Assembly (NCBI RefSeq): GCF_007097395.1
Contig: NZ_VKDC01000002.1
Location: 1-64,000, forward strand
DNA from: Fulvivirga sp. M361
Lineage (GTDB): Bacteria > Bacteroidota > Bacteroidia > Cytophagales > Cyclobacteriaceae
DNA: 64,000 nt
Direction: 5' to 3'
The stretch's first letter is position 1, and every line of letters begins with the position of its first letter. Made by a program: the position numbers and the translations under genes. Positions 1 through 64,000 of the stretch are shown piece by piece. Below the pieces are notes generated by a model that saw only the letters and a program-made list of their open reading frames with translations, was not told where the DNA came from and ran no database searches.

Positions 1-1
1 G

Positions 2-121
2 AAAGTAAAAGGAAAAACCGTCCTCAAAATCGCACTAGCCAAACAACGAAGAAAATGGTTCAATGGACTTTGGAATACCTCAAATCAAGTCCAAACACCT
101 CTGATATTTCCTATTGCGTAA
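2..121 (+). CDS. C-terminal tail of an unidentified protein, cut by window edge
   Basis: An open frame runs from the first bases of the window to a TAA stop, giving 39 residues that are rich in Lys and Arg (for example KIALAKQRRKWF). The start lies outside the window. The basic tail could be the end of a DNA-binding protein or a transposase, but no family can be recognised from so little sequence. Confidence 0.25.
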   Translation, partial: KVKGKTVLKIALAKQRRKWFNGLWNTSNQVQTPLIFPIA

Positions 122-584
122 TTTGGGTTTATGCATTAGGATTCTACTACAAGAACAAGTTACTTCAATCTCAAGCACTTATGAACATTTTGATACTCAC
201 CATAATGATCACTATGCCTCCGTGTCAAAATAACCCTAAGCCCTTGATATTCTAGCACTTTGCCCTTTCGTAACGAATCTTAATGCATAATGCAGGTTTA
301 AAGTGGTTTTTGCTCTCGCTTGTTTCTTAGGTTCTACCTAAAACTTAAAATAGCTAAGAATGTCCCCCCAGGTCTATGTGAGACCATAGTCACTTGAATT
401 GTTGGTGAAAAATGCCTGATCCGCGACCTGAGTCAAAGTAATGCTATAAGAATTAATAAACCCTCTTTACAAAACTTACGAACCTCAACATTGGGTTGTA
501 TGGAAGAGGTGAAATAATGTGGTAGTAATTGATACGATATCCTCCACTGAAGGCATTTTCATTCCTGCAACACCTTCGAGGAAT
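122..584. other. Gene-free stretch
   Basis: No credible gene is seen. There is a small GGTCT...AGACC hairpin near 371-385 but no T-run after it. Nothing else stands out. Confidence 0.5.
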
Positions 585-803
585 TCAGGAGAGATAACCC
601 AGCCACATCAATAAGCACAGCAAAATGAACATAAGCCATATCCCAACCGCTATTTTGTTACGATTAAGCGACAGTTCCACTACTTCTTTGTGTTCCAGAC
701 GATCATTCAACTCCTCCCAGGCATTGTCATCAAAAGGTATGTCATACTCCTCTGCGGCTTTCTTGAACAGATTATCCAGATCTCTCTCAGATATATTGTT
801 CAT
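585..803 (-). CDS. Short single-pass membrane protein, likely anti-sigma partner
   Basis: A 72-residue protein. Residues 1-45 are cytoplasmic-looking and acidic, with the DxLFKKAAEEYDIPFDDNAW pattern seen at the start of many Bacteroidota anti-sigma or sigma-associated membrane proteins. Residues 50-71 form one hydrophobic segment. The start codon lies inside the 3' end of the ECF sigma gene (17-bp overlap), which implies translational coupling. Known relatives usually continue into a periplasmic or beta-barrel domain, whereas this one stops right after the membrane helix. I infer that it anchors and inhibits the neighbouring sigma factor; the sequence does not show the contact. Confidence 0.6.
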   Translation of the reverse strand: MNNISERDLDNLFKKAAEEYDIPFDDNAWEELNDRLEHKEVVELSLNRNKIAVGIWLMFILLCLLMWLGYLS

Positions 804-1326
804 AAACCTCCTTACTCGTTTTCATCAGCATCTTCTTTAAATTTGCCCGTGCTTTGGACAAATTTGATTTGGATGTCCCCACTGAAATCCCCAACTTTTT
901 CGATATATTTTCATGACTGTATCCGTCAATTACATACAAACTGAATACAGCCTGATACACCGGGCTTAGTCTTTGAACCAACAACAAAATTTCTTCATAA
1001 GACAGGTCTCCCACTACATTTGCTTCTACCGCTTCGTCATAACCATCATCAATGTCTGAATGATAATAATGCTTTTTGTTAGACCTGAAATGGTCTATGG
1101 CAGTATTGATCATAATTCTTCTTATCCAGGCTTTAAAAGGCTTGGAAGTGTCATATTGACCTATCTTGTTAAATGCTTTAATAAAAGCATCGTTGAGTAT
1201 TTCCTTTGCTTCCTCTTCACTTTGAGAATAGCGCACGCAAATACTCATACAGTACGCAAAATAATGCTTATACAGCAATCTCTGACTCTGGCGGTCTCCT
1301 TCCTGACATCCTTTAATAAGTACCAT
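787..1326 (-). CDS. ECF RNA polymerase sigma factor
   Basis: 179 residues with the two-domain layout of extracytoplasmic-function sigma factors. Region 2 lies at about residues 10-80, including AWIRRIMINTAIDHFR. Region 4 lies at about 115-165, with the helix-turn-helix YSHENISKKLGISVGTSKSN. The role is to direct RNA polymerase to a small set of promoters after release from an anti-sigma factor. The downstream 72-residue membrane protein overlaps its end and is the obvious partner. It is not the sigma factor of the large PUL, which has its own copy at 61843-62508. Confidence 0.9.
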   Translation of the reverse strand: MVLIKGCQEGDRQSQRLLYKHYFAYCMSICVRYSQSEEEAKEILNDAFIKAFNKIGQYDTSKPFKAWIRRIMINTAIDHFRSNKKHYYHSDIDDGYDEAVEANVVGDLSYEEILLLVQRLSPVYQAVFSLYVIDGYSHENISKKLGISVGTSKSNLSKARANLKKMLMKTSKEVYEQYI

Positions 1327-1336
1327 TAGTATTCAA

Positions 1337-1486
1337 TTAAGAACTTCCCCGATCCTGTATCTTCTGGATTGGGTCTGCCATTTTTACGTAGGATTGTTGT
1401 CTTAGAGAAGCCAATAGGGTATTGACTCCACCCATTATCAATTCTAAGCTCATCTTTTCCATATTTATCATACTATTATGATCCAT
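1337..1486 (-). CDS. Small hypothetical protein (49 aa)
   Basis: An ATG-started frame of 49 codons, rich in Met (M-rich start, then ELIMGGVNTLLASLRQQSYV). It begins inside the tail of the preceding 28-codon frame and ends 10 bp before the sigma factor start. It could be a real small protein in a coupled run or a chance frame. No family is recognised. A loose resemblance to small RebB-like proteins is too weak to use. Confidence 0.3.
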   Translation of the reverse strand: MDHNSMINMEKMSLELIMGGVNTLLASLRQQSYVKMADPIQKIQDRGSS

Positions 1487-1562
1487 TTAGATTGGCTCCA
1501 TTTTTTTCCGCGGCCTTTATGTTACTGTTGGCTTTACCATCAAAATCTCCTTTTGTATTCAT
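1476..1562 (-). CDS. Very small ORF (28 aa), ATGA-coupled
   Basis: The start codon overlaps the stop of the 100-residue gene as ATGA, a typical coupling arrangement. The product is hydrophilic and rich in Asn, Lys and Gly (MNTKGDFDGKANSNIKAAEK at the N-terminus). It is too short for homology-based recognition, and the ATGA overlap is the main reason to list it. Confidence 0.25.
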   Translation of the reverse strand: MNTKGDFDGKANSNIKAAEKNGANLNGS

Positions 1563-1861
1563 TTGAAAATCCTTTGTACCGTTGATGACACCCCTTTTAT
1601 TACGGACAATTCTATTCTGATTCCCTGATTCGCTCGGGGTCTTATTTCATCCTTAATCACTCTCGAAAACAGGTCCGGATCTCTGAACATACTGTCTTCA
1701 TATACATGAACCGGAAATGGTATGACTGAATGGTTTGCAAAGAGAATTGGATTATTATTACTTCTCTCCCTGTACTCTACCCAATCATGGTCTACCTCAG
1801 CTTCTATTCTAAAGTATTCATTGAACTTTTGTGTGAAGACGCTAAAAGCTGTGCCTGTCAT
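1559..1861 (-). CDS. Hypothetical protein (100 aa)
   Basis: A soluble-looking 100-residue protein with no signal peptide and no membrane segment. It has acidic and aromatic stretches (EAEVDHDWVEYRERS) and a basic C-terminus. No family is recognised. It is the first of three small minus-strand frames that lead into the ECF sigma gene, so it may share a transcript with it. Confidence 0.45.
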   Translation of the reverse strand: MTGTAFSVFTQKFNEYFRIEAEVDHDWVEYRERSNNNPILFANHSVIPFPVHVYEDSMFRDPDLFSRVIKDEIRPRANQGIRIELSVIKGVSSTVQRIFK

Positions 1862-2138
1862 TGTAAGTAATTTGTGTTGAAAGCGATATCCGGATTAAAA
1901 CCCGGTTATCTTATTTTCCACAAAATTCATCACAAGGCCGGAGTCTCACTATCAGATATGCGGCTAACTTTATCATTTTTCCGACACACGTTTCCCGTAT
2001 TAGCTATCATTATTCCGACACCGAATAACTGTAACCCTTGATTTCAAAAAGGATTCTCTGAAGCTCTAAACCTGATTTGGCCTATGGTACTGGGGAAAAA
2101 TAATACAGGATTTTATTATAGTACAGGTACAAAGGGGT
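1862..2138. other. Intergenic region without recognised features
   Basis: Spacer between two minus-strand genes. No gene, strong terminator or repeat was seen. Confidence 0.4.
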
Positions 2139-3878
2139 TTACCTTATGTAACTGGATAAACTCTTGTTCGACAATAGAAGAGAAGGAGATATTCCAAATT
2201 CTTTTTTGAACTTTTCGGAAAAGTAGGATGGACTGGAAAATCCTACTTTAAAGGCAATTTCAGAAATACTATATTCATTTGTAAGAATAAGTTCTTTTGC
2301 ACGATGTAACCTTACCGAAGAGATCAGTTGATTAGGAGACTTATTGGTAGTGGCTTTAAGTTTGCGTTGCAATCGTCGTTCACTTGTACCTATATGTTTA
2401 CTAAGTATCTCCACATTGAAAGTATCATTATCCAAATGCTCATCTATACATTGCAAAACATTTTCAAAGAAGGAGTCTTTCTTCGGTAACTCATGTTGCG
2501 GAAAGTCAACAACACCTGAATGGGAACGGTTCGGGTCATTGACGGTAAACAAAGGAAGCGCATCCCCGGAAATAGTCTCGAACGTTGACTTTTGTTGTGT
2601 AAATTTCAAACCTGCCCCGGAGAGTAAGTATTTGACCGTTTGGGTGACTAAAATTTGGTTTGGCCGGGCTTTATCAAGGATCGATTTTACAAAGGTCTTG
2701 GTCTCACCGCTTATGGATTGGGTCTCATCAATAGCAACTTCCCAGATGTGAATGCCAGTAGCAAGCTGTGCATTCACACGTCGCATACCATCCATCAGGT
2801 CCATACTACAATGAACGGCTTTGCTTGGCCCCTCAAAACTGGCTATTAAGGTAGAGCGGTCATTTTGAATTAATCTGCCGCGATACTGTTCTACCACCTT
2901 CCGTATCAACTCTGTAGTATTTTGATAGGTATCACCAACAAATAGAATACGCGCCACTACAATGGTGAGCAGTTGTTTTTCATACTTTATGGCTGGCTTG
3001 TCATCTAAAATAAACGCCTTCATCCGGTGCAAGATTACTTCTGTATTGCCAACCCAGAAAAGATGGTCATTACCATCGAGTTCGACAAATACGGCTCCTT
3101 TGATACGTTCAGATATAAATCTTCCTTCCTCAATTTTCACATCAATATCATGGGTCCTTTGCATGACCAGGGTAGGTACATTTATTGAGCCAAGGATATC
3201 GATGATATCTACCTGGGTATTCATTTTGGTAAGTACCAGGGCCGCACTGGGACTGGCCCCAGATCTAAAGTAATTGGACAACCAATCCATGAATTTTGTA
3301 TCATGGGTCTTCGATGGCACAAGCTTTTCCAGCCCCATTTCACCCTTTCCCCAATGGTGCTCGATCATATCATATACCTTTTGGCGCTCTTCATCAGTAG
3401 GTGCCCAGGGATAGTCCGGTGAGTATCTGCGCTTGGCGAAAATCCCGAAAGTAATCAATGAGATCACCCGGTTGGGATAAGTGGCAGCGAACAATGTGGA
3501 AACACAACCTCCTTCCGAATGCCCAAACAAAACTGCTTTTTGAGAATCCGTCGCATCCATTACAGCCCGGATATCGTCCATTCGTTCTTCTAAAGTGGAA
3601 AGTTCCACCACACGATCCGAAAGACCGGTTCCCCGCTTATCAAAGATAATGACCCTGGTTATTTGCCCCAGTTCTCTTAAAAAACGTACTAATTCGGGGC
3701 ATTCCCAGATCCAGTCAATATTAGATACCCAACCGGGAATGTAAACCAGATCGATTGAACCCGATCCAAAAACCTGGTATGCAATATTAATGCTGCCGCT
3801 TTTTGTGTACTGCGTCACAGGTTTACTGAATTCAGCTGACTCTTCTATGTACAAATTTCGATGCGAAGCCATGTTCAT
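2139..3878 (-). CDS. Three-domain regulator: alpha/beta hydrolase, degenerate cyclase-like domain, AraC HTH
   Basis: 579 residues. Residues 25-280 are an alpha/beta hydrolase: GTGLSDR near 83-89, nucleophile elbow GHSEGG with Ser121, and a candidate His in DGNDH near 270. Residues about 290-445 follow the outline of the class III nucleotidyl cyclase domains that commonly follow this hydrolase type (IASFEGPSKAVHCS matches their LATFDGPARAIRCA region). Both metal-binding Asp positions are replaced: the usual FTDIVGS is VARILFV, and the TTGDG loop is lost. Residues about 475-570 are an AraC/XylS DNA-binding domain with two HTH units (SISEIAFKVGFSSPSYFSEK). No signal peptide is present, so it acts in the cytoplasm. 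I infer a one-component regulator that senses a small molecule through the hydrolase and/or pseudo-cyclase parts. It is unlikely to make cAMP. Confidence 0.8.
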   Translation of the reverse strand: MNMASHRNLYIEESAEFSKPVTQYTKSGSINIAYQVFGSGSIDLVYIPGWVSNIDWIWECPELVRFLRELGQITRVIIFDKRGTGLSDRVVELSTLEERMDDIRAVMDATDSQKAVLFGHSEGGCVSTLFAATYPNRVISLITFGIFAKRRYSPDYPWAPTDEERQKVYDMIEHHWGKGEMGLEKLVPSKTHDTKFMDWLSNYFRSGASPSAALVLTKMNTQVDIIDILGSINVPTLVMQRTHDIDVKIEEGRFISERIKGAVFVELDGNDHLFWVGNTEVILHRMKAFILDDKPAIKYEKQLLTIVVARILFVGDTYQNTTELIRKVVEQYRGRLIQNDRSTLIASFEGPSKAVHCSMDLMDGMRRVNAQLATGIHIWEVAIDETQSISGETKTFVKSILDKARPNQILVTQTVKYLLSGAGLKFTQQKSTFETISGDALPLFTVNDPNRSHSGVVDFPQHELPKKDSFFENVLQCIDEHLDNDTFNVEILSKHIGTSERRLQRKLKATTNKSPNQLISSVRLHRAKELILTNEYSISEIAFKVGFSSPSYFSEKFKKEFGISPSLLLSNKSLSSYIR

Positions 3879-4270
3879 AAGTGACTAATCCTAAGATATA
3901 ATTAATACCCTTTAGCAGTTGGATACTTTATTAAAGGTATACGTTTCTTTTCAATGGACTACGTTACGTGACCAATATAATACTCATTATGAGCATCATG
4001 CAATTATAATTGTCAGCTTTTATCCGGCACCGGTCACTATTACATTCCTATTCAGGGAACCGATTAATTACACATCTCACCTTTTATTTTTTTACTTATT
4101 CAAGTCGATGTAGGGCCGCTACGCTTGACCAAAGACCTGGGAGAGGTATCATATCCCAAAAGCTACCTCTGCAGTGCCCCCGGAGCAAACCCTATTCTTA
4201 AATCAGCACGCATAACGCTATCGCTATATATGCGTCTGGCAGACCAATAAGACTTTATACTTTTGCCCTA
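3879..4270. other. Gene-free region with one dispersed-repeat copy
   Basis: No gene is supported. The region carries the 31-bp dispersed repeat listed separately and a 7-bp inverted repeat ACGCATA/TATGCGT at 4208-4214 and 4229-4235. AT-rich DNA near 3890-3990 may hold the promoter of the upstream regulator, but no clear consensus is visible. Confidence 0.45.
4117..4147. repeat. Dispersed 31-bp repeat, copy 1
   Basis: This 31-bp segment matches 7888-7918 at 29 of 31 positions in the same orientation; the differences are at the 11th and 22nd bases. The core reads ACCAAAGACC followed by GGGAGAGGT. Both copies lie in non-coding DNA. Confidence 0.7.
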
Positions 4271-5062
4271 TCATTTATCTGTTTCTAATAAAAGTTTTTC
4301 CAGATAAGGCTTCATCTTAAATTCTTTGCTAAGAATATCGTACTCCTTCTTAGCATCTATCCGTTTTTTAAAACCTGTACGGATAGCTCGAACCATTGTA
4401 TTTTTTTCGGTATACCTGGATGAAACGAAATCAAAAATATCCACCTTGTATTCATTTTTTTCCAGCAACAATGCTCTTAAAGTATCAGAAATCATCATGA
4501 GTATTTTTTCTCTAAAAGACTTGTATCGAACCACTATTTTAAAAGACGTAGGTTTCATGCTAATGGAATGTTGACAGCAAGCAACAGATAATATAATTTT
4601 AGCCTTGCTTTTAATACCTAAATACATGGTTTTGTCCGTTGCCGTATCGCAAGCATGCAATGAATATATCAGATCAATTTTTTGATCTGTCGAAAAATCT
4701 ATAATATCGACCGGATGAAAGAATATATTGTTAAAATTCATATCGGCTGCCAGCTTTTCATTTAAATGCATCAGCCTTTTATTGTAGTCAATACAATGAA
4801 TTTCGATCTCTCTATTTTCGATCTTGTGATAAAAATAATAAACCAAAAAACTTAAATAGCAGTTGCCCGCACCACTATCAATAAAGACAAGTTTTCGTCT
4901 TTTGGATGTCTTTCTTAGGTTGGCATGAATAATTTCCAAATAGGCAAGTACCTGTTCTATTTTAACCTGTTTACTAAGAGGCGAATTTGAGTTTCTGTCT
5001 TGTAGTTTTAATAAGAAGAATAAATGATTTAATTCTTCTTTTATTTCTTTAGTAATAAGCAT
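4271..5062 (-). CDS. SAM-dependent methyltransferase, RRNAD1/METTL25-like (Methyltransf_32 type)
   Basis: 263 residues, cytoplasmic. Motif I is DSGAGNCYL at residues 62-70 (SAM-binding loop), followed by the acidic CIDYN at 90-94. HACDTATD at 136-143 and CCQH at 162-165 are signatures of the PF13679-type methyltransferases, whose eukaryotic members include RRNAD1 and METTL25. The substrate is unknown. The gene stands alone on its strand, with an inverted repeat directly upstream of its start codon. Assignment to the fold is firm; the target is not predictable. Confidence 0.75.
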   Translation of the reverse strand: MLITKEIKEELNHLFFLLKLQDRNSNSPLSKQVKIEQVLAYLEIIHANLRKTSKRRKLVFIDSGAGNCYLSFLVYYFYHKIENREIEIHCIDYNKRLMHLNEKLAADMNFNNIFFHPVDIIDFSTDQKIDLIYSLHACDTATDKTMYLGIKSKAKIILSVACCQHSISMKPTSFKIVVRYKSFREKILMMISDTLRALLLEKNEYKVDIFDFVSSRYTEKNTMVRAIRTGFKKRIDAKKEYDILSKEFKMKPYLEKLLLETDK

Positions 5063-5063
5063 T

Positions 5064-5082
5064 TTCGTGAATTTTTCACGAA
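5064..5082. promoter_or_regulatory. Inverted repeat directly upstream of methyltransferase start
   Basis: TTCGTGAA, a TTT spacer, then TTCACGAA form a perfect 8-bp inverted repeat that ends one base before the methyltransferase start codon. It could be an operator or a translation-controlling hairpin; it overlaps where a ribosome would load. Confidence 0.45.
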
Positions 5083-5444
5083 GTAATTTGTCAGTATGAT
5101 TTACAAAAGGAATGTACTCGAATGGAAGGAAAAACTTATGAAAATCCAGTTACAACAATTTACTTCAATTAATAATTAAATTGAAATTCCAAAGCGTTAA
5201 GGATTAACCTCAAAGCCTTTTTGTAGTATTTGTAATTTAGATTTCTCGTTCCCAAGCCACTAAGAGTGTATGGGTTGGATTTCCTGCAGTATGTTTTAAA
5301 TTTTACACAAAGCTAAAAAACATTTTACTATTGAAAACTTAAATGGTTGTTTTTCTATTTTCCATAACAGATGGCTTATCACTACCCGGTTCCTAAGACT
5401 TTTTCCACAGTTAAGTATGCTGAATTTTCGAAGACTACATGTAT
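5083..5444. other. Gene-free region
   Basis: AT-rich spacer between two minus-strand genes. Only a short GTTAA/TTAAC inverted repeat near 5197-5209 was seen; no gene or clear terminator. Confidence 0.4.
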
Positions 5445-6551
5445 TTACAAGGTGGTGATATAGGCTTCAATTGAGTCAGCTCCTAATGCCTCTAACTTTC
5501 CGGAGTGTTCTTTTAATAGCTTAAATGCTGTTCTATTAATTTTATTTACAGGTATTTGTTCCCATTTTTCAAGATTGGACTCAAAATGAGAGTCAAAAAT
5601 ATTCTTGGACAATAATTTGATTACCATATGATTTGCAAACGCATGTGCGTAAGACATGTCATTTTTCGCATTGGCAATGAATTTGTCTATTATTTTATAC
5701 GTAGTCTTTTTAGCTAAAAACAGTTCGGTCAATTTTGCTCTATACTCTAAATCAGCTTGTTTCAATTTTGGAAATAATTTGTAGTCCGAAAAATGCTGCC
5801 CCTCATGGGACACATAACTAATTAAAAACTCTTCCTCATTCTTAGGCCCATACGATTCTTCCACACAAAATAATTTATTTGCGGTAGCCCATCCACCACT
5901 AAAACTATGACCAAAGGTTGTGTAGTGAGCCCAGCCATTACTAATGAAATCTCTCATAAAAACTACAGGAACTTTAATGGTTGGCCCTTCAGGAAGATCT
6001 ATACTGTAATCAACTTCCTCTTGGTCTTTCCAAAGGTATAAGTCATACAAATGCCCCGTTTTTCCCATTGCAATTCCATGCATGTTCTTAGCTTTAAAAA
6101 AGTCTTGAAATAAGGTAAAACAATCATCATCTATTTTTCCAATACTGAGTTCAGGTTTGAAGTGTTCTTTTAAAAAGTAATTCATTTCATCTCTAAACAG
6201 ACTGTCTGCTAAATCTTGAGAGACATTTTCAATGATTACTGATCTCCAGTAGTTCTGGAAGCGTTTAAAAAGGTCAACTATCTCAGCATCATTAGTGTTG
6301 TAATCAAAATCGTCATTCCTGTATAAGAAGCGTTGGTAATATTTGTTCTTTTTGCTTCTCTGCTTTTGGGTTAAGTAACCGTCTTCGGTCATCTCTAACA
6401 TTTCAAAAACAGCATGCATATTACCCCTTAGTGCATATGGGTACAATTTGTTAAAATTAGTGCTGTCGACCTTTGAATAGGCGGTTGATTTATTTTGGGC
6501 GCCGGCAGCTAAACTCATAGTGAACAGTAAAATAGACAATGGCAACTTCAT
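5445..6551 (-). CDS. Secreted protein with HExxH motif, possible zinc metallopeptidase
   Basis: 368 residues with a signal peptide (LSILLFTMSLAAGA, cut likely after AQ). The middle contains SHEGQH at residues 248-253, a match to HExxH, followed by acidic residues (Glu269, Glu276) at a distance that could supply a third zinc ligand, as in gluzincins. No peptidase family is recognised by name, and the rest of the chain is unfamiliar. It is probably periplasmic or exported. It is followed by a gap and lies downstream of the AraC gene on the same strand, so co-regulation is possible. Function stays open. Confidence 0.55.
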   Translation of the reverse strand: MKLPLSILLFTMSLAAGAQNKSTAYSKVDSTNFNKLYPYALRGNMHAVFEMLEMTEDGYLTQKQRSKKNKYYQRFLYRNDDFDYNTNDAEIVDLFKRFQNYWRSVIIENVSQDLADSLFRDEMNYFLKEHFKPELSIGKIDDDCFTLFQDFFKAKNMHGIAMGKTGHLYDLYLWKDQEEVDYSIDLPEGPTIKVPVVFMRDFISNGWAHYTTFGHSFSGGWATANKLFCVEESYGPKNEEEFLISYVSHEGQHFSDYKLFPKLKQADLEYRAKLTELFLAKKTTYKIIDKFIANAKNDMSYAHAFANHMVIKLLSKNIFDSHFESNLEKWEQIPVNKINRTAFKLLKEHSGKLEALGADSIEAYITTL

Positions 6552-6615
6552 GGAATAAAAAATTAGAAATGAAGTTCAAAGAAAGGCTAAGCGGAGAAAA
6601 TTAAATTGTATGGGA

Positions 6616-7419
6616 TTAACCTTTTACAATTTCTCTGTAGCGTGAAGGCGTAGTGCCAAAAAAGTGTTTGAAGTGTCTTATAAAATGGCTTTGATCATAG
6701 AAACCGCTTTCAACGGCTATTTCAGTTAGTGGTTTTGAGGAGTGTAACATTAGGTCTATTCCTCTGGAAATACGCTGTCTCAACAAAAACTCCCCAAAAG
6801 TACAACCTGTTTTTGACTTAAATTTCCTTACAAAATAATTAGGATGTAAACATAAAGAGTCCGACACCTCATCTATGCTGTACTTTTTTTCAGGATTTAA
6901 TCTAACTTCTTTTTTTATTTTATTAACCCATACTGTTCTACTCAATGTATTCTGGGCATATTGTTGTTGAAATAAAAGATGTAAATTTTCTTCAACCATA
7001 ATGGTTAAAAGTTCATCTGAAAAATCATTTCGAAACCCATAATGTATTTTTAAGATTTCCAAATTGTGCTTTTCGAACTGTATATAGTCTGATAATTTTG
7101 AATAATGTTTCTTATCCGGCAGTTCTTTTTCAATTTCAATATTGAAGCAAAAGCTGTTACATGATCCAATTCTATTCTTATGTTCAAATCCTTTCGGTCT
7201 AAATAATGTACTTCCCGTTTCAATATCATGCTCTGAAACTATAGATTTCTCATGATACAATCCATGAAGTAATAAGCTGATATAGGGATGTTCATGCTCG
7301 TGTTTCGGAACGTTCATATTTTGGCTATGATCTGTCCTTGAAAGGGTAAAGCCACTTAAGGTTCTCATTTTTTGAGTTTGTCCCATAAATGTTCCTGCCT
7401 TTAGTTTTTCAGCTTTCAT
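6616..7419 (-). CDS. AraC-family transcriptional regulator
   Basis: 267 residues, cytoplasmic. The N-terminal half is a cupin-like sensing domain with KHEHEHPYISLLLHG near residues 39-53. The C-terminal 100 residues hold two HTH motifs (YSIDEVSDSLCLHPNYFVRK and ITEIAVESGFYDQSHFIRHF-like) and the family end TPSRYRE. A purine-rich AGGGG lies 5 bases before the start codon. Its target is unknown; the adjacent HExxH protein gene, 64 bp downstream, is a candidate. Confidence 0.88.
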   Translation of the reverse strand: MKAEKLKAGTFMGQTQKMRTLSGFTLSRTDHSQNMNVPKHEHEHPYISLLLHGLYHEKSIVSEHDIETGSTLFRPKGFEHKNRIGSCNSFCFNIEIEKELPDKKHYSKLSDYIQFEKHNLEILKIHYGFRNDFSDELLTIMVEENLHLLFQQQYAQNTLSRTVWVNKIKKEVRLNPEKKYSIDEVSDSLCLHPNYFVRKFKSKTGCTFGEFLLRQRISRGIDLMLHSSKPLTEIAVESGFYDQSHFIRHFKHFFGTTPSRYREIVKG

Positions 7420-7981
7420 ATACCCCTATGAGTTATTCTGAAACAACGTTCTTTTGTTTACTTGTTTTGAATTTTCAAATTCACGACAATTCAGTAAACG
7501 TACAAATTTGTCCATTTACTTCTCTTATCTACCTTAGAAATACTGAAATGTGTGCTGATAGTAAATTTGGAACGCACTACACTTTGTTCAATGCACTACA
7601 GGAGGAGGTGCAACCAAAAAGAGTATTACTTCATGCGTACCACCTCGTCGTAGCGTGAGCAAAAAGGAGCTACCACCTTACCACAGCCAATAGCGTCTTG
7701 CTCGATCTCTCTCTGTAGTCCAACCTTACTCAGAAGAAGGTTGTTGTTTCCACAAAAGCAAAAGCTTTAACCTCACGCTCTTAGTTTGTTTTCACAGTAT
7801 AACATTGGGTTTATCCTTTAGTGAGACAACAGTCCTGTCTAGACACCCTACGAGCCGGAAGCTCTCACCGATTATAGGTCTTAGGAACGCTACGCTTAAC
7901 CAAAGACCAGGGAGAGGTTTTAATTGCTTAAATCATAAAAGCAATGCTAGAATTTTTACCAATTTACATCCGGTAATCCAA
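7420..7981. other. Gene-free left part of a 1-kb intergenic region
   Basis: Spacer between the AraC gene and the plus-strand sulfatase. It contains a CAACCTT/AAGGTTG hairpin near 7722-7741 and the second copy of the 31-bp dispersed repeat. No convincing protein is encoded. Confidence 0.5.
7888..7918. repeat. Dispersed 31-bp repeat, copy 2
   Basis: 29 of 31 bases are identical to 4117-4147 in the same orientation. It lies about 70 bp left of the MITE-like element but outside it. Confidence 0.7.
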
Positions 7982-7990
7982 GGCACAGAC
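7982..7990. repeat. Target-site duplication, left copy
   Basis: GGCACAGAC abuts the left terminal inverted repeat. The same nine bases in the same orientation abut the right terminus at 8299-8307. Confidence 0.8.
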
Positions 7991-8298
7991 CATAGCCGTC
8001 AGGTTAAGGATACATTAATGGGTTCTTCAAGTAAGCGGCTCTTGATGATATCGGCCATTTGCTAGCGATACAGTGACTATTTTTTCATTTTCCGCAAGGC
8101 AGCCCCTTGTTTTTCTCTGTTCACTACCGATGTAGTCTGGCTGTTACACAAAGCCCTCAAAGAAGCTCAGAGGAGCACAAAGGGTGAATAGAGTATCTTT
8201 GTGTAACTCATTGGAGCTCTGTGGACTTTGGGTCATAACCAAAATCAGGGATGGTCTAAATAGATCAGGAGAGTAGCAACCTTAACCTGACGGCTATG
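7991..8298. mobile_element. MITE-like non-autonomous element, 308 bp
   Basis: The ends are perfect 19-bp terminal inverted repeats: CATAGCCGTCAGGTTAAGG at 7991-8009 and its reverse complement at 8280-8298. The element is flanked by a 9-bp direct repeat, as expected for a transposition target duplication. Inside there is no transposase, only an inner 11-bp inverted repeat. A 9-bp duplication is within the range produced by IS4-like and some other DDE transposases, so a related full-length IS elsewhere in the genome is the likely driver (inference). Confidence 0.85.
8143..8207. repeat. Inner inverted repeat of the MITE
   Basis: GTTACACAAAG at 8143-8153 pairs perfectly with CTTTGTGTAAC at 8197-8207 across a 43-base loop. 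It may fold in RNA or single-stranded DNA. Confidence 0.6.
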
Positions 8299-8307
8299 GG
8301 CACAGAC
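8299..8307. repeat. Target-site duplication, right copy
   Basis: GGCACAGAC directly after the right terminal inverted repeat, identical to 7982-7990. Confidence 0.8.
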
Positions 8308-8490
8308 GCGGACTAGTTGGGGATCGCTTCTGCCTCCTGCGGCGTCATCGGTTTACGCTACTTTTAGCCAAATTTCATTCGTTTTGGAAATTGTTATGCA
8401 TCTCTTAATTTTCCATTTTGCTGCGCAAAGCTTTAGGCAAACGCTTTCCGCAAAAAATGATGAAATTTTAAGATCATAAAAAGCTTACCT
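8308..8490. other. Upstream region of plus-strand sulfatase
   Basis: Non-coding. It contains TGCGCAAAG near 8423-8431, which resembles the TTTGCGCAAA palindrome in front of the other divergent sulfatase at 19719-19732. No standard promoter could be placed with confidence. Confidence 0.3.
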
Positions 8491-9996
8491 ATGAAAAACG
8501 CCCGTTTACTTCTATTTTTTCTTGCCTCTCTTTTGGGTCTCTTTTCTTGTGAAAAGGCCGAAGAGACGAAAGCGCCAAACATCATTATTTTTTATGTAGA
8601 TGACCTGGGATATGCCGACCTGGGGTGTTACGGGGCAAAAGGTGTGACTACCCCCAATGTTGATCGTCTTGCCAGTAATGGAGTCCGGTTTACCGATGCC
8701 CATAGCACTGCAGCTACCTGTACCCCTTCGCGATACTCTTTACTTACAGGAAGTTATGCCTTCAGGAATGATGCATCCATTCTGCCGGGGGATGCTCCTC
8801 TGATCATAGATACCAATGGAGAAACAATAGCCTCGGCTGCCAAAGCGAATGGCTACAGCACAGCAGTCATCGGTAAGTGGCATCTGGGCCTGGGTAAGGG
8901 TGCCATAGACTGGAATAAAAGGATCAGCCCGGGGCCGGCGGAAGTTGGGTTTGACTACTCCTTTTTGATCCCTGCTACGGGAGACCGGGTGCCTTGTGTT
9001 TACCTGGAAAATCAGCAGGTCGTCGGACTGGATCCCGAAGACCCTATCACTGTTGACTATAACAAAAAGATAGAAGGGTTACCGGTAGGTTCGGAAAATC
9101 CTGAACTGTTAAAGGTAAAAGCGGATGCACAACACAATAATACCATTGTTAACGGGATCAGTCGTATTGGATTCATGTCTGGTGGAAGTTCCGCTCATTG
9201 GGTAGATGAAGAGTTTCCAGACGTACTGGTACAAAAAGCACAAAACTTTATAGAAAACCATAAGGACAGTTCCTTTTTCCTTTTCTTTTCCTTTCATGAT
9301 ATCCATGTACCACGCATCCCGCACCCCAGGTTTGTAGGAAAGAGTGAGATGGGCCCCAGAGGTGATGCCATCGTTCAAATGGACTGGACGGTAGGGCAGA
9401 TCATTTCACAACTGGAAAAACTTGGTCTGGACAAAAATACGCTGGTGATCTTCACCAGTGATAACGGCCCTGTGCTGGATGACGGGTACATGGACCAGGC
9501 CAAAGAACTCATAGGCGATCATGATCCGGCAGGCTCTTTCAGAGGCGGGAAGTACAGTGCTTTTGAAGCCGGCACCCGGGTACCTACCATTACCTACTGG
9601 CCCGGCAGGATCAAACCCCTTAAGAGTGACGCTATGATCTCACAAGTAGATCTCTTTACTTCTTTAGGCAAACTTATGGGGCCTGCATCACCCAAAGGCA
9701 ACCCTGATAGTGAAGATATACTGAAAGAACTGCTCGGAGAGTCCACTACCGGCAAGACTTATATGATAGAAGAATCTTTTGACCTGGCACTCAGAAAAGA
9801 GAATTGGAAATACATACGCCCTAAACCGGGAGCTGTAGCTTACCTGGAAAGTAAAGATATGGAAACCGGAATGTCTGAAACAGATCAGCTTTATAATCTG
9901 TCGGATGACCCGGGAGAGACGAAAAATGTAGCAGAGCAGTACCCGGAAATAACGGCTGAATTGAAAAAGAAACTTGAGGAAATGGTTAACCGATAA
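8491..9996 (+). CDS. Type I (S1) sulfatase, lipoprotein
   Basis: 501 residues. The signal peptide ends in a lipobox with Cys20 (GLFSC), so it is probably membrane-anchored. The formylglycine motif is CTPSR at residues 77-81 and metal ligands include Asp37-Asp38. Also visible are GKWHLG, SDNGP and RGGKYSAFEAGTRVP, all typical of the alkaline-phosphatase-fold sulfatases. It should remove sulfate esters from oligosaccharides; Cys77 must first be oxidised to formylglycine by an enzyme not in this window. It stands alone on the plus strand, converging on the GH16 gene with a shared terminator between them. The exact substrate and S1 subfamily are unknown. Confidence 0.93.
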   Translation: MKNARLLLFFLASLLGLFSCEKAEETKAPNIIIFYVDDLGYADLGCYGAKGVTTPNVDRLASNGVRFTDAHSTAATCTPSRYSLLTGSYAFRNDASILPGDAPLIIDTNGETIASAAKANGYSTAVIGKWHLGLGKGAIDWNKRISPGPAEVGFDYSFLIPATGDRVPCVYLENQQVVGLDPEDPITVDYNKKIEGLPVGSENPELLKVKADAQHNNTIVNGISRIGFMSGGSSAHWVDEEFPDVLVQKAQNFIENHKDSSFFLFFSFHDIHVPRIPHPRFVGKSEMGPRGDAIVQMDWTVGQIISQLEKLGLDKNTLVIFTSDNGPVLDDGYMDQAKELIGDHDPAGSFRGGKYSAFEAGTRVPTITYWPGRIKPLKSDAMISQVDLFTSLGKLMGPASPKGNPDSEDILKELLGESTTGKTYMIEESFDLALRKENWKYIRPKPGAVAYLESKDMETGMSETDQLYNLSDDPGETKNVAEQYPEITAELKKKLEEMVNR

Positions 9997-10043
9997 CCTT
10001 CCTTCTATCAATATCAAAGAGAATAGCTTGCGCCATACTATCA

Positions 10044-10083
10044 AAATTGCCCGAATAAACGTAGTAGTTTATTCGGGCAATTT
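10044..10083. terminator. Bidirectional intrinsic terminator between convergent genes
   Basis: A perfect 17-bp stem (arms 10044-10060 and 10067-10083, core TTGCCCGAATAAAC) with the 6-base loop GTAGTA. It sits midway between the convergent stops of the sulfatase and GH16 genes. A-rich and T-rich bases flank the stem, so it can serve both strands. Confidence 0.85.
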
Positions 10084-10134
10084 CATATAAATCCTTATTC
10101 TCAATTAAAAAATGTCCTGATAATAATCCGGAGT

Positions 10135-11751
10135 TTAGTAAATGATCACTTTTCTGTAATCATATGCACCACCAATGTTCACCTCGAGTATAAACAGACC
10201 TTTAGTGTGCATTTTCAATTCATCCGTACTAAATGTCAAAATATGAGTTCCCGATATGTATTCACCCATGGCATTTTCATACAATAGCTTTCCTGCATTA
10301 TCAAACACTCTCAATCCGATGGTATTCCTTTCCTGGAGATCCACGCTCAAATTAAGTTTCCCTTCTGTTAATGGGTTAGGATAGATAATGAGATTTTCTT
10401 TATCCAGTGATTCATCTACAGTAGCCGGGTTTGGCAATTCAGCACCTGCTAATCGGGCATTTGCAGTCCCGACATTTGTAAAGGACCATTGCTGATTAGG
10501 GTTACCATTGCTGGAACTCCAGAGGTAAAGGTTTTGGTTATTGGCACCTCCGGCATTTCCGTCAATAGAGAAGCCTGAAGCATTACGCTTTTCTAATCGA
10601 AACTTGCCTCCACCTAAATTCACCTTCCTCCAGTGCTGATTCTGGTTATTATTCTGACAGCTCCACAGATAAACATTCTGTCCATCTGCTCCCCCGTTCC
10701 CTCCATCCAGGCAAAAGTTGGTATTTCTTTTTTTATAGGTGTAATATCCACTTCCCCGATCAATTTCAACCCATTGTTGATTTACATGATTGTAATAGGT
10801 CCATAGCCTCACATTTTGTCCGTTAGCGCCTCCATCACCTCCATCGATGGAAAAGTTTGTTGCATTTCCCTTACGCATGGTAACTACGGGGTTAGATCCA
10901 CCGCCGCCACCGGGAGGGTTACCACCTTGCCATACTCTCACCCAATCTACCAGTAGGGAAGGTAATGCTGCTCCGGGTTGCGGAGTGTTTGCCTGGATAG
11001 GGTTGTCAGGCTGAACCGGATCATTGAATCCATTGTATCCATCTATCACATGCGGAGTAGAAGAAAAAATAAGTTTTAAAGGATATACTTCAGCGGCAGC
11101 ATCTGATGCTCCTACAGACTCAAAGTATTTGTTTCCGTCATACCAGAAAGAAACCTCAGTGGGCGTCCATAATACTCCCCATCTATGCCATGAGAAAGCG
11201 TTTCTGTTGTTATCTCCATGGGTATGGGACCTGTCATCGCCTCCTATTACATTATCGTTTCGGAAGTGGTGAGAAGAACTGGCCTTGTTGTTGTTCCACC
11301 TGCTGGAAAAGCCACTGTACTCCATCATATCAAATTCAGTGGTTTCAAAACCGTTAATGCGGTCACCCCATATCCACCAGGTGGGCCATATCTGGCCGTT
11401 GGCAGCATTATCTATTTTTACCATAGCTTCATAGTAGCCATACTTCGGAAATGCTGCCCCATTGCCATATTTTTGCTTGGAATCCATCCAGCCGCCAAAA
11501 TGTGCCCCGGCGGTGTTCGTCACATTTTCTATTCTCAACACCCCTCTACCCTCTACCTGTACTTCATTCACCGTCCACGACACAAACGGAGCATCGTTCC
11601 GGACTCTCCATTTGCCGGTATTGATAGAATTGTCGTTGAATTCATCCTGGAAAACAGGATTTTCCCATCCGCTACCGGGAGGCTGAGCAAAGCTGACAGA
11701 GCTGCTCACCCATAGAAAAGCCAGTAAACATGTAAATTTTAAAATCTTCAT
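10135..11751 (-). CDS. GH16 family endo-glycosidase with ricin-type lectin and T9SS sorting domain
   Basis: Starting at the internal ATG (11751) gives a clean signal peptide; the GTG six codons upstream is less likely. In that longer numbering, the GH16 beta-jelly-roll covers about residues 35-285 with the catalytic motif E145-F-D147-M-M-E150 (ExDxxE, bulge type). Residues 297-435 are three ricin B-like repeats, each with SIDGG or LDGG and ending QQW or QHW, likely sugar-binding. Residues 460-544 are a T9SS type A sorting domain (IIYPNPLTEGKLNL...YDYRKVIIY), so the enzyme is exported to the surface or medium. GH16 ExDxxE enzymes include agarases, porphyranases, carrageenases and laminarinases. 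A galactan target fits the neighbouring GH2 gene, but specificity is inferred. Confidence 0.88.
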   Translation of the reverse strand: MKILKFTCLLAFLWVSSSVSFAQPPGSGWENPVFQDEFNDNSINTGKWRVRNDAPFVSWTVNEVQVEGRGVLRIENVTNTAGAHFGGWMDSKQKYGNGAAFPKYGYYEAMVKIDNAANGQIWPTWWIWGDRINGFETTEFDMMEYSGFSSRWNNNKASSSHHFRNDNVIGGDDRSHTHGDNNRNAFSWHRWGVLWTPTEVSFWYDGNKYFESVGASDAAAEVYPLKLIFSSTPHVIDGYNGFNDPVQPDNPIQANTPQPGAALPSLLVDWVRVWQGGNPPGGGGGSNPVVTMRKGNATNFSIDGGDGGANGQNVRLWTYYNHVNQQWVEIDRGSGYYTYKKRNTNFCLDGGNGGADGQNVYLWSCQNNNQNQHWRKVNLGGGKFRLEKRNASGFSIDGNAGGANNQNLYLWSSSNGNPNQQWSFTNVGTANARLAGAELPNPATVDESLDKENLIIYPNPLTEGKLNLSVDLQERNTIGLRVFDNAGKLLYENAMGEYISGTHILTFSTDELKMHTKGLFILEVNIGGAYDYRKVIIY

Positions 11752-11952
11752 AGCGATCAATTTTGTCACATTAAATATTACTTCAGCGCAACTGTAACAT
11801 AAAATAAGTATAAAATTGATCAGAAACAGGACAACGGTTTGCCCAAAACACGGTTGCTAAAACCCTATTCCGATAAGACTAACCGTCAAGATATTTTGTT
11901 TACTAACTCGTAATTAAGAAGAAAGAGGCAAAAAAGTGTTGCCCCCACATAC

Positions 11953-14433
11953 TTACTTAGTACGTATGATGGTCTCGGCTGTTTTCAAAGGTTTATCCAA
12001 TGCCATTGCCTTCACGTTAATGGTACCTGCGGCATTTTTTGATTTTACGATCAGCATACACTTGCCGTAAAAGGCCCTCTGGTAATCAGCGGTAAAAGGG
12101 GTAACATTGGACGGATCGCCATTTCCTACTGCGGCTATTTCACCTTCTCCTTCTACAAAGAAGCGTATTCGATGGTCTGCCCAGGGGCATAAGTTACCCT
12201 CTTTATCTACTACTTCCACCGATATAAAGCTTAGGTCCTGCCCATCAGCACTGATCTCTTTTCTATCTGGCGTGAGCCTGATCTGGTAAGGCGTTCCGGC
12301 AGTTTTCATTACTTTCTCTGCCACTTTCTTACCATCGTTATATCCAATTACTTTGAGCTCTCCGGGTGCATAAGGCACATCCCAGCGAAGCCGGTATTTG
12401 CTCATAAAATCACCCCCCTCCCATTTGGCAAAATCAACTTTTATCGGTGTTTTATCCACTCCTTTGACACGCTTACCCAATGACTTACCGTTGAGGAAGA
12501 GTTCCGCCTCCTCACAGTTCGTAAAGCTGTATACGGGAATGGTCTCACCTTCTTTTCCTTCCCAGTTCCAATGTGGCAAAACATGGACCATGGGTTCAGT
12601 AGTCCACTGGCTTTGATAAAGGTAGTAGCGGTCTTTGGGAAACCCCACTAAATCTACGGGAGCAAAATAAGAACTATGTACGGGCCAGTCACCGTTCCAA
12701 TAGCCATTAGTACTGTTGTCACGTCCTCCATAAGGAGTGGGCTCACCCAAATAGTCTATTCCGGTCCAAATAAACTCACCTATCACGGAAGGGTTCTTTT
12801 CAAGTGCATCAAATTCAATGTCCGGCGGATAGGCCCAGCCCGGGCCAATAATATCGTAGCTGGTCACTTGCCGTGACGGGTGTGTCTGATACTTTTCAAT
12901 AGGGAAATGATAGGCTCCACGCGTACTGGTGCATGAAGAGGTTTCCGAAGCAAGAATGATGAAATCAGGATTTTCCTTCAGCCAGTTAGCATACTCCAGG
13001 GGCTTATAGTTAAACCCAACCACATCCAGTGTTTGCGCCAGCCCATTATCAATGGCCGGATACCCGGAGTTAAAACCGGCGGAGACCGGCCGGGTCGTAT
13101 CTTCTTCCCTTACAATTTTTGATAGTACTTTAGCCCATTTGGCCCCATCTTCCTGCCATTGCTCCAGGATTTCATTTCCGATACTCCACATAACTACGGA
13201 AGGGTGGTTCCTGTCCCTTCGGATCATGTCTCTTAGATCACGTTCATGCCAGTCCACAAAGAACTTATTGTATCCATTAGACACTTTTGCCATCTCCCAA
13301 CAATCGAATGCTTCTACCTGTACCAGAAACCCCATCTTATCGCAAAACTGCAATTGCTCAGGAGAAGGAGGGTTGTGACTCGTTCTAATCGCATTTACCC
13401 CCATGGATTTCATGATCTCAAGCTGCCGTTCGGTAGCTCTGCGGCTGACTGCCGCTCCCAAAGGCCCCAGGTCGTGGTGCAGGCAGGCCCCTTGCATGCG
13501 AGTAAGCTTTCCATTCAGAAAAAAGCCTTTGCCCACTTCGTATCGAATGGTTCGGATACCTAGTGTTTCCGTTTGATTTTCAACCACTTTCCCATCTTTT
13601 TCGATTTCCATCCGTACTGAATACAGGTATGGGTTTTCAGTATCCCATAAATTAGGCCGGGGTACTTTTAGCGTGGCTTTTTTTTGAACCGGTGAAGCAG
13701 AAGGCAGTGTAACAGGAATAGACTTCTTTACCACGACTCTACCTTCTTTGTCAAGTATTTTGGTAATCCATTTCACTTTTGATGCTCCTGCGGAAGCATT
13801 CACAATTTCGGTCTTTATTTCTACCGTAGCGCTTTTTTTAGTCACTTCGGGAGTAGTTATGAAAGTACCCCATGTCTTAAAATGCACAGGATCATTGACT
13901 GAGATCCATGCGTTACGATAGAGCCCGGCGCCAGGATACCAACGGGAAGAGAGGTCTTCAGGTTGGAGCCTGACGGCGATGACATTCTCACCACCGTAGT
14001 TCAGATAAGGAGTCAGGTCAAAATGAAAACCTATATAGCCAAACGGCCTGTTCCCCAGGAATTTTCCATTGATCCAAACGTGTGCATCGTACATAGCACC
14101 GTCAAAGGTGATCTCGGTCTGCTTGTCTTTATCTTCGGCAGGAACAGTAAATGACTTTCGATACCATCCCGTGCCATGAAAAGGCAAACCTCCTGCCCTG
14201 GCATTGTATTCCTTGCTAAAAGGCCCTTCCATAGCCCAATCATGAGGAAGGTCGAGCGTTCTCCACTCCGAATCATCAAAGGACGGGTTTTCCGCACCTT
14301 CGGCCTGACCTTTATGGAATTTCCAATTGCTGTTAAAACTGGCTTTCTCTCCTATCCATTGTGCCTGCCCTATGGACTGGATAAAGACTACTAACAAGCA
14401 AACTGCTCCTACTGCTTTGAGGTGCCTCATCAT
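11953..14433 (-). CDS. GH2 family glycosidase, beta-galactosidase-like
   Basis: 826 residues with a signal peptide (VCLLVVFIQSIGQAQ). The layout is the GH2 sugar-binding jelly roll at about 35-185, an Ig-like domain at about 190-290, a TIM barrel at about 300-600, and a DUF4982-type plus Ig-like C-terminus (CEEAELFLNGKSLGKR). The acid/base is Glu421 in SIGNEILEQW, and the nucleophile is probably Glu497 in ILASETSS. The barrel start shows SHNPPS near 352. It should release a beta-linked terminal sugar, most often galactose in this architecture, in the periplasm. It lies 183 bp upstream of the GH16 gene on the same strand, which suggests sequential action on a galactan-containing polymer (inference). 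Confidence 0.9.
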   Translation of the reverse strand: MMRHLKAVGAVCLLVVFIQSIGQAQWIGEKASFNSNWKFHKGQAEGAENPSFDDSEWRTLDLPHDWAMEGPFSKEYNARAGGLPFHGTGWYRKSFTVPAEDKDKQTEITFDGAMYDAHVWINGKFLGNRPFGYIGFHFDLTPYLNYGGENVIAVRLQPEDLSSRWYPGAGLYRNAWISVNDPVHFKTWGTFITTPEVTKKSATVEIKTEIVNASAGASKVKWITKILDKEGRVVVKKSIPVTLPSASPVQKKATLKVPRPNLWDTENPYLYSVRMEIEKDGKVVENQTETLGIRTIRYEVGKGFFLNGKLTRMQGACLHHDLGPLGAAVSRRATERQLEIMKSMGVNAIRTSHNPPSPEQLQFCDKMGFLVQVEAFDCWEMAKVSNGYNKFFVDWHERDLRDMIRRDRNHPSVVMWSIGNEILEQWQEDGAKWAKVLSKIVREEDTTRPVSAGFNSGYPAIDNGLAQTLDVVGFNYKPLEYANWLKENPDFIILASETSSCTSTRGAYHFPIEKYQTHPSRQVTSYDIIGPGWAYPPDIEFDALEKNPSVIGEFIWTGIDYLGEPTPYGGRDNSTNGYWNGDWPVHSSYFAPVDLVGFPKDRYYLYQSQWTTEPMVHVLPHWNWEGKEGETIPVYSFTNCEEAELFLNGKSLGKRVKGVDKTPIKVDFAKWEGGDFMSKYRLRWDVPYAPGELKVIGYNDGKKVAEKVMKTAGTPYQIRLTPDRKEISADGQDLSFISVEVVDKEGNLCPWADHRIRFFVEGEGEIAAVGNGDPSNVTPFTADYQRAFYGKCMLIVKSKNAAGTINVKAMALDKPLKTAETIIRTK

Positions 14434-14580
14434 ATCATTTTCTTTTAATCGAACTTGTTAAAAGTAAAAAAATTGAGACAGTACAAATGAGCAATCGGTT
14501 GTATTCAATTATCCGGATCGTTCATTGATCTATTGCAGCTTTAATTCGATCTATTTAAGACATGTAAATGAGGGGTTTAG

Positions 14581-14799
14581 TTAACCCATTAATTTGATTA
14601 ATGTAATTGTAAAACCCACCTGGGCAATAAAGAAAAACAATAGCCGCCAAGTTAAAGCTGAAATGATCTTAGCTTCGATACGTTCGGCTAAATCATCCTG
14701 TGTCATGCTCTTGATCTCGCTGACAAGTTCTTTTGAATCATCCTCAGAAAACTTACCTCTAAGCAATTCAAAAAGCCTTATTTCTGTCGTTGTTTTCAT
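14581..14799 (-). CDS. Small membrane-anchored protein (72 aa)
   Basis: Residues 1-47 are charged and helical (RLFELLRGKFSEDDSKELVS), then a single hydrophobic helix spans about 50-71. The pattern resembles the short coiled-coil plus tail-anchor proteins grouped near DUF1640, but that match is by eye only. It has no obvious role in the PUL and may belong to the mobile-element debris just upstream. Confidence 0.5.
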   Translation of the reverse strand: MKTTTEIRLFELLRGKFSEDDSKELVSEIKSMTQDDLAERIEAKIISALTWRLLFFFIAQVGFTITLIKLMG

Positions 14800-15326
14800 A
14801 TATCAAATATAAATATAACAAAAGGTATTACGAAACGGTAGCAATTTCGATTCATTACACCTTTCATTTTTACATTTACCTAATACTTTTTTTCATCTTA
14901 TTCTACCCAATTAATATAGCAGTAGTTTGTCCCTTTACTTACTTCTTTTGAATATCTTATACAGATACATGAGATCTGTTTCTAAGCGTCTATAAAACAT
15001 TCCATGCTTTTCACTCAATTTCCTTTGAATTTTTTGGTTTTCTGCCTCTTTTCTCCTCAAAGATTGAGTATCAGATGACCTTTTGGATTACTGATATAGA
15101 TGTTTTCATTCAAGTTTATAAATTGAACATCTATTTCATGAAAATGGTTAATATTATTAGCCAAGTAACGCAAGGGTTTACCAAGTTTCCAAATACTACC
15201 TGATCACCGGCTTTTAACCTTGTATTAAATCTTCGTATTGCAGACATCAGGAAAAACCTTTGACAATAGGCAAAAAAGTTATCTATGGTGAAGAAAATTA
15301 GTGGTTAACATTACTACTGAAACAAA
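14800..15326. other. Gene-poor region holding recombinase debris
   Basis: Between the FG-GAP gene and the small membrane protein. The only recognisable content is the decayed serine recombinase listed separately. DNA from about 14930 to 15056 could be more of the same gene out of frame (a frame reads RRLETDLMYLYKIFK), but it is too degraded to be sure. Confidence 0.5.
15057..15247 (-). pseudogene. Decayed serine recombinase (resolvase/invertase) fragment
   Basis: Two minus-strand frames joined by a frameshift near 15192-15199 reconstruct the middle of a serine recombinase. The first reads RLKAGDQVV, matching the family's RPGDxLVVWKLDR region. The second reads WKLGKPLRYLANNINHF, then INLNENI and SNPKGHLIL, matching the stretch after the catalytic region. 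The catalytic Ser region and the DNA-binding end are missing, and a TGA ends the second frame. It is a relic of a mobile element or invertase. Confidence 0.7.
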
Positions 15327-17318
15327 TTATTCCTTATAAACCCGATGATGTGTTAACGAAGTCCTGGTTTGAATGGATAAAATGTAGCTTCCACTTGGAA
15401 GATAACCCATAGGCACCTGATTTGGCAGGTTTACCAGGTGTATTATGTTTACTCCACTTATGTCAAGGATATCCAGTGAAACGATTTCTTCTTTTGATCT
15501 TATATTCAGCAAATCTGAAACCGGATTTGGAAAGACAGAAACATCCTCAACATGTACATGGTCCGTACTCGTAATCATGCAGGTTCCATCGTCGATCAAA
15601 GCATCCGGATCATAATTATCAGATCCAGGGTCCGTACATCCGTATACATCCATTTTGCAGCCGTAATTATATTGTGCATCAGACGAAAAGTTCAATGCTT
15701 GCTGATCCGTACACCCGGCTAACAGTAGCTTTTCAGACCCCTGAAGGTATTGCATCGTTTTATTCATAACAAAACCCGTATTAAGTATCTCGCTGGTTCC
15801 GTCTGGCCATTGGATGGTTATTTTATCTATTTGATCCTGCACCCCCAAACCAAAGTGAAGTCTTAAGCTGTTCTGTGAAGCATGACTGGACCCGCCGACA
15901 ACACTCCTGATATATGCCTGTCCTCCAGCTTCAAGTATCACTTTGGTGCCAATAGCATCTTTGTTCACTTCCGCACCCGTTAATAAAAGGCCGAACCAGT
16001 TCCCGGTTTCCTGGTATTGGTTCTTATACAAATAAACGTTTTGTTGATCGTTGACATTAACAGATAAGTTAGCAAACAACAGGTCTTGTTTACCATCATG
16101 GTCAATATCCGCTTTGGCCAGTCCCCTGGAAACCACGCTGTCAGCCTGGGGTAGTTGTTCACTTATATCGCCAAATGTACCGTCAGCATTATTATGAAAC
16201 AGTTTATTGGGGTCTTCAAAAGAAGTCGGACTAAAGGACGGGGACGGAACAAATCCATTGCTTACTACGAGGTCCTGGAAACCGTCATTGTCATAATCCA
16301 TAAAGACAGTGCCCCAGGACGTAGAGAATGCATTGCCAAAGACATCATTTTCTACATTGGCAGCGGTAGCTATGTCCTCGAAAATACCTTCACTTGTCTG
16401 GTTCAATAATGCGTTACTTCCAAGGTTGCTCACATAGTAGTCTTTTCTTTCGTCATTTTCCAGGTCTCCTATGGCTATCCCCATTCCATACATGGCTAAA
16501 CCTACCCCTATTTCGTCTGAAACGTCCGTAAAAGTAGGCTCAGGATAGTTATTTCGTAAGCAGATATTGGGCCGGACCCACTCACCAAAATCATTGGCTA
16601 TATAAAGGTCTATGGCCCCGTCATCATCAATATCATCGGCTACTACTGCCAAACCGCACCCCTCATCTGCTACACCATAGGATTGTGCAGACTCTGTAAA
16701 TGTATTGTCCCCGTTATTGATGTAAAGTAAGTTTGGATAACATTCATGGTCAAACCCTATTACTTCGTTCTGACCATTCCGGATAAACTTCTGTTCTTTT
16801 ATAAAGTTGATCACATAGATATCCAGGAAACCATCTTTATTAAAATCAGCAAAAGAGGCTCCCATACTAAATGATCCATGTGTGATGCCCGCCTCAGATG
16901 AAATGTCTGTAAAAACTCCCTCTTCATTTCTCAGAAGGATATTTTGACCTGATTCGGTTGCAATAAATAATTCCCTGAATCCGTCATTATCAATATCGCC
17001 TGCTATTGCTGCCTTAGTCTTTCGTCCTGCAATAGCGGATATACCGGAAGTGACCGTCACGTCCTGAAAAAACTCTCCGTTAATATTCTTATACAGTTTA
17101 TCGGAAGCCGTCCCTCCTGTCAGAAAGATATCATCAAAGCCATCATTATTGAAATCGAAAAATACTACCCCTCCGCCCATGTAATTCTGCGCCTCATGTA
17201 TGTGCTTAATGCCAAAACGCTCCGTAACATCCTCAAAAGTGCGTTGAGCATACATCGCCGGTATCATGGCCAGCCAGCACATCGAACAAAAGATAGTTTT
17301 AACCTCCTTCATATTCAC
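15327..17318 (-). CDS. Secreted VCBS/FG-GAP repeat protein with ASPIC/UnbV and T9SS domains
   Basis: 663 residues with a signal peptide. Many FG-GAP/VCBS blades carry calcium-type loops (DFNNDGFDDIF, DIDNDGFRELF, DYDNDGFQDLV) over about residues 30-440, consistent with a beta-propeller. An ASPIC/UnbV-like segment follows at about 455-525 (IDKITIQWPDGTSEIL). Two Cys-bounded acidic repeats come next (CTDQQALNF..., CTDPGSDNYDPDALIDDGTC), then a T9SS sorting domain from about 585. The family has no known catalytic role; binding of glycans or cell-surface ligands is the usual guess. Its place between GH2 and GH3 genes suggests a surface-binding role in the PUL (inference). Confidence 0.82.
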   Translation of the reverse strand: MNMKEVKTIFCSMCWLAMIPAMYAQRTFEDVTERFGIKHIHEAQNYMGGGVVFFDFNNDGFDDIFLTGGTASDKLYKNINGEFFQDVTVTSGISAIAGRKTKAAIAGDIDNDGFRELFIATESGQNILLRNEEGVFTDISSEAGITHGSFSMGASFADFNKDGFLDIYVINFIKEQKFIRNGQNEVIGFDHECYPNLLYINNGDNTFTESAQSYGVADEGCGLAVVADDIDDDGAIDLYIANDFGEWVRPNICLRNNYPEPTFTDVSDEIGVGLAMYGMGIAIGDLENDERKDYYVSNLGSNALLNQTSEGIFEDIATAANVENDVFGNAFSTSWGTVFMDYDNDGFQDLVVSNGFVPSPSFSPTSFEDPNKLFHNNADGTFGDISEQLPQADSVVSRGLAKADIDHDGKQDLLFANLSVNVNDQQNVYLYKNQYQETGNWFGLLLTGAEVNKDAIGTKVILEAGGQAYIRSVVGGSSHASQNSLRLHFGLGVQDQIDKITIQWPDGTSEILNTGFVMNKTMQYLQGSEKLLLAGCTDQQALNFSSDAQYNYGCKMDVYGCTDPGSDNYDPDALIDDGTCMITSTDHVHVEDVSVFPNPVSDLLNIRSKEEIVSLDILDISGVNIIHLVNLPNQVPMGYLPSGSYILSIQTRTSLTHHRVYKE

Positions 17319-17393
17319 CCTATTACACTAAAATAATATAACTAAAAAATGCTTCACATCACAGCCAACCGCGTTCATACGTTGACAGAAGTT

Positions 17394-17421
17394 TCACGAA
17401 ATAGCATTCGCTATCTCGTGA
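17394..17421. other. Hairpin between GH3 and FG-GAP genes
   Basis: TCACGAAATAGC, loop ATTC, GCTATCTCGTGA: a 12-bp stem with one mismatch. No T-run follows on the minus strand, so it is a weak terminator candidate or an mRNA-stabilising hairpin. Confidence 0.4.
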
Positions 17422-17462
17422 GCATTATTTATCTGAGGGTTTTATAGAGCAAGCTTTGCCCT

Positions 17463-19679
17463 TTACTTAAATATTTTCCGTGCGTTGATCCCGGCTGAAG
17501 TTAGCATAGGCGCTCCCAATGATTCACTTCTTTCACCAGGTGAAGCGCCGGCGACTTTGAGCGTATATTCACCTTTGCGTATAACTTCTTGTCCATCATT
17601 TTCATACTGCACAAAAGCCTTTCTATCTAACTCGAACACCACTGCTTTTTTCTCTCCGGGTTGCAGGTCCACTTTCTCAAATGATTTTAAAGAGCTGAAA
17701 GGGTCACCTTTTCCAGCCAGTGGCGAACTCACATACAGCTGCACCACTTCGGTTCCCGCAACACTTCCTGTGTTTTCTATGGTAGCTTCTACATCCACTG
17801 TACCTTTTTTAGTAGTCAATTTCAGGTCAGCGTACTTAAAAGTGGAATACGACAGGCCAAAACCAAATGGGAACTGTGGTTTTTGTTCCATATAACGATA
17901 GGTACGTCCTTTCATAGTATAATCTTCAAAAGGTGGTAGCTGATCTACTGAATATGGAAATGTCAATGGTAATTTTCCTGATGGGTTGGCATCTCCAAAC
18001 AGTACATCAGCCGTGGCATTACCTCCTTCCTCACCAGGGTACCATACAAAAAGTATAGCATCTGCCAGCTCTTCTATTTCAGGCAGGGCTATGGGGCTTC
18101 CTCCGGTGAGAATAAGTACCAAAGGCGTATCAGTATCCTTCTTTAGCTTTTTAACATAGTCAATCTGATTTTGAGGAAGACGTATATTTGTAAGGCGATC
18201 GCCCTTATCTTCAGAAGCTAATGCCTCGCCTTCTTCTCCTTCATAGAGACCGGATATACCCATTACTGCTACCATTACTTCGGAGTTTTTAGCCTCACCG
18301 GTAGACCAGTCTATCGGGTTTACATTATCTCTGTAGGCCAAAATACCTTGTTTGTAGTTAATGGAAGTACCTGTACTTACTTTTGAAACTATTCCGTCCA
18401 AAATGGTGGAGGTATTACTGGTTAATCCATAGTAGTTACCCAATAACACTTCTTCACTACTGGCATGAGGTCCAACAATGTACACAGACTTCAGGTCCTT
18501 TTTTAAAGGCAGGAGATTGCCGTTATTTTTCAGCAGCACGATTGATTTTACCGCTGCCTCCCTGGCTATTGCCCGGTGCTTTTCAGAGTCTACTACCTCT
18601 TCGCCTATTTTGTTAAAGGGTACCGAGCTTTTCTTGTCGAAGAAACCGAGTCGAAAACGGGTCAGAAAAAGTTGCTTCAGCGACTTATCCAGCACTTCTT
18701 CAGAGGTCAGCCCCTGTTCGATTGATTTCTTCAAATGCGGGTAAGTGTTTCCACAGTTAAGGTTCACTCCGCTATTCAAAGCTAATGCAGCGGACTCTTC
18801 CGGAGTTTGGGTCACTTTATGATAGAGGTGGAAGTCGCTGATCGCCCAGCAATCCGAAACTACGTAACCGTTGAAATTCCAGTCCTCTCTGAGTATCTTT
18901 TGTAAAAACCTGGGACTGCCACAGGCAGGTTCACCCAAGACGCGGTTGTAAGCGCCCATCACACCTTCTACCTTGGCCTCAACTACCAGAGCTTCGAAAG
19001 CCGGTAGATACGTTTCATAAATATCTTTTTCCGAGGCTATGGCGTCAAACTCATGACGTAACTCTTCAGGACCTGAATGCACCAGATAGTGCTTGGCGCA
19101 AGCCGCGGCTTTTAAGTATTTGGGATCATCCCCCTGGAGCCCCCTCACAAAGGACACACCTATTCTACTGGTCAGAAAGGGATCTTCTCCGTAAGTCTCC
19201 TGCCCTCTGCCCCATCTTGGATCCCGAAAAATATTAACGTTAGGAGTCCAAAAGGTAAGGCCTGCGTACCTTCCTCTATTGCCAATGTCAAGAGAAGCAT
19301 TGAATTTCGCCCGCGCCTCATCGGATATGGCGTTGGCTACTTTAAAAATCAGGTCTTCATCAAAAGTAGCCGCTAATCCTATGGCTTGTGGAAAAACAGT
19401 AGCACGTCCATTTCTGGCTACTCCATGCAATGATTCATTCCACCAATTATATTCAGGTACACCTAATCGCGGAATAGGTTGACTTCCATCAATAGCCTGG
19501 GTGATCTTTTCATCCAGGGTCATCGCATTGATCAGAGCTTCTGCACGTGCTTCGAAAGTTAAGGACTCATCAAACCAAACGGCTTTATTAGGAGCTTGTG
19601 CATTCAGGCTTCCTGTAACGATAGTAAGTAATACTACCCATATTTTCATGGACATTTTCATTAGATGTATTGTTTGCAT
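17463..19679 (-). CDS. GH3 family glycosidase, beta-xylosidase/beta-glucosidase-like
   Basis: About 738 residues from the chosen ATG at 19679; the frame extends to a TTG at 19715, but the signal peptide (KIWVVLLTIVTGSLNAQ) fits an internal ATG. The GH3 barrel shows EYNWWNESLHG and GRGQETYGEDP, and the nucleophile Asp in VVSDCW (residue 276 from this start). The alpha/beta sandwich and a C-terminal fibronectin-III-like domain are complete. The EYNWWNE and ETYGEDP signatures are shared with bacterial and plant xylosidase/arabinosidase-type GH3 enzymes, so xylose, glucose or arabinose are possible sugars. It is divergent from the plus-strand sulfatase across a 183-bp region with a palindrome. 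Confidence 0.9.
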   Translation of the reverse strand: MQTIHLMKMSMKIWVVLLTIVTGSLNAQAPNKAVWFDESLTFEARAEALINAMTLDEKITQAIDGSQPIPRLGVPEYNWWNESLHGVARNGRATVFPQAIGLAATFDEDLIFKVANAISDEARAKFNASLDIGNRGRYAGLTFWTPNVNIFRDPRWGRGQETYGEDPFLTSRIGVSFVRGLQGDDPKYLKAAACAKHYLVHSGPEELRHEFDAIASEKDIYETYLPAFEALVVEAKVEGVMGAYNRVLGEPACGSPRFLQKILREDWNFNGYVVSDCWAISDFHLYHKVTQTPEESAALALNSGVNLNCGNTYPHLKKSIEQGLTSEEVLDKSLKQLFLTRFRLGFFDKKSSVPFNKIGEEVVDSEKHRAIAREAAVKSIVLLKNNGNLLPLKKDLKSVYIVGPHASSEEVLLGNYYGLTSNTSTILDGIVSKVSTGTSINYKQGILAYRDNVNPIDWSTGEAKNSEVMVAVMGISGLYEGEEGEALASEDKGDRLTNIRLPQNQIDYVKKLKKDTDTPLVLILTGGSPIALPEIEELADAILFVWYPGEEGGNATADVLFGDANPSGKLPLTFPYSVDQLPPFEDYTMKGRTYRYMEQKPQFPFGFGLSYSTFKYADLKLTTKKGTVDVEATIENTGSVAGTEVVQLYVSSPLAGKGDPFSSLKSFEKVDLQPGEKKAVVFELDRKAFVQYENDGQEVIRKGEYTLKVAGASPGERSESLGAPMLTSAGINARKIFK

Positions 19680-19718
19680 ATTCGGATATTGCTTAATTAC
19701 TCTAAAAATAGGCAAATG

Positions 19719-19732
19719 CCTTTGCGCAAAGG
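19719..19732. promoter_or_regulatory. 14-bp palindrome in the divergent promoter region
   Basis: CCTTTGCGCAAAGG is a perfect palindrome between the divergent GH3 and sulfatase genes. A related half, TTGCGCAA, recurs near 19787-19794. The position and symmetry suit an operator for a dimeric regulator; no known family site is claimed. Confidence 0.45.
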
Positions 19733-19862
19733 TTTTCTATTCAGTGCTTTGTCCTTCTTGTTTTAAGTGTTTGGAAGTCCATGCAAAATTGCGCAACCGT
19801 TTGAATCATGATGACGGACTGTCTTTGTTAGTTTACATGCAATAACATTCAACTTTAAAAGG

Positions 19863-21443
19863 ATGAAAACCACATACTTCATAGCAATTTTGACCTTGCT
19901 GCTGTCCGCCTGCCATACTCCGGAAAATAAAAAGCCCAACATATTATTCATCATGTCTGACGACCATACGTCACAAGCCTTTGGTATATATAACAGCAGG
20001 TTAGCCAACCTAAACCCAACCCCAACGCTGGACAAACTTGGTAAAAACGGAATAATTTTCAATAATGCTTTTTGCACTAATTCCATTTGTACTCCGAGCC
20101 GGGCCACGATTATGACCGGCCAGTATTCACAAGCCAACGGAGTATTGGATCTGGACGGCACACTGGATGGACCTAGACAGTATTTGCCAAAAGAAATGAA
20201 AAACCTCGGATATGAGACGGCTATTATTGGCAAATGGCATTTGGTAAAAGAACCTGTGGCATTTGATCATTATGAAGTATTACCCGTTCAAGGCAAATAT
20301 TTTGATCCGGTGTTCAGATTACGAGGTGAAAAACCCTGGCCTGAAAATACGGTGGAATATAAAGGGCATAGCACGGATATCATTACTGACCTCTCCATTA
20401 AATGGCTAAAAAACCGGACAAGTGAAAAGCCTTTTTTCCTGATGCATCACTACAAGGCCCCGCATGACGACTTTGAATTTGCCCCCCGCTATGCAGATTA
20501 CCTGGCCGATGTGGAGATACCGGAACCGGAAAGTCTTTATACTCAGCCCAATTTTGGTTCTGAAGCCACCAGGGGAAAAAATGATAGCCTCATTCATCGT
20601 ATCGGTACGTCTATAGGTAGAAGACATCCCATAAGAAGCTATGCAGATGATTACAAGGTACATGACAGCTTAACAGCTGATGAAGCAAAACACGCGGCTT
20701 ACCAGGAATATCTAAAAAGATACCTGAGATGTGTCAAAGGGGTAGATGATAACCTGGCAAGGCTTTTCCAGCACCTGGAGGAAACAGGTCAAATGGAAAA
20801 TACCATCATCATTTATACCGGAGACCAGGGCTTTATGTTAGGGGAACACGACTACATGGATAAACGGTGGATGTATGATGAATCCATGCGGATGCCACTG
20901 ATCATGCATTATCCAAAAGGAATTCGCCCCGGTCAACGTGCTGATCTTCTGGTCAACAATTCTGATTTCGCTCCTACGATGATCGAATTGGCCGGAGGAG
21001 AAACACCTGAATATATGCAGGGTCATAGCTTGAAATCATTACTTCTTGACGATAAAACACCTGAGAATTGGAGAAAAGAAACATATTACCGCTATTGGAT
21101 GCATATGATGCATCACGATAACCCGGCACATTTTGGCATTCGCACAAAAGATTATAAGCTCATCTTCTACTACGGTCTCCCATATAATAAGGAGGTATTG
21201 GGCACCCCCTCTATGCCGTGGAAGGAAAATTCATTTATCATAGCGCAAACCCCTGCTGCCTGGGAGTTTTATGACCTCAGGAAAGATCCGGATGAAGTCA
21301 ATAATGTTTATAATGATACTGAGTACGCGGAGATCATCTCTGATCTAAAAAACAGGCTGAAGCAAAATCGTGAGGCTTTAGACGAAACGGATAAGGACTT
21401 TCCTCATATACAGCAGGTCATTGATGAATTTTGGGATATTTGA
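19863..21443 (+). CDS. Type I (S1) sulfatase, lipoprotein
   Basis: 526 residues. Lipobox Cys17 (LLLSAC) implies membrane anchoring. The formylglycine motif is CTPSR at 76-80, Asp33-Asp34 are in SDDH, and the later motifs GKWHL and TGDQGFMLGEHDYMDKRWMY are typical of the subgroup that also has a long active-site loop. The start is preceded closely by AAAAGG. It is transcribed away from the GH3 gene, the only plus-strand gene inside the main PUL. It probably removes sulfate from monosaccharide or oligosaccharide ends. The subfamily and position specificity cannot be read from the sequence. Confidence 0.93.
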   Translation: MKTTYFIAILTLLLSACHTPENKKPNILFIMSDDHTSQAFGIYNSRLANLNPTPTLDKLGKNGIIFNNAFCTNSICTPSRATIMTGQYSQANGVLDLDGTLDGPRQYLPKEMKNLGYETAIIGKWHLVKEPVAFDHYEVLPVQGKYFDPVFRLRGEKPWPENTVEYKGHSTDIITDLSIKWLKNRTSEKPFFLMHHYKAPHDDFEFAPRYADYLADVEIPEPESLYTQPNFGSEATRGKNDSLIHRIGTSIGRRHPIRSYADDYKVHDSLTADEAKHAAYQEYLKRYLRCVKGVDDNLARLFQHLEETGQMENTIIIYTGDQGFMLGEHDYMDKRWMYDESMRMPLIMHYPKGIRPGQRADLLVNNSDFAPTMIELAGGETPEYMQGHSLKSLLLDDKTPENWRKETYYRYWMHMMHHDNPAHFGIRTKDYKLIFYYGLPYNKEVLGTPSMPWKENSFIIAQTPAAWEFYDLRKDPDEVNNVYNDTEYAEIISDLKNRLKQNREALDETDKDFPHIQQVIDEFWDI

Positions 21444-21835
21444 TGGAATTATACTACAGGGGAGGTGGGAACGGTTCTATCTGCATTGGATTTGACCTTC
21501 AAAGCGGGTTGTTGCTTTTTTGATGGTCCCTGAAGCTATTTATGACAAAATAAGAATTGAGGTTACTGAAGAAGCTTACGCCTATAGCAATTCACGAATC
21601 GCATAATATAAAACGATTTATCCCACGTTCTGCGATCAGGGGGCTACTGCTTCCTTCTGTCATCGTTATCAATGACGTATGAAAAAATAAAAGAAATTGG
21701 TGTGCCTACGAAAGAGATCACAACTACGGCAATATCCTCATCAAATGACATGGACCCACCTGGTTCATGCCGGTGATGAATGGATCAAACCTCTCATAGA
21801 TTGGATCGTTGGATTCAGTTTGAAGTCCGTACCAT
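21444..21835. other. Gene-free region between convergent genes
   Basis: No intact gene. A plus-strand frame around 21675-21740 reads TYEKIKEIGVPTKEIT, which vaguely recalls esterase C-termini, but stops interrupt it. A weak stem-and-T-run sits near 21502-21520 (AAAGC/GCTTT). Confidence 0.35.
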
Positions 21836-23371
21836 TCATCTGGAATTACCGGCCATTTTTGTAGTTTCATAAAGCACCTCCCCTTTTTCGTTGTAGTATG
21901 TAAAGCGCAAGGAAGGCCTGCCGTTGGATAGGGTCGTTCTCAAGCGTAAAAAACCTCCTGTTTTTTCAGCAGTCACATAGGGTTGGATTATCTTAGCTTG
22001 TGGATCAGTAGAAGCAGAATCTCCGGGTAATCTGGGCTGCCTGGAACTGGAATCATCTATAGTCCCTACCGAAAACTCTTCGATACCCAGGGGATGTATG
22101 GAATGATACTGCCAGTGACGATCGCCATGAACTATGAAAAACCCACCCAAACCAGGTTTGTTCTCACTGATCCAACTCAAAAAGCTTTCTCCTTCATGCC
22201 GAAAGCCATTATGATTTACATGATTATCGGTTTTGTAAGCATCATCCGGGCCAACCAGTGGTGTTGGTGAGATCAGCAGTTTGAAATCGGCATCACTGGC
22301 AAGTAAGGTCTCTTTCAGCCACTGCTTTTGTTTTCTGCCCCAAATGGTCTTATCCGGGCCGTCCGGCAAATGGTTAGGGCTTCGGTAATCCCTGTTCTCA
22401 GTAAACCAGACCTGAAGATGTTTGTTCAATCGGTACGTTCGATACGTCACAGCATCAGGATCGTTGGGGTCAACAACAGGCACTTGCTCCCTGAAAATGG
22501 CTACACCTGTCTTGTGAGACGGCAAACTAAGAGAAGTGGGATCAGCTTTGTCCCCTAACATCAGGTGTGAAAGTAGTCTGACGTCCGAAAGGGTATCGGA
22601 ATCATTGAAGCGGTGATCATGGTCATCTTTTTCCCAATAGGTGGGCACCTCTGAAAAAAGATCGATAAACCGGGGTTGTATAAGTTGTTCATGCCACTTT
22701 TTTCTTAGCTGTACAGGTGTTTTGGCACGTAGAGAGTCCGTCTGTGGAGTATCATAATAGACATTATCACCAGTAAACACTACAAAATCAGGCTTTAGGG
22801 ATTTTATGATGGAAAGTGCCGGGTATCCCAATGCTTTATCTTTTCCCTGATATAGCTCCTCCGGCTTATCCAAACGGCCAAAATGAAAGCGATGATAGTT
22901 ATAGCATGATGTCACAATAAAGTCAAGGGACTCATCACTATCTACCGCCGGTAATGTACAAAATGAACGTTGGTCACCCAGATAAGTTTGGATCGTATCT
23001 CTCCCAAACCGAAGGCGGTAATAGTATTTTGTACCCGCTCTCAGATTGTCAAGCTTTACCTTCACAATAAAATCCCGGTCTGCCGTGGTCATGAACCAGG
23101 AAGAAATGTATGACGCTAAGAAATCCTGGGTTTCGCTCCATTCGAACCGGGCAATACCATGAGCACCTGGCATATCTCCATTTACCAATGTATCACTACC
23201 CGTCAGCCTCGACTGGAGGATTACACTGGTCTGTGTTACTTCCCCGGAAATCTCCCCTTGTGCATTAAATATATCCTGTTTTATGGTCTCCATCTCGCTG
23301 GTACATGCCACCAGGGCCAAGGTGATCAGGCTAAGTACCTGTATGAAAACTCTATTTTGATCCATCATCAT
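21836..23371 (-). CDS. PhoD-like alkaline phosphatase/phosphodiesterase, lipoprotein
   Basis: 511 residues. Lipobox Cys23 (LALVAC). An N-terminal Ig-like domain, about 35-140, carries the tyrosine-rich GTKYYYRLRFG. The metallophosphatase core has FTGDNVYYD, EKDDHDHRFND and VHGDRHWQYH, which supply the metal ligands. Such enzymes cleave phosphate mono- or diesters and are secreted. Its start overlaps the end of the CE15-like gene by 20 bp, so the two are co-translated. A phosphatase inside a sulfated-glycan PUL may act on phosphorylated or sulfated sugars, since the fold is promiscuous (inference). Confidence 0.85.
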   Translation of the reverse strand: MMMDQNRVFIQVLSLITLALVACTSEMETIKQDIFNAQGEISGEVTQTSVILQSRLTGSDTLVNGDMPGAHGIARFEWSETQDFLASYISSWFMTTADRDFIVKVKLDNLRAGTKYYYRLRFGRDTIQTYLGDQRSFCTLPAVDSDESLDFIVTSCYNYHRFHFGRLDKPEELYQGKDKALGYPALSIIKSLKPDFVVFTGDNVYYDTPQTDSLRAKTPVQLRKKWHEQLIQPRFIDLFSEVPTYWEKDDHDHRFNDSDTLSDVRLLSHLMLGDKADPTSLSLPSHKTGVAIFREQVPVVDPNDPDAVTYRTYRLNKHLQVWFTENRDYRSPNHLPDGPDKTIWGRKQKQWLKETLLASDADFKLLISPTPLVGPDDAYKTDNHVNHNGFRHEGESFLSWISENKPGLGGFFIVHGDRHWQYHSIHPLGIEEFSVGTIDDSSSRQPRLPGDSASTDPQAKIIQPYVTAEKTGGFLRLRTTLSNGRPSLRFTYYNEKGEVLYETTKMAGNSR

Positions 23372-24656
23372 TTATTTTTGTAATATCGTGGTTTTTTAAT
23401 GAATCAAACTGGTATATCCCCGGATAAGGGTTTTCCCGGAATTTTCGATTGGTTGGTTTTTGATAAAATACCCAATCACAATAATCAAAAAGGGCCATCC
23501 AATCCTCTTTATCCTGGGCATGTCCGCCATCTCTCCAATGCATGGCGTTGTGTTCAGTTAGTCCATATAATTCAAAGGGTTTTTGTGATCTTAGATAGGT
23601 AAGATAGGTCCCGTAGGGATTTGCCCAAAAATCATGTCTTGCGTGGGTGTTTAATAAAGCTCTTGGGGCAATCAGCGCCTTAGCAAAGTGACTATCGAAT
23701 GGTGCCTTTCCAATATGGTCTTTTAAGGTGTACCAACGTTCTGGCCACCAGTGGCTGAAACGTTCAATTTGATGGTCAATAGTCTGGACATCGCCTCTGC
23801 TGAAATCATAAAATCTCAAGCTCCCTGTCCCCCCCAGGCCGGAAGAATTAGGAACTGTTATAGCAATTCTTTCGTCAAAAACACCTGCACAAAGTGCTGT
23901 TTTGCCTCCACGGGAATGACCTGTGGCCACAATTTTGTTGCTATCTACAAAAGGCTGCTTTTCCAACCAGTCAATGATGATCTGATAGGTCCAGGCCCAG
24001 GCAGTAATAGCACCCCACTCATGCTCCGGATACAGATCAAATATCCTTCCCTTTTTAGGGCGGTTAACATCGCCGGCTACGTCTTCTCGTACGAACTTAC
24101 AATAGATATACCCTCGTTTCACTGCCTCTTCAGCGACCAGATAATCCACCGCCAGGCGATTTTGCTTCGTATATTTCTTTCGCACTTCCTTATTTTCAAC
24201 TTCCGCCATATCAAAGCGGTAACGATCATTTTTGATGATGATCGGGTACATTTTCTCTTCCTCTGATCGTATTAGCCCCAAACGAAACGTCAATTTTTTT
24301 CCATTCTGCCTGAGTATGAAGTCATAGCTGCTATGTATCCTTCCATTATCATTTTTTCTTTCTGTTTCCCTGACCTCGACGTCATGCGGTTTGGAAGGCA
24401 TTTCTCCGTATTGATAAAACATAAGCATCTTTTTCAGATATTCTCTATGAATTTCCCATTCCTCAACCGAATGGATGGTATCACTTTCAGTGACCATCAA
24501 CCCTGGTAACGATTTTTGCTGTGGTAGATCTTTTATTTCAAGGAATGGCTGTGGTTGAATGTTGACAAGGCCTTGATCGTCGGAAGGCTGATGATGGCAT
24601 GAAAAAAAAGTTATTGTTAATGACAGTATGCAGGGTATCCAATGTTTGTTTTTCAT
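23352..24656 (-). CDS. Alpha/beta hydrolase, CE15/acetyl-xylan-esterase-like
   Basis: 434 residues with a lipobox (TFFSC, Cys20). The serine elbow GHSRGGK (Ser near residue 248) resembles the GCSRxGK motif of CE15 glucuronoyl esterases, with VFDERIAITVPNSSGLGG after it. A candidate catalytic His lies in HNAMHWRDGGHAQ near the C-terminus. Predicted role: removing ester groups (uronate ester or acetyl) from the glycan in the periplasm. Family placement between CE15 and other esterases is uncertain. It is coupled by overlap to the PhoD-like gene. Confidence 0.7.
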   Translation of the reverse strand: MKNKHWIPCILSLTITFFSCHHQPSDDQGLVNIQPQPFLEIKDLPQQKSLPGLMVTESDTIHSVEEWEIHREYLKKMLMFYQYGEMPSKPHDVEVRETERKNDNGRIHSSYDFILRQNGKKLTFRLGLIRSEEEKMYPIIIKNDRYRFDMAEVENKEVRKKYTKQNRLAVDYLVAEEAVKRGYIYCKFVREDVAGDVNRPKKGRIFDLYPEHEWGAITAWAWTYQIIIDWLEKQPFVDSNKIVATGHSRGGKTALCAGVFDERIAITVPNSSGLGGTGSLRFYDFSRGDVQTIDHQIERFSHWWPERWYTLKDHIGKAPFDSHFAKALIAPRALLNTHARHDFWANPYGTYLTYLRSQKPFELYGLTEHNAMHWRDGGHAQDKEDWMALFDYCDWVFYQKPTNRKFRENPYPGIYQFDSLKNHDITKINDDGSK

Positions 24657-24673
24657 TACATGTATAGTTTATT

Positions 24674-24725
24674 AAGGTTCAAAGAACCTTTTTATTAGTT
24701 GGCACAGGTTCGGAGAACCTGCGCC
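24674..24725. repeat. REP palindrome doublet, copy downstream of RAYT
   Basis: Two hairpins in tandem. The first is AAGGTTC-AAA-GAACCTT (24674-24690), followed by a T-run. The second is GGCACAGGTTC-GGA-GAACCTGCGCC (24701-24725). The same 52-bp layout lies upstream of the RAYT at 25443-25494. Confidence 0.85.
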
Positions 24726-24819
24726 TAATAATTAAATAATAATGTAGCAAGGCTGTATTAGTTATTCTTCTAACTTAATCACTATTCAGGTATTGGGTTG
24801 AAAACCACAATACCTAACT

Positions 24820-24871
24820 GGCGCGGGTTTTCTAAACCCGTGCCCGCTTATGAACAGGTTCTCTGAACCTG
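24820..24871. repeat. Inverted REP pair just after the RAYT stop
   Basis: GGCGCGGGTTT-TCT-AAACCCGTGCC (24820-24844) and CAGGTTC-TCT-GAACCTG (24855-24871). The loop TCT is the complement of the AGA-type loops elsewhere, so these hairpins lie in the opposite orientation to 24674-24725. Confidence 0.8.
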
Positions 24872-24874
24872 CTA

Positions 24875-25426
24875 TCAATCCAAAAATACCACATCCATGA
24901 TCCCCGTCTCACCAGCGTAATTCGCAGCGCTGGAGTACACATAATCCTCGGCTGTAAAACAAATCCCTGCCTTGACCGGGTTTTGATGTAAGTAATTCAA
25001 TTTTTGATCGATCAAACCATTCGTATCCAGCATCACCGGGTGATTTTCATGTAACCAGACTTTATAGTTCACATTACTGCTGCTCCGTTCCCCCTGGCTG
25101 TCTAATAACCATATGAGCCAGTTCCTGCGACTTTCGCCAGGTTCTTTCCTAACGGCTTCATAGATCTCACTGGCTGTAAATCTTTTTAAATCACGGATAA
25201 CGTTAGTAAGCTTTATTCCTTCTTTGCTACTGGCTATCAAGTGTACATGATTGGTCATAACGACAAAGGCGTGTAGTACCAACCCTTTGTTTTCGACACA
25301 AAACCTAAGGCTGTCCATAAAAATATCTTTGTAAATCTGTCTTGAAAAAAGGTCAATCCATTCGACAATCGTTAGTGTAAGAAAGTGGGGTACCTGATCG
25401 TCAATAACTCTGTACTTTGTACTCAT
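24875..25426 (-). CDS. REP-associated tyrosine transposase (RAYT, Y1/IS200-like HUH)
   Basis: 183 residues from the ATG at 25426. The frame extends upstream to a GTG inside the REP, which is unlikely as a start. The HUH motif is NHVHLI in VVMTNHVHLIASS. The family's Y1 tyrosine lies further on, and NYLHQNPVKAGI is the typical C-terminal block with the characteristic LHxNPVKAGI. RAYTs cut and mobilise REP palindromes at their own flanks. Here it is bracketed by REP doublets on both sides, exactly the expected arrangement. It sits between a sulfatase and an esterase, in the orientation of the PUL. Confidence 0.92.
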   Translation of the reverse strand: MSTKYRVIDDQVPHFLTLTIVEWIDLFSRQIYKDIFMDSLRFCVENKGLVLHAFVVMTNHVHLIASSKEGIKLTNVIRDLKRFTASEIYEAVRKEPGESRRNWLIWLLDSQGERSSSNVNYKVWLHENHPVMLDTNGLIDQKLNYLHQNPVKAGICFTAEDYVYSSAANYAGETGIMDVVFLD

Positions 25427-25442
25427 ATGGTTGGTTTTATCT

Positions 25443-25494
25443 AAGGTTCGGAGAACCTTTTTATTAAGTGGCACAGGTTCGGAGAACCTGCGCC
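25443..25494. repeat. REP palindrome doublet, copy upstream of RAYT
   Basis: AAGGTTC-GGA-GAACCTT (25443-25459), then GGCACAGGTTC-GGA-GAACCTGCGCC (25470-25494). It is nearly identical to 24674-24725 in the same orientation. Confidence 0.85.
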
Positions 25495-25552
25495 ATCTAA
25501 TTGATTGAATTAGTGTTTTATATTTTATTAAGGTTGTATCGTGGGACCTTTA

Positions 25553-27031
25553 TTAGTCATTACCGGTTAAACTGTCCGTATCTGCATCATCGATACTTTT
25601 AGCCAGTTTTTGACTTAGCTCGTATACAATTTTTTCGTATTGGTTCTGTTCTGCGACATTAACATTTTCATCAGGGTCTTTAGTATGATCATACAACATA
25701 CGGTTCTCGACATTTCCTGCACTATCGATCCATTCTGTATATAAAAATTTATCTGTCTTAATAGCTTCCATATTCAGGTATCGGGAGGTAATAAATTCTT
25801 TGCCAGTGCCTTCCGGATTATTCAAAAGGGACACCAGGCTTGTTCCTTCCAGATGTTCAGGTTGGTCCAATCCGGCCAGGTCACATAATGTAGGATATAG
25901 GTCTACATATTCAGCCAGCTGTTGGGTCCGTTGCCCGGGCTGATACCCCGGGGCATTTATTAGTAAAGGCACATGAAGTGCTTTTTCGAAAGTAATATGT
26001 TTGCACCATAGCTTATGCTCTCCAAGTAAGTATCCATGATCTCCCCATAGTACTATTATTGTGTTCTTGTCCAGACCTGTTGACTCAAGTGTTTGCAGCA
26101 GCTCTCCAACCTGTGCATCAACGTAACTCACACAGGCCTTATACCCCCTGACCAACTTCATAGCCAGCGAGTCCGGCACAGGGCCTTCTGAAGGGACACC
26201 ATGATACTTTCGAAGCTCACCTGTACCGTACCAGCCCTCTAAGGGCGCATCTTGTGGCCAAAAAGAATTTTGTGCCAGGGATATTGCTTCTTCGGGGTAC
26301 ATATCCCAGTACTTTTTAGGTGCGTTAAAAGGAAGGTGAGGCTTATGGAATCCTACAGCCAGAAAAAAGGAAGTGTCCGCCTGGCTGAATTCATTAAGTT
26401 TTTTGATGGCCCTTTTTGCTATTTGCCCATCGAAATAGGCACTATCAGGTACATTCACCTGTTCATAGGAAGGTCCGCGTAAACCATTACCCCTGGCATC
26501 TAATTGTTGATTTTCAGGCAAAAGGTAATGTCGGGATATACTCTTTTTCCCATTCGAACGGACATAACTGGCACGCCAGGGGTCCACAGACCAGCTTTCC
26601 TTCGCCATATCATCCGCGAAATGAAATATTTTTCCCAAACTAGCTGTGAAGTAACCGTTTTTCTTGAAATGAGCAGGTAAACTGGTTACTCCCGGAGCGT
26701 CCTTTTCAGCCCAGGTGTCATAGTCCAAAAACCTGCGGCGTGTAGGGCGCAGACCGGTCAACAGGCTTGCTCTCGAGGCTCCGCAGACTGGTACGTTACA
26801 GTAAGCTTTTTCGAACATCGTACCCATTGAAGCAAGCCGATCAATATTTGGGGTTTTGATATTCAGATCGCCATAGACACCCAGCATAGGGCGTAGATCA
26901 TCCACAGCTATGAACAACACATTGGGTTTCTTTTGTTCTTCTACTTCGGGCTGACTTTGACAAGAAAAACCGAAGGCTACTATGATGATCAGTACTATAC
27001 ATTTGTCCATTTTTAAAAATTTCGCTTTCAT
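25553..27031 (-). CDS. Type I sulfatase, iduronate-2-sulfatase-like, lipoprotein
   Basis: 492 residues; an internal ATG at 27010 is an equally good start. Lipobox Cys24 (FGFSC). The sulfatase motif is CGASR at 83-87, the CxASR form seen in the iduronate-2-sulfatase-like S1 subgroup, with VDDLRPMLGVYG near 43-54 and LWGDHGYLLGEH later, again typical of that subgroup. It should cleave sulfate esters, possibly from a uronate or another terminal sugar; names in this subgroup do not fix specificity. It is followed by the RAYT module. Confidence 0.92.
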   Translation of the reverse strand: MKAKFLKMDKCIVLIIIVAFGFSCQSQPEVEEQKKPNVLFIAVDDLRPMLGVYGDLNIKTPNIDRLASMGTMFEKAYCNVPVCGASRASLLTGLRPTRRRFLDYDTWAEKDAPGVTSLPAHFKKNGYFTASLGKIFHFADDMAKESWSVDPWRASYVRSNGKKSISRHYLLPENQQLDARGNGLRGPSYEQVNVPDSAYFDGQIAKRAIKKLNEFSQADTSFFLAVGFHKPHLPFNAPKKYWDMYPEEAISLAQNSFWPQDAPLEGWYGTGELRKYHGVPSEGPVPDSLAMKLVRGYKACVSYVDAQVGELLQTLESTGLDKNTIIVLWGDHGYLLGEHKLWCKHITFEKALHVPLLINAPGYQPGQRTQQLAEYVDLYPTLCDLAGLDQPEHLEGTSLVSLLNNPEGTGKEFITSRYLNMEAIKTDKFLYTEWIDSAGNVENRMLYDHTKDPDENVNVAEQNQYEKIVYELSQKLAKSIDDADTDSLTGND

Positions 27032-27121
27032 CTATTAAAAAGGATTTAGATCTCTATTCTAATAATTCGTCCGGAATACGTTCAATAGATATTGACTCTA
27101 CTCCATTCTTATATGGGTATA

Positions 27122-27232
27122 TCAGACTCTCCACCTCTTAATGATAATTAAGTGCCTGATCACGGTAAGTGCACAAATTGTCAAGGTCGCCCAAACTAAA
27201 CGGTTAGACAGTGATTTTTTTGAGTTGGTCAT
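27122..27232 (-). CDS. Possible 36-aa single-helix membrane peptide
   Basis: An ATG 3 bp after the aminotransferase stop opens 36 codons with a basic start and the hydrophobic run LVWATLTICALTVIRHLIII, then a basic end. It could be a small membrane peptide or chance. The rest of the spacer to 27235 shows nothing else. Confidence 0.25.
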   Translation of the reverse strand: MTNSKKSLSNRLVWATLTICALTVIRHLIIIKRWRV

Positions 27233-27235
27233 CTG

Positions 27236-28534
27236 CTAAATTTTAAGTTCTCTTAGTGCTTTCACTACCTGATCCAGTTCTTCTTTGGTATTATAAATAT
27301 TGGGTGAAAGGCGTATTCCATTGAAGCCATCATGAGTACCCGCTGCAGCAATTTTATAATCGGAATACAGCCTGGCCACTGCTGTATCCGAATCAATACC
27401 CGGCAGGTTAAATACCAAAATACAAGCATTCATCTTAGCATTTTCAGGAGTAACAAATTCAATTTCCCGAAGCGTCATGGACAACTTGTCCTTTAAACTA
27501 GTCGCCAATTCCCGCACCCGTGCCTCCACTTTGTCCTTGCCGATCATGTTATGGAATTCCACTGCCTTTCCAAAAGCAGCTATGGTAGCGTCATTGCGTT
27601 GTCCGTATCGGACCAGGTTTTCTATTTTCCATTCATTCCCCCAGGTCCAATCTTTGCTGATCACCAGTGGCCATACTTTATTGAGTTGGTTCTTTTTGAC
27701 ATATAATACACCGGATTCCTTTGGTCCTGTTAACCATTTATGGGCACTGCCGGTATAAAAATCGCATCCGAGCTCTTCCAGGTCGACATTCATAAATCCA
27801 AAGGTCTGTGCGCCATCGACCAGGCTGAGAATACCTTTATCACGGGCAATGGCACACAGTCGCTGAACAGGTAGCAGTGTACCTGATATGTTGGAAATGT
27901 GTGAAAAGCAGATCAACCTGGTTTTTTTGGTCATGACATCTGTAAACGGCCTGATCAGGTCTTCTTCATTTTCAGGGCTGCGTGGTGTACTCACTTTGAT
28001 AATCTTAAAACCAGCTCGTTTCGCACGCACTTCCCACGCAATATTTAAGGTCTGATGATTTTGCTCCCAGTAGATCACTTCATCCGCGGGTTTCAGATCT
28101 AGCCCATTGTTAATCATATTATTGCTTTCACTGGTGTTGCGGGTTATGGCTATCTCTTCAGGTTGGGCTCCAAGATAATCAGCCAACAGGTTTACTGTTT
28201 CATCGTAAATAGCATGGTATTTTTTACGATCCTGAGAGGAGGCATTTGAGTTCAGACTATCCAGGTGATCTGCCATTGCGTGGCTTACAGGATATGGGCT
28301 TGGACAAAAATTAGCAGCATTCATCATGATCAGGCCGGGCTTAATTTGATATTGATTTTTGACCAAAGCCCAGTAATCTTCTTCCGGTTGTGTCCATTCT
28401 TTGAATTTTGGAAACTGGTCAAACCTATTCCGGTTGGTCCATCCTATGGACGGCAGGGTGATCGCAGCCGCTGAGCCTCCTAATAGCTTCTTAATGAAAG
28501 ATCGTCGTTCGTATTTGTCCGTCATGATCATCAC
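27236..28534 (-). CDS. Tat-exported class V PLP aminotransferase-like protein
   Basis: 432 residues. The N-terminus has a twin-arginine signal (ERRSFIKKLLGGSAAAITLP), so the folded, cofactor-loaded enzyme would cross the inner membrane. The body is fold type I class V, related to isopenicillin-N-epimerase/cysteine-desulfurase-like proteins: TRNTSESNN, SHISNISGTLLP, SLVDGAQTFG, and the PLP lysine in GSAHKWLTGPKESG. The reaction is unknown. It lies between two sulfatases, 22 bp from the sulfatase-mutarotase gene on the same strand, so it is likely co-transcribed. A PLP enzyme in a glycan PUL is unusual; it could act on an amino sugar or a sulfur-linked compound (speculative). Confidence 0.85.
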   Translation of the reverse strand: MMIMTDKYERRSFIKKLLGGSAAAITLPSIGWTNRNRFDQFPKFKEWTQPEEDYWALVKNQYQIKPGLIMMNAANFCPSPYPVSHAMADHLDSLNSNASSQDRKKYHAIYDETVNLLADYLGAQPEEIAITRNTSESNNMINNGLDLKPADEVIYWEQNHQTLNIAWEVRAKRAGFKIIKVSTPRSPENEEDLIRPFTDVMTKKTRLICFSHISNISGTLLPVQRLCAIARDKGILSLVDGAQTFGFMNVDLEELGCDFYTGSAHKWLTGPKESGVLYVKKNQLNKVWPLVISKDWTWGNEWKIENLVRYGQRNDATIAAFGKAVEFHNMIGKDKVEARVRELATSLKDKLSMTLREIEFVTPENAKMNACILVFNLPGIDSDTAVARLYSDYKIAAAGTHDGFNGIRLSPNIYNTKEELDQVVKALRELKI

Positions 28535-28555
28535 TCAATTTTCGTTCTTTGTTAA

Positions 28556-31288
28556 TTATTCCGTCCGGACATCAAACCTGTATATGGTTTTATGTTCGTA
28601 TACCTCTCCTGGCCTTAATACAGGGCTGGGAAAGTTTTTATGATTGGGGGCATCCGGGAAATTTTGGGTTTCCAGGCAAAAAGCAGCATGTTCTGTCAGT
28701 GATCTCCCTTTCTTTCCTTTAATCTTATCCGATAAAAAATTTCCGGTGTAGAATTGCAGGCCTGGTTGTGTGGTATGCACTTCCATCGTTCTACCTGTTT
28801 TTGGATCGTGTATGATCGCTGCTAATGCCAGTTCATATCGTGTGCTTTTATTAAGCACAAAATTATGGTCATACCCGGCTGGATCAGCCTGTTCAATCAC
28901 TTTTGACTCCGTGAAGTCAAATTTTGTCCCTTTTACGGGAAGCACCTCACCGGTCGGGATGAGCGAAGCACCTATGGGAGTATAACTATCCGCGTTAATA
29001 TAAATTGTATGGTCCATGATCTGTAAATACTTCTCCAGATCCGGCCCGTACTCCCGGAATTGCTTTGTATCTTGCCCTGAAAGGTTAAAATATGAATGGT
29101 TGGTAAGATTGACTATGGTTGGTTTATCTGTTTTTGCCAGGTAATCGATCACCAGCTCGTTGTTATTGGTCAGGTAGTAGTCTACCCTTGTATCCAGGTT
29201 CCCGGGATACCCCTCGTTACCATCCGGACTGGTGTAGGTAAGTCTAAGTTTTTCCTGGTGGTCCTCCTCAACAATCTCAGCATCCCATAAAATCCTGTCA
29301 AACCCCTTCCTGTCTCCGCTATGTAAATGGTGAGGTGGACGATTTTTAGGTAGGTCATAGGTTTTCCCATCCAGCTCGAACTTACCATAAGCGATCCTAT
29401 TGGCATACCGACCGATGAGGGCCCCGAAGTGCGGACCATTTTTGGTCAGGTATTCCTCGAGTGTATCAAATCCAAGTACAATGTCTTTATAGAATTGATT
29501 TTTATCCGGTGTCAGTATCCGGGTAATGATACCACCGTAATTTGTGATCTTGACTTGTACTCCATCATAATTTTTTAAGGTGTAAAGGTGCACCTGTCTT
29601 CCATCAGGCATGGCCCCGAATTTTTCCTGATCAATGGCATAATCCGAGACGTATCTTCTTGCCTTACCTGCACGACCATCGAGCGGGAATACGTCACTTC
29701 GTTCTCCCCAATGATGCCATACATCTGCCATTGTTTTAACTTTTTCAGGAAATTCAGCAGCACGATCCTTCTGTTCGCTTCGATCCTTTCCGAGGTTAAA
29801 CAATTTCCATTCTCCATAGTATGGGGCCAATGGCTTCCCTCTGGATACCAGCTTCCAGTTCCCTATCCTGATGGCACGGTTTCCTTCATGCTCCCAATAA
29901 AGGGTATCTCTACCCAGCAGTCTTCCCTGCAATACCGGGCTCAAACTCAGACCGTCATAGGGATGTATGGGCCTGCCTTCAAATTCTTCAGGATAGCGGG
30001 CACCGGCTACATCCATGCTCGTGGCCATAAGATCTACAATATGTGCCGGATCATGTACCCACTTTCCCTTATCTTTAACTATTGCAGGCCAGGAAACGAT
30101 CAGAGGACTGCTGATCCCTCCCTCATGCACCCAATGTTTATACCTGCTGAAAGGGGTGTTACTGACATGTGCCCAGGCCATTCGATAACTTTCATAAGAC
30201 CCTGCTGTCCCCAATAGGGCCGGATCAGGATCCAATTCAGATTTATACTCAGCGGAAGCCCCATTATCCGATAAAAAGAAAATCAGGGTATTGTCAAGTT
30301 GACCATTCTGTTCAAGCGACAAAAGGATACGACCTATTCCCTGGTCCATGCAATCAACTTGTGCAGCGTACACGGCCATACGCTGCGTCATCTCTTTTTT
30401 CTTGGCTTCGTCAAGGTTTTTCCAGGCCGTTACTTCAGCATCTCTACCAATCAGTGATGCTTCTGCATCAATGACACCTAATTTTTTCATGCGTTCAAAT
30501 CTTTGCTTTCTTACCTCATCCCAGCCCGACAGGTATGTATGCTCATACTTGACTATATCCTCAGGTTTGGCTTGCAGAGGAAAATGGGGTGCAGTATAAG
30601 CCACATATAAGAAGAAGGGGTCTTCCGGTTGAGTTTTCGCATGGCTGGAGATAAAACTTACCGCGGTATCGCTGATGGCATCGGTATAATAAAAGCCTTC
30701 CGGATAAGAAATGGAATTGTTATTTCTTTTGAGGTCAACAGGAGTGAAAAAGTCAGCCAGCCCATTGATCGTACCAAAAAACTGAGCAAAGCCACGCTGA
30801 TTAGGCCAGCTTGCAACCGGAGTTGAGGACTCCATCAATTTCTTTTCGGTCACATGCCATTTGCCACTTATATAGCTGGTATAACCTGACTTTTTAAGCA
30901 CTTCCGGGATAGTAACGCATTGATCGTTCAGATTACCACGATAGCCCGGAGCAGTATTTCCTGAAGGTTCAGTCGTTAACCAGGCCACTCCGGCCTTGTG
31001 TGGGTGCAAACCTGTAAGTAATGCCGCCCGGGACGGACTACAGCGACCGGCATTGTAAAACTGAGTAAACTTCAAACCACCGGCAGCCAGCCGATCCAGG
31101 TTAGGTGTTTTAATTTCCGAACCATAACACCCCAGGTCAGAGTACCCCAGGTCATCAGCCATAATGATGATGATGTTGGGTTTTGATCCGGTGAGTGGGT
31201 CCGCAGAAGAAGTGCATGAAGTTATCAGATTGATTAACAGAAAACTCCCTATGATCAAGGATACAATATGTATATTTCTATATCTCAT
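28556..31288 (-). CDS. Sulfatase-aldose 1-epimerase fusion protein, lipoprotein
   Basis: 910 residues in one uninterrupted frame. Lipobox Cys25 (LITSC). Residues about 35-535 are an S1 sulfatase with Asp45-Asp46, formylglycine motif CSPSR at 83-87, GKWHV, and SDNGA near 340. Residues about 556-910 are a galactose-mutarotase-type domain (NYGGIITRI, GRYANRIAYGKF, HHLHSG near 655, catalytic His731 in NLTNHSYFNLSG, Glu873 in CLETQNFPD). A short linker joins them, with no stop or frameshift. Typical sulfatases end near 500 residues and GalM proteins are about 350, so both domains are full length. The last 4 bp overlap the upstream sulfatase stop (ATGA). Inferred role: desulfation and anomer conversion of the same sugar at the membrane. 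Confidence 0.92.
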   Translation of the reverse strand: MRYRNIHIVSLIIGSFLLINLITSCTSSADPLTGSKPNIIIIMADDLGYSDLGCYGSEIKTPNLDRLAAGGLKFTQFYNAGRCSPSRAALLTGLHPHKAGVAWLTTEPSGNTAPGYRGNLNDQCVTIPEVLKKSGYTSYISGKWHVTEKKLMESSTPVASWPNQRGFAQFFGTINGLADFFTPVDLKRNNNSISYPEGFYYTDAISDTAVSFISSHAKTQPEDPFFLYVAYTAPHFPLQAKPEDIVKYEHTYLSGWDEVRKQRFERMKKLGVIDAEASLIGRDAEVTAWKNLDEAKKKEMTQRMAVYAAQVDCMDQGIGRILLSLEQNGQLDNTLIFFLSDNGASAEYKSELDPDPALLGTAGSYESYRMAWAHVSNTPFSRYKHWVHEGGISSPLIVSWPAIVKDKGKWVHDPAHIVDLMATSMDVAGARYPEEFEGRPIHPYDGLSLSPVLQGRLLGRDTLYWEHEGNRAIRIGNWKLVSRGKPLAPYYGEWKLFNLGKDRSEQKDRAAEFPEKVKTMADVWHHWGERSDVFPLDGRAGKARRYVSDYAIDQEKFGAMPDGRQVHLYTLKNYDGVQVKITNYGGIITRILTPDKNQFYKDIVLGFDTLEEYLTKNGPHFGALIGRYANRIAYGKFELDGKTYDLPKNRPPHHLHSGDRKGFDRILWDAEIVEEDHQEKLRLTYTSPDGNEGYPGNLDTRVDYYLTNNNELVIDYLAKTDKPTIVNLTNHSYFNLSGQDTKQFREYGPDLEKYLQIMDHTIYINADSYTPIGASLIPTGEVLPVKGTKFDFTESKVIEQADPAGYDHNFVLNKSTRYELALAAIIHDPKTGRTMEVHTTQPGLQFYTGNFLSDKIKGKKGRSLTEHAAFCLETQNFPDAPNHKNFPSPVLRPGEVYEHKTIYRFDVRTE

Positions 31289-32655
31289 TCTGAAGGCAGA
31301 TTTGGTTTCACGGATTCATACCAGGTATCAAGCTGAGTACGCAGTTCCTTTACCACTTCAGGATATTCTCCAGCCAGGTTATGGGTCTCTTCTCTATCAG
31401 CTTTCAGGTCTGCTAAAAACACTTCAGGGCCTTCTCTTCTAAAGTCAAGCATCGTATTGAGAGAGAGTTTCCATTTGCCCTTTCTAATTGCATATTGGCC
31501 TGCATACTCCCAGCAAAGCACATCATGCGGTGTCTTTTTACGTTCGTTTATCCTGGGCATTAGATCATGTCCATCTAACATATAGTCCGGGGGCTCAGCT
31601 CCGGCTATTTTCAGGAAGGTGGGATAGATGTCCATACCAATACCCGGCTCATCCACTACAGTACCCGGAGGGATCACTCCAGGCCAGCTCATACAAGCAG
31701 GGACTCTGATGCCTCCTTCAAATACGCTCCCCTTATGGCCCCGGAGCCCACCATTGTTGGCACCGTAAAAGAATTGATCAGGTTCATTGGAAAGAAAATT
31801 TTTAGTATTATTTGCTCCTCCATTGTCACTCATAAAAAATACCACGGTATTATCGTTCAGTCCGTCTTTTTTCAGTTGTGCGATGATCTCACCTACGCCT
31901 TCATCCACTACCGCCAGCATAGCGGCTATTCGTTGACGTTGCGGTTCTAAATGACTGAATCGATCCAGGTATTTTTTAGGCATATGCAATGGTTGGTGGG
32001 GTGCATTGTATGCCACATACATGAAAAAGGGTTCTTCCTTATTATTTCGAATAAATTGTTTCGCTTCCCTGGTGATCAGGTGGGTCATGTAGTTCCCTTC
32101 CTCCCAGGCTTCCTCCGTGTTCCTCCATAGGTCATGAAAGGGACGGGGTGCACGTATGAGGTAATACATATGGGAGAAATAATCCAATGTACCCTCCAAA
32201 TGACCAAAAAATTCATCAAATCCTCTTTTGTTAGGCAGGTAATCAGCAGCGGCCCCAAGGTGCCACTTCCCAAAAACTCCGGTTTGGTAGCCTTTCTTTT
32301 TTAATGCATCTGCCAAAGTCACCCTATTCAATGAGAGGCCGGGAGAGCGTGGGGCCAGTAAATCAGGCACTCCGGCGTTATGAGGATAAAGCCCTGTCAT
32401 CAAGGCAGCTCTGGACGGAGCACAGACCGGAGAATTGGCATACCATTGAGTAAACCGAACACCGGCCGCAGCTATCCCATCTATATTAGGCGTCTCCAAA
32501 TCATTGGATCCGAAACTTTCTAAATCAGCATACCCCTGATCATCGGTAACAATGAGGATGAGGTTAGGTTTTTTTTGCTGTGCACATGAAAAATTAGTCG
32601 AAAGCAGCAGCAGAACACCTGTACTTTTCAGCAAGATCATGAGTTTAATTGTCAT
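31285..32655 (-). CDS. Type I (S1) sulfatase
   Basis: 456 residues. Signal peptide with a possible relaxed lipobox (Cys24 in NFSC). The formylglycine motif is CAPSR at 78-82, TDDQ metal ligands are near 37-40, GKWHLGAA is present, and the later motif is SDNGG. The stop is coupled as ATGA to the start of the sulfatase-mutarotase fusion, so the two enzymes are made together, suggesting paired desulfation. Specificity is unknown. Confidence 0.93.
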   Translation of the reverse strand: MTIKLMILLKSTGVLLLLSTNFSCAQQKKPNLILIVTDDQGYADLESFGSNDLETPNIDGIAAAGVRFTQWYANSPVCAPSRAALMTGLYPHNAGVPDLLAPRSPGLSLNRVTLADALKKKGYQTGVFGKWHLGAAADYLPNKRGFDEFFGHLEGTLDYFSHMYYLIRAPRPFHDLWRNTEEAWEEGNYMTHLITREAKQFIRNNKEEPFFMYVAYNAPHQPLHMPKKYLDRFSHLEPQRQRIAAMLAVVDEGVGEIIAQLKKDGLNDNTVVFFMSDNGGANNTKNFLSNEPDQFFYGANNGGLRGHKGSVFEGGIRVPACMSWPGVIPPGTVVDEPGIGMDIYPTFLKIAGAEPPDYMLDGHDLMPRINERKKTPHDVLCWEYAGQYAIRKGKWKLSLNTMLDFRREGPEVFLADLKADREETHNLAGEYPEVVKELRTQLDTWYESVKPNLPSE

Positions 32656-32736
32656 TCATCTTTTGTTTTATTTTCTTCACTGTCAAATTCAATAATTGAA
32701 CTAGCCTTTGCATAAAGTAGATTTCCAGTATTACCG

Positions 32737-33033
32737 CTATTGTATCGAAAAACACCTTTTATTTGATTTTAAGTTTGATAAGCGTGTCCAACCGGTTAAG
32801 TCATATCCTGTCCTGGTAGAGATGGCCACAGAATCACTTAGCTGCCGTTCATTAGGTCCGTATTTGACGTACAGGGTACCTGCTCCGGAAGTTCTTATCC
32901 AAACACCAATACCGCCATCTGCCATTTTCCTTAAAATTGGCCCATAGGTTACTTCAACATTTTGGGCAACCCCCGGAGCCTGTAGCAAAAGGATCAAAAA
33001 GTATCCAACAAATCTTAAAAGATTACTTTCCAT
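32737..33033 (-). pseudogene. Truncated N-terminal domain of a PhoD-like phosphatase
   Basis: From the ATG at 33033 the product is 98 residues: a signal peptide (LLRFVGYFLILLLQAPGVAQ) and then an Ig-like domain of the kind that precedes PhoD-type metallophosphatases (YGPILRKMADGGIGVWIRT, then YDLTGWTRLSNL). Translation stops at a TAG where the catalytic domain would begin, and no downstream frame resumes it. The start overlaps the end of the metallophosphatase gene by 11 bp. It is most likely the remnant of a second phosphatase, or possibly a stand-alone secreted domain. Confidence 0.65.
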
Positions 33034-34147
33034 CCGACTCAATAAAACATCCTGTTTTAAGTTTTTCTGTTTGCTTTCCGGACTTATCAACGGTCATGGT
33101 ACCAATGGTCCGAAATCCCTTTTCCATTGCTTCAGGGCTAATGATTGCTGCCAATGACTTTCGGTTTTCTACTCTTGGAATGATATCAATCTCTTTGAGA
33201 GCAAGTTGAATTTGATCTGAACTTACCTTCGCCACCAGGTAATTGACGGTAGGGTTCCACCCAAACAGACTACCATGCGCAACCTGCTGCACATCATCTT
33301 CTTCTGTACAGGTAATGGCATGAACTTCTCCACACAGGTATAGATCGACATTATGCTTTGTAAGCGTCTTCCACAAATCTGATTCACGCCCCTTCTCCAA
33401 CATCATTCCACTGGAATTCAACTTATTCACCGGTGCCAGAATAGGTGTGTGTCCCATAACAATGACATGATCCACCTCTTTTTTTTCTGCAAGTACATTG
33501 CCCAACCACTCCAATTGTTTGCCTGAAACCTGTGCCACAATATGGCCCTCCGCCCCCTGACCGGGCTCGAATACGTCTACCGAAACAAACAAGGTGTTGT
33601 TATGAATAAAAGAGTACGCCAGCCCTTTCATATGATCAGGGCCGTTCATTGGCATTCGCATATAATTCCTGAACTGTTCTTCCAGCAGTGGCACCAGTTT
33701 GGCTTTTTCCTCAGGCCAGGGATTATCTCCTACCTCATGGTCACCCACAGATACATAATATTTTAATCCTTTTGCCTCCATTCTCGCTTTCCACGCTGGG
33801 TAAAAAATGGCGGCATTTTTTAAAATAGACTCCTCCGTTGGCTCTAAAATCGATGGCCACCTGCCATCCACCAGGTCGCCAGGTACTAAGATAAAATCCG
33901 GATTTTCCGCCTTAACGGCATCCAGGAAATATGAAAATGCTTCTTCAAAGCCCGGATGCGGATATCGGGCATCTTTGTTGAGGAAATCAGGGACGCTTAC
34001 GAAAGTCCAGGTTTTTTCCGATTCCTTTTGTTTTTCCTGAGGAGTGCAACCCAAAAACAGGATGCCTATGGTCAGAAGAAACCACCTCCGGCAATTCCTG
34101 ATCAGGGAGTCACTACCCTTTTTAAAGACGGTCATACTGTTTATCAT
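33023..34147 (-). CDS. Calcineurin-like metallophosphoesterase, lipoprotein
   Basis: 374 residues (a second ATG at residue 5 is possible). Lipobox (GILFLGC). The metallophosphoesterase blocks are VPGDLVDGR, VSVGDHEVGD, VMGHTPIL and LCGEVHAIT, supplying the two-metal site. The first block is atypical: the usual DxH reads SVPDFLN, so one metal ligand is changed. Expected to cleave phosphate esters in the periplasm. With the PhoD-like gene near 22 kb and the fragment next door, it adds to a phosphatase set inside the PUL. Confidence 0.82.
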   Translation of the reverse strand: MINSMTVFKKGSDSLIRNCRRWFLLTIGILFLGCTPQEKQKESEKTWTFVSVPDFLNKDARYPHPGFEEAFSYFLDAVKAENPDFILVPGDLVDGRWPSILEPTEESILKNAAIFYPAWKARMEAKGLKYYVSVGDHEVGDNPWPEEKAKLVPLLEEQFRNYMRMPMNGPDHMKGLAYSFIHNNTLFVSVDVFEPGQGAEGHIVAQVSGKQLEWLGNVLAEKKEVDHVIVMGHTPILAPVNKLNSSGMMLEKGRESDLWKTLTKHNVDLYLCGEVHAITCTEEDDVQQVAHGSLFGWNPTVNYLVAKVSSDQIQLALKEIDIIPRVENRKSLAAIISPEAMEKGFRTIGTMTVDKSGKQTEKLKTGCFIESDGK

Positions 34148-34173
34148 TGGCTTTTTGTTGAACCACTCTTAAT

Positions 34174-35379
34174 CTACCTGTCAAACGATTGCATCTCCAT
34201 AGAATACATCTGCTCTGTTCCATACTGGCCGGAATTGAAAAAGATCCTGGCTTTACCTCCCGGGGTTGCCAACAAGTGATGCCGCCAAAAATTCACGCCT
34301 ATTCCGCCATCCAATTCGGCCTGATTTAAATCCTCCGGATATCGAAAAGGACTATTGACTGTGTCCGGTGACCATAAACTTTCAAGACCTTCCGGTCCAC
34401 TGATTACCCATCCGCCTAAAGAAGGAGCCGGTTCCCTGTGGCTTTCATCGGCCGGTGAGGTAGGACTTCCATTGATCAGGCCGTACCATTGTTTGTTGTG
34501 CTTATCATAGAACACCTGAGGTGTACTCATCCAGCCCTGGTTCCAGGCTTTTGACTGCCCTGGTCGCTGTAGTATTTTTACTTTTTCAGCTTCAGCCCGA
34601 CTGGGGTGCCACCAGGCCAGTACCGTTCCTGATCCAAATTCTGACTCTTTTTGTTCCTGCTGAGCGTATTTTGGATACGCTTTGTAAAAAATGGCTACCT
34701 TATTTTCATCTTTTACCCAGTAGGCCGTAGGTGTATCACAATGTAAACCATCAAACCAATTTTCATCAGGCGAAAGCACAGGCTGTTTAACTACAGTCCA
34801 GGGGCCGGCCAATCGATTGGCAAAAGCTACCTGTATAAATTTATTTTTACCCCCTTGCTCATTGGGAGTTGTACAAGTGAAAACAGACCAATATTTTTCC
34901 TCGATTTTAGCCGCACGATTAGGTTTATAGGCGTCCATGATGACCCACCATTTATGCCAGCCGATTTCGTAAGTGAAATCTTCCGGGTTTGATATCTCCA
35001 CCTGGCCCAATTTTTCCCAGTCACCCGGGCCAATCTCTTCCGCAGATTTGCTTTTTGCCATTCCGGTGCTTAATAGCTCTTCACCATCCTCAGCTCTGCC
35101 CATAGCGAAGTAAAACATTCGCCATGTATGAATTTCCTCGTCCCATACTATGCAGGGGTCACCTACTACATGGGAGTCAAAGCCATTTTCATCAGACCGG
35201 GTAAGTACAGCACGGGGATCCATTTGCCATCTGGCTTCTCTGAAATTGGCTGGTACCTTAATCGGGGATGCTGACAAGGAAACTTCATCGTGGTTTTCCG
35301 GATGCTTTGACTGGCAGCTTACAATCAAAAAAATGGTGAACAAGAGATATGCTTTGAATTTTAGATCTTTGAGCTTCAT
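34174..35379 (-). CDS. Five-bladed beta-propeller glycoside hydrolase, GH43/GH117-clan-like, lipoprotein
   Basis: The ATG at 35379 gives about 401 residues with lipobox LIVSC; the longer frame reaches into repeat-like DNA and is unlikely. The protein is rich in Trp and blade-like motifs: VVGDPCIVWDEEIHTWRMFYF, WSVFTCTTP, and FDGLHCDTPTAYW with an acidic residue in a typical position. The fold guess is a GH43/GH32/GH117-type propeller; the family cannot be fixed by eye. In this PUL a GH117-like enzyme would release a 3,6-anhydro sugar, and a GH43-like enzyme an arabinose or xylose. It lies between a sulfatase and the metallophosphatase. Confidence 0.6.
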   Translation of the reverse strand: MKLKDLKFKAYLLFTIFLIVSCQSKHPENHDEVSLSASPIKVPANFREARWQMDPRAVLTRSDENGFDSHVVGDPCIVWDEEIHTWRMFYFAMGRAEDGEELLSTGMAKSKSAEEIGPGDWEKLGQVEISNPEDFTYEIGWHKWWVIMDAYKPNRAAKIEEKYWSVFTCTTPNEQGGKNKFIQVAFANRLAGPWTVVKQPVLSPDENWFDGLHCDTPTAYWVKDENKVAIFYKAYPKYAQQEQKESEFGSGTVLAWWHPSRAEAEKVKILQRPGQSKAWNQGWMSTPQVFYDKHNKQWYGLINGSPTSPADESHREPAPSLGGWVISGPEGLESLWSPDTVNSPFRYPEDLNQAELDGGIGVNFWRHHLLATPGGKARIFFNSGQYGTEQMYSMEMQSFDR

Positions 35380-35407
35380 TTGATTTGTTTTAATTGTTCT
35401 TATACTT

Positions 35408-35421
35408 AGGTTCAGAGAACA
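35408..35421. repeat. Degenerate REP hairpin
   Basis: AGGTTC-AGA-GAACAT, a half-decayed copy of the REP hairpin near the glycosidase start. Confidence 0.4.
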
Positions 35422-35469
35422 TACACCAGCACTAGTTTTATATCCAGGGCAGTACATTAAGTTCTGTTA

Positions 35470-36942
35470 TTAGGGTTTTCTAAAATAATAGATCCTTTCC
35501 CTGTTCCTGGCAGGTTTGTTTTGCAATTTCAATGATGAAGGATCATAGTCCGGGTTCTTTTCCAATGGAAATGGCGCCCCGATCTCTTTTCGCCAATCAC
35601 GCATGCGCTGCAACATTTGCCGTGTTATCTCCGGCTCAAGCGATGCAAGGTTATTTGCTTCTCCAATATCATCTCTGAGGTTATACAATTCCAGGTGATT
35701 ATCTTCGAAGAACTCCATTAGCTTATAATCGCCCATTCTTATGACACCAACGGGTGTGGTACGCCACAACTGATCCAGTCCATATCCCGCTTGTAAGTAG
35801 ACGGGATAGTGCCAAAATATGGCATCTCTTTTTAATGTCTTTTTTTGGGTGAACAACGGCTTAATACTTTCTCCATCCAACGGATAGTGCTTTGGTGGTT
35901 TGGCACCTGCCAGCTCGAGAAAAGTGGGATAAAAGTCCGTACCGATCACAGCCTCATTACATATGGAAGCAGCCGGAACTTTACCTGGCCATTTAACGAT
36001 CATAGGGACCCTTATCCCACCTTCGTAGAGCATCCCTTTAAAGCCTTTCAGAGGTTTCATGGATGTGACAGCGTGCAGCCCTCCATTGTCAGAGAAAAAC
36101 ACGACTACGGTATTTTTCGAAATCCCCAATGTCTCCAGTTTGTCCATCACCCTTCCAATATTATCATCGAGGCTTTCGATCATTGCAGCATAGATGGGAT
36201 CGAACTGACCGTTGGACGGTGGTTTGGGAATGTATTTCCACATCTTAGAATCCCTGGCCTGAATGGGTGTATGGGGCGAATGGTACGCCATGGTCAGGAA
36301 AAACGGCCCCTCCTTATAATCTTCTATAAACTTCAAGGCTTCATCCGTGAGCCTGTCAGTCAGGTACTCTCCTTCCGGCCCGTCTTCGAGGATTTCATGC
36401 TGGTATGGGCTGAAATAAGAGTAAGGTTTTCCATTATAACACCCGGCTACATTCACATCAAAACCCTGTTCGGCGGGTCCATTTTTGTCATGGGCAGCAC
36501 CCAGGTGGTACTTGCCTACGAAACCCGTGGTATACCCGGCAGGTTTCAATGCTTCCGCAATGGTGATTTTCTCCGGATCCAGCCTGTGTTGATTGGGTGT
36601 CGGGATCACTGCACGCCATTCGGTTTCACCCCGCACCGAACTCCCTACGGTATATACCCCGGTTCTCGGCGCGTATTGTCCGGACATGATCGCCGCCCGA
36701 CTCGGTGCACAATTAGGCGCATTAGCATAGGCATTGGCAAAAAACATACCTTGTGCCGCCATTTTGTCAAGGTTCGGAGTTTCAAAAAACTGACTTCCAT
36801 TAAACCCGGTATCTTTCCAACCAAGGTCATCGGCAATAATGAACAGGATATTAGGTTTTTGGACCTGCGCCTTTTGTGCGTAGACACAAACCAGAGGCAT
36901 CATCAGTAAACTTAATGTAATTTGTATTTTAAATAACTTCAT
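35470..36942 (-). CDS. Type I (S1) sulfatase
   Basis: 490 residues with a cleavable signal peptide ending YAQ (no lipobox), so probably soluble in the periplasm or exported. The formylglycine motif is CAPSR at 78-82, ADDLGWKD lies near 37-44, GKYHLGAA is present, and SDNGG comes later. Its last 4 bases are coupled as ATGA with the stop of the next sulfatase upstream. The TFxxPQ-like substrate loop cannot be assigned. Confidence 0.92.
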   Translation of the reverse strand: MKLFKIQITLSLLMMPLVCVYAQKAQVQKPNILFIIADDLGWKDTGFNGSQFFETPNLDKMAAQGMFFANAYANAPNCAPSRAAIMSGQYAPRTGVYTVGSSVRGETEWRAVIPTPNQHRLDPEKITIAEALKPAGYTTGFVGKYHLGAAHDKNGPAEQGFDVNVAGCYNGKPYSYFSPYQHEILEDGPEGEYLTDRLTDEALKFIEDYKEGPFFLTMAYHSPHTPIQARDSKMWKYIPKPPSNGQFDPIYAAMIESLDDNIGRVMDKLETLGISKNTVVVFFSDNGGLHAVTSMKPLKGFKGMLYEGGIRVPMIVKWPGKVPAASICNEAVIGTDFYPTFLELAGAKPPKHYPLDGESIKPLFTQKKTLKRDAIFWHYPVYLQAGYGLDQLWRTTPVGVIRMGDYKLMEFFEDNHLELYNLRDDIGEANNLASLEPEITRQMLQRMRDWRKEIGAPFPLEKNPDYDPSSLKLQNKPARNRERIYYFRKP

Positions 36943-38372
36943 TTTACACTATCATTAGGTATATAAGGTGCATTGGTTTCAGGCAGCAATTGAGTCAATT
37001 CCGCTTTGATCGGATCATACAGGGATTGACCAGCCAAATTGATCCATTCTAATGGATCTACCGCGTGATCATACAATTCCTCTGTTCCATCTGCATAGCG
37101 GATATACCGGTAGCGTTTAGATCGGACACTATGATTTTTATACCGGTATGTGGTGACCACGGGCTTATCCCATTCTCGGGAAGGGTCTTTTAACAACGGG
37201 TGCAGGCTGCTACCTTCCAGGTCATTTTTTTGTGGCAACCTGGTCAAATCCAGTAAGGTGGGATAAATATCAATCAAACTGACCGGCCAGTCCACTTTGG
37301 AACCGGCTTGCGTCACTCCCGGGACTTTGAACATCAGTAAACTTCTGGTACTTTCTTCCCAAAGGGTCGCCTTTCGCCAATGACGCTTCTCTCCTAAATG
37401 CCATCCGTGATCAGACCAGAGCACCACAATAGTATTATTTTTGTACTTACTGTTTTCCAGGGCGTCTAAAACTCTTCCAAGACATTCATCTGCTAACGTT
37501 AGTGCGGCCAGGTAGGCCTGTACGCCTTCTTTCCATTTATCGTATCGTAACACTCTCGCATGGTCCCCCTCTACACTGTCTCCGGGTATGTTATCATCTT
37601 TCAGAATCTTTAACTTGGCCATTCCTCTTCCCGCAGCAGGTACATCGTCCAAATCGTTTTTATTCACTTCCGGAAGCCTGATCTCATCCAAAGGATATCG
37701 ATCGAAGTACGATTTAGGAATGTACCAGGGCAAATGAGGTTTATAAAACCCACAAGCCAAAAAGAACGGTTTTTCATGGTCTATATTCAGCTGGTTCGAT
37801 ACCCAATCGGCTACTTTCCAATCCCCCATTTCCGAAGGCTCCACATCCAACGCACCCCAGTCAAAAAAACGGTCATGCATTGGCATACCATGCATTGGGA
37901 CCTCAGGGGGAGCAGGATCCTCTGGTCTGATCTGTTCGTTAGAAGGCCAATAATAATCCCACGATACGGTATCGTGTCTATAATGAAATACCTTACCGGA
38001 ACCCATGGTTTTATAACCGTTTTTTCTGAAATATTCCGGAAGCGTATGTGCTTCTTTTAACACCTCACTATTGCGTAGAGGCTGCTTATTGTCATAAACC
38101 CCCGATGTAAAAGGATGGATTCCAGTAAGCAACGCCGAACGTGAAGGGTTGCACAAAGGGGCGGCAGGATAGGCCATGGTAAACAGTGTGCTCTGACCAG
38201 CCAATCCATCAATGTTGGGAGTAATTGCATTGGGATGTCCATTAAGTACCCCTACCCAGTCATTAAGGTCATCTACCGCGATAAAAAGGACATTCAGTTT
38301 CTCATTTTGCCCCAGTACTGCCTGGGTACTGCATAAGATGAATACTATAATAGTCAGCTGCTTCATTTGCAT
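36939..38372 (-). CDS. Type I sulfatase, iduronate-2-sulfatase-like
   Basis: 477 residues. Signal peptide ending VLGQ. The formylglycine motif is CNPSR at 74-78 and VDDLNDWVGVLNG follows the pattern VDDLxxWVGxxxGHP common in iduronate-2-sulfatase-like members; LWSDHGWHLGEKRHW appears later. The P-to-Asn change after Cys (CN rather than CT or CA) is tolerated in the family. It is coupled to the 35470-36942 sulfatase by an ATGA overlap. Confidence 0.92.
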   Translation of the reverse strand: MQMKQLTIIVFILCSTQAVLGQNEKLNVLFIAVDDLNDWVGVLNGHPNAITPNIDGLAGQSTLFTMAYPAAPLCNPSRSALLTGIHPFTSGVYDNKQPLRNSEVLKEAHTLPEYFRKNGYKTMGSGKVFHYRHDTVSWDYYWPSNEQIRPEDPAPPEVPMHGMPMHDRFFDWGALDVEPSEMGDWKVADWVSNQLNIDHEKPFFLACGFYKPHLPWYIPKSYFDRYPLDEIRLPEVNKNDLDDVPAAGRGMAKLKILKDDNIPGDSVEGDHARVLRYDKWKEGVQAYLAALTLADECLGRVLDALENSKYKNNTIVVLWSDHGWHLGEKRHWRKATLWEESTRSLLMFKVPGVTQAGSKVDWPVSLIDIYPTLLDLTRLPQKNDLEGSSLHPLLKDPSREWDKPVVTTYRYKNHSVRSKRYRYIRYADGTEELYDHAVDPLEWINLAGQSLYDPIKAELTQLLPETNAPYIPNDSVK

Positions 38373-38437
38373 AAAAATCTCTTCACTGTGATGGTATAAG
38401 TTTCAGTCACATTTTTTTATGTCTGGTCAGTCCCATT

Positions 38438-40477
38438 CTATTCCTGGTCAATAGGTTTAAATTCAATCGCTTGCCCGCCACCCGGTGCCAACCTGATCTT
38501 TAATACAGTATCCGATGCCACCGTTTGCAGGACATGGGAAATCGCATGAGGATTGGACTCCCAATGCGCATTGCTTGCATCAGCATAGATGGCTGCCCGA
38601 TATATTTTCCCCTTTTCCAAAAAGTCCAGGGGCACTTCAAATTCACGAGCTTCCTCATTGGTAATACTTCCTAAAAACCAGCGGTTCCCGGCTTTACGGG
38701 CAATGGTAACATGCTCTCCAATAGCTGCATTCAACACTCTTTGATCTTCCCAGTTTACATCCAGGTCTCTGATGAACTGAAAAGCCGGCTGACCTTCATA
38801 GTTTTCAATCCTGTCAGCAGCCATCACCATGGGACTGTAAAGGACTACCATAAGTGCCAGCTGTTTAGCAATGGTCGTCCTCACCCTCAAGGTCAGGTTA
38901 CGTTCTTTGAATTCATCCCATTTGGGCATTCTATCCCGGGAATTACTGAAGGTAACATCAAAAATTCCAGGGGTATAGTCTACCGGGCCTGCGAGCATCC
39001 TGGTGAAAGCCATGATGGTGGTATGGGAAGGGCTGTTCCCTTTGCTCCAGGCATTCCATTCCATGCCTCTCACTCCTTCACGGGTCATCATATTGGGCCA
39101 GGTGCGACGAATCCCTGTATCTTTGATGGGTTCGTGTGCATTGACCATAATCTTGTTGGCAGCTGCCATCTCCACGACCTTACGATAATGATCGACCATA
39201 AATTGGCCATGGTGGCTTTGGCCTGGCACCCTGATCTTTCCTGCGTAACCCGTTTTGATAGCATGCACCCCAAGGCTTTTGTACATTACAATAACTGAAT
39301 CCAGGCGGGCTTCGAATTCGGGAATATTACCCCCTGTCTCCTGGTGACCTATAAATTCAATCCCTTTTTCTTTGGCATAACGTACCACCTCTACGGGATC
39401 AAAATCCGGATAGGGAGTAATATAATCAAAGCTGTCCTCGGTAAGCCAGGTATCCCAACCCTGGTTCCAGCCCTCCACCAACACCCCCTGAAGGTTGTTT
39501 GCCGCTGCAAAGTCAATATACCGCTTAGCATTTTCTGTAGTAGCTCCATGTTTGGGTCCTGCTTTCCACGTTTCCAGGAACAGGTGCAGGCTCCACCAGA
39601 TACCAATGTATTTCATAGGTTTGATCCATGAGGTATCCTCGATTCTACCTGGTTCATTCAGGTTGACGATAAGATTGGATTCAATAAGACCTCCTGCCGT
39701 TTTAGAAAGTTGAATAGTCCGCCATGGGCTCAACATGGGGAAGGTGGCTTTTACCTTCACTCCGTCCGGCCAGGGGGCCAGTTCACTTTCAAGCAATGTC
39801 GATCCTTCTTGGTGTACTAATGTCATGCAGGCATAGTTGGTCAAGTTGGCCTCATGGATACTCAGGAAGCTATTCTTAGCGGTCTTCATCGTAACAGGAG
39901 TCCCCAGTGAAGCTGACTCGCTCAACCGTGTTTGTCGAAATCTCTTTTCATAGGAGTCATGATCTGCCTTGATCCACCAGGTTTCAGGATCACCGGCAAT
40001 GTTGAATTGAGTTTCCTCGGAAATAATGAAAAGGGAATCCACTTCTTCCTGATCAGGTACTTCATATCGAAAACCCAGCCCATCGTCAAAAGCCCGAAAA
40101 TATATGTTCAACCTGCGGCCCCTGCTTTCCTGACCTACAAGGAATATCTTTAATTCATTATAATGGTTCTGTACGGACCGTGTTTCTCCCCAGGGACGTT
40201 CCCAGGTTTCATCTTTTGTTGATCTTATCACTTTGTCTATCGTGAAACCTGCCAGCAGATCGGGCTGTTTTCTTAAATCAAGACCCAGCCCTGAGGTATC
40301 CACGATCATTTCTGTATCTAAAGCCACAGTGTATTGCGGTCGTCCTTCAACGCTTAAAAGAAAATTGATCTCAACCTGTCCGTTTGGCGAGGTCAGGATC
40401 AGATCATGCTGTTGCTTACAACTGATCATTATTATGGACCAAAGTAATAGTCCGGTCATATGGGATATCCTGATCAT
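38438..40477 (-). CDS. GH97 family glycosidase, inverting (SusB-like) group
   Basis: 679 residues with lipobox Cys20 (IMISC). The N-terminal sandwich starts LTSPNGQVEINF; the barrel shows VEGWNQGWDTW at 334-344, HAIKTGYAGK at 405-414 and the catalytic Glu449 in VNAHEP. In the inverting group the KTGYxGK site carries Gly where retaining members have the nucleophile Asp; here it is Gly410, so an inverting alpha-glucosidase-type mechanism is likely. It acts on alpha-linked sugars in the periplasm. It starts one base before the stop of the lyase gene. Confidence 0.88.
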   Translation of the reverse strand: MIRISHMTGLLLWSIIMISCKQQHDLILTSPNGQVEINFLLSVEGRPQYTVALDTEMIVDTSGLGLDLRKQPDLLAGFTIDKVIRSTKDETWERPWGETRSVQNHYNELKIFLVGQESRGRRLNIYFRAFDDGLGFRYEVPDQEEVDSLFIISEETQFNIAGDPETWWIKADHDSYEKRFRQTRLSESASLGTPVTMKTAKNSFLSIHEANLTNYACMTLVHQEGSTLLESELAPWPDGVKVKATFPMLSPWRTIQLSKTAGGLIESNLIVNLNEPGRIEDTSWIKPMKYIGIWWSLHLFLETWKAGPKHGATTENAKRYIDFAAANNLQGVLVEGWNQGWDTWLTEDSFDYITPYPDFDPVEVVRYAKEKGIEFIGHQETGGNIPEFEARLDSVIVMYKSLGVHAIKTGYAGKIRVPGQSHHGQFMVDHYRKVVEMAAANKIMVNAHEPIKDTGIRRTWPNMMTREGVRGMEWNAWSKGNSPSHTTIMAFTRMLAGPVDYTPGIFDVTFSNSRDRMPKWDEFKERNLTLRVRTTIAKQLALMVVLYSPMVMAADRIENYEGQPAFQFIRDLDVNWEDQRVLNAAIGEHVTIARKAGNRWFLGSITNEEAREFEVPLDFLEKGKIYRAAIYADASNAHWESNPHAISHVLQTVASDTVLKIRLAPGGGQAIEFKPIDQE

Positions 40478-42682
40478 TTACTGTTTGGTAATATGCATGG
40501 TAAAAATGTCTTCTTTCATTTCCTTTTTGGCGCTGAAGAGTATCCTTACCATATGCTCGCCCCAGAACTTTTTGATCCTTAGATCATGCGCTGTATTTAA
40601 TGGCAGCCTTTCCAGTGTAGCAGAAAGCTTTTCAGGATCGTAGGTGACCAGGATACTTTGACCACGCCCGGGGTCCACGAGCAGTCTGACTTGTCCCGGT
40701 ATATCGGCATTTACCTGGCAAATGGTCATAAAAGAAAGCTGAATGTCCTGCCCGGGTTTCTCCAATTGGTAGACGTCTGACAAGATGATGCCTTTTTTCC
40801 TATCCAAGGTAAGAGAACGTCGCCAGGAGCTTAATCCGGCCCCGGGAGGATAAGCCCCTGCTATTTCCATAGAAAGAGTGGTCTTTCTTTTGCCAGATGT
40901 ATATGCCACATTTTCCGCCTTGAATTCCAACCCATTCTGCTGCATTACTCCATTTATGGTTGGAAGATTATGGTATGCGGATTGGTTATTCCAGATCTCA
41001 TAACGTTCGGGACCAAACGTTTTAGAGTTATAAGTAGCCATACCTACATCTATAATGACTGGTTTTCCATCATAATAGACAATGAAATTGCCAACATCAT
41101 TGTGGTTATGTCCCTGGCCTTCTGCATTGTGCCCGGCTTTTGCACCAAGGAAAAAACCCTCCGATGACCCCGCTTTTTGGCGGGCTGCCATCAACTGTGA
41201 TACGGGCATCCAGACATCTCTAAGAAAAAGATGCTCCTGTGAGCGGTCTTGCATTTCTTCCACCAGAAATATCTCCCGCAATACTCTTCCCATTCCATCG
41301 TGTGTGCCGGCACGCTCACTATAATTTCCAAAAGGAGCAAGGTAAGCGCCCAGGTCCATCAGGGAAGGGTCGTTGATCCTGGAGCCGTAATGATAGATCA
41401 GGAAAGGATTGTTTCGGATGTAAGGAACAGCATCTGCATAATTGAAGTAATACTGTTCATTAATGTGCATGCGATTCAGGTATTGACCCATTTGAGTGAT
41501 CAAGGGATCATTGTAGATATTGAATTTGCCATTCGTTGCACTATAAAGTATCTCTAAGGCATCAAATAACGACCCCGCCGCATGTCCCCAGTAGTGTGGC
41601 CCCTCATCTGAAGCTCCATCTGAAGGGTTTTTGCTCACGTAAGCGTCCAATACCCTTAGGATCTTTGAAATATGATCAGCCAGTACTTCTTTATCATCGA
41701 TCAAAAGGACGGCCGTAGCCATCCAGTTTGAAGCAATCCAGGGATTCCAGTTACCTACTTTCTCTCCATCAGGGTCCAGCCCCATCCACCAGAAATCATC
41801 TCTGGTAAGTGCCGGTGTTAATATCCTTCGTTGTGCTTCCAGCTTTACTCTACGATGAATAAGAGGAGACACTACATCAAGTTGCTCCCGAAGTAAATAA
41901 ACTGACCAGGCTAACATTTCAGCCGTTTCGGCAGCAAAGAGGTCAACCACAGGTTCTTCGACATCCGGCAAACCCATTCCGGCTTTTTGCATGCCAATGT
42001 GTGCGGGTATCCCCCAAAAGGTCTCCTCACAGATGAGCCAGATACCGTTAATGATCTGATCAATAAACCGCCCCTTATTTTCCATACATTCGGCTAATAC
42101 CAGTTGCCGTAGTTTAATACGCCTCTCATATAACTTACTGCTGTAAGGTTGACGGTTTCCGGTTCGGGCATAGTCCAGAAAAAGGGTGGCGGGAAGAGCG
42201 CTCCATTCATAAGATAAGGCTTTTTCGCCACGTTGGATCCACCGGTTCTGCAGGTATTGTGGTACTTGTTCCCAAGCCGCCCGATCGCTGGCTTTGGGAT
42301 ACAGCTGCCAGCTGTCCGGTGATCCCAAAATAGATCGTAGTTGTTCCAGGGTATATCTTTCAGTGAGCGATTGCCAATTAACGTTGGGTTGGGAGTATGT
42401 CGGGTGGTAGCCAAACCAACATACTATACTACATATGAGAAAAAGGAGGTTTTTGAATAGTCTGGGAGGGTAAAGGCTATGGAGGTGAACAAAAATGAAG
42501 GTGAGTGTAGCAGTGTAGCAAGTTCGGAGAACCTTCTGTATTGTGTAGTCACAGGTTTGGAAAACCTGCGCCAGTTGGGTTTGGAAAACCTGCGCCAGTT
42601 GGGGTTGGCGGGGTGGCAGTTGGGCGGTTTGGAAAACCTCTGTCGTGCCGGCATTGGGTAATGCTGAATTCAAGTGGATCAT
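40478..42682 (-). CDS. Heparinase II/III-family polysaccharide lyase, REP-extended N-terminus
   Basis: 734 residues. Body: an (alpha/alpha) toroid (about 110-430, GNWNPWIASNWMATAVLLID), then a beta-sandwich with GHNHNDVGNFIVY. It should cleave uronic-acid glycans by beta-elimination, leaving an unsaturated uronyl end. The start ATG overlaps the GH88 stop as ATGA. Residues 1-70 are encoded by REP copies (AQVFQT repeated), and the hydrophobic export segment (LLFLICSIVCWF) appears only at about residues 78-91. No ATG lies closer, so the annotated start may be correct, or the original start was lost to REP insertion. Confidence 0.85.
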   Translation of the reverse strand: MIHLNSALPNAGTTEVFQTAQLPPRQPQLAQVFQTQLAQVFQTCDYTIQKVLRTCYTATLTFIFVHLHSLYPPRLFKNLLFLICSIVCWFGYHPTYSQPNVNWQSLTERYTLEQLRSILGSPDSWQLYPKASDRAAWEQVPQYLQNRWIQRGEKALSYEWSALPATLFLDYARTGNRQPYSSKLYERRIKLRQLVLAECMENKGRFIDQIINGIWLICEETFWGIPAHIGMQKAGMGLPDVEEPVVDLFAAETAEMLAWSVYLLREQLDVVSPLIHRRVKLEAQRRILTPALTRDDFWWMGLDPDGEKVGNWNPWIASNWMATAVLLIDDKEVLADHISKILRVLDAYVSKNPSDGASDEGPHYWGHAAGSLFDALEILYSATNGKFNIYNDPLITQMGQYLNRMHINEQYYFNYADAVPYIRNNPFLIYHYGSRINDPSLMDLGAYLAPFGNYSERAGTHDGMGRVLREIFLVEEMQDRSQEHLFLRDVWMPVSQLMAARQKAGSSEGFFLGAKAGHNAEGQGHNHNDVGNFIVYYDGKPVIIDVGMATYNSKTFGPERYEIWNNQSAYHNLPTINGVMQQNGLEFKAENVAYTSGKRKTTLSMEIAGAYPPGAGLSSWRRSLTLDRKKGIILSDVYQLEKPGQDIQLSFMTICQVNADIPGQVRLLVDPGRGQSILVTYDPEKLSATLERLPLNTAHDLRIKKFWGEHMVRILFSAKKEMKEDIFTMHITKQ
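42520..42650. repeat. Cluster of four REP-like hairpins
   Basis: A damaged hairpin near 42520-42535; CACAGGTTT-GGA-AAACCTGCG (42550-42570); GGTTTGGAAAACCTGCGCC (42579-42597); GGTTTGGAAAACC with flanks (42623-42650). Stem bases changed in pairs relative to the RAYT copies (GGTTC/GAACC to GGTTT/AAACC), so pairing is preserved. The cluster lies in the apparent 5' coding end of the lyase gene. Confidence 0.8.
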
Positions 42683-44040
42683 AACTTCATTCTTTTGAAT
42701 CTTATCAGGGCTTCTATAAAGTAATAGTCAGCGTAGCTGAGGGGGACGTCTACCTCACTTTTGGCGGGTCTATGACCTACGCTGTGTCTGAGGATAAAAT
42801 TACCGTTCCCGCCTTTTTGGGCCAGGTAATTTTCTCCTGACAGGCTTCTTATGATTGTCTCTGCCGCTTTCAGGTATTTATTTTTTAATTCATCCTTCAC
42901 ATAGAAACTTAGTTCGATCAATGCCGACGCCGTGATGGCCGCTGCTGATGCATCCCGGAGCGCTTTGGGAATATCAGAAGCATTAAAATCCCAATAGGGA
43001 ATGTGATCTTCGGGCAGATTAGGGTGGCCCAGAATGAAATTAGCAATCCTTTCGGCTTGCCTCAGGTACTTATCATCTCCGGATTCGCGATAAGTCATTA
43101 CAAAGCCGTAAAGCCCCCAGGCCTGTCCACGCGCCCACGCGGACCCGTCCGCTGCTCCCTGGGCAGTTTTTTTGGCCAGTACTTCTCCTGTCAGGGAATC
43201 GTAAGCCAGTACATGGTAGCTGCTGTTATCTGATCTGAAATGGTGGGCCAGCGTAACATCAGCGTGGCTTACGGCTACCTTATTGTATTTTGGGTCACCG
43301 CTAACTCTTGAAGCCCAGAAAAGGAGTTCAAGGTTCATCATGTTATCAATAATGACGGGGTAATTATACTCCTGGAACCCTTCCCAGGACCTGATAACCC
43401 CGGTTGTTTCTCTGAATCGGCTGATCAGTGACTCGGCGCTTTGGATCAATATGGGAGTGGTCGAACTATCACCCGTTATCCGGATGCGATTGCCATAGCT
43501 GCACAGCATCTTGAAACCTATGTCATGGTCCAGGGTGTTGTATTGTTCTTTTTCCAACGTAGCGGTCCTTACAAGTGCCATCTGTTTAATGTGCTCATCT
43601 CCGGAATACTCATATAAATACCACAGGCTCCCCGGGAAAAATCCACTGGTCCACCATTGCCGTTGGTTGGTCACCAGCTGCCCTTCCTTATTCAATGACC
43701 TTGGAAAAAGAGTATCCGGCAGTACTTTATGCATTTGTTTGTATTGATAGATCGCCCTGTCAAGGCTTGAGTTTATGATCTCTTCCAGGGGTGTTCCCTT
43801 TTCTTCCTGGACGGGGGGCTGGCAGGAGAATATAATAAGGGTAAGCGTAAGAAGACCAACTAAGCAGGTCTGGTGGATCTTTATGTTTTGTATTATGCAG
43901 AAGACCACAATTGATGGGTTTCGTTTTATTCTCAGGTTCGGAGAACCTTTAGGATTGGGTTGGCACAGATTCAGAGAATCTGCGCCATTAATAGCAGATG
44001 AAGATGAGGTAAGGTTGTTATGGTGAAGCTGTTCTGACAT
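42679..44040 (-). CDS. GH88 unsaturated glucuronyl hydrolase, REP-extended N-terminus
   Basis: 453 residues. Catalytic Asp173 in DHDIGF and Asp232 in DNMMNL, plus WWTSGFFPGSLWYL and WARGQAWGLYG, are typical of GH88. It hydrates and releases the unsaturated uronate left by a lyase, matching the adjacent lyase gene. The lipobox (IIFSC, Cys73) comes late because residues 17-40 are encoded by REP DNA (43934-43986). A GTG at the Val-Val of PSIVVF could be the true start. ATG lies 1 bp after the GH92 stop. Confidence 0.88.
   Translation of the reverse strand: MSEQLHHNNLTSSSSAINGADSLNLCQPNPKGSPNLRIKRNPSIVVFCIIQNIKIHQTCLVGLLTLTLIIFSCQPPVQEEKGTPLEEIINSSLDRAIYQYKQMHKVLPDTLFPRSLNKEGQLVTNQRQWWTSGFFPGSLWYLYEYSGDEHIKQMALVRTATLEKEQYNTLDHDIGFKMLCSYGNRIRITGDSSTTPILIQSAESLISRFRETTGVIRSWEGFQEYNYPVIIDNMMNLELLFWASRVSGDPKYNKVAVSHADVTLAHHFRSDNSSYHVLAYDSLTGEVLAKKTAQGAADGSAWARGQAWGLYGFVMTYRESGDDKYLRQAERIANFILGHPNLPEDHIPYWDFNASDIPKALRDASAAAITASALIELSFYVKDELKNKYLKAAETIIRSLSGENYLAQKGGNGNFILRHSVGHRPAKSEVDVPLSYADYYFIEALIRFKRMKL
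43934..43986. repeat. REP doublet with compensatory stem changes
   Basis: AGGTTC-GGA-GAACCT (43934-43948) and GGCACAGATTC-AGA-GAATCTGCGCC (43962-43986). The second stem has GATTC/GAATC where other copies have GGTTC/GAACC: both sides changed and pairing is kept. Confidence 0.8.
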
Positions 44041-44041
44041 G

Positions 44042-46327
44042 TTAGTTTTCAGGTTTACTTGGTGGATAGCTTTTAGGGTGACTCCCCCAATTCCTATTGG
44101 GCCGGCTGGTCATTTCAAATGTCAACTGCCCTCCGGCCATGATCTCTTTGTGAGATATCCAGGTACGATCCAGCAGTTGATTGTTGAGTGTTACGGATCG
44201 TACGTATTTGTTTTCGTCCGACAGATTACCGGCCTCTATGGTAAAGGTCTTCCCATCGTTGAGTTGAATCGTAATCTTTTCAAAAACAGGAGCTCCCAGG
44301 ACATACACTCCTCCCATCGGATTGACCGGATAAAAACCCATAGAGCTCAGAATATACCAGGAGGACATCTGTCCGCAGTCTTCATTGCCACTCAGTCCGT
44401 CCGGGGTGTTATCATAAAGTCCTGTAAGGATCTTTCTTACTTTCTCCTGCGTCTTCCACGGCTGACCAACATAGTTGTAAAGGTAAGCAACATGGTGACT
44501 GGGTTCATTGCCATGAGCATATTGACCGATCAGGCCTGTAATATCCATTGAGGCATCTTCTCCTGCTATGGCTGAGTTTATTTCGAAAAGGGAGTCGAGT
44601 TTATTTATAAATTGTTTTTCACCTCCCATGAGCTCCACCAACCCCGGCACATCATGCGGTACAAACCAGGTATATTGCCAGGCGTTGGCTTCCACAAAAT
44701 CATATCCGCTATGTGAAGAGTATCTCGGATCAAAAGGTGTGACCCAGCTTCCATCCGCCTTTTTACCTCGCATAAAATTGGTGGACCTGTCAAACACATT
44801 TTTATAAGCCCCGGCCCTGTTCATAAAATATTGATAGTCCTTCTCCTTCCCCAGGGCACTTGCCATTTGTGCAATGCACCAGTCATCATAAACATATTCA
44901 AGTGTTTTGGAAACAGCCTTGTTCTCAAGTTCCGAAGGAATATAGTTGTAGCTTTTGAGGTGATCCAGGCCAAAATGATCTTGCATGGCACTGTTTTTCA
45001 TAGCTTCATAGGCCTTCTCTACATCGAAACCCCTGATACCTTTGAAAAAAGCATCGGCAATCACCGGTACGGCATGATAACCAATCATAGTGAAGGTTTC
45101 CGTACCCATTAACGACCACTCCGGCAGCAATCCTGACTCATCAAAGTGTGACATCATGGACCCGATCATTTCAGCTACACGGTCTTGTTGAGTTATGGTA
45201 AATAATGGATGAGTAGCTCTGAATGTATCCCAAAGAGAAAAGACTGTATACCGGGTAAATCCATCAGCTAAATGGATTTTTTGGTCCGCACCACGAAATT
45301 TGCCATCAATGTCCATGTAAAGATAAGGTGCGAGATAGCTGTGATAGGCTGCTGTATAAAACACTTTTTTTCTTTGCAGGTTGTCCGTTATTACCCGGAC
45401 CTTCTCAAGCTCTCTCTCCCATATACGACGCGCATCAGCCTTTACTTTTTCAAAATCCCATCCGGGATTCTCCATGTCCAAATTATTCAAGGCACCTTCT
45501 TCACTCACTGGTGAAATACCTACTTTGATGTAGATCACATCATCTTTCTTGGTCTGAAAGTTAAAAACTCCTTTGACCTGGTTTCCTCTACCCTCAGGAC
45601 TCTTTTCCTCAAGCAGACCGTCTACCAGTAAACTATGGTGTTGAAAAGGTCTTGAAAATCTAGCTGCAAAGTAAACATGCTGATCTTTTGCCCATCCATC
45701 ACTTCTTCTCAAACCGGTGATCAGCGAATCATTTTTAATGGACAGGTAAGCTTCAATTTCCTTATCTCCCGGTCGGCCATGGGTGAGGTCAAAAAGGATA
45801 TGACTGCTGTCAGAAGCCGGAAATTGGTAACGATGAAAGCCTGAACGTGGTGTTACTGTAAAGGAGGCCCGGATGTTATAATCCTGTAAAAACACCTCGT
45901 AATAGCCTGGGTAAGCGTGCTCTTCCTTGTGAGAAAATCTTGACCGGTATCCTTTATCCGGGTCTTCGCGGCTTCCGGGTTCCCATTTTACCTTGCCTAC
46001 GGTGGGCATCACCAAAATATCCAGTAAATCTCCACGGCCTGTGCCGCTAAGATGTGTATGACTGAAACCCATGACAGAGCTATCCGTGTAATGGTAGCCT
46101 GAGCACCAATCCCACCCCCTGGTATAGGTATCAGGACTTAATTGTACCATACTAAAAGGTAACGCTGCCCCAGGGAAAGTATGTCCGTGGCCACCCGTGC
46201 CAATAAACGGATTGACAAGATCGGTAATGCCCGGGCCTTCCAAAGGCAGGCTGTCTTCTCTTTGCTGACAACCCATCATTGCCAGTGTGATAAAAGCACA
46301 TATAATGATATATTTATACCAGTTCAT
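44042..46327 (-). CDS. GH92 family alpha-mannosidase-like exo-glycosidase, lipoprotein
   Basis: Start moved to the ATG at 46327, which gives a proper lipoprotein signal (ITLAMMGC); the frame runs on to 46384. The family signatures are LVNPFIGTGGHGHTFPGAALP, GFSHTHLSGTGRGD, GNEPSHHVAYLYNYVGQPWKTQ and GNEDCGQMSSWYILSSMGFYP, all strong GH92 marks. GH92 enzymes are calcium-dependent inverting exo-alpha-mannosidases. Mannose in the target, or removal of host or algal N-glycan mannose, is implied but unproven. Confidence 0.92.
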   Translation of the reverse strand: MNWYKYIIICAFITLAMMGCQQREDSLPLEGPGITDLVNPFIGTGGHGHTFPGAALPFSMVQLSPDTYTRGWDWCSGYHYTDSSVMGFSHTHLSGTGRGDLLDILVMPTVGKVKWEPGSREDPDKGYRSRFSHKEEHAYPGYYEVFLQDYNIRASFTVTPRSGFHRYQFPASDSSHILFDLTHGRPGDKEIEAYLSIKNDSLITGLRRSDGWAKDQHVYFAARFSRPFQHHSLLVDGLLEEKSPEGRGNQVKGVFNFQTKKDDVIYIKVGISPVSEEGALNNLDMENPGWDFEKVKADARRIWERELEKVRVITDNLQRKKVFYTAAYHSYLAPYLYMDIDGKFRGADQKIHLADGFTRYTVFSLWDTFRATHPLFTITQQDRVAEMIGSMMSHFDESGLLPEWSLMGTETFTMIGYHAVPVIADAFFKGIRGFDVEKAYEAMKNSAMQDHFGLDHLKSYNYIPSELENKAVSKTLEYVYDDWCIAQMASALGKEKDYQYFMNRAGAYKNVFDRSTNFMRGKKADGSWVTPFDPRYSSHSGYDFVEANAWQYTWFVPHDVPGLVELMGGEKQFINKLDSLFEINSAIAGEDASMDITGLIGQYAHGNEPSHHVAYLYNYVGQPWKTQEKVRKILTGLYDNTPDGLSGNEDCGQMSSWYILSSMGFYPVNPMGGVYVLGAPVFEKITIQLNDGKTFTIEAGNLSDENKYVRSVTLNNQLLDRTWISHKEIMAGGQLTFEMTSRPNRNWGSHPKSYPPSKPEN

Positions 46328-46437
46328 TTCAGACCTCATGACACTTTGCTTTTCTATCTTCCTCATTATAAGATTGACCTCCATGAACTGAAAAGTCTTT
46401 TATCCGTCCTTTTTTCATCCGGCCCATCGTTCCATGT

Positions 46438-47877
46438 CTATTTATTATCGACATTTAAAGCCTCCAGGGGAATATCAAACATGACGCAGTTGGCCTTTAT
46501 CTCATCATGATAAGCATAGTTCCAACCATCAGTGTCTTTTATGTAATACCTTTTCCCATTCACGGCGTAATACCAGTCTCCTCCTCCTTCCGGCATAGCC
46601 CGATAAAATTTTTGAGGAACAGGTATATAGGCTTTGACTTGTTTGACGTCTTCAAGTGTATTGATATAAAAAGTCTGCCGAATAGAACTCCCCTGCCCGA
46701 TCACCATCCAATTAGGTCGGTTTTCACCGGCAGTGGTAGTTCCAAAAGAGGTTAGCCACATTCTGGGGATATGATCGCTTTTATAGGCTAAATGTTCTTT
46801 CTGTGGATACAGCAACCTCAATTCACGTGCAGAACCCAACGAAAAATCTACATTATAATACGGTGCATCTTTATACATCCCATATAAATGAAATATCCAG
46901 TTGGCATGTAATTCATAAAATATCTCCAATTCTCCTTTACGATCGTCGGACAGGCAGGTAAAATCCACGTAATCCATTTTCATGGATGGAATATTATATT
47001 TATGTGGATCTGTGATCATTTCCTGAAAAGAAAAAGTAAACATTGGGCCTACCTCGACCTTTCCGGTCATGTTCCTTAAAGAATCTAAAATAGGCACAGA
47101 GTTTTCCACATACCGCCATTGTCCGTCGACAAACGCTTCAGCACATGTATGATGCGAGAAAGCCATTAACCTGACAGGTATATCTATTGTACTGCACAAT
47201 CCTGCAAATGCATTAGCCGCCCCAACACAAAAATCACCATGGATACAAAAATCAACAGCATGGATATACCGTCCCCGCTTAAGTTTGGAGCTTGAAGTCT
47301 TTCGTTTCTGATAGGCATACCGGGCAAAGGCCATTACTTTGTCCCAATCAGCCGATGAACTATCAAGTGCGACATTTTTTAGTATCTCATTTCTCTTTTG
47401 AACCATGAAATCATAGTCTTTATGATAATCTCCAAACTCCCTGGATAAAGTGGATATTTCATTTCCTCTTTCGATATCAGGTAAGGTCAGTGTGTAAGCG
47501 TTTGGCTTTGGTATATTTTTATCTTTGAGTAAAGAATACTGCCCGTTACGTTTGTATTCATCCGCTTTGGTATACACCACCTCCACGGGCCATCTGGGCG
47601 CTTCAGGAAGAGTTCTGCCACCGTACTTGCCACTGGTCCCTGTCCATTCTCCCGAACCCTTCGATTTGTAATATTTAACCTGAGGGGAAATTGGCATTGG
47701 ATTTAAGATCACCCTAAAAAACTGTTCCCCCGGTTTATCACAACTCAATTCAATCACATTATTGTCAAACGCCCAGTAGGAATCGTCAATGCTCTGCGCC
47801 AATAACGGACTTAACTTCAATGTGCAAATCATTACAAATAGCATGCGTATGACTGATGTATGCCGATCTTTTATCAT
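46438..47877 (-). CDS. Secreted transglutaminase-like superfamily protein
   Basis: 479 residues with a signal peptide ending LLAQ. A transglutaminase-like core at about 180-265 has the Cys217 site (GDFCVGAANAFAGLC), His242-His243 in FSHHTCAEAFVDGQW and an acidic or amide third residue in WRYVENS. The N- and C-terminal parts are beta-rich and unfamiliar. Such cores may be proteases, amidases or inactive binding folds. Ten bases separate it from the upstream GH3 gene, so it is in the operon. Role unknown. Confidence 0.65.
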   Translation of the reverse strand: MIKDRHTSVIRMLFVMICTLKLSPLLAQSIDDSYWAFDNNVIELSCDKPGEQFFRVILNPMPISPQVKYYKSKGSGEWTGTSGKYGGRTLPEAPRWPVEVVYTKADEYKRNGQYSLLKDKNIPKPNAYTLTLPDIERGNEISTLSREFGDYHKDYDFMVQKRNEILKNVALDSSSADWDKVMAFARYAYQKRKTSSSKLKRGRYIHAVDFCIHGDFCVGAANAFAGLCSTIDIPVRLMAFSHHTCAEAFVDGQWRYVENSVPILDSLRNMTGKVEVGPMFTFSFQEMITDPHKYNIPSMKMDYVDFTCLSDDRKGELEIFYELHANWIFHLYGMYKDAPYYNVDFSLGSARELRLLYPQKEHLAYKSDHIPRMWLTSFGTTTAGENRPNWMVIGQGSSIRQTFYINTLEDVKQVKAYIPVPQKFYRAMPEGGGDWYYAVNGKRYYIKDTDGWNYAYHDEIKANCVMFDIPLEALNVDNK

Positions 47878-47886
47878 ATCTTCATT

Positions 47887-50160
47887 TCATTGAAATAATT
47901 CAAATTTTCCTTCCAGCCTTATATCAGAAGAGGAACTCCCGATCATCAGTTGGAATTCACCTGGCTCGGTGATCCATTTCAGTTCTTCATTCAGAAGCAT
48001 AAGATCGTTTGCAGACAATTGAAATTTTATCGTTTTTGATTCTCCCGGCTCCAACATTACCTTTTTAAACCCTTTGAGTTCTTTCACCGGACGTGTGACA
48101 CTGGCCAGCAGGTCACGAATGTAAAGTTGGATTACTTCTTCCCCCTTTACAGGTCCGGTATTCCTTATCTTCATTCTGACCCTAATGGTATCGTCCATTT
48201 CTATTTTTGGTTTTCCCAGTTGCAGATCAAAGTATTCAAAAGTGGTGTAACTCAATCCATACCCAAAAGGGTAAAGAGGTTCATTGGGAATATCATAATA
48301 CCCGGAAACCCAACGTGAACCCGAGCCGTCATCCGGACGCCCCGTATTTTTATAGCTATAAAATACGGGTATCTGGCCTACCGAATGCGGGAAGGTCATG
48401 GGTAGCTTTCCTGAGGGGTTGTAATCACCGAAAACAACGTCGGCTATGGCATTACCCCCTTCCGTTCCCGGTATCCAAGCTTCCAGAATGGCCGGTATGT
48501 TATCTTTGAGCCAATTAATGGTCAGAGGGCGCCCGTTAAAAAGAAGTACCACCACGGGTTTATCTAACGCATGGATCTTCTGCACCAGCTCAAGCTGCAC
48601 TCCGGGAATATCAATAGAAGCCCTGGTAGAAGCTTCCCCACTATGCCGTTGGCTTTCACCGACCGCTAAAATAACTGCTTCGGCCTGCCGGGCGACAGCC
48701 AGCGCTTCCTGAAAGCCCGACCGGTCATCTGACTCAAAATCCGCTCCTCTCGCGAAAAGCACATTAGCATCAGGCAGCTTGTTTTTAATTCCCCGGACCA
48801 ACGTAATGACACCCCCCTTGTTTCCCTCAGCCTTCCAACGTCCCATAAAAGCCCGTTTATCATCTGCCAAGGGCCCAATTACTGCAATAGTCTTCAGCGA
48901 CTTACTTAAAGGAAGCAGCTGACCTTCATTCTTCAATAACACCATTGATTTCCTGGCTATATCACGGGCCAACTCCCGATTTTCAGAGGTCAGGACTTCC
49001 CTTTTCTCTCGTTCAGGGTCGGCATATCGGTAGGGGTCCTCAAAAAGGCCAAGCCGGTATTTGGCAAGTAATATCCTTCGAACTGCCGTATCAATATCAG
49101 CTTCGGTAACCCTTTTTTCATCTACCTGGCTTTTCAAGTAATTAACAAATGCCAGAGAACCCATATCCATATCTACTCCCGCCTTCAGAGACACTGCGGC
49201 CCCGGAGGCAGAATCAGCAACCACTCCATGCTCCATTAGCTGGGTGATCGTACTCCAGTCTGTGACTACGAAACCGTCGAAGCCCCATCGTTCGCGAAGA
49301 ATCCCGGTTAACAAAAAACGGCTGACAGTAGCGGGTATGGCATTGATCTCGGTAAATGAGGTCATGTAGGTACCTACACCCGCTTCAAAGGCTGCTTTAA
49401 AAGGCGGGAGGTGTACTTCATACAGCTCTCTCATGGAGATATCCGTTATGCTGTACTCCCGTCCCGCCATGGGCGAACCGTAACCAGCGAAATGCTTGGC
49501 ACACGCCAGAATAGTATTGTTGAGGTTAAGATCATTGCCCTGAAAACCCCGTACTCTTGCGGCGGCTACAAGGCTACCATAATAGGGATCTTCTCCGGCT
49601 CCTTCCATTACCCGCCCCCAACGCGGGTCACGGGATACGTCCACCATAGGCGCATACGTCCAGTTAATACCGGAAGCGGAAGCCTCAAAAGCAGCCATTC
49701 GGGCTGACTTTTCAATCGCACCCAGGTCCCAGCTGGCAGCTTCTGCCAATGGAACAGGAGTAAGTGTTTTGTAGCCATGAATGACGTCCCGGGCGAAAAG
49801 TAAGGGTATACCCAGCCTTGATTCTTCTACCGCTATGCGCTGTACCTCGCGATTAAAACCGGCTCCCACAACACCGATCAGACTTCCGATATGCCCCTTA
49901 CGGATGGCCTCCGCCTTATCAGGGCCAATACGGGTAGCAGAATCCAAATTACCATCGCGCCCTACAAGGTTGAGCTGGCCGATCTTTTCCTCCAATGTCA
50001 TCACGGCCAACAGCGAATCCACCTGATCTTTGAATGGTTTTACTACTTCTTGACGGTCAGAGGTACATCCCGCGAGTGTTGATAATACTATCAATACAAA
50101 AAATAATACGAATGTGGTTTTATTATTTAAAGTCAATTGAAATCTATATTTATTTATCAA
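47887..50160 (-). CDS. GH3 family beta-glucosidase-like enzyme (BglX type), lipoprotein
   Basis: 757 residues. Lipobox Cys32 (TLAGC). Family marks: DVIHGYKTLTPVPLAEA, DPRWGRVMEGAGEDPYY, KHFAGYGSPMAGREY and the nucleophile Asp301 in FDGFVVTDW. A C-terminal FnIII-like domain closes the protein. The usual activity is exo-beta-glucosidase, with xylosidase as an alternative. Its start overlaps the 3' end of the large T9SS protein gene by 11 bp. Confidence 0.92.
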   Translation of the reverse strand: MINKYRFQLTLNNKTTFVLFFVLIVLSTLAGCTSDRQEVVKPFKDQVDSLLAVMTLEEKIGQLNLVGRDGNLDSATRIGPDKAEAIRKGHIGSLIGVVGAGFNREVQRIAVEESRLGIPLLFARDVIHGYKTLTPVPLAEAASWDLGAIEKSARMAAFEASASGINWTYAPMVDVSRDPRWGRVMEGAGEDPYYGSLVAAARVRGFQGNDLNLNNTILACAKHFAGYGSPMAGREYSITDISMRELYEVHLPPFKAAFEAGVGTYMTSFTEINAIPATVSRFLLTGILRERWGFDGFVVTDWSTITQLMEHGVVADSASGAAVSLKAGVDMDMGSLAFVNYLKSQVDEKRVTEADIDTAVRRILLAKYRLGLFEDPYRYADPEREKREVLTSENRELARDIARKSMVLLKNEGQLLPLSKSLKTIAVIGPLADDKRAFMGRWKAEGNKGGVITLVRGIKNKLPDANVLFARGADFESDDRSGFQEALAVARQAEAVILAVGESQRHSGEASTRASIDIPGVQLELVQKIHALDKPVVVLLFNGRPLTINWLKDNIPAILEAWIPGTEGGNAIADVVFGDYNPSGKLPMTFPHSVGQIPVFYSYKNTGRPDDGSGSRWVSGYYDIPNEPLYPFGYGLSYTTFEYFDLQLGKPKIEMDDTIRVRMKIRNTGPVKGEEVIQLYIRDLLASVTRPVKELKGFKKVMLEPGESKTIKFQLSANDLMLLNEELKWITEPGEFQLMIGSSSSDIRLEGKFELFQ

Positions 50161-53100
50161 TAATCAGTTTATGAATATACCTTCTCTCTCCATTTTGAAG
50201 GTGTATCAAGTACAGGCCCTTATTTAATGAACTGGTGTCTATCAAGGTGATCTCACTTCTGCTTCTTATCTCATAATTCCATTGTTGAATGATCCTTTTA
50301 CCGGCAACATCTGAAATACTGAGATTCCAAATACCCTCTTCAGGAAATCGCATAGTTAACATTGCGCCTGCCGGGTTAGGAAAGATGAAGGTATTTTGCT
50401 GCTCCGGCAGTTGACTTCTTATATCAGGATAAGACATTCGTATCCGGGAGTTATAGCCAGCGGTTGATGACGATAAAATGGATAAATATTCGCCATAGAT
50501 GTCGCTCACTTCAGATGTAGTCAAGGGAACATTGTACAATTTAATTTCGTCCAGATGGCCTGCAAAATATCGTCTGTTATCACTTGGACGCCCCAGGTAG
50601 ATATTAGCCGAAAAGGTAAAAGGATCTCCTCCATGGATCGCACTGCCTTTTAGTTCTCCATCCAGATACAGGTCAGTCCTTCCCTCTACGTCCCAGGACA
50701 CTACCGCCATGTGCCAGTTGCCATCGTTGACAGAACCGGCATTCAGCTCCGTATCATTAGCCCCTTTGCTATAAAATTCCAGTCCACCGTCCCTGCTAAT
50801 ATTAAGATGTGTTTCTTTATCAGGCCCAAACCCATTACCACTGTTCTCGGCAGAGCCATAGAAGATCATCCCCCTGCCGCTTTGAATTGTATTGAACCAC
50901 AGTAGCACAGCCCCTCGTGCACTACTAAGAATACCCGATGGAACTATGATGTAATTATTTTCCCCATTGAAACTGCCTGCCTGATCAAACCTACCCGAAG
51001 TAAAACTTACTCCGCTGTTAATAGCATGATTGATCCCGTTATCATCGAGTACATTGCCCTCCAGTCTATAATATGCCAGTGCAGAGGCCGTGGTGGCCGT
51101 TCCTGTTTCCGAATAGGCGGAATGTCCGAAAATCTTGTTAAATGACCGTATCCTGTAGGTATACGCCTCTCCTTCCGATAGTTCTTCATCGATGAAGTTT
51201 TCCTCATTTTGCTCTGTAGCTCCCACCAGTACAAAACCGTTTCTCTCCAGCCTTTCTATGTCATAGCTGTCTTCATTAGAAGCCAGGTCTTTCCAGTTTA
51301 CCTGAACTCTGGTTAGACCTAAAGTGGCTACAGTTACATTGTCCGGAACGGCTGGCACGGGGAGGTTGCACTGTTTTTTACGGGATAGTCTGGTTCTCAA
51401 GCGCCATCTCCCTTTTTCATTTTGCCAAAAGACTTTGGCTATGTTGAACCATGACGCCGGGTTGGTGAAGAAATAGCTTACTCCCGGTGGCGCAACCTGC
51501 TTACCGTACTGCCCACCTCCTGTGCTATAGCTTCTCCAGCCAATCCTTACATTAAACGGGTTTGGATTGTACACCTCCCACCTAAGTTCATATGACGGGT
51601 CTTGTGAACATGACGGAGAAAGAGAAAGCCGGCTAATTTTTTTTTTGTAAACTATATTTTGTTCCGTCGAAGTACTTTCACCCCCATTGTTAAATGCGAC
51701 AATCCGATAGATATAGTTGCCACTTGTTTCAAGCGTTGAGTCCATGAAGTCGACACTCTCCGGGGGCAAGGTGGCAATCGTTGAAAATGGCTTATCTTGC
51801 TGGCTTCGTTGAACCAAAAAACCCTCCTCTGTATCAGAACGATCCGACCAGGTAAGACGAATACGATCAAAAAAGGTCTGGATCAAAACCAGGCTGTCAG
51901 GAGCGTCAGGAGGTAACTTCCATGTAGTGCTAAAAACCGGGTCGGAATAAAATGAATTGTTTGCTGTACCCAATGCTTTTATACGGTAACTGTAGGTAGT
52001 ATTGGGTTCTAATCCGTCATCCCGAAAACTGACTATATCCGTATCCGTCTCTTTGATAGTCACAAATCCGTCGCCTTCAGCCTTGCGTTGGATCTTATAA
52101 CCCGTTTCACCGTCGACATCGGACCATGAAAGTGTTATTTCAGATGAAGAAATACTTTTCGCATTAAAGTTTGAAGGTGTGGGTAAAAGCTCACCGGTAC
52201 CTTCGCTTATGGTTAGATCAGCAAAATTGTAAGTTCGCAACATCCCATCGATACTAACCACCATAATATCAGAATCAACATCCTGCTGCACCCATGGGTT
52301 GGTCATTAAAGGCCAACTGGTGTAGTCAATAATATTTCCATCAATTTTTCGATGTAGGTTATAGGCTATATCCAGGGTATGACCATAAATTGATCGATAA
52401 ACCAGCTGCGGATTTTCTATGTCCGGATTCGAGCCTTCCAGCCTATCTATACTTTCTATTTCTGTTTTGAAAGCTGCCAGTTGGGTTATAGCATCTTCCC
52501 CTGAATAGCGGTCAGGATTTGCCGTTTCAATCACTATCCCATTTTTCAAATGATCCGATCGAATGCGTGCATCTCCTTGGTTCCAAATCAGTTCCTTAAG
52601 AGATAGCACCGCTATTAATACATTTCCATAATGGAAATAAACATTATTGGTACTATCGATGAAAGCGTCGTAATCATCCGATATGAAACCTTCTGTATAT
52701 GGAAAGTCCTGGTCTGAGGCTATGTTATAAATAGCCACCAGGGTACGGTCTTTTTGAAGCACCTGCTCAAAACGTGTGGTGCCCGCTCTATTGCGTGAAA
52801 TATCCCTCCTTCCGTGCTTCATCCAGAAGGCGCTTTTTCGATCATCACCATTCACAGATTGCCAAACCACTCCCCATCGGTGGGATTGTTGGTTCAGGCC
52901 TGAGCTTTGATTCGGAGGAAGTTCCGCCTGACTGTATAGGGCATAGCGATCACCATCCATAAAAGTGGTCTTTCGAAAATCAAGTGCCCACTCTGTATTT
53001 ACCGCATGGCTTTCACGATTCAGGAACGGTTGTTCACGTTTGTTGGCCAGTTTATAGATCACTTCGGGTAACCTGTAATCTGATACGATCGAACCGATGG

Positions 53101-53950
53101 CAAAACAAGCGCGTGGCAAAGACCTGAGGTTGAAATTATCCGGACTTTTACCCCCAAAGTATAACCAAAGGGTCATGTCTGTTTCAAAGTATTCATTTTG
53201 AGCATCGTATGGGAACAGGCTACGTAAAGAAGAGGTAGCGTAATGCCCCTCCATCCATTCATTGGCTGAATTGATCATCAACCATTCAAAGGCCAAGGCT
53301 GCCAATTGTCGTATTTCAGGGTCAAGTGCATGATCGGCCAATGTACGCAATGGGCCCAGGTGAAAAGTAATATAAATGGGTGAATCATGTTCGATCACAC
53401 CACGACGAACCCACTCATTTAGCCTGAACAGAAGATAGTTCTTACCGGCAGGATCACCAGCGGCGAAATCGGAACCGCTTGCAAAATCTGAAGCCGGCCA
53501 TTGCTCTGAAGCAAGGAACCGGGCCGTTGCCAACATTATCAAATGATTTTGGGTGGCCCCTTCATCATACCCCGTGAATGAGGTCATGAAATTCCGGGTA
53601 ACATCCTTAAGTTCATCTGTATAGCGAGTACTCTTCCAACGAAGGTATGCATCCATACTTCCCCAATAGGCAAAAGGTGGGTCTTCAGGTGTGCTGGCCA
53701 GCGTTTGTGACAGCACATCCCTTCCCTGGGCATCCAATCCTTTAACAAAGTTAGCTTGTGCATACCAAAAACCGTATTTTGGAATATCACCGGGTATTGT
53801 GCCTACGGCATATTCATCAATAATGGCATCGCCACGCTGGCTAAAAGTGCCCTGGGCATTTGGAGTATCCCATATTATCAAAAAAAACAGGGCCCATAAA
53901 AGAGGTCTATAAGTGTTTTTGCCAGAATGATATGTGTGAGCGGGTGTCAT
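50150..53950 (-). CDS. Large T9SS-exported multidomain protein, candidate novel polysaccharide lyase
   Basis: 1266 residues. Signal peptide (LLWALFFLIIWDTPNAQG). Residues about 35-585 are not recognised, but look like an alpha-toroid followed by a beta-sandwich, the overall plan of several lyase families (WLMINSANEWMEGHYATSS, HRWGVVWQS). Then FN3-like domains (590-680, 682-772), a Cys-containing beta domain (774-866), another FN3 (868-955), a LamG/concanavalin-like domain (about 960-1140) and a T9SS sorting domain at 1190-1266 (FIFPNPAGAMLTMRF...YIHKLIIDK). The context (GH105, GH88, sulfatases) fits surface depolymerisation. Catalytic residues cannot be named. Confidence 0.75.
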   Translation of the reverse strand: MTPAHTYHSGKNTYRPLLWALFFLIIWDTPNAQGTFSQRGDAIIDEYAVGTIPGDIPKYGFWYAQANFVKGLDAQGRDVLSQTLASTPEDPPFAYWGSMDAYLRWKSTRYTDELKDVTRNFMTSFTGYDEGATQNHLIMLATARFLASEQWPASDFASGSDFAAGDPAGKNYLLFRLNEWVRRGVIEHDSPIYITFHLGPLRTLADHALDPEIRQLAALAFEWLMINSANEWMEGHYATSSLRSLFPYDAQNEYFETDMTLWLYFGGKSPDNFNLRSLPRACFAIGSIVSDYRLPEVIYKLANKREQPFLNRESHAVNTEWALDFRKTTFMDGDRYALYSQAELPPNQSSGLNQQSHRWGVVWQSVNGDDRKSAFWMKHGRRDISRNRAGTTRFEQVLQKDRTLVAIYNIASDQDFPYTEGFISDDYDAFIDSTNNVYFHYGNVLIAVLSLKELIWNQGDARIRSDHLKNGIVIETANPDRYSGEDAITQLAAFKTEIESIDRLEGSNPDIENPQLVYRSIYGHTLDIAYNLHRKIDGNIIDYTSWPLMTNPWVQQDVDSDIMVVSIDGMLRTYNFADLTISEGTGELLPTPSNFNAKSISSSEITLSWSDVDGETGYKIQRKAEGDGFVTIKETDTDIVSFRDDGLEPNTTYSYRIKALGTANNSFYSDPVFSTTWKLPPDAPDSLVLIQTFFDRIRLTWSDRSDTEEGFLVQRSQQDKPFSTIATLPPESVDFMDSTLETSGNYIYRIVAFNNGGESTSTEQNIVYKKKISRLSLSPSCSQDPSYELRWEVYNPNPFNVRIGWRSYSTGGGQYGKQVAPPGVSYFFTNPASWFNIAKVFWQNEKGRWRLRTRLSRKKQCNLPVPAVPDNVTVATLGLTRVQVNWKDLASNEDSYDIERLERNGFVLVGATEQNEENFIDEELSEGEAYTYRIRSFNKIFGHSAYSETGTATTASALAYYRLEGNVLDDNGINHAINSGVSFTSGRFDQAGSFNGENNYIIVPSGILSSARGAVLLWFNTIQSGRGMIFYGSAENSGNGFGPDKETHLNISRDGGLEFYSKGANDTELNAGSVNDGNWHMAVVSWDVEGRTDLYLDGELKGSAIHGGDPFTFSANIYLGRPSDNRRYFAGHLDEIKLYNVPLTTSEVSDIYGEYLSILSSSTAGYNSRIRMSYPDIRSQLPEQQNTFIFPNPAGAMLTMRFPEEGIWNLSISDVAGKRIIQQWNYEIRSRSEITLIDTSSLNKGLYLIHLQNGERRYIHKLIIDK

Positions 53951-53969
53951 GGTCGCGTTGTTTGAGTAT

Positions 53970-55217
53970 TCATTTTTGAGAATTGTTCATCCGATGCATT
54001 TCAACACCGGCAAGTAATGTGGATGCAAGACCGTGGGTATCATTCACGGACCTGGGCCGGTTATAATAGAAGGGTGCGTTAAGCTCAACATGTGTCCCTA
54101 CACATATATCACTCACCTGGGCATCTTCGGTGACTTTCTCCTTGAGCCCCTGCCAGCCGCGCTGAGCAGCGGTACGGTAGAGGTCCGGGACCCAACCTTC
54201 ATTGACTGCCCTGGCGATAGCATATGTGAACATTGCCGTACAGGATGACTCCTCATAGGAATCGGTACGGTCCAAAACCTGATGCCACCGGCCTGACCCC
54301 GACTGATAACGGACTATACCGCGGATATGACGCCGTAAGATCGTAAGAAGTTGAGCTCTCTTGGGATGGTCACGCGGCAGTGCTGAAAGGAGCTCAACCT
54401 GCGCCATCATAATCCAGCCATTGGCACGTCCCCAGTAAGCCGGGGTAAGATCTTTTGTAGGAATAATGAAAGCATGATTATACAACCGGTCAGTGTCATT
54501 GTAAAGGTATTGGGTGAAGTTGATCACCTGGTTGGCCGCATCTTCCAGGTATTTCACCTCACCGGTCATCTCTCCCATTTTCACAAGGAAAATACATCCC
54601 ATATATAGATCATCTCCCCAGAGTGTCATCTCTACAGGGTGATCCCGAACAAATGTTCCATCCTCCAGACGGTGTTCTCTATGAGATATATAATCGGCAG
54701 CTTTATCAATATACTCTTTAAAGCGTTTGTCCTGGTGTACCTGGTAGGTTTCTATTAGCGCTGCCCCCATGGTTCCGCAGTTATCTAACATATCCATTTT
54801 AAAAAACCGGAATAAAGAGGTTTTTTTAACTTCCGGGTCTTTATATAGTTTTTGGAAATAGTCCAGTTGGTCAAAGGCATAGGTATAAGTTTCTGCCACA
54901 TGGTCCGCATACTTAGGATCATTCAGAGCCTCAGACATTCTGATCAAAGCCATTTTCAGGACACCATTTTCATAATGCCAGTCGACATATTTGCTTTTAA
55001 GTTTTATGTCTGCAGAGGTTGCCAGGCCCTTGCTGTCAGGATAGTTTTCACCGGTTTTGTGATTGATCAGTTGTAAGGAGGTTGTTTCCAACACTTTGTC
55101 TGCCAGAAAACGGACCGTTCCTTCTTCCGTTCTTAGTGCCTTTCTGTACTGGGCATTTACATGGGCAGCAAATGCTACCAGCACCAAGGTAAAAATACCC
55201 TTACTCAACAGTTGCAT
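53970..55217 (-). CDS. GH105-like unsaturated uronyl hydrolase
   Basis: ATG at 55217 gives the signal peptide (IFTLVLVAFAAHVNAQ); the frame runs on to 55274. About 415 residues, an (alpha/alpha)6 barrel with LWGDDLYMG (general acid Asp), YWGRANGWIMMAQ, and SGSGRWHQVLDR, all GH105 marks. It removes a 4,5-unsaturated uronate from oligosaccharides left by a lyase, in the periplasm. It stands between SusD (with a terminator) and the 1266-residue protein. Alternative: the close GH88 family. Confidence 0.88.
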   Translation of the reverse strand: MQLLSKGIFTLVLVAFAAHVNAQYRKALRTEEGTVRFLADKVLETTSLQLINHKTGENYPDSKGLATSADIKLKSKYVDWHYENGVLKMALIRMSEALNDPKYADHVAETYTYAFDQLDYFQKLYKDPEVKKTSLFRFFKMDMLDNCGTMGAALIETYQVHQDKRFKEYIDKAADYISHREHRLEDGTFVRDHPVEMTLWGDDLYMGCIFLVKMGEMTGEVKYLEDAANQVINFTQYLYNDTDRLYNHAFIIPTKDLTPAYWGRANGWIMMAQVELLSALPRDHPKRAQLLTILRRHIRGIVRYQSGSGRWHQVLDRTDSYEESSCTAMFTYAIARAVNEGWVPDLYRTAAQRGWQGLKEKVTEDAQVSDICVGTHVELNAPFYYNRPRSVNDTHGLASTLLAGVEMHRMNNSQK

Positions 55218-55274
55218 ATTTTTTGAGCTCCTACCTATACTTGAATTAACACATCGCACTTTCATGGATATCAC

Positions 55275-55569
55275 ATTTTGAGATGATTTCTTCCTATTTA
55301 AATTTTTGACTATAACCGAAGCCGGTCCGGAAAATACAGATCAGGTCTTATCGTAACCTTCGACTGGTTTTAAAAGGGTAGACCGGCATAAGCCAGCCTA
55401 CCCGATTTAACCAAAACCCAGGGAATACCTTCCATATTCTGCCTTTTATACCCTATCCAAGGAAACAGTCTATAGCATTATCAGACTGCATACTATTTTT
55501 AATAATGAGATCGGTGCTATAACACAGAAATAGCAGAACCTATCTGATAAACATTAACTATCATAAGGT
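55275..55569. other. Intergenic region between SusD and GH105
   Basis: Apart from the terminator at 55372-55403, nothing coding is seen. A loose relative of the dispersed 31-bp repeat (ATTTAACCAAAACCCAGGGA) lies near 55404-55423, too diverged to call. Confidence 0.5.
55372..55403 (-). terminator. Intrinsic terminator downstream of SusD
   Basis: On the minus strand, GGGTAGGCTGGC-TTAT-GCCGGTCTACCC then TTTT: a 12-bp stem with two G-U pairs, a 4-base loop and a T-run. It sits about 170 bp after the SusD stop, before the GH105 gene. Confidence 0.85.
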
Positions 55570-57057
55570 TTAATAGCCTTCTGTCTGTTGCCAACCTGTC
55601 AATCCGATTTCCAATTCAGGCAGCGGATAATAGATCATATGTGGTTGATACCCGTCTGATGCGCGTGCATCGGCCGACATAACACTATCAAAAAGTTCCC
55701 ATCGCACTAAATTGAACCTGCGCTTTGCCTCATAGGCAAGCTCAAAAGTCCATTCATCTCTCACCGCATCCCTGAATGCGTTTTGAGATAAACCTGACAA
55801 TTCCGGCATATTGGCCCTGACCCGGACCTGGTTGATGGCATCATATGCCCTGGCCGTAGGACCACCATTGGCTTCGTTGTCAGCTTCTGCCAGGATAAGA
55901 AGTACCTCAGCATAACGGAATATGTTAATATTAGCGGCAGATGCTCTATTCAAACCGCTGTAGGTACTATTGTCAACATCATACTTGATACACACAGGTT
56001 CACCGGCCAATTCGTTATTGCCACCCCAGTTATCCGTATAGGTTATTATATTTCCTCCACCCTTGTCAAATTCAGTGATAAAGGTAGCGGCCTTACGGCT
56101 ATCTGCGTCTGAGAATTGATTAAGCGTTACTTCAGACGCAAGGAACCTTCCGGTACCTCTACTACCACCTCCGAATTCATTAGGACGAAAATGACGTGTT
56201 ATCCTGGTTGGGGCCTGATTGACGTAATGAAACGATAATATGTTTTCCATTGTTGTTTCCTGAGGAGTACCCCAATGGGTCCATAACTCTGAAAAGTCAG
56301 TTACCAAACTGTATAATCCCATATCGATCACTTCCCGGGCCTTTGATGCCGCCATTTCCCATCTTGAATTATCTTTTATCGGCCACCCTGCCCACGTAAG
56401 GTATAGCTTTGCAAGCATAGTTTTAGCTGCGCCTGATGTCGGCCTTCCATCGTCAGGCACAGCCGAACTACCCGTCCATGATGCGGGTGCATTAGCTTCG
56501 GCAAATAGCAGATCTGATTCAATGAACCTGTAAATCGCTTCAACATCCCGGACAGGCTGGAAACTTGCATCAAGTGATTCGGTAGGCTTATCCACAAGCG
56601 GTAAATTTCCGCCATACAGTCTTACCAGGTTAAAATACATCCATGCCCTGTAAAATCTTGCACCTCCTAAGTAACGAGGAGCCCATTCCTGCCCTTCTAT
56701 AGCTCCGATCAATGTGTTAGCTTCATTGATAACACGAAATGAAGCCTGGTAGACGTCAAGCACGTGACGATTGTTGGTCAGGAAAGTATAGTGATCTATG
56801 TCAAAACGACTGTTATCTGAATCATCAGAGGTACTTTCATCTGAACTTCCTTGTGCGAGCTGAAAAAAACTTTCATCGAAATAGAATCCTGAGTTAAGAT
56901 CATCATCTCCTATACCATTCAGGAATAGTTCAGCATCTGAAGGCGAGGATGGAAAGGTGCCAGGCGATAAAAGACTTTGAGGGTCTTCTTCCAAAAAATC
57001 ACTACACGATAGTAAGCTAATAACAAGGAGTATGGTAAATAATTTATACTTTTTCAT
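55570..57057 (-). CDS. susD-like: SusD/RagB-family glycan-binding lipoprotein
   Basis: 495 residues from the ATG at 57057 (the frame runs on to 57081). Lipobox LLSC followed by SDFLEEDPQS, the classic SusD start. Tetratricopeptide-like helices run through the middle, and the C-terminal block is RRFNLVRWE...YYPLPELEIGLTG. It is a surface lipoprotein that caps the SusC channel and captures oligosaccharides. Directly downstream of SusC, separated by 23 bp. Confidence 0.95.
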   Translation of the reverse strand: MKKYKLFTILLVISLLSCSDFLEEDPQSLLSPGTFPSSPSDAELFLNGIGDDDLNSGFYFDESFFQLAQGSSDESTSDDSDNSRFDIDHYTFLTNNRHVLDVYQASFRVINEANTLIGAIEGQEWAPRYLGGARFYRAWMYFNLVRLYGGNLPLVDKPTESLDASFQPVRDVEAIYRFIESDLLFAEANAPASWTGSSAVPDDGRPTSGAAKTMLAKLYLTWAGWPIKDNSRWEMAASKAREVIDMGLYSLVTDFSELWTHWGTPQETTMENILSFHYVNQAPTRITRHFRPNEFGGGSRGTGRFLASEVTLNQFSDADSRKAATFITEFDKGGGNIITYTDNWGGNNELAGEPVCIKYDVDNSTYSGLNRASAANINIFRYAEVLLILAEADNEANGGPTARAYDAINQVRVRANMPELSGLSQNAFRDAVRDEWTFELAYEAKRRFNLVRWELFDSVMSADARASDGYQPHMIYYPLPELEIGLTGWQQTEGY

Positions 57058-57080
57058 TTTATACAACTTTAAAACCATCA

Positions 57081-60000
57081 TTAAAAACCAACATTGACCC
57101 CAAAAACCAGCTGTCTTGAACCGGGATATGCTCCATAGTCAAATCCCAGTAATACGTTGCGATCAAGATCTTCTGCCGATCCGCTCCCGCCCCGGCTATT
57201 CACCTCCGGATCATAACCGGAGTAGTCTGTGATGGTAAACCAATTTACCGCACTCATATAAACCCGGAGGCTTGCCAGTTTCATGGTATTCAATACGCTG
57301 GCGGGAAACGTGTATCCTAATGAAATGTTCCTAAACCTGATAAAGGAGCCATCTTCAATAAAACGATCCGAGATCACATCAAATTCCTGGTCAATACCGA
57401 CCATCTCATTCGTTGGATTGGAAGGACTCCAGTAATTTAATGTCTCTTTGAAACCGTTATTTGCACTTCCGGGCCTTTCCAGGAACGCACGCCCCAGGTA
57501 AGCTATGTCATTACCAATAGAACCTTGAATAGCTACGCTCAGGTCAATGCCCTTATATGCCCAGGTAGAGGTTATGCCAAAGATAAAATCCGGCAGGGCG
57601 TTCCCAATGATCACTTTATCTTCCTCATTGATCACATCATCTTCATTTATATTCCTGTATCGCGCTCCACCAAGTCTTGCATCTGCCTGGGGAGATGTGG
57701 CCACTTCATCGTCATTCTGGAATATTCCATCAAAGACAAAGCCGTAAAAAGAACCAATAGGTTCACCCTCTCTTAGTATACCATTTGGACGGAATCCATT
57801 GCCTAAAGAGGACAGGGTACCATCTAAAAAAACTACAGAATCCTGGCCGAGTTTAGTCACCTCGTTATTAAGGAAAGTTATGTTGGCACCTAAGTCCCAT
57901 GTAATTCCCTTATCCAGAACTCGTGCCTCGGTACTCAGTTCCCATCCCCAGTTTTCCATATCACCAATATTCTGTACCTGACGTTCTAACCCGGCCGCAA
58001 AGGGCGATCGCTGATCAAACAACAGATCACGGGTCTTTTTATGAAAGTAGTCCACAGTCAAGGTGATCCGCTCTTCGAGAAATCCCATATCAATTCCTAT
58101 ATTGGTTTGGGCAGTGGTTTCCCATTTCAGATTAGGATTGGCTGCAGTCTCCACATTGATTTCATTGGTAAAGAAGTTCTGCCCCACTGCGTAACCACCA
58201 TTATTACCTGTTTTAAAGGCTGCTAATGACTGATAAGGATCAATGGCCTGGCTCCCCACTTCGCCATATCCGGCACGGACCTTAAGATTGCTCAGCAAAC
58301 TCAGGTCCGACATAAAGCCTTCTTTTGACACTACCCATGATACAGAAGCCGCCGGAAAAAAAGCCCATTTATTGTTAGTTGCAAATTTAGAGGAGCCATC
58401 CGCCCTTCCTGAAATAGTCAACAAATACTTATCATCATAAGCATAGGCTATACGTCCCAGGAACGATGCTATCGTACTTTCCCGTAAGCGGGTGCTTGGC
58501 GCAACGATATTTTTTGCTAGACCTAAACCAGCGAAACCGAGTGCATCTGTAGAAAAGCCAGTACCGGTAAACCTTGTTCTGAAATCCGTAAAAGATTGTG
58601 CCGTGAATCCGGCAACAGAATTGAAGCGATGCTTACCAAATGCTTTTATGTAGCTCAATGTATTTTCAATAAGCCACTCGTCATCTCTTCGGTTGGTAAT
58701 TGTGGAACGGCCACTATCTGCCCTGGCTTCGAATAAAGCGCCCGGCACATAATTCTTTGTCTCACGATTTTTATTGATGTAAGTTCCACTCACTTTAAGC
58801 GTCAGTCCGGGAATGATATCCCATTCTATGAAGAGGTTATTGAGCAGATAGTTCCTTACTTCTTCATTTTGTCTGATATCAAGAACCTCGGCGGGATTGT
58901 CTACCAAAGCGCCATCCACAGCTTCATTGTACGTGATACCGTCAGAAGCAAAAACCGGTACAATCGGTGAAAAGGTGGTAGCTCTTGCAGTTAACCCGCC
59001 TCCCCTTACATTTTGTACAATACCATTGGTCACGGCACGAAAAAGGTTCATATTATTCCCCACCCTGAAATTCTCACTGATTTCATGGTCTACATTTATA
59101 CGAATACCAATTTTTTCATAATTGGAGCTCCTGACTACGCCTTCCTGTTCCAGGTACTCGCCCAGTACGGCAAACCTGGTTTTTTCACTCCCCCCTGTTA
59201 CGGATAAGTGATAGTTCTGGAATATTCCCCTCTGAAATATTTCATCCTGCCAATCCGTCCCCTCACCACTTAAGATAGGGTTATCCAGCTCGAAACTTCC
59301 GGGATCACTGGGTGAAAAACTAGCCGGAACAGTAAATAGTGCGCTTTCATCCAACAAACTCAAATGCTCTTCTGCTGTGAGAAGATCGAGTTCTTTGAGC
59401 ACTTCCTGGTACCCTACTGAGCTACTGAAGTTAACAGTTGTTTTACCCGATTCACCTCTCTTAGTGGTGACAATGATCACACCATTAGCCCCCCTGGAAC
59501 CATAGATAGCAGTGGCTGAAGCATCCTTTAATACCTGCACGGATGCCACATCGTTAGGGTTAAGAGATTGAAGATCGGCCCCAAGAACTCCATCAATAAC
59601 TATCAGTGGGTTATTATCACCTGTAAGAGAATTATTTCCCCTGATCCGAATGGTAGGTGCCGTACCCGGAGACGGATCAGAATTGGTGATCTGCAATCCT
59701 GCAGCCTTACCCGCCAGGGCCTGCTCGATCCTCGGTACCGGCATATTGGCAATGTTCTCAGTATTAATAGTAGATACGGAACCGGTGAGGTCTTTTCTTT
59801 CCTGAGTACCATAGCCTATGACCACGACTTCCTGCAAAGTTGAAATGTCCAGGGTCAGGCGCACATCAATAGTAGTCTGGTTTCCGATGAACACCTCTTC
59901 TGTTGCATAACCAATAAAAGAAAACACTAATACTTTGGAATCGTCCGGTACAGAAAATGTATAATTACCGTCTACATCTGATACTGTTCCGATGGTAGTA

Positions 60001-60572
60001 CCTTTTATAAAGATGTTTACTCCTGGCAGGACATTATCTTCGTCATCCGTCACTTTTCCCGTGATCACCCGATCTATGGATAACGACATGTCAGGTATGG
60101 AAGAAGGTGCATTGGCGACCATAGTACGATTACCAGCCTTAGGATAGTTCTTACCCAAAGATCTTTTTTTCAGGCGCTTCGGACGTGTTTCATTTATTTT
60201 CCTTTGAATGAGATAATAGTTTTTATCTATTCGTTTCATATTCAAGTCCATAGACGCCAGAATATCTCTAAGCGCAGATTCAACCTGTTTTATCCTGACT
60301 TTATCACCCTCAGGAAACGAGAACGCCTCCATGGTCAGACGCTTACCAAGGACTAGCTCAACATCGTAGCTGAGGTTGATCTCATAGGTAGTTTCAACCC
60401 ATTCCAGCAAGTCAGATAAACTTTTTTCTTTTGAGTTGATAGCCTGAAAAAGGTCACCAGTGCCATATTGCGTCACTAACGCAAGACCCTGGCCATGGCT
60501 GATCAAAAAGGAACTCAGAAAGGCCATAAGCAAGCTAACAGCCCCTCTCATTTTTGGTAAATTGTTCTTCAT
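57081..60572 (-). CDS. susC-like: SusC/RagA TonB-dependent transporter with STN signalling domain
   Basis: 1163 residues. Signal peptide, then an STN (secretin/TonB N-terminal) domain at about 45-125 (SLSDLLEWVETTYEINLSYD), a CarboxypepD_reg-like domain at 168-245 (ITGKVTDDEDNVLPGVNIFI), the TonB-box-like EVVVIGYGT at 248-256, a plug, and a 22-strand barrel ending in Phe. It imports oligosaccharides across the outer membrane using TonB. The STN domain marks it as a transducer that talks to FecR (60632-61651), so it also regulates the locus. Paired with SusD downstream. Confidence 0.97.
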   Translation of the reverse strand: MKNNLPKMRGAVSLLMAFLSSFLISHGQGLALVTQYGTGDLFQAINSKEKSLSDLLEWVETTYEINLSYDVELVLGKRLTMEAFSFPEGDKVRIKQVESALRDILASMDLNMKRIDKNYYLIQRKINETRPKRLKKRSLGKNYPKAGNRTMVANAPSSIPDMSLSIDRVITGKVTDDEDNVLPGVNIFIKGTTIGTVSDVDGNYTFSVPDDSKVLVFSFIGYATEEVFIGNQTTIDVRLTLDISTLQEVVVIGYGTQERKDLTGSVSTINTENIANMPVPRIEQALAGKAAGLQITNSDPSPGTAPTIRIRGNNSLTGDNNPLIVIDGVLGADLQSLNPNDVASVQVLKDASATAIYGSRGANGVIIVTTKRGESGKTTVNFSSSVGYQEVLKELDLLTAEEHLSLLDESALFTVPASFSPSDPGSFELDNPILSGEGTDWQDEIFQRGIFQNYHLSVTGGSEKTRFAVLGEYLEQEGVVRSSNYEKIGIRINVDHEISENFRVGNNMNLFRAVTNGIVQNVRGGGLTARATTFSPIVPVFASDGITYNEAVDGALVDNPAEVLDIRQNEEVRNYLLNNLFIEWDIIPGLTLKVSGTYINKNRETKNYVPGALFEARADSGRSTITNRRDDEWLIENTLSYIKAFGKHRFNSVAGFTAQSFTDFRTRFTGTGFSTDALGFAGLGLAKNIVAPSTRLRESTIASFLGRIAYAYDDKYLLTISGRADGSSKFATNNKWAFFPAASVSWVVSKEGFMSDLSLLSNLKVRAGYGEVGSQAIDPYQSLAAFKTGNNGGYAVGQNFFTNEINVETAANPNLKWETTAQTNIGIDMGFLEERITLTVDYFHKKTRDLLFDQRSPFAAGLERQVQNIGDMENWGWELSTEARVLDKGITWDLGANITFLNNEVTKLGQDSVVFLDGTLSSLGNGFRPNGILREGEPIGSFYGFVFDGIFQNDDEVATSPQADARLGGARYRNINEDDVINEEDKVIIGNALPDFIFGITSTWAYKGIDLSVAIQGSIGNDIAYLGRAFLERPGSANNGFKETLNYWSPSNPTNEMVGIDQEFDVISDRFIEDGSFIRFRNISLGYTFPASVLNTMKLASLRVYMSAVNWFTITDYSGYDPEVNSRGGSGSAEDLDRNVLLGFDYGAYPGSRQLVFGVNVGF

Positions 60573-60631
60573 AAACTCTAAATTAGGTTTAGATAAATAG
60601 CGGGGCCCAACCGGACCTCCGATGAGATAAC

Positions 60632-61651
60632 TTACTTATTCTCAATAATTTTCAGATTGTAAGTTTGTGTGAGGGCTTCTTTAAGTATATCGATGTCATT
60701 GGCCAGAAATGTCCCTTTAAATCTCTTGCGTTTCACAGAATCGTTAGGGAAGTGTATTTCCAGCCCGTAGGTGTCTCTCAGTATTTGTGATATCTCAAGT
60801 AATGGCGTGCCATCAAAGATGAGTTGGTTGTCCTTCCAGGAAGATAGCTGTCCGGGAGTTTCAACGTGGTGCACTATCGTATTACCTTTTACCTTGTCAA
60901 AGGATACCAGTTCGCCAGGCACCATCATCACCTCTGCCGTGTCCGTATCCTGCGGAATATACAAGCGCACTTTACCGGTGTTCAGGACTACCTCGGTCTC
61001 CTCATGTCTACTGGTTACGTTGAAAGTTGTACCCAATACCTCTACCCCCAGTTCACTGGTATGGACCACGAATTTCTTAGCCGCACCCTGATGTTCAATG
61101 TGCTTAATGTCAAAAAAGGCTTCTCCCTCCAGAAATACCTCTCTACCTGATGAGGATTGCCATGAATCTGACAAATGCAGCCGGCTATTACCATTCAAGG
61201 TAACTTGTGAACCATCTGGTAGGGTAACTTCTTTAATTTCGCCATAGGCAGACGAATAAACAGTAACATCCGGTTTCAGATAGAGCAAATAGCCAGCAGC
61301 CAGCATGAGTGTGCCAACGAAAACTGCAGCGGCCTTGTAATAAAATGATGCCCTAAGCGGTTTCACCTTACCGGAAACGGATGTGGCGGTATCCTGACGT
61401 ACTTTTTTCCAAACCTCGACAAAATCATTATTGGCTTCCGGATCACTGGTAAAACCCAAAAGCAGAACCGTATCCCGGGCCTCCGCGATGATCTTATCAT
61501 ATTCAGGGTTTTGTTTTATCCATGTTTGCCAGTACTGATCTTTCTCATCAGTAGGGTTCAGCACCCAGGATTGGAAGTGTCTATCCAATACAAAATCTCT
61601 GGTTGTATAATGACTTTTTTTCATGGCTTTTACACTGATTCTTTTTTTCAT
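60632..61651 (-). CDS. FecR-family anti-sigma factor
   Basis: Start chosen at the ATG at 61651 (61624 is as good; the frame reaches 61729). The cytoplasmic N-terminus (HFQSWVLNPTDEKDQYWQTW) is followed by one membrane helix near AAAVFVGTLMLAAGYLLYL and a periplasmic FecR domain (LPDGSQVTLNGNSRLHL, FLEGEAFFDI, VHTSELGVEVLGTTFNV). It relays the SusC STN signal to the ECF sigma. Located between the sigma factor and SusC genes. Confidence 0.93.
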   Translation of the reverse strand: MKKRISVKAMKKSHYTTRDFVLDRHFQSWVLNPTDEKDQYWQTWIKQNPEYDKIIAEARDTVLLLGFTSDPEANNDFVEVWKKVRQDTATSVSGKVKPLRASFYYKAAAVFVGTLMLAAGYLLYLKPDVTVYSSAYGEIKEVTLPDGSQVTLNGNSRLHLSDSWQSSSGREVFLEGEAFFDIKHIEHQGAAKKFVVHTSELGVEVLGTTFNVTSRHEETEVVLNTGKVRLYIPQDTDTAEVMMVPGELVSFDKVKGNTIVHHVETPGQLSSWKDNQLIFDGTPLLEISQILRDTYGLEIHFPNDSVKRKRFKGTFLANDIDILKEALTQTYNLKIIENK

Positions 61652-61842
61652 GCCGGAAAAGTCTGATCGCTTTTTCCGGCTTTCAATACACTGACAAATG
61701 AGATGGGAAATTCTAATCTCTTTTATCAAAAAAAATTGGAGATACGGAAATATACATGAAGGTTGGATGTAATGATCCTTACTCTACTACCTGGTTAGGA
61801 CTTAATAAAACAGGGGTATTTAGCAGGAAATAAAGCAACGCT

Positions 61843-62508
61843 TTACATATAGGACTGCCCAAAAAGTATGAGGGATAAAATTATAGTGGTGAGGCTGTTA
61901 CGAAGAAGTTTTATGGCCTTTGAGATAAGGTTATAGGTAGAATTAATATCGATGGTCAGTTTCTTTGCAATTTCCTGATTAGAAAAATTGTGATAAAATT
62001 TTAAATGAAGGGCTTTTCTCTGCCGCGAAGTAAGCATTTCCATTGCAGCAAACACGCGGGCCTTCCTTTCTTCCAGTGACTGGTGATCAATTATTTCACT
62101 TTCTCTTGAAGCCGTAGTCAATAGCACTGCATGCTCAAACAATGTTTCCTGCACACTGATCTTTTTTGATCGCTTAAAATGGTTAATAAGCCTTCTTTTC
62201 AGCGCAATAACGAGATAGCCTTTAACATTGTCTACAGCCTTCAATTGCTCTCTTTTATTCCACAGATCAACATAAAGGTCATGTATGCAGTCTTTCACCA
62301 ACTCTTTTTGCTGGCTGATTTTCAGTCCATACTGATACAGGTCCATGAAAGTCTTTTGATATAACATTGCAAAAGAACTCTCACACCCTTCTCTGAACGC
62401 ATCCCAAAGGGCAAGGTCCTGGTCATAAAATACAGGTTTACTCGATTTACTAATCTTCAACTTGCTTTTTTCCAGATCATCATCATTATGTGAGATCTTA
62501 TGATACAT
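61843..62508 (-). CDS. ECF RNA polymerase sigma factor of the PUL
   Basis: 221 residues with an N-terminal extension of about 25. Region 2 at about 45-110 (LYQYGLKISQQKELVKDCIHDLYVDLWNKRE), region 4 at about 150-205 with LHLKFYHNFSNQEIAKKLTI. It belongs to the Bacteroidota ECF group paired with FecR anti-sigma factors. Order sigma-FecR-SusC-SusD is the standard hybrid regulatory module, so it likely drives SusC/SusD and possibly other PUL promoters. Confidence 0.94.
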   Translation of the reverse strand: MYHKISHNDDDLEKSKLKISKSSKPVFYDQDLALWDAFREGCESSFAMLYQKTFMDLYQYGLKISQQKELVKDCIHDLYVDLWNKREQLKAVDNVKGYLVIALKRRLINHFKRSKKISVQETLFEHAVLLTTASRESEIIDHQSLEERKARVFAAMEMLTSRQRKALHLKFYHNFSNQEIAKKLTIDINSTYNLISKAIKLLRNSLTTIILSLILFGQSYM

Positions 62509-62628
62509 TACCTTTTTTATTTTTCATTGATCACCATTTCACTTCACAGTATATGGTATTTTCCCGTCTTAGTCTCCCATCAGGTCTCCATCTATGGTCA
62601 TTTATACAATCGATGTTTTAGATGACAA

Positions 62629-63885
62629 TCATTTATTGAAAGTAATTTTTATTGGTTCAGATAATTTGACTGCTTCATCTTCCAATGCCTTCATAAAAAG
62701 GTCCTGGTCAGCGAATTTTTTATCTTCCAGCTCCCAGCCCGTATAGAAATAGAACTGAAATTCATCACTGTCACTTTTCAGAGCCATATAGTCAGTAAAA
62801 GTGATCCCGTCACCTTCTTTGGGAGCACTACCGTATCGCGCCAATTGATCTTTGTTAGTAAGTAAAGCCATACCTAACATGTCCTGATTTTCACTTTGCC
62901 TACCATGACTGGCAAGAACTTCCAGCGCACCAACATCCTTTTGGACCGGGACAATGCCAAACATATTCACTATCCCGGTGACAAGTGTATCACTGGCAGA
63001 ACCTTTAATCACTACCTTATCATGATACCATGTTTTCCCTCCCCAGATAGTGACAAACTCATCCATATCATAGCTTTTACTTTCTACCTGCCATCCCTTA
63101 TAACTGAGCTGAATTATTGCCCGCACAGGTCCATCTGCAATTTTTTTAAATATTGCGGATCTAGTTTTCCCTAACCGGTACAATGAGTCATTTTTGAGCA
63201 TGGCCAGGGACCCTGCACCAAGTGAGTTTCCTACTTTCAGGACATCCATACCCCAAGGTTGTAATTTATGATAGTTCCCTTTTAGGCCTATTGAATCAAG
63301 GAAAATCCCGGTTTTAGTTTTTCCGAAGATATCCTTACCATTTCTGCTGTCAAAATACACCCTGTAGGCGATCTTATCACTTTCCCACCCAGGGCCCTCA
63401 AACTGATACAGGTAAGGCTGACTTTGAGGCTCATGATCATCTGGTCTGACGTTGTGATCAACCGATTTAAAATCTCCCTGCCTTGCGGGACGGTAACCTA
63501 GGTAGGCATGGGCACGGGAATCATGCCTGACATCTTTCGATTGCTCCACCCATTGAAGCGTAAGCTCAACTTTAGCCCTTGGAGGGAAAGAATATTGAAA
63601 AGACAGTTCGTCCCAGGTACCATCATCATCCAGGTCGTCGAGTTGGCTGGGCAGGACCTTGCCAGACCTATCATTTACCATGATCACCTCGTTGGCCGGA
63701 TCTATATCTATGGCCAGCCACTCTAAAAGATCTGCTCTCCTTAGTACTATCGGTTCATCAGGTCGCTCAAGGTCTAAGGTGTTTTCTAAAGTGATGGATA
63801 CATTGGAACCTGTGGTGCAAGCAGTGACGGATAGACTAAGAATAGCCAGACATATGCTGTGCCAACGCGTCTTTTTTATATCCAT
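62629..63885 (-). CDS. DUF4861 family lipoprotein
   Basis: ATG at 63885 gives about 418 residues with lipobox SVTAC; the frame runs on to 63933. The pattern LVTGIVN, DDDGTWDELSFQYSF, NGKDIFGKTKTG and the DHEPQSQPYLYQFEGPGWESDKIAYR block are typical of DUF4861. Beta-rich, periplasmic. The family occurs in algal-glycan PULs, but no reaction is assigned here. First gene of the minus-strand PUL in the window. Confidence 0.75.
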   Translation of the reverse strand: MDIKKTRWHSICLAILSLSVTACTTGSNVSITLENTLDLERPDEPIVLRRADLLEWLAIDIDPANEVIMVNDRSGKVLPSQLDDLDDDGTWDELSFQYSFPPRAKVELTLQWVEQSKDVRHDSRAHAYLGYRPARQGDFKSVDHNVRPDDHEPQSQPYLYQFEGPGWESDKIAYRVYFDSRNGKDIFGKTKTGIFLDSIGLKGNYHKLQPWGMDVLKVGNSLGAGSLAMLKNDSLYRLGKTRSAIFKKIADGPVRAIIQLSYKGWQVESKSYDMDEFVTIWGGKTWYHDKVVIKGSASDTLVTGIVNMFGIVPVQKDVGALEVLASHGRQSENQDMLGMALLTNKDQLARYGSAPKEGDGITFTDYMALKSDSDEFQFYFYTGWELEDKKFADQDLFMKALEDEAVKLSEPIKITFNK

Positions 63886-64000
63886 CAAAAATGATATCCA
63901 AAGAATTTTATGGTTCGTAATATGAATATCCATTGCTTTTTGTAAATACTTTAGTGGTCAATTTACAATAAATCCATGTAAATACAATCGATTGTATTTG

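Follow-up and report, generated by a model that had tools for sequence, protein, structure and literature searches.

A sulfatase joined to an aldose 1-epimerase in one frame of Fulvivirga sp. M361: an old and seemingly very rare fusion

Background

Why should a single polypeptide carry both a sulfatase and an aldose 1-epimerase (mutarotase)? The question is raised by a gene in Fulvivirga sp. M361, found within the first 64,000 nucleotides of contig NZ_VKDC01000002.1; this whole stretch, called here the window, was analysed. Mutarotases are usually seen as housekeeping enzymes for free hexoses. A mutarotase that stays joined to an apparently exported sulfatase, and has loop changes peculiar to its clade, would mean that control of the anomer matters when sulfated polysaccharides are degraded outside the cytoplasm; in addition, the fusion is a further architecture for the annotation of sulfatases and carbohydrate enzymes.

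The fusion gene and its domains

The gene is an open frame of 910 codons that starts with ATG on the minus strand (Table 1), a strand on which the initial annotation was silent. Frame 1 of the plus strand has many stops across 28556-31288, an interval in which no listed plus-strand ORF exceeds 209 aa. The initial annotation described a 910-residue frame with a complete S1 sulfatase (CSPSR at residues 83-87) and a complete mutarotase domain, and both descriptions hold in the Pfam matches. PF00884 is matched over its full profile (1-301 of 301; E 5.7e-61, 206.9 bits against a gathering threshold of 25), while PF01263 is matched over positions 2-299 of 299 (E 5.5e-90, 302.2 bits against 27), with the noted His731 and Glu873 both present. 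The sulfatase unit as a whole extends to about residue 552; untailed free sulfatases stop 0-32 residues beyond query residue 535 in an alignment of 50 rows, and a long linker would not fit at the joint. By eye, the N-terminus reads as a putative lipoprotein signal ending at Cys25, with PATSC in the related L060 protein (see below) where the fusion has ITSC.

Table 1. Coordinates of the fusion gene, its parts and its neighbours in the window
Feature	Position	Strand	Basis
Fusion gene, S1 sulfatase + aldose 1-epimerase, 910 aa	28556..31288	minus	ORF list, translation, Pfam
Putative lipoprotein-type signal, lipobox-like ITSC, Cys25, residues 1-25	31214..31288	minus	translation read by eye
Sulfatase domain PF00884, residues 37-430	29999..31180	minus	Pfam
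CSPSR formylglycine motif, residues 83-87 (Cys83 to Arg87)	31028..31042	minus	sequence and alignment
Joint, residues 536-552	29633..29683	minus	alignment to L060
Aldose_epim domain PF01263, residues 568-904	28577..29587	minus	Pfam
13-residue insert, residues 743-755, downstream of His731	29024..29062	minus	alignment
Upstream sulfatase gene, 456 aa	31285..32655	minus	Pfam, gene map
Class V aminotransferase, 21 bp downstream of the fusion	27236..28534	minus	Pfam, gene map
Polysaccharide locus, upstream part	33023..62508	minus	profile and PDB matches
SusC	57081-60572	minus	
SusD	55570-57081	minus	

The same join in other genomes

A collection of 84,980 species was scanned for close relatives only, and 41 pattern matches were reduced to 13 loci. 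Residues 1-910 are covered in one of these loci, L060 (Flammeovirgaceae bacterium BBD 1991-12, Cytophagales). Its counterpart of the fusion is one intact 928-residue frame at 11290-14076(+), 77% identical over residues 1-910, in which both Pfam domains are found; the placement of the genome G990 in the genome searches assigns L060 to the window's own genus. (G990 itself was considered as a further fusion genome and set aside, because its stretch is the L060 contig, with 18,001 of 18,001 letters in agreement.) In the alignment of the two proteins, gaps fall only in the signal at the N-terminus and at the extreme C-terminus, and residues 536-553, which span the joint, are ungapped and 61% identical. 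Ten gene pairs, including the fusion, follow one another in the same order at 71-87% identity; within the matching span L060 has four genes that the window is without, and a transposase there is present in the window but not in L060. The frameshift or misassembly that the initial annotation named as what would overturn the fusion is thus not seen, since the joint is intact and ungapped in L060 among the same neighbours.

G060, the genome of another genus in the same family, probably holds a third copy of the fusion, interrupted by an assembly gap within the gene. The upstream genes of the locus are present, and at the very end of contig L125 the start codon lies in the same overlap and is followed by about ten codons. 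On contig L075 the gene picks up at residue 670, at 74% identity, and continues to the aminotransferase. The missing middle has no close match on any other G060 contig.

Two other long stop-free frames among the matches listed were considered as fusions, one of 998 residues (C87 of the genome G159) and one of 936 residues (C284 of G009). Each resolves into separate genes once start codons are considered. The length of the C284 frame is 392 in the PF01263 count described below, against 936 in the stop-free listing.

How rare the fusion is

Genomes of the same order, phylum, class and family were searched in samples that overlap. With a cut-off of E 1e-165 and at most two candidates scored per genome, matches were found in 4 of 390 genomes of the order and 3 of 395 of the phylum, and in each search the window's own match alone covers both halves. 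The epimerase half finds only the window's own genome among 395 of the class (E 1e-113). At E 1e-108 it finds 11 of 390 genomes of the family, of which eight carry free epimerases and three make up the fusion clade: the window's own genome, G990 (the L060 contig) and G060, whose copy is cut. Fifteen genomes of the window's own genus are listed in the family search, and the fusion is found in two of them. PF01263 was also counted in 60 genomes of the family; of the 104 matches listed, all but that of the window, whose frame is 919 aa, lie in frames of at most 428 aa.

Among plasmids, 1,003 of 72,556 records matched, and in one of them, from Catenovulum, a match spans 80% or more of the query; considered as a fusion, this record proved to have the halves as two genes in the opposite order. 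Viral contigs scanned with the epimerase half gave no relative, and those scanned with alignment A1 gave just two distant free epimerases. In the literature searched, no sulfatase-epimerase fusion is described in the titles or abstract openings listed (domain-architecture databases may record one), and no paper gives both Pfam accessions, PF00884 and PF01263. The fusion had been called uncommon from the sequence, with the proviso that it might already be widely described. With three fusion genomes out of 390 in the family, and one of those copies cut, the first statement is borne out, and neither the literature nor the genome searches show wide description. Taken together, these searches make the fusion look very rare; its parts are of known kinds.

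The sulfatase half

The best PDB match of the sulfatase half is BT4683 (7ALL; E 5e-118) and the second is a Pseudomonas arylsulfatase (1HDH; E 5e-84), after which the matches drop clearly to S1_16 and S1_19 chains (3e-49 and 2e-47). Both leading chains match nearly the whole half and share its active-site set and the O2 Arg/Glu pair, but they are 523 and 536 residues long, against 910 in the fusion. Judged by sequence, the half resembles sulfatases of the SulfAtlas subfamily S1_4; its score stays below the cut-off of every NCBIfam sulfatase model. No epimerase is named among the best 60 of the 84 PDB chains that match this half. One chain, 6hr5, is by its name an alpha-L-rhamnosidase/sulfatase (GH78), and so likewise combines a sulfatase with another carbohydrate enzyme, the partner there being a glycosidase.

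The sulfatase alignment was limited to rows of 400 bits or more; of its 50 distinct rows, 48 are free sulfatases and 2 are fused. Cys83, Arg87, Lys143, His145, His235, Asp341, Asn342 and Lys384 are identical in all 50, and Asp45 and Asp46 are kept in 49 (one row has a gap); we take these, with CSPSR, which fits the formylglycine pattern C-x-P/A-x-R, to be the motif and catalytic set of the enzyme. Arg82 (50/50) and Glu347 (48/50) align, by our own count from the PDB alignment, with BT4683 positions 72 and 335, presumably the sugar-contacting pair of that enzyme. Because Arg82 and Glu347 are kept across the whole set, they are a family trait rather than a sign of a special substrate here. Only one site in this half is peculiar to the fusion, Ala102 (Gly in 48/48 free rows); the two inserted residues, 111-112, are shared by 2 and 3 of the 48 free sulfatases. 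A quick tree of 89 rows places the fused half beside 13 free rows; the resulting group of 15 has an SH-aLRT of 96, and the 13 by themselves have one of 80. PF03781, relevant to the conversion of Cys to formylglycine, is matched at eight places in the genome.

The chain 7ALL is identified as BT4683 in PMC12421950; this enzyme is described as an endo-acting S1_4 sulfatase for internal, O3-sulfated Gal, in which Glu and Arg lie at O2 of Gal and affinity for Gal monosaccharides is low (PMC10154612).

The epimerase half

Human GALM (1SNZ, 4RNL) matches nearly the whole epimerase half, at E 1e-86 and 3e-77, with the catalytic residues shared. All seven residues checked (N630, R631, H656, H731, D807, Q841 and E873), whose roles we assume from those in GALM, are present in the window and in L060, and the last four are also found in the G060 piece, which begins at 670. 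Position 841 is Gln in 3/3 fusion-clade rows and in 2/25 free relatives, the other 23 having Glu. The retained catalytic residues favour mutarotase activity, short of proof.

Around this core the half differs from GALM in being joined to a sulfatase and in having the insert, a short loop after 801 and His653. The insert is present in 3/3 fusion-clade rows and 0/25 free relatives, and the loop after 801, ahead of the GYDH loop, is shortened in the fusion clade by five columns that are filled in at least 90% of free rows. Three substitutions are also peculiar to the fusion: Q598 (2/2 rows, G060 being cut there; Gly in 22/25 free rows), H653 (2/2 rows, again with G060 cut; Asn in 25/25) and N691 (3/3 rows; Glu in 23/25). 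With several fusion-only changes here against one site in the sulfatase half, the mutarotase has been reshaped more, while its chemistry residues are retained. Q598, H653, N691 and the loop changes could also mean that mutarotase activity is changed or lost. The half passes the cut-off of the PRK11055 galactose-1-epimerase subfamily (NF008277; 285.7 vs 240) and misses that of the Leloir GalM equivalog, TIGR02636 (318.8 vs 397.65 bits). In the epimerase tree it lies on a long branch (0.77), and no free-standing sister is resolved, 11 of 24 inner branches being open. Three other epimerases are encoded in the genome, which therefore has candidate mutarotases besides the fused one.

Age and selection

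Between the window and L060 the whole gene has a pS of 0.75, which is near saturation, and a pN of 0.14. The values are 0.73 and 0.13 for the sulfatase half (residues 33-535) and 0.77 and 0.13 for the epimerase half (residues 554-910); since the synonymous rate is saturated, no dN/dS value is given. Near-saturated pS with low pN, alike in both halves, indicates an old fusion of which both halves have been kept by selection.

The locus

The stop of the upstream sulfatase gene overlaps the start of the fusion by 4 bp, and the counterparts of this gene are 79% (L060) and 77% (G060) identical. The aminotransferase is also found directly downstream of the fusion in both genomes (73% in L060, 69% in G060). 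(The best NCBIfam match of the aminotransferase is PvdN, far under its cut-off, and the L060 counterpart has, by eye, a Tat-like signal at its start.) Farther upstream lie sulfatases, GH92, GH3, a SusB-like GH97, two GH88/GH105-type proteins, a lyase closest to PL33 chains, SusC, SusD and an ECF sigma/FecR pair. The SusC/SusD pair with co-directional carbohydrate enzymes marks the region as a polysaccharide utilisation locus. PL33 enzymes are reported to act on glycosaminoglycans and gellan (PMC11848413), and we infer that the locus targets a sulfated, uronic-acid-containing glycan. Mutarotases are not unusual in polysaccharide loci as separate genes, as in the Maribacter locus for arabinogalactan reported in PMC11036162. 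Promoter-like sites number 23, against a shuffle mean of 22.9, and terminator-like sites 16, against a shuffle mean of 11.5 (sd 3.7).

What the fusion may do

On balance we lean towards a lipoprotein that would be exported, probably to the periplasm, and would have two catalytically active heads, in the service of a locus whose likely target is a sulfated, uronic-acid-containing glycan. Its Cys83 would be converted by a formylglycine-generating enzyme. The N-terminal, S1_4-like half would then remove a sulfate ester, most likely from O3 of a galactose-like residue, a preference suggested because Arg82 and Glu347 align with BT4683. At a free reducing end, the C-terminal half would switch sugars between their alpha and beta anomers, and its reshaped loop pattern suggests that its substrate may be an oligosaccharide or an unusual sugar. 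From the sequence and its setting, we infer the export, both activities, the substrate and the benefit of the joining to the locus. A precedent in role is NanM of E. coli, described as a periplasmic mutarotase, encoded upstream of a transporter, that may help uptake (PMC10017367); NanM is a beta-propeller rather than a GALM fold, and so it is a precedent for the role only. Comparable in architecture is the bifunctional GAL10 protein (1z45), in which, as here, a mutarotase domain is fused to another sugar enzyme. Its partner domain we take to be the UDP-galactose 4-epimerase of the intracellular Leloir pathway of yeast.

The weak point of the two-headed reading is that an endo-type sulfatase itself creates no reducing end. 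Moreover, if the half behaves like BT4683, which is endo-acting and weak on Gal monosaccharides, desulfation and mutarotation need not share one sugar; by this analogy, the traits of BT4683 argue against a simple two-step reaction on one free sugar, and the initial annotation's suggestion that the sulfated sugar is desulfated and changed in anomer at one site is supported in part only.

One alternative, raised in the initial annotation as a binding domain, which we regard as unlikely though the most serious of those considered, is that the epimerase half is no longer a mutarotase and has become a sugar-binding or spacing module that would hold the sulfatase on its glycan, in the manner of CBM tails. 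Five of the 50 aligned S1_4-like rows (L031, L032, L033/L119, L113 and L114) do extend beyond residue 535 by a C-terminal tail of 157-165 residues (about 160), in the place taken by the epimerase in the fusion, and all five belong to the 13 free rows that group with the fused half in the quick tree; of four such proteins tested, one reaches the Pfam cut-off for CBM_4_9. The fusion-only changes in the epimerase, with H653 three residues from His656, point the same way. However, all seven of the checked catalytic and binding residues are retained, and the epimerase half is constrained as much as the sulfatase.

Rather more doubtful is a bolder, specialised version of the coupling, in which an endo-type sulfatase would be paired with a mutarotase adapted to sulfated oligosaccharides, at their reducing end, and not to a free hexose, so that a single exported protein would both desulfate chains and set them to the anomer that the next enzyme or transporter needs. 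A mutarotase reshaped to act on oligosaccharide ends would remove the difficulty of the missing reducing end.

Origin of the fusion

In G159 and G009, separate sulfatase and epimerase genes adjoin in the order of the fusion on one strand, about 100 and about 150 bp apart, an arrangement that is a plausible starting point for the fusion; the two genes are also adjacent, in reverse order, in Catenovulum. It should be noted that G159 and G009 were picked out because they were suspected fusions, and that none of 20 epimerase regions fetched has a sulfatase neighbour within the stretch. Such neighbours lend some credit to an old, neutral joining of adjacent operon genes, with nothing gained beyond co-expression and co-export, a reading that we place slightly lower still in probability. 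Against it, the neighbours in G159, G009 and Catenovulum are not, in the trees, the closest relatives of either half, and the halves have remained one gene while synonymous sites diverged almost to saturation, and the fusion has kept pace with its locus. A frameshift, misassembly or chance frame is hardly credible, for although caution about chance frames is fair, two other long frames having proved to be separate genes, the same ungapped joint in a second genome, L060, contradicts an artefact.

As a separate observation, G009 has a run of genes (L074, 2368-8392) with a sulfatase, a free aldose epimerase and a ThuA-like protein, together with genes that, by our own reading, are ribulokinase-like and ribulose-phosphate epimerase-like. 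This run suggests a sulfated arabinose-type substrate.

Other observations in the window

The transposase at 24875-25474 (minus) is of the Y1 type (PF01797) and is not found between the matching genes of L060. Five REP-like palindromes, GGTTC-N3-GAACC, surround it (24676-25490), with one more copy at 43935-43947, and it looks like a REP-associated transposase. L060 has a PhoD-like gene of 611 residues at the place where the window has a 117-residue frame (32737-33090); this frame, with 53% likeness to residues 1-89 of that gene, is probably a decayed remnant; G060 has no PhoD-like gene at this site. Neither Pfam nor NCBIfam gives a match for the 427-residue protein at 34174-35457, although its counterparts in L060 and G060 are 80% identical; in the PDB it has only a weak match, to a 3,6-anhydro-alpha-L-galactosidase (E 0.015). 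Finally, a 579-residue protein at 2139-3878 combines an alpha/beta-hydrolase domain with an AraC-type HTH domain.
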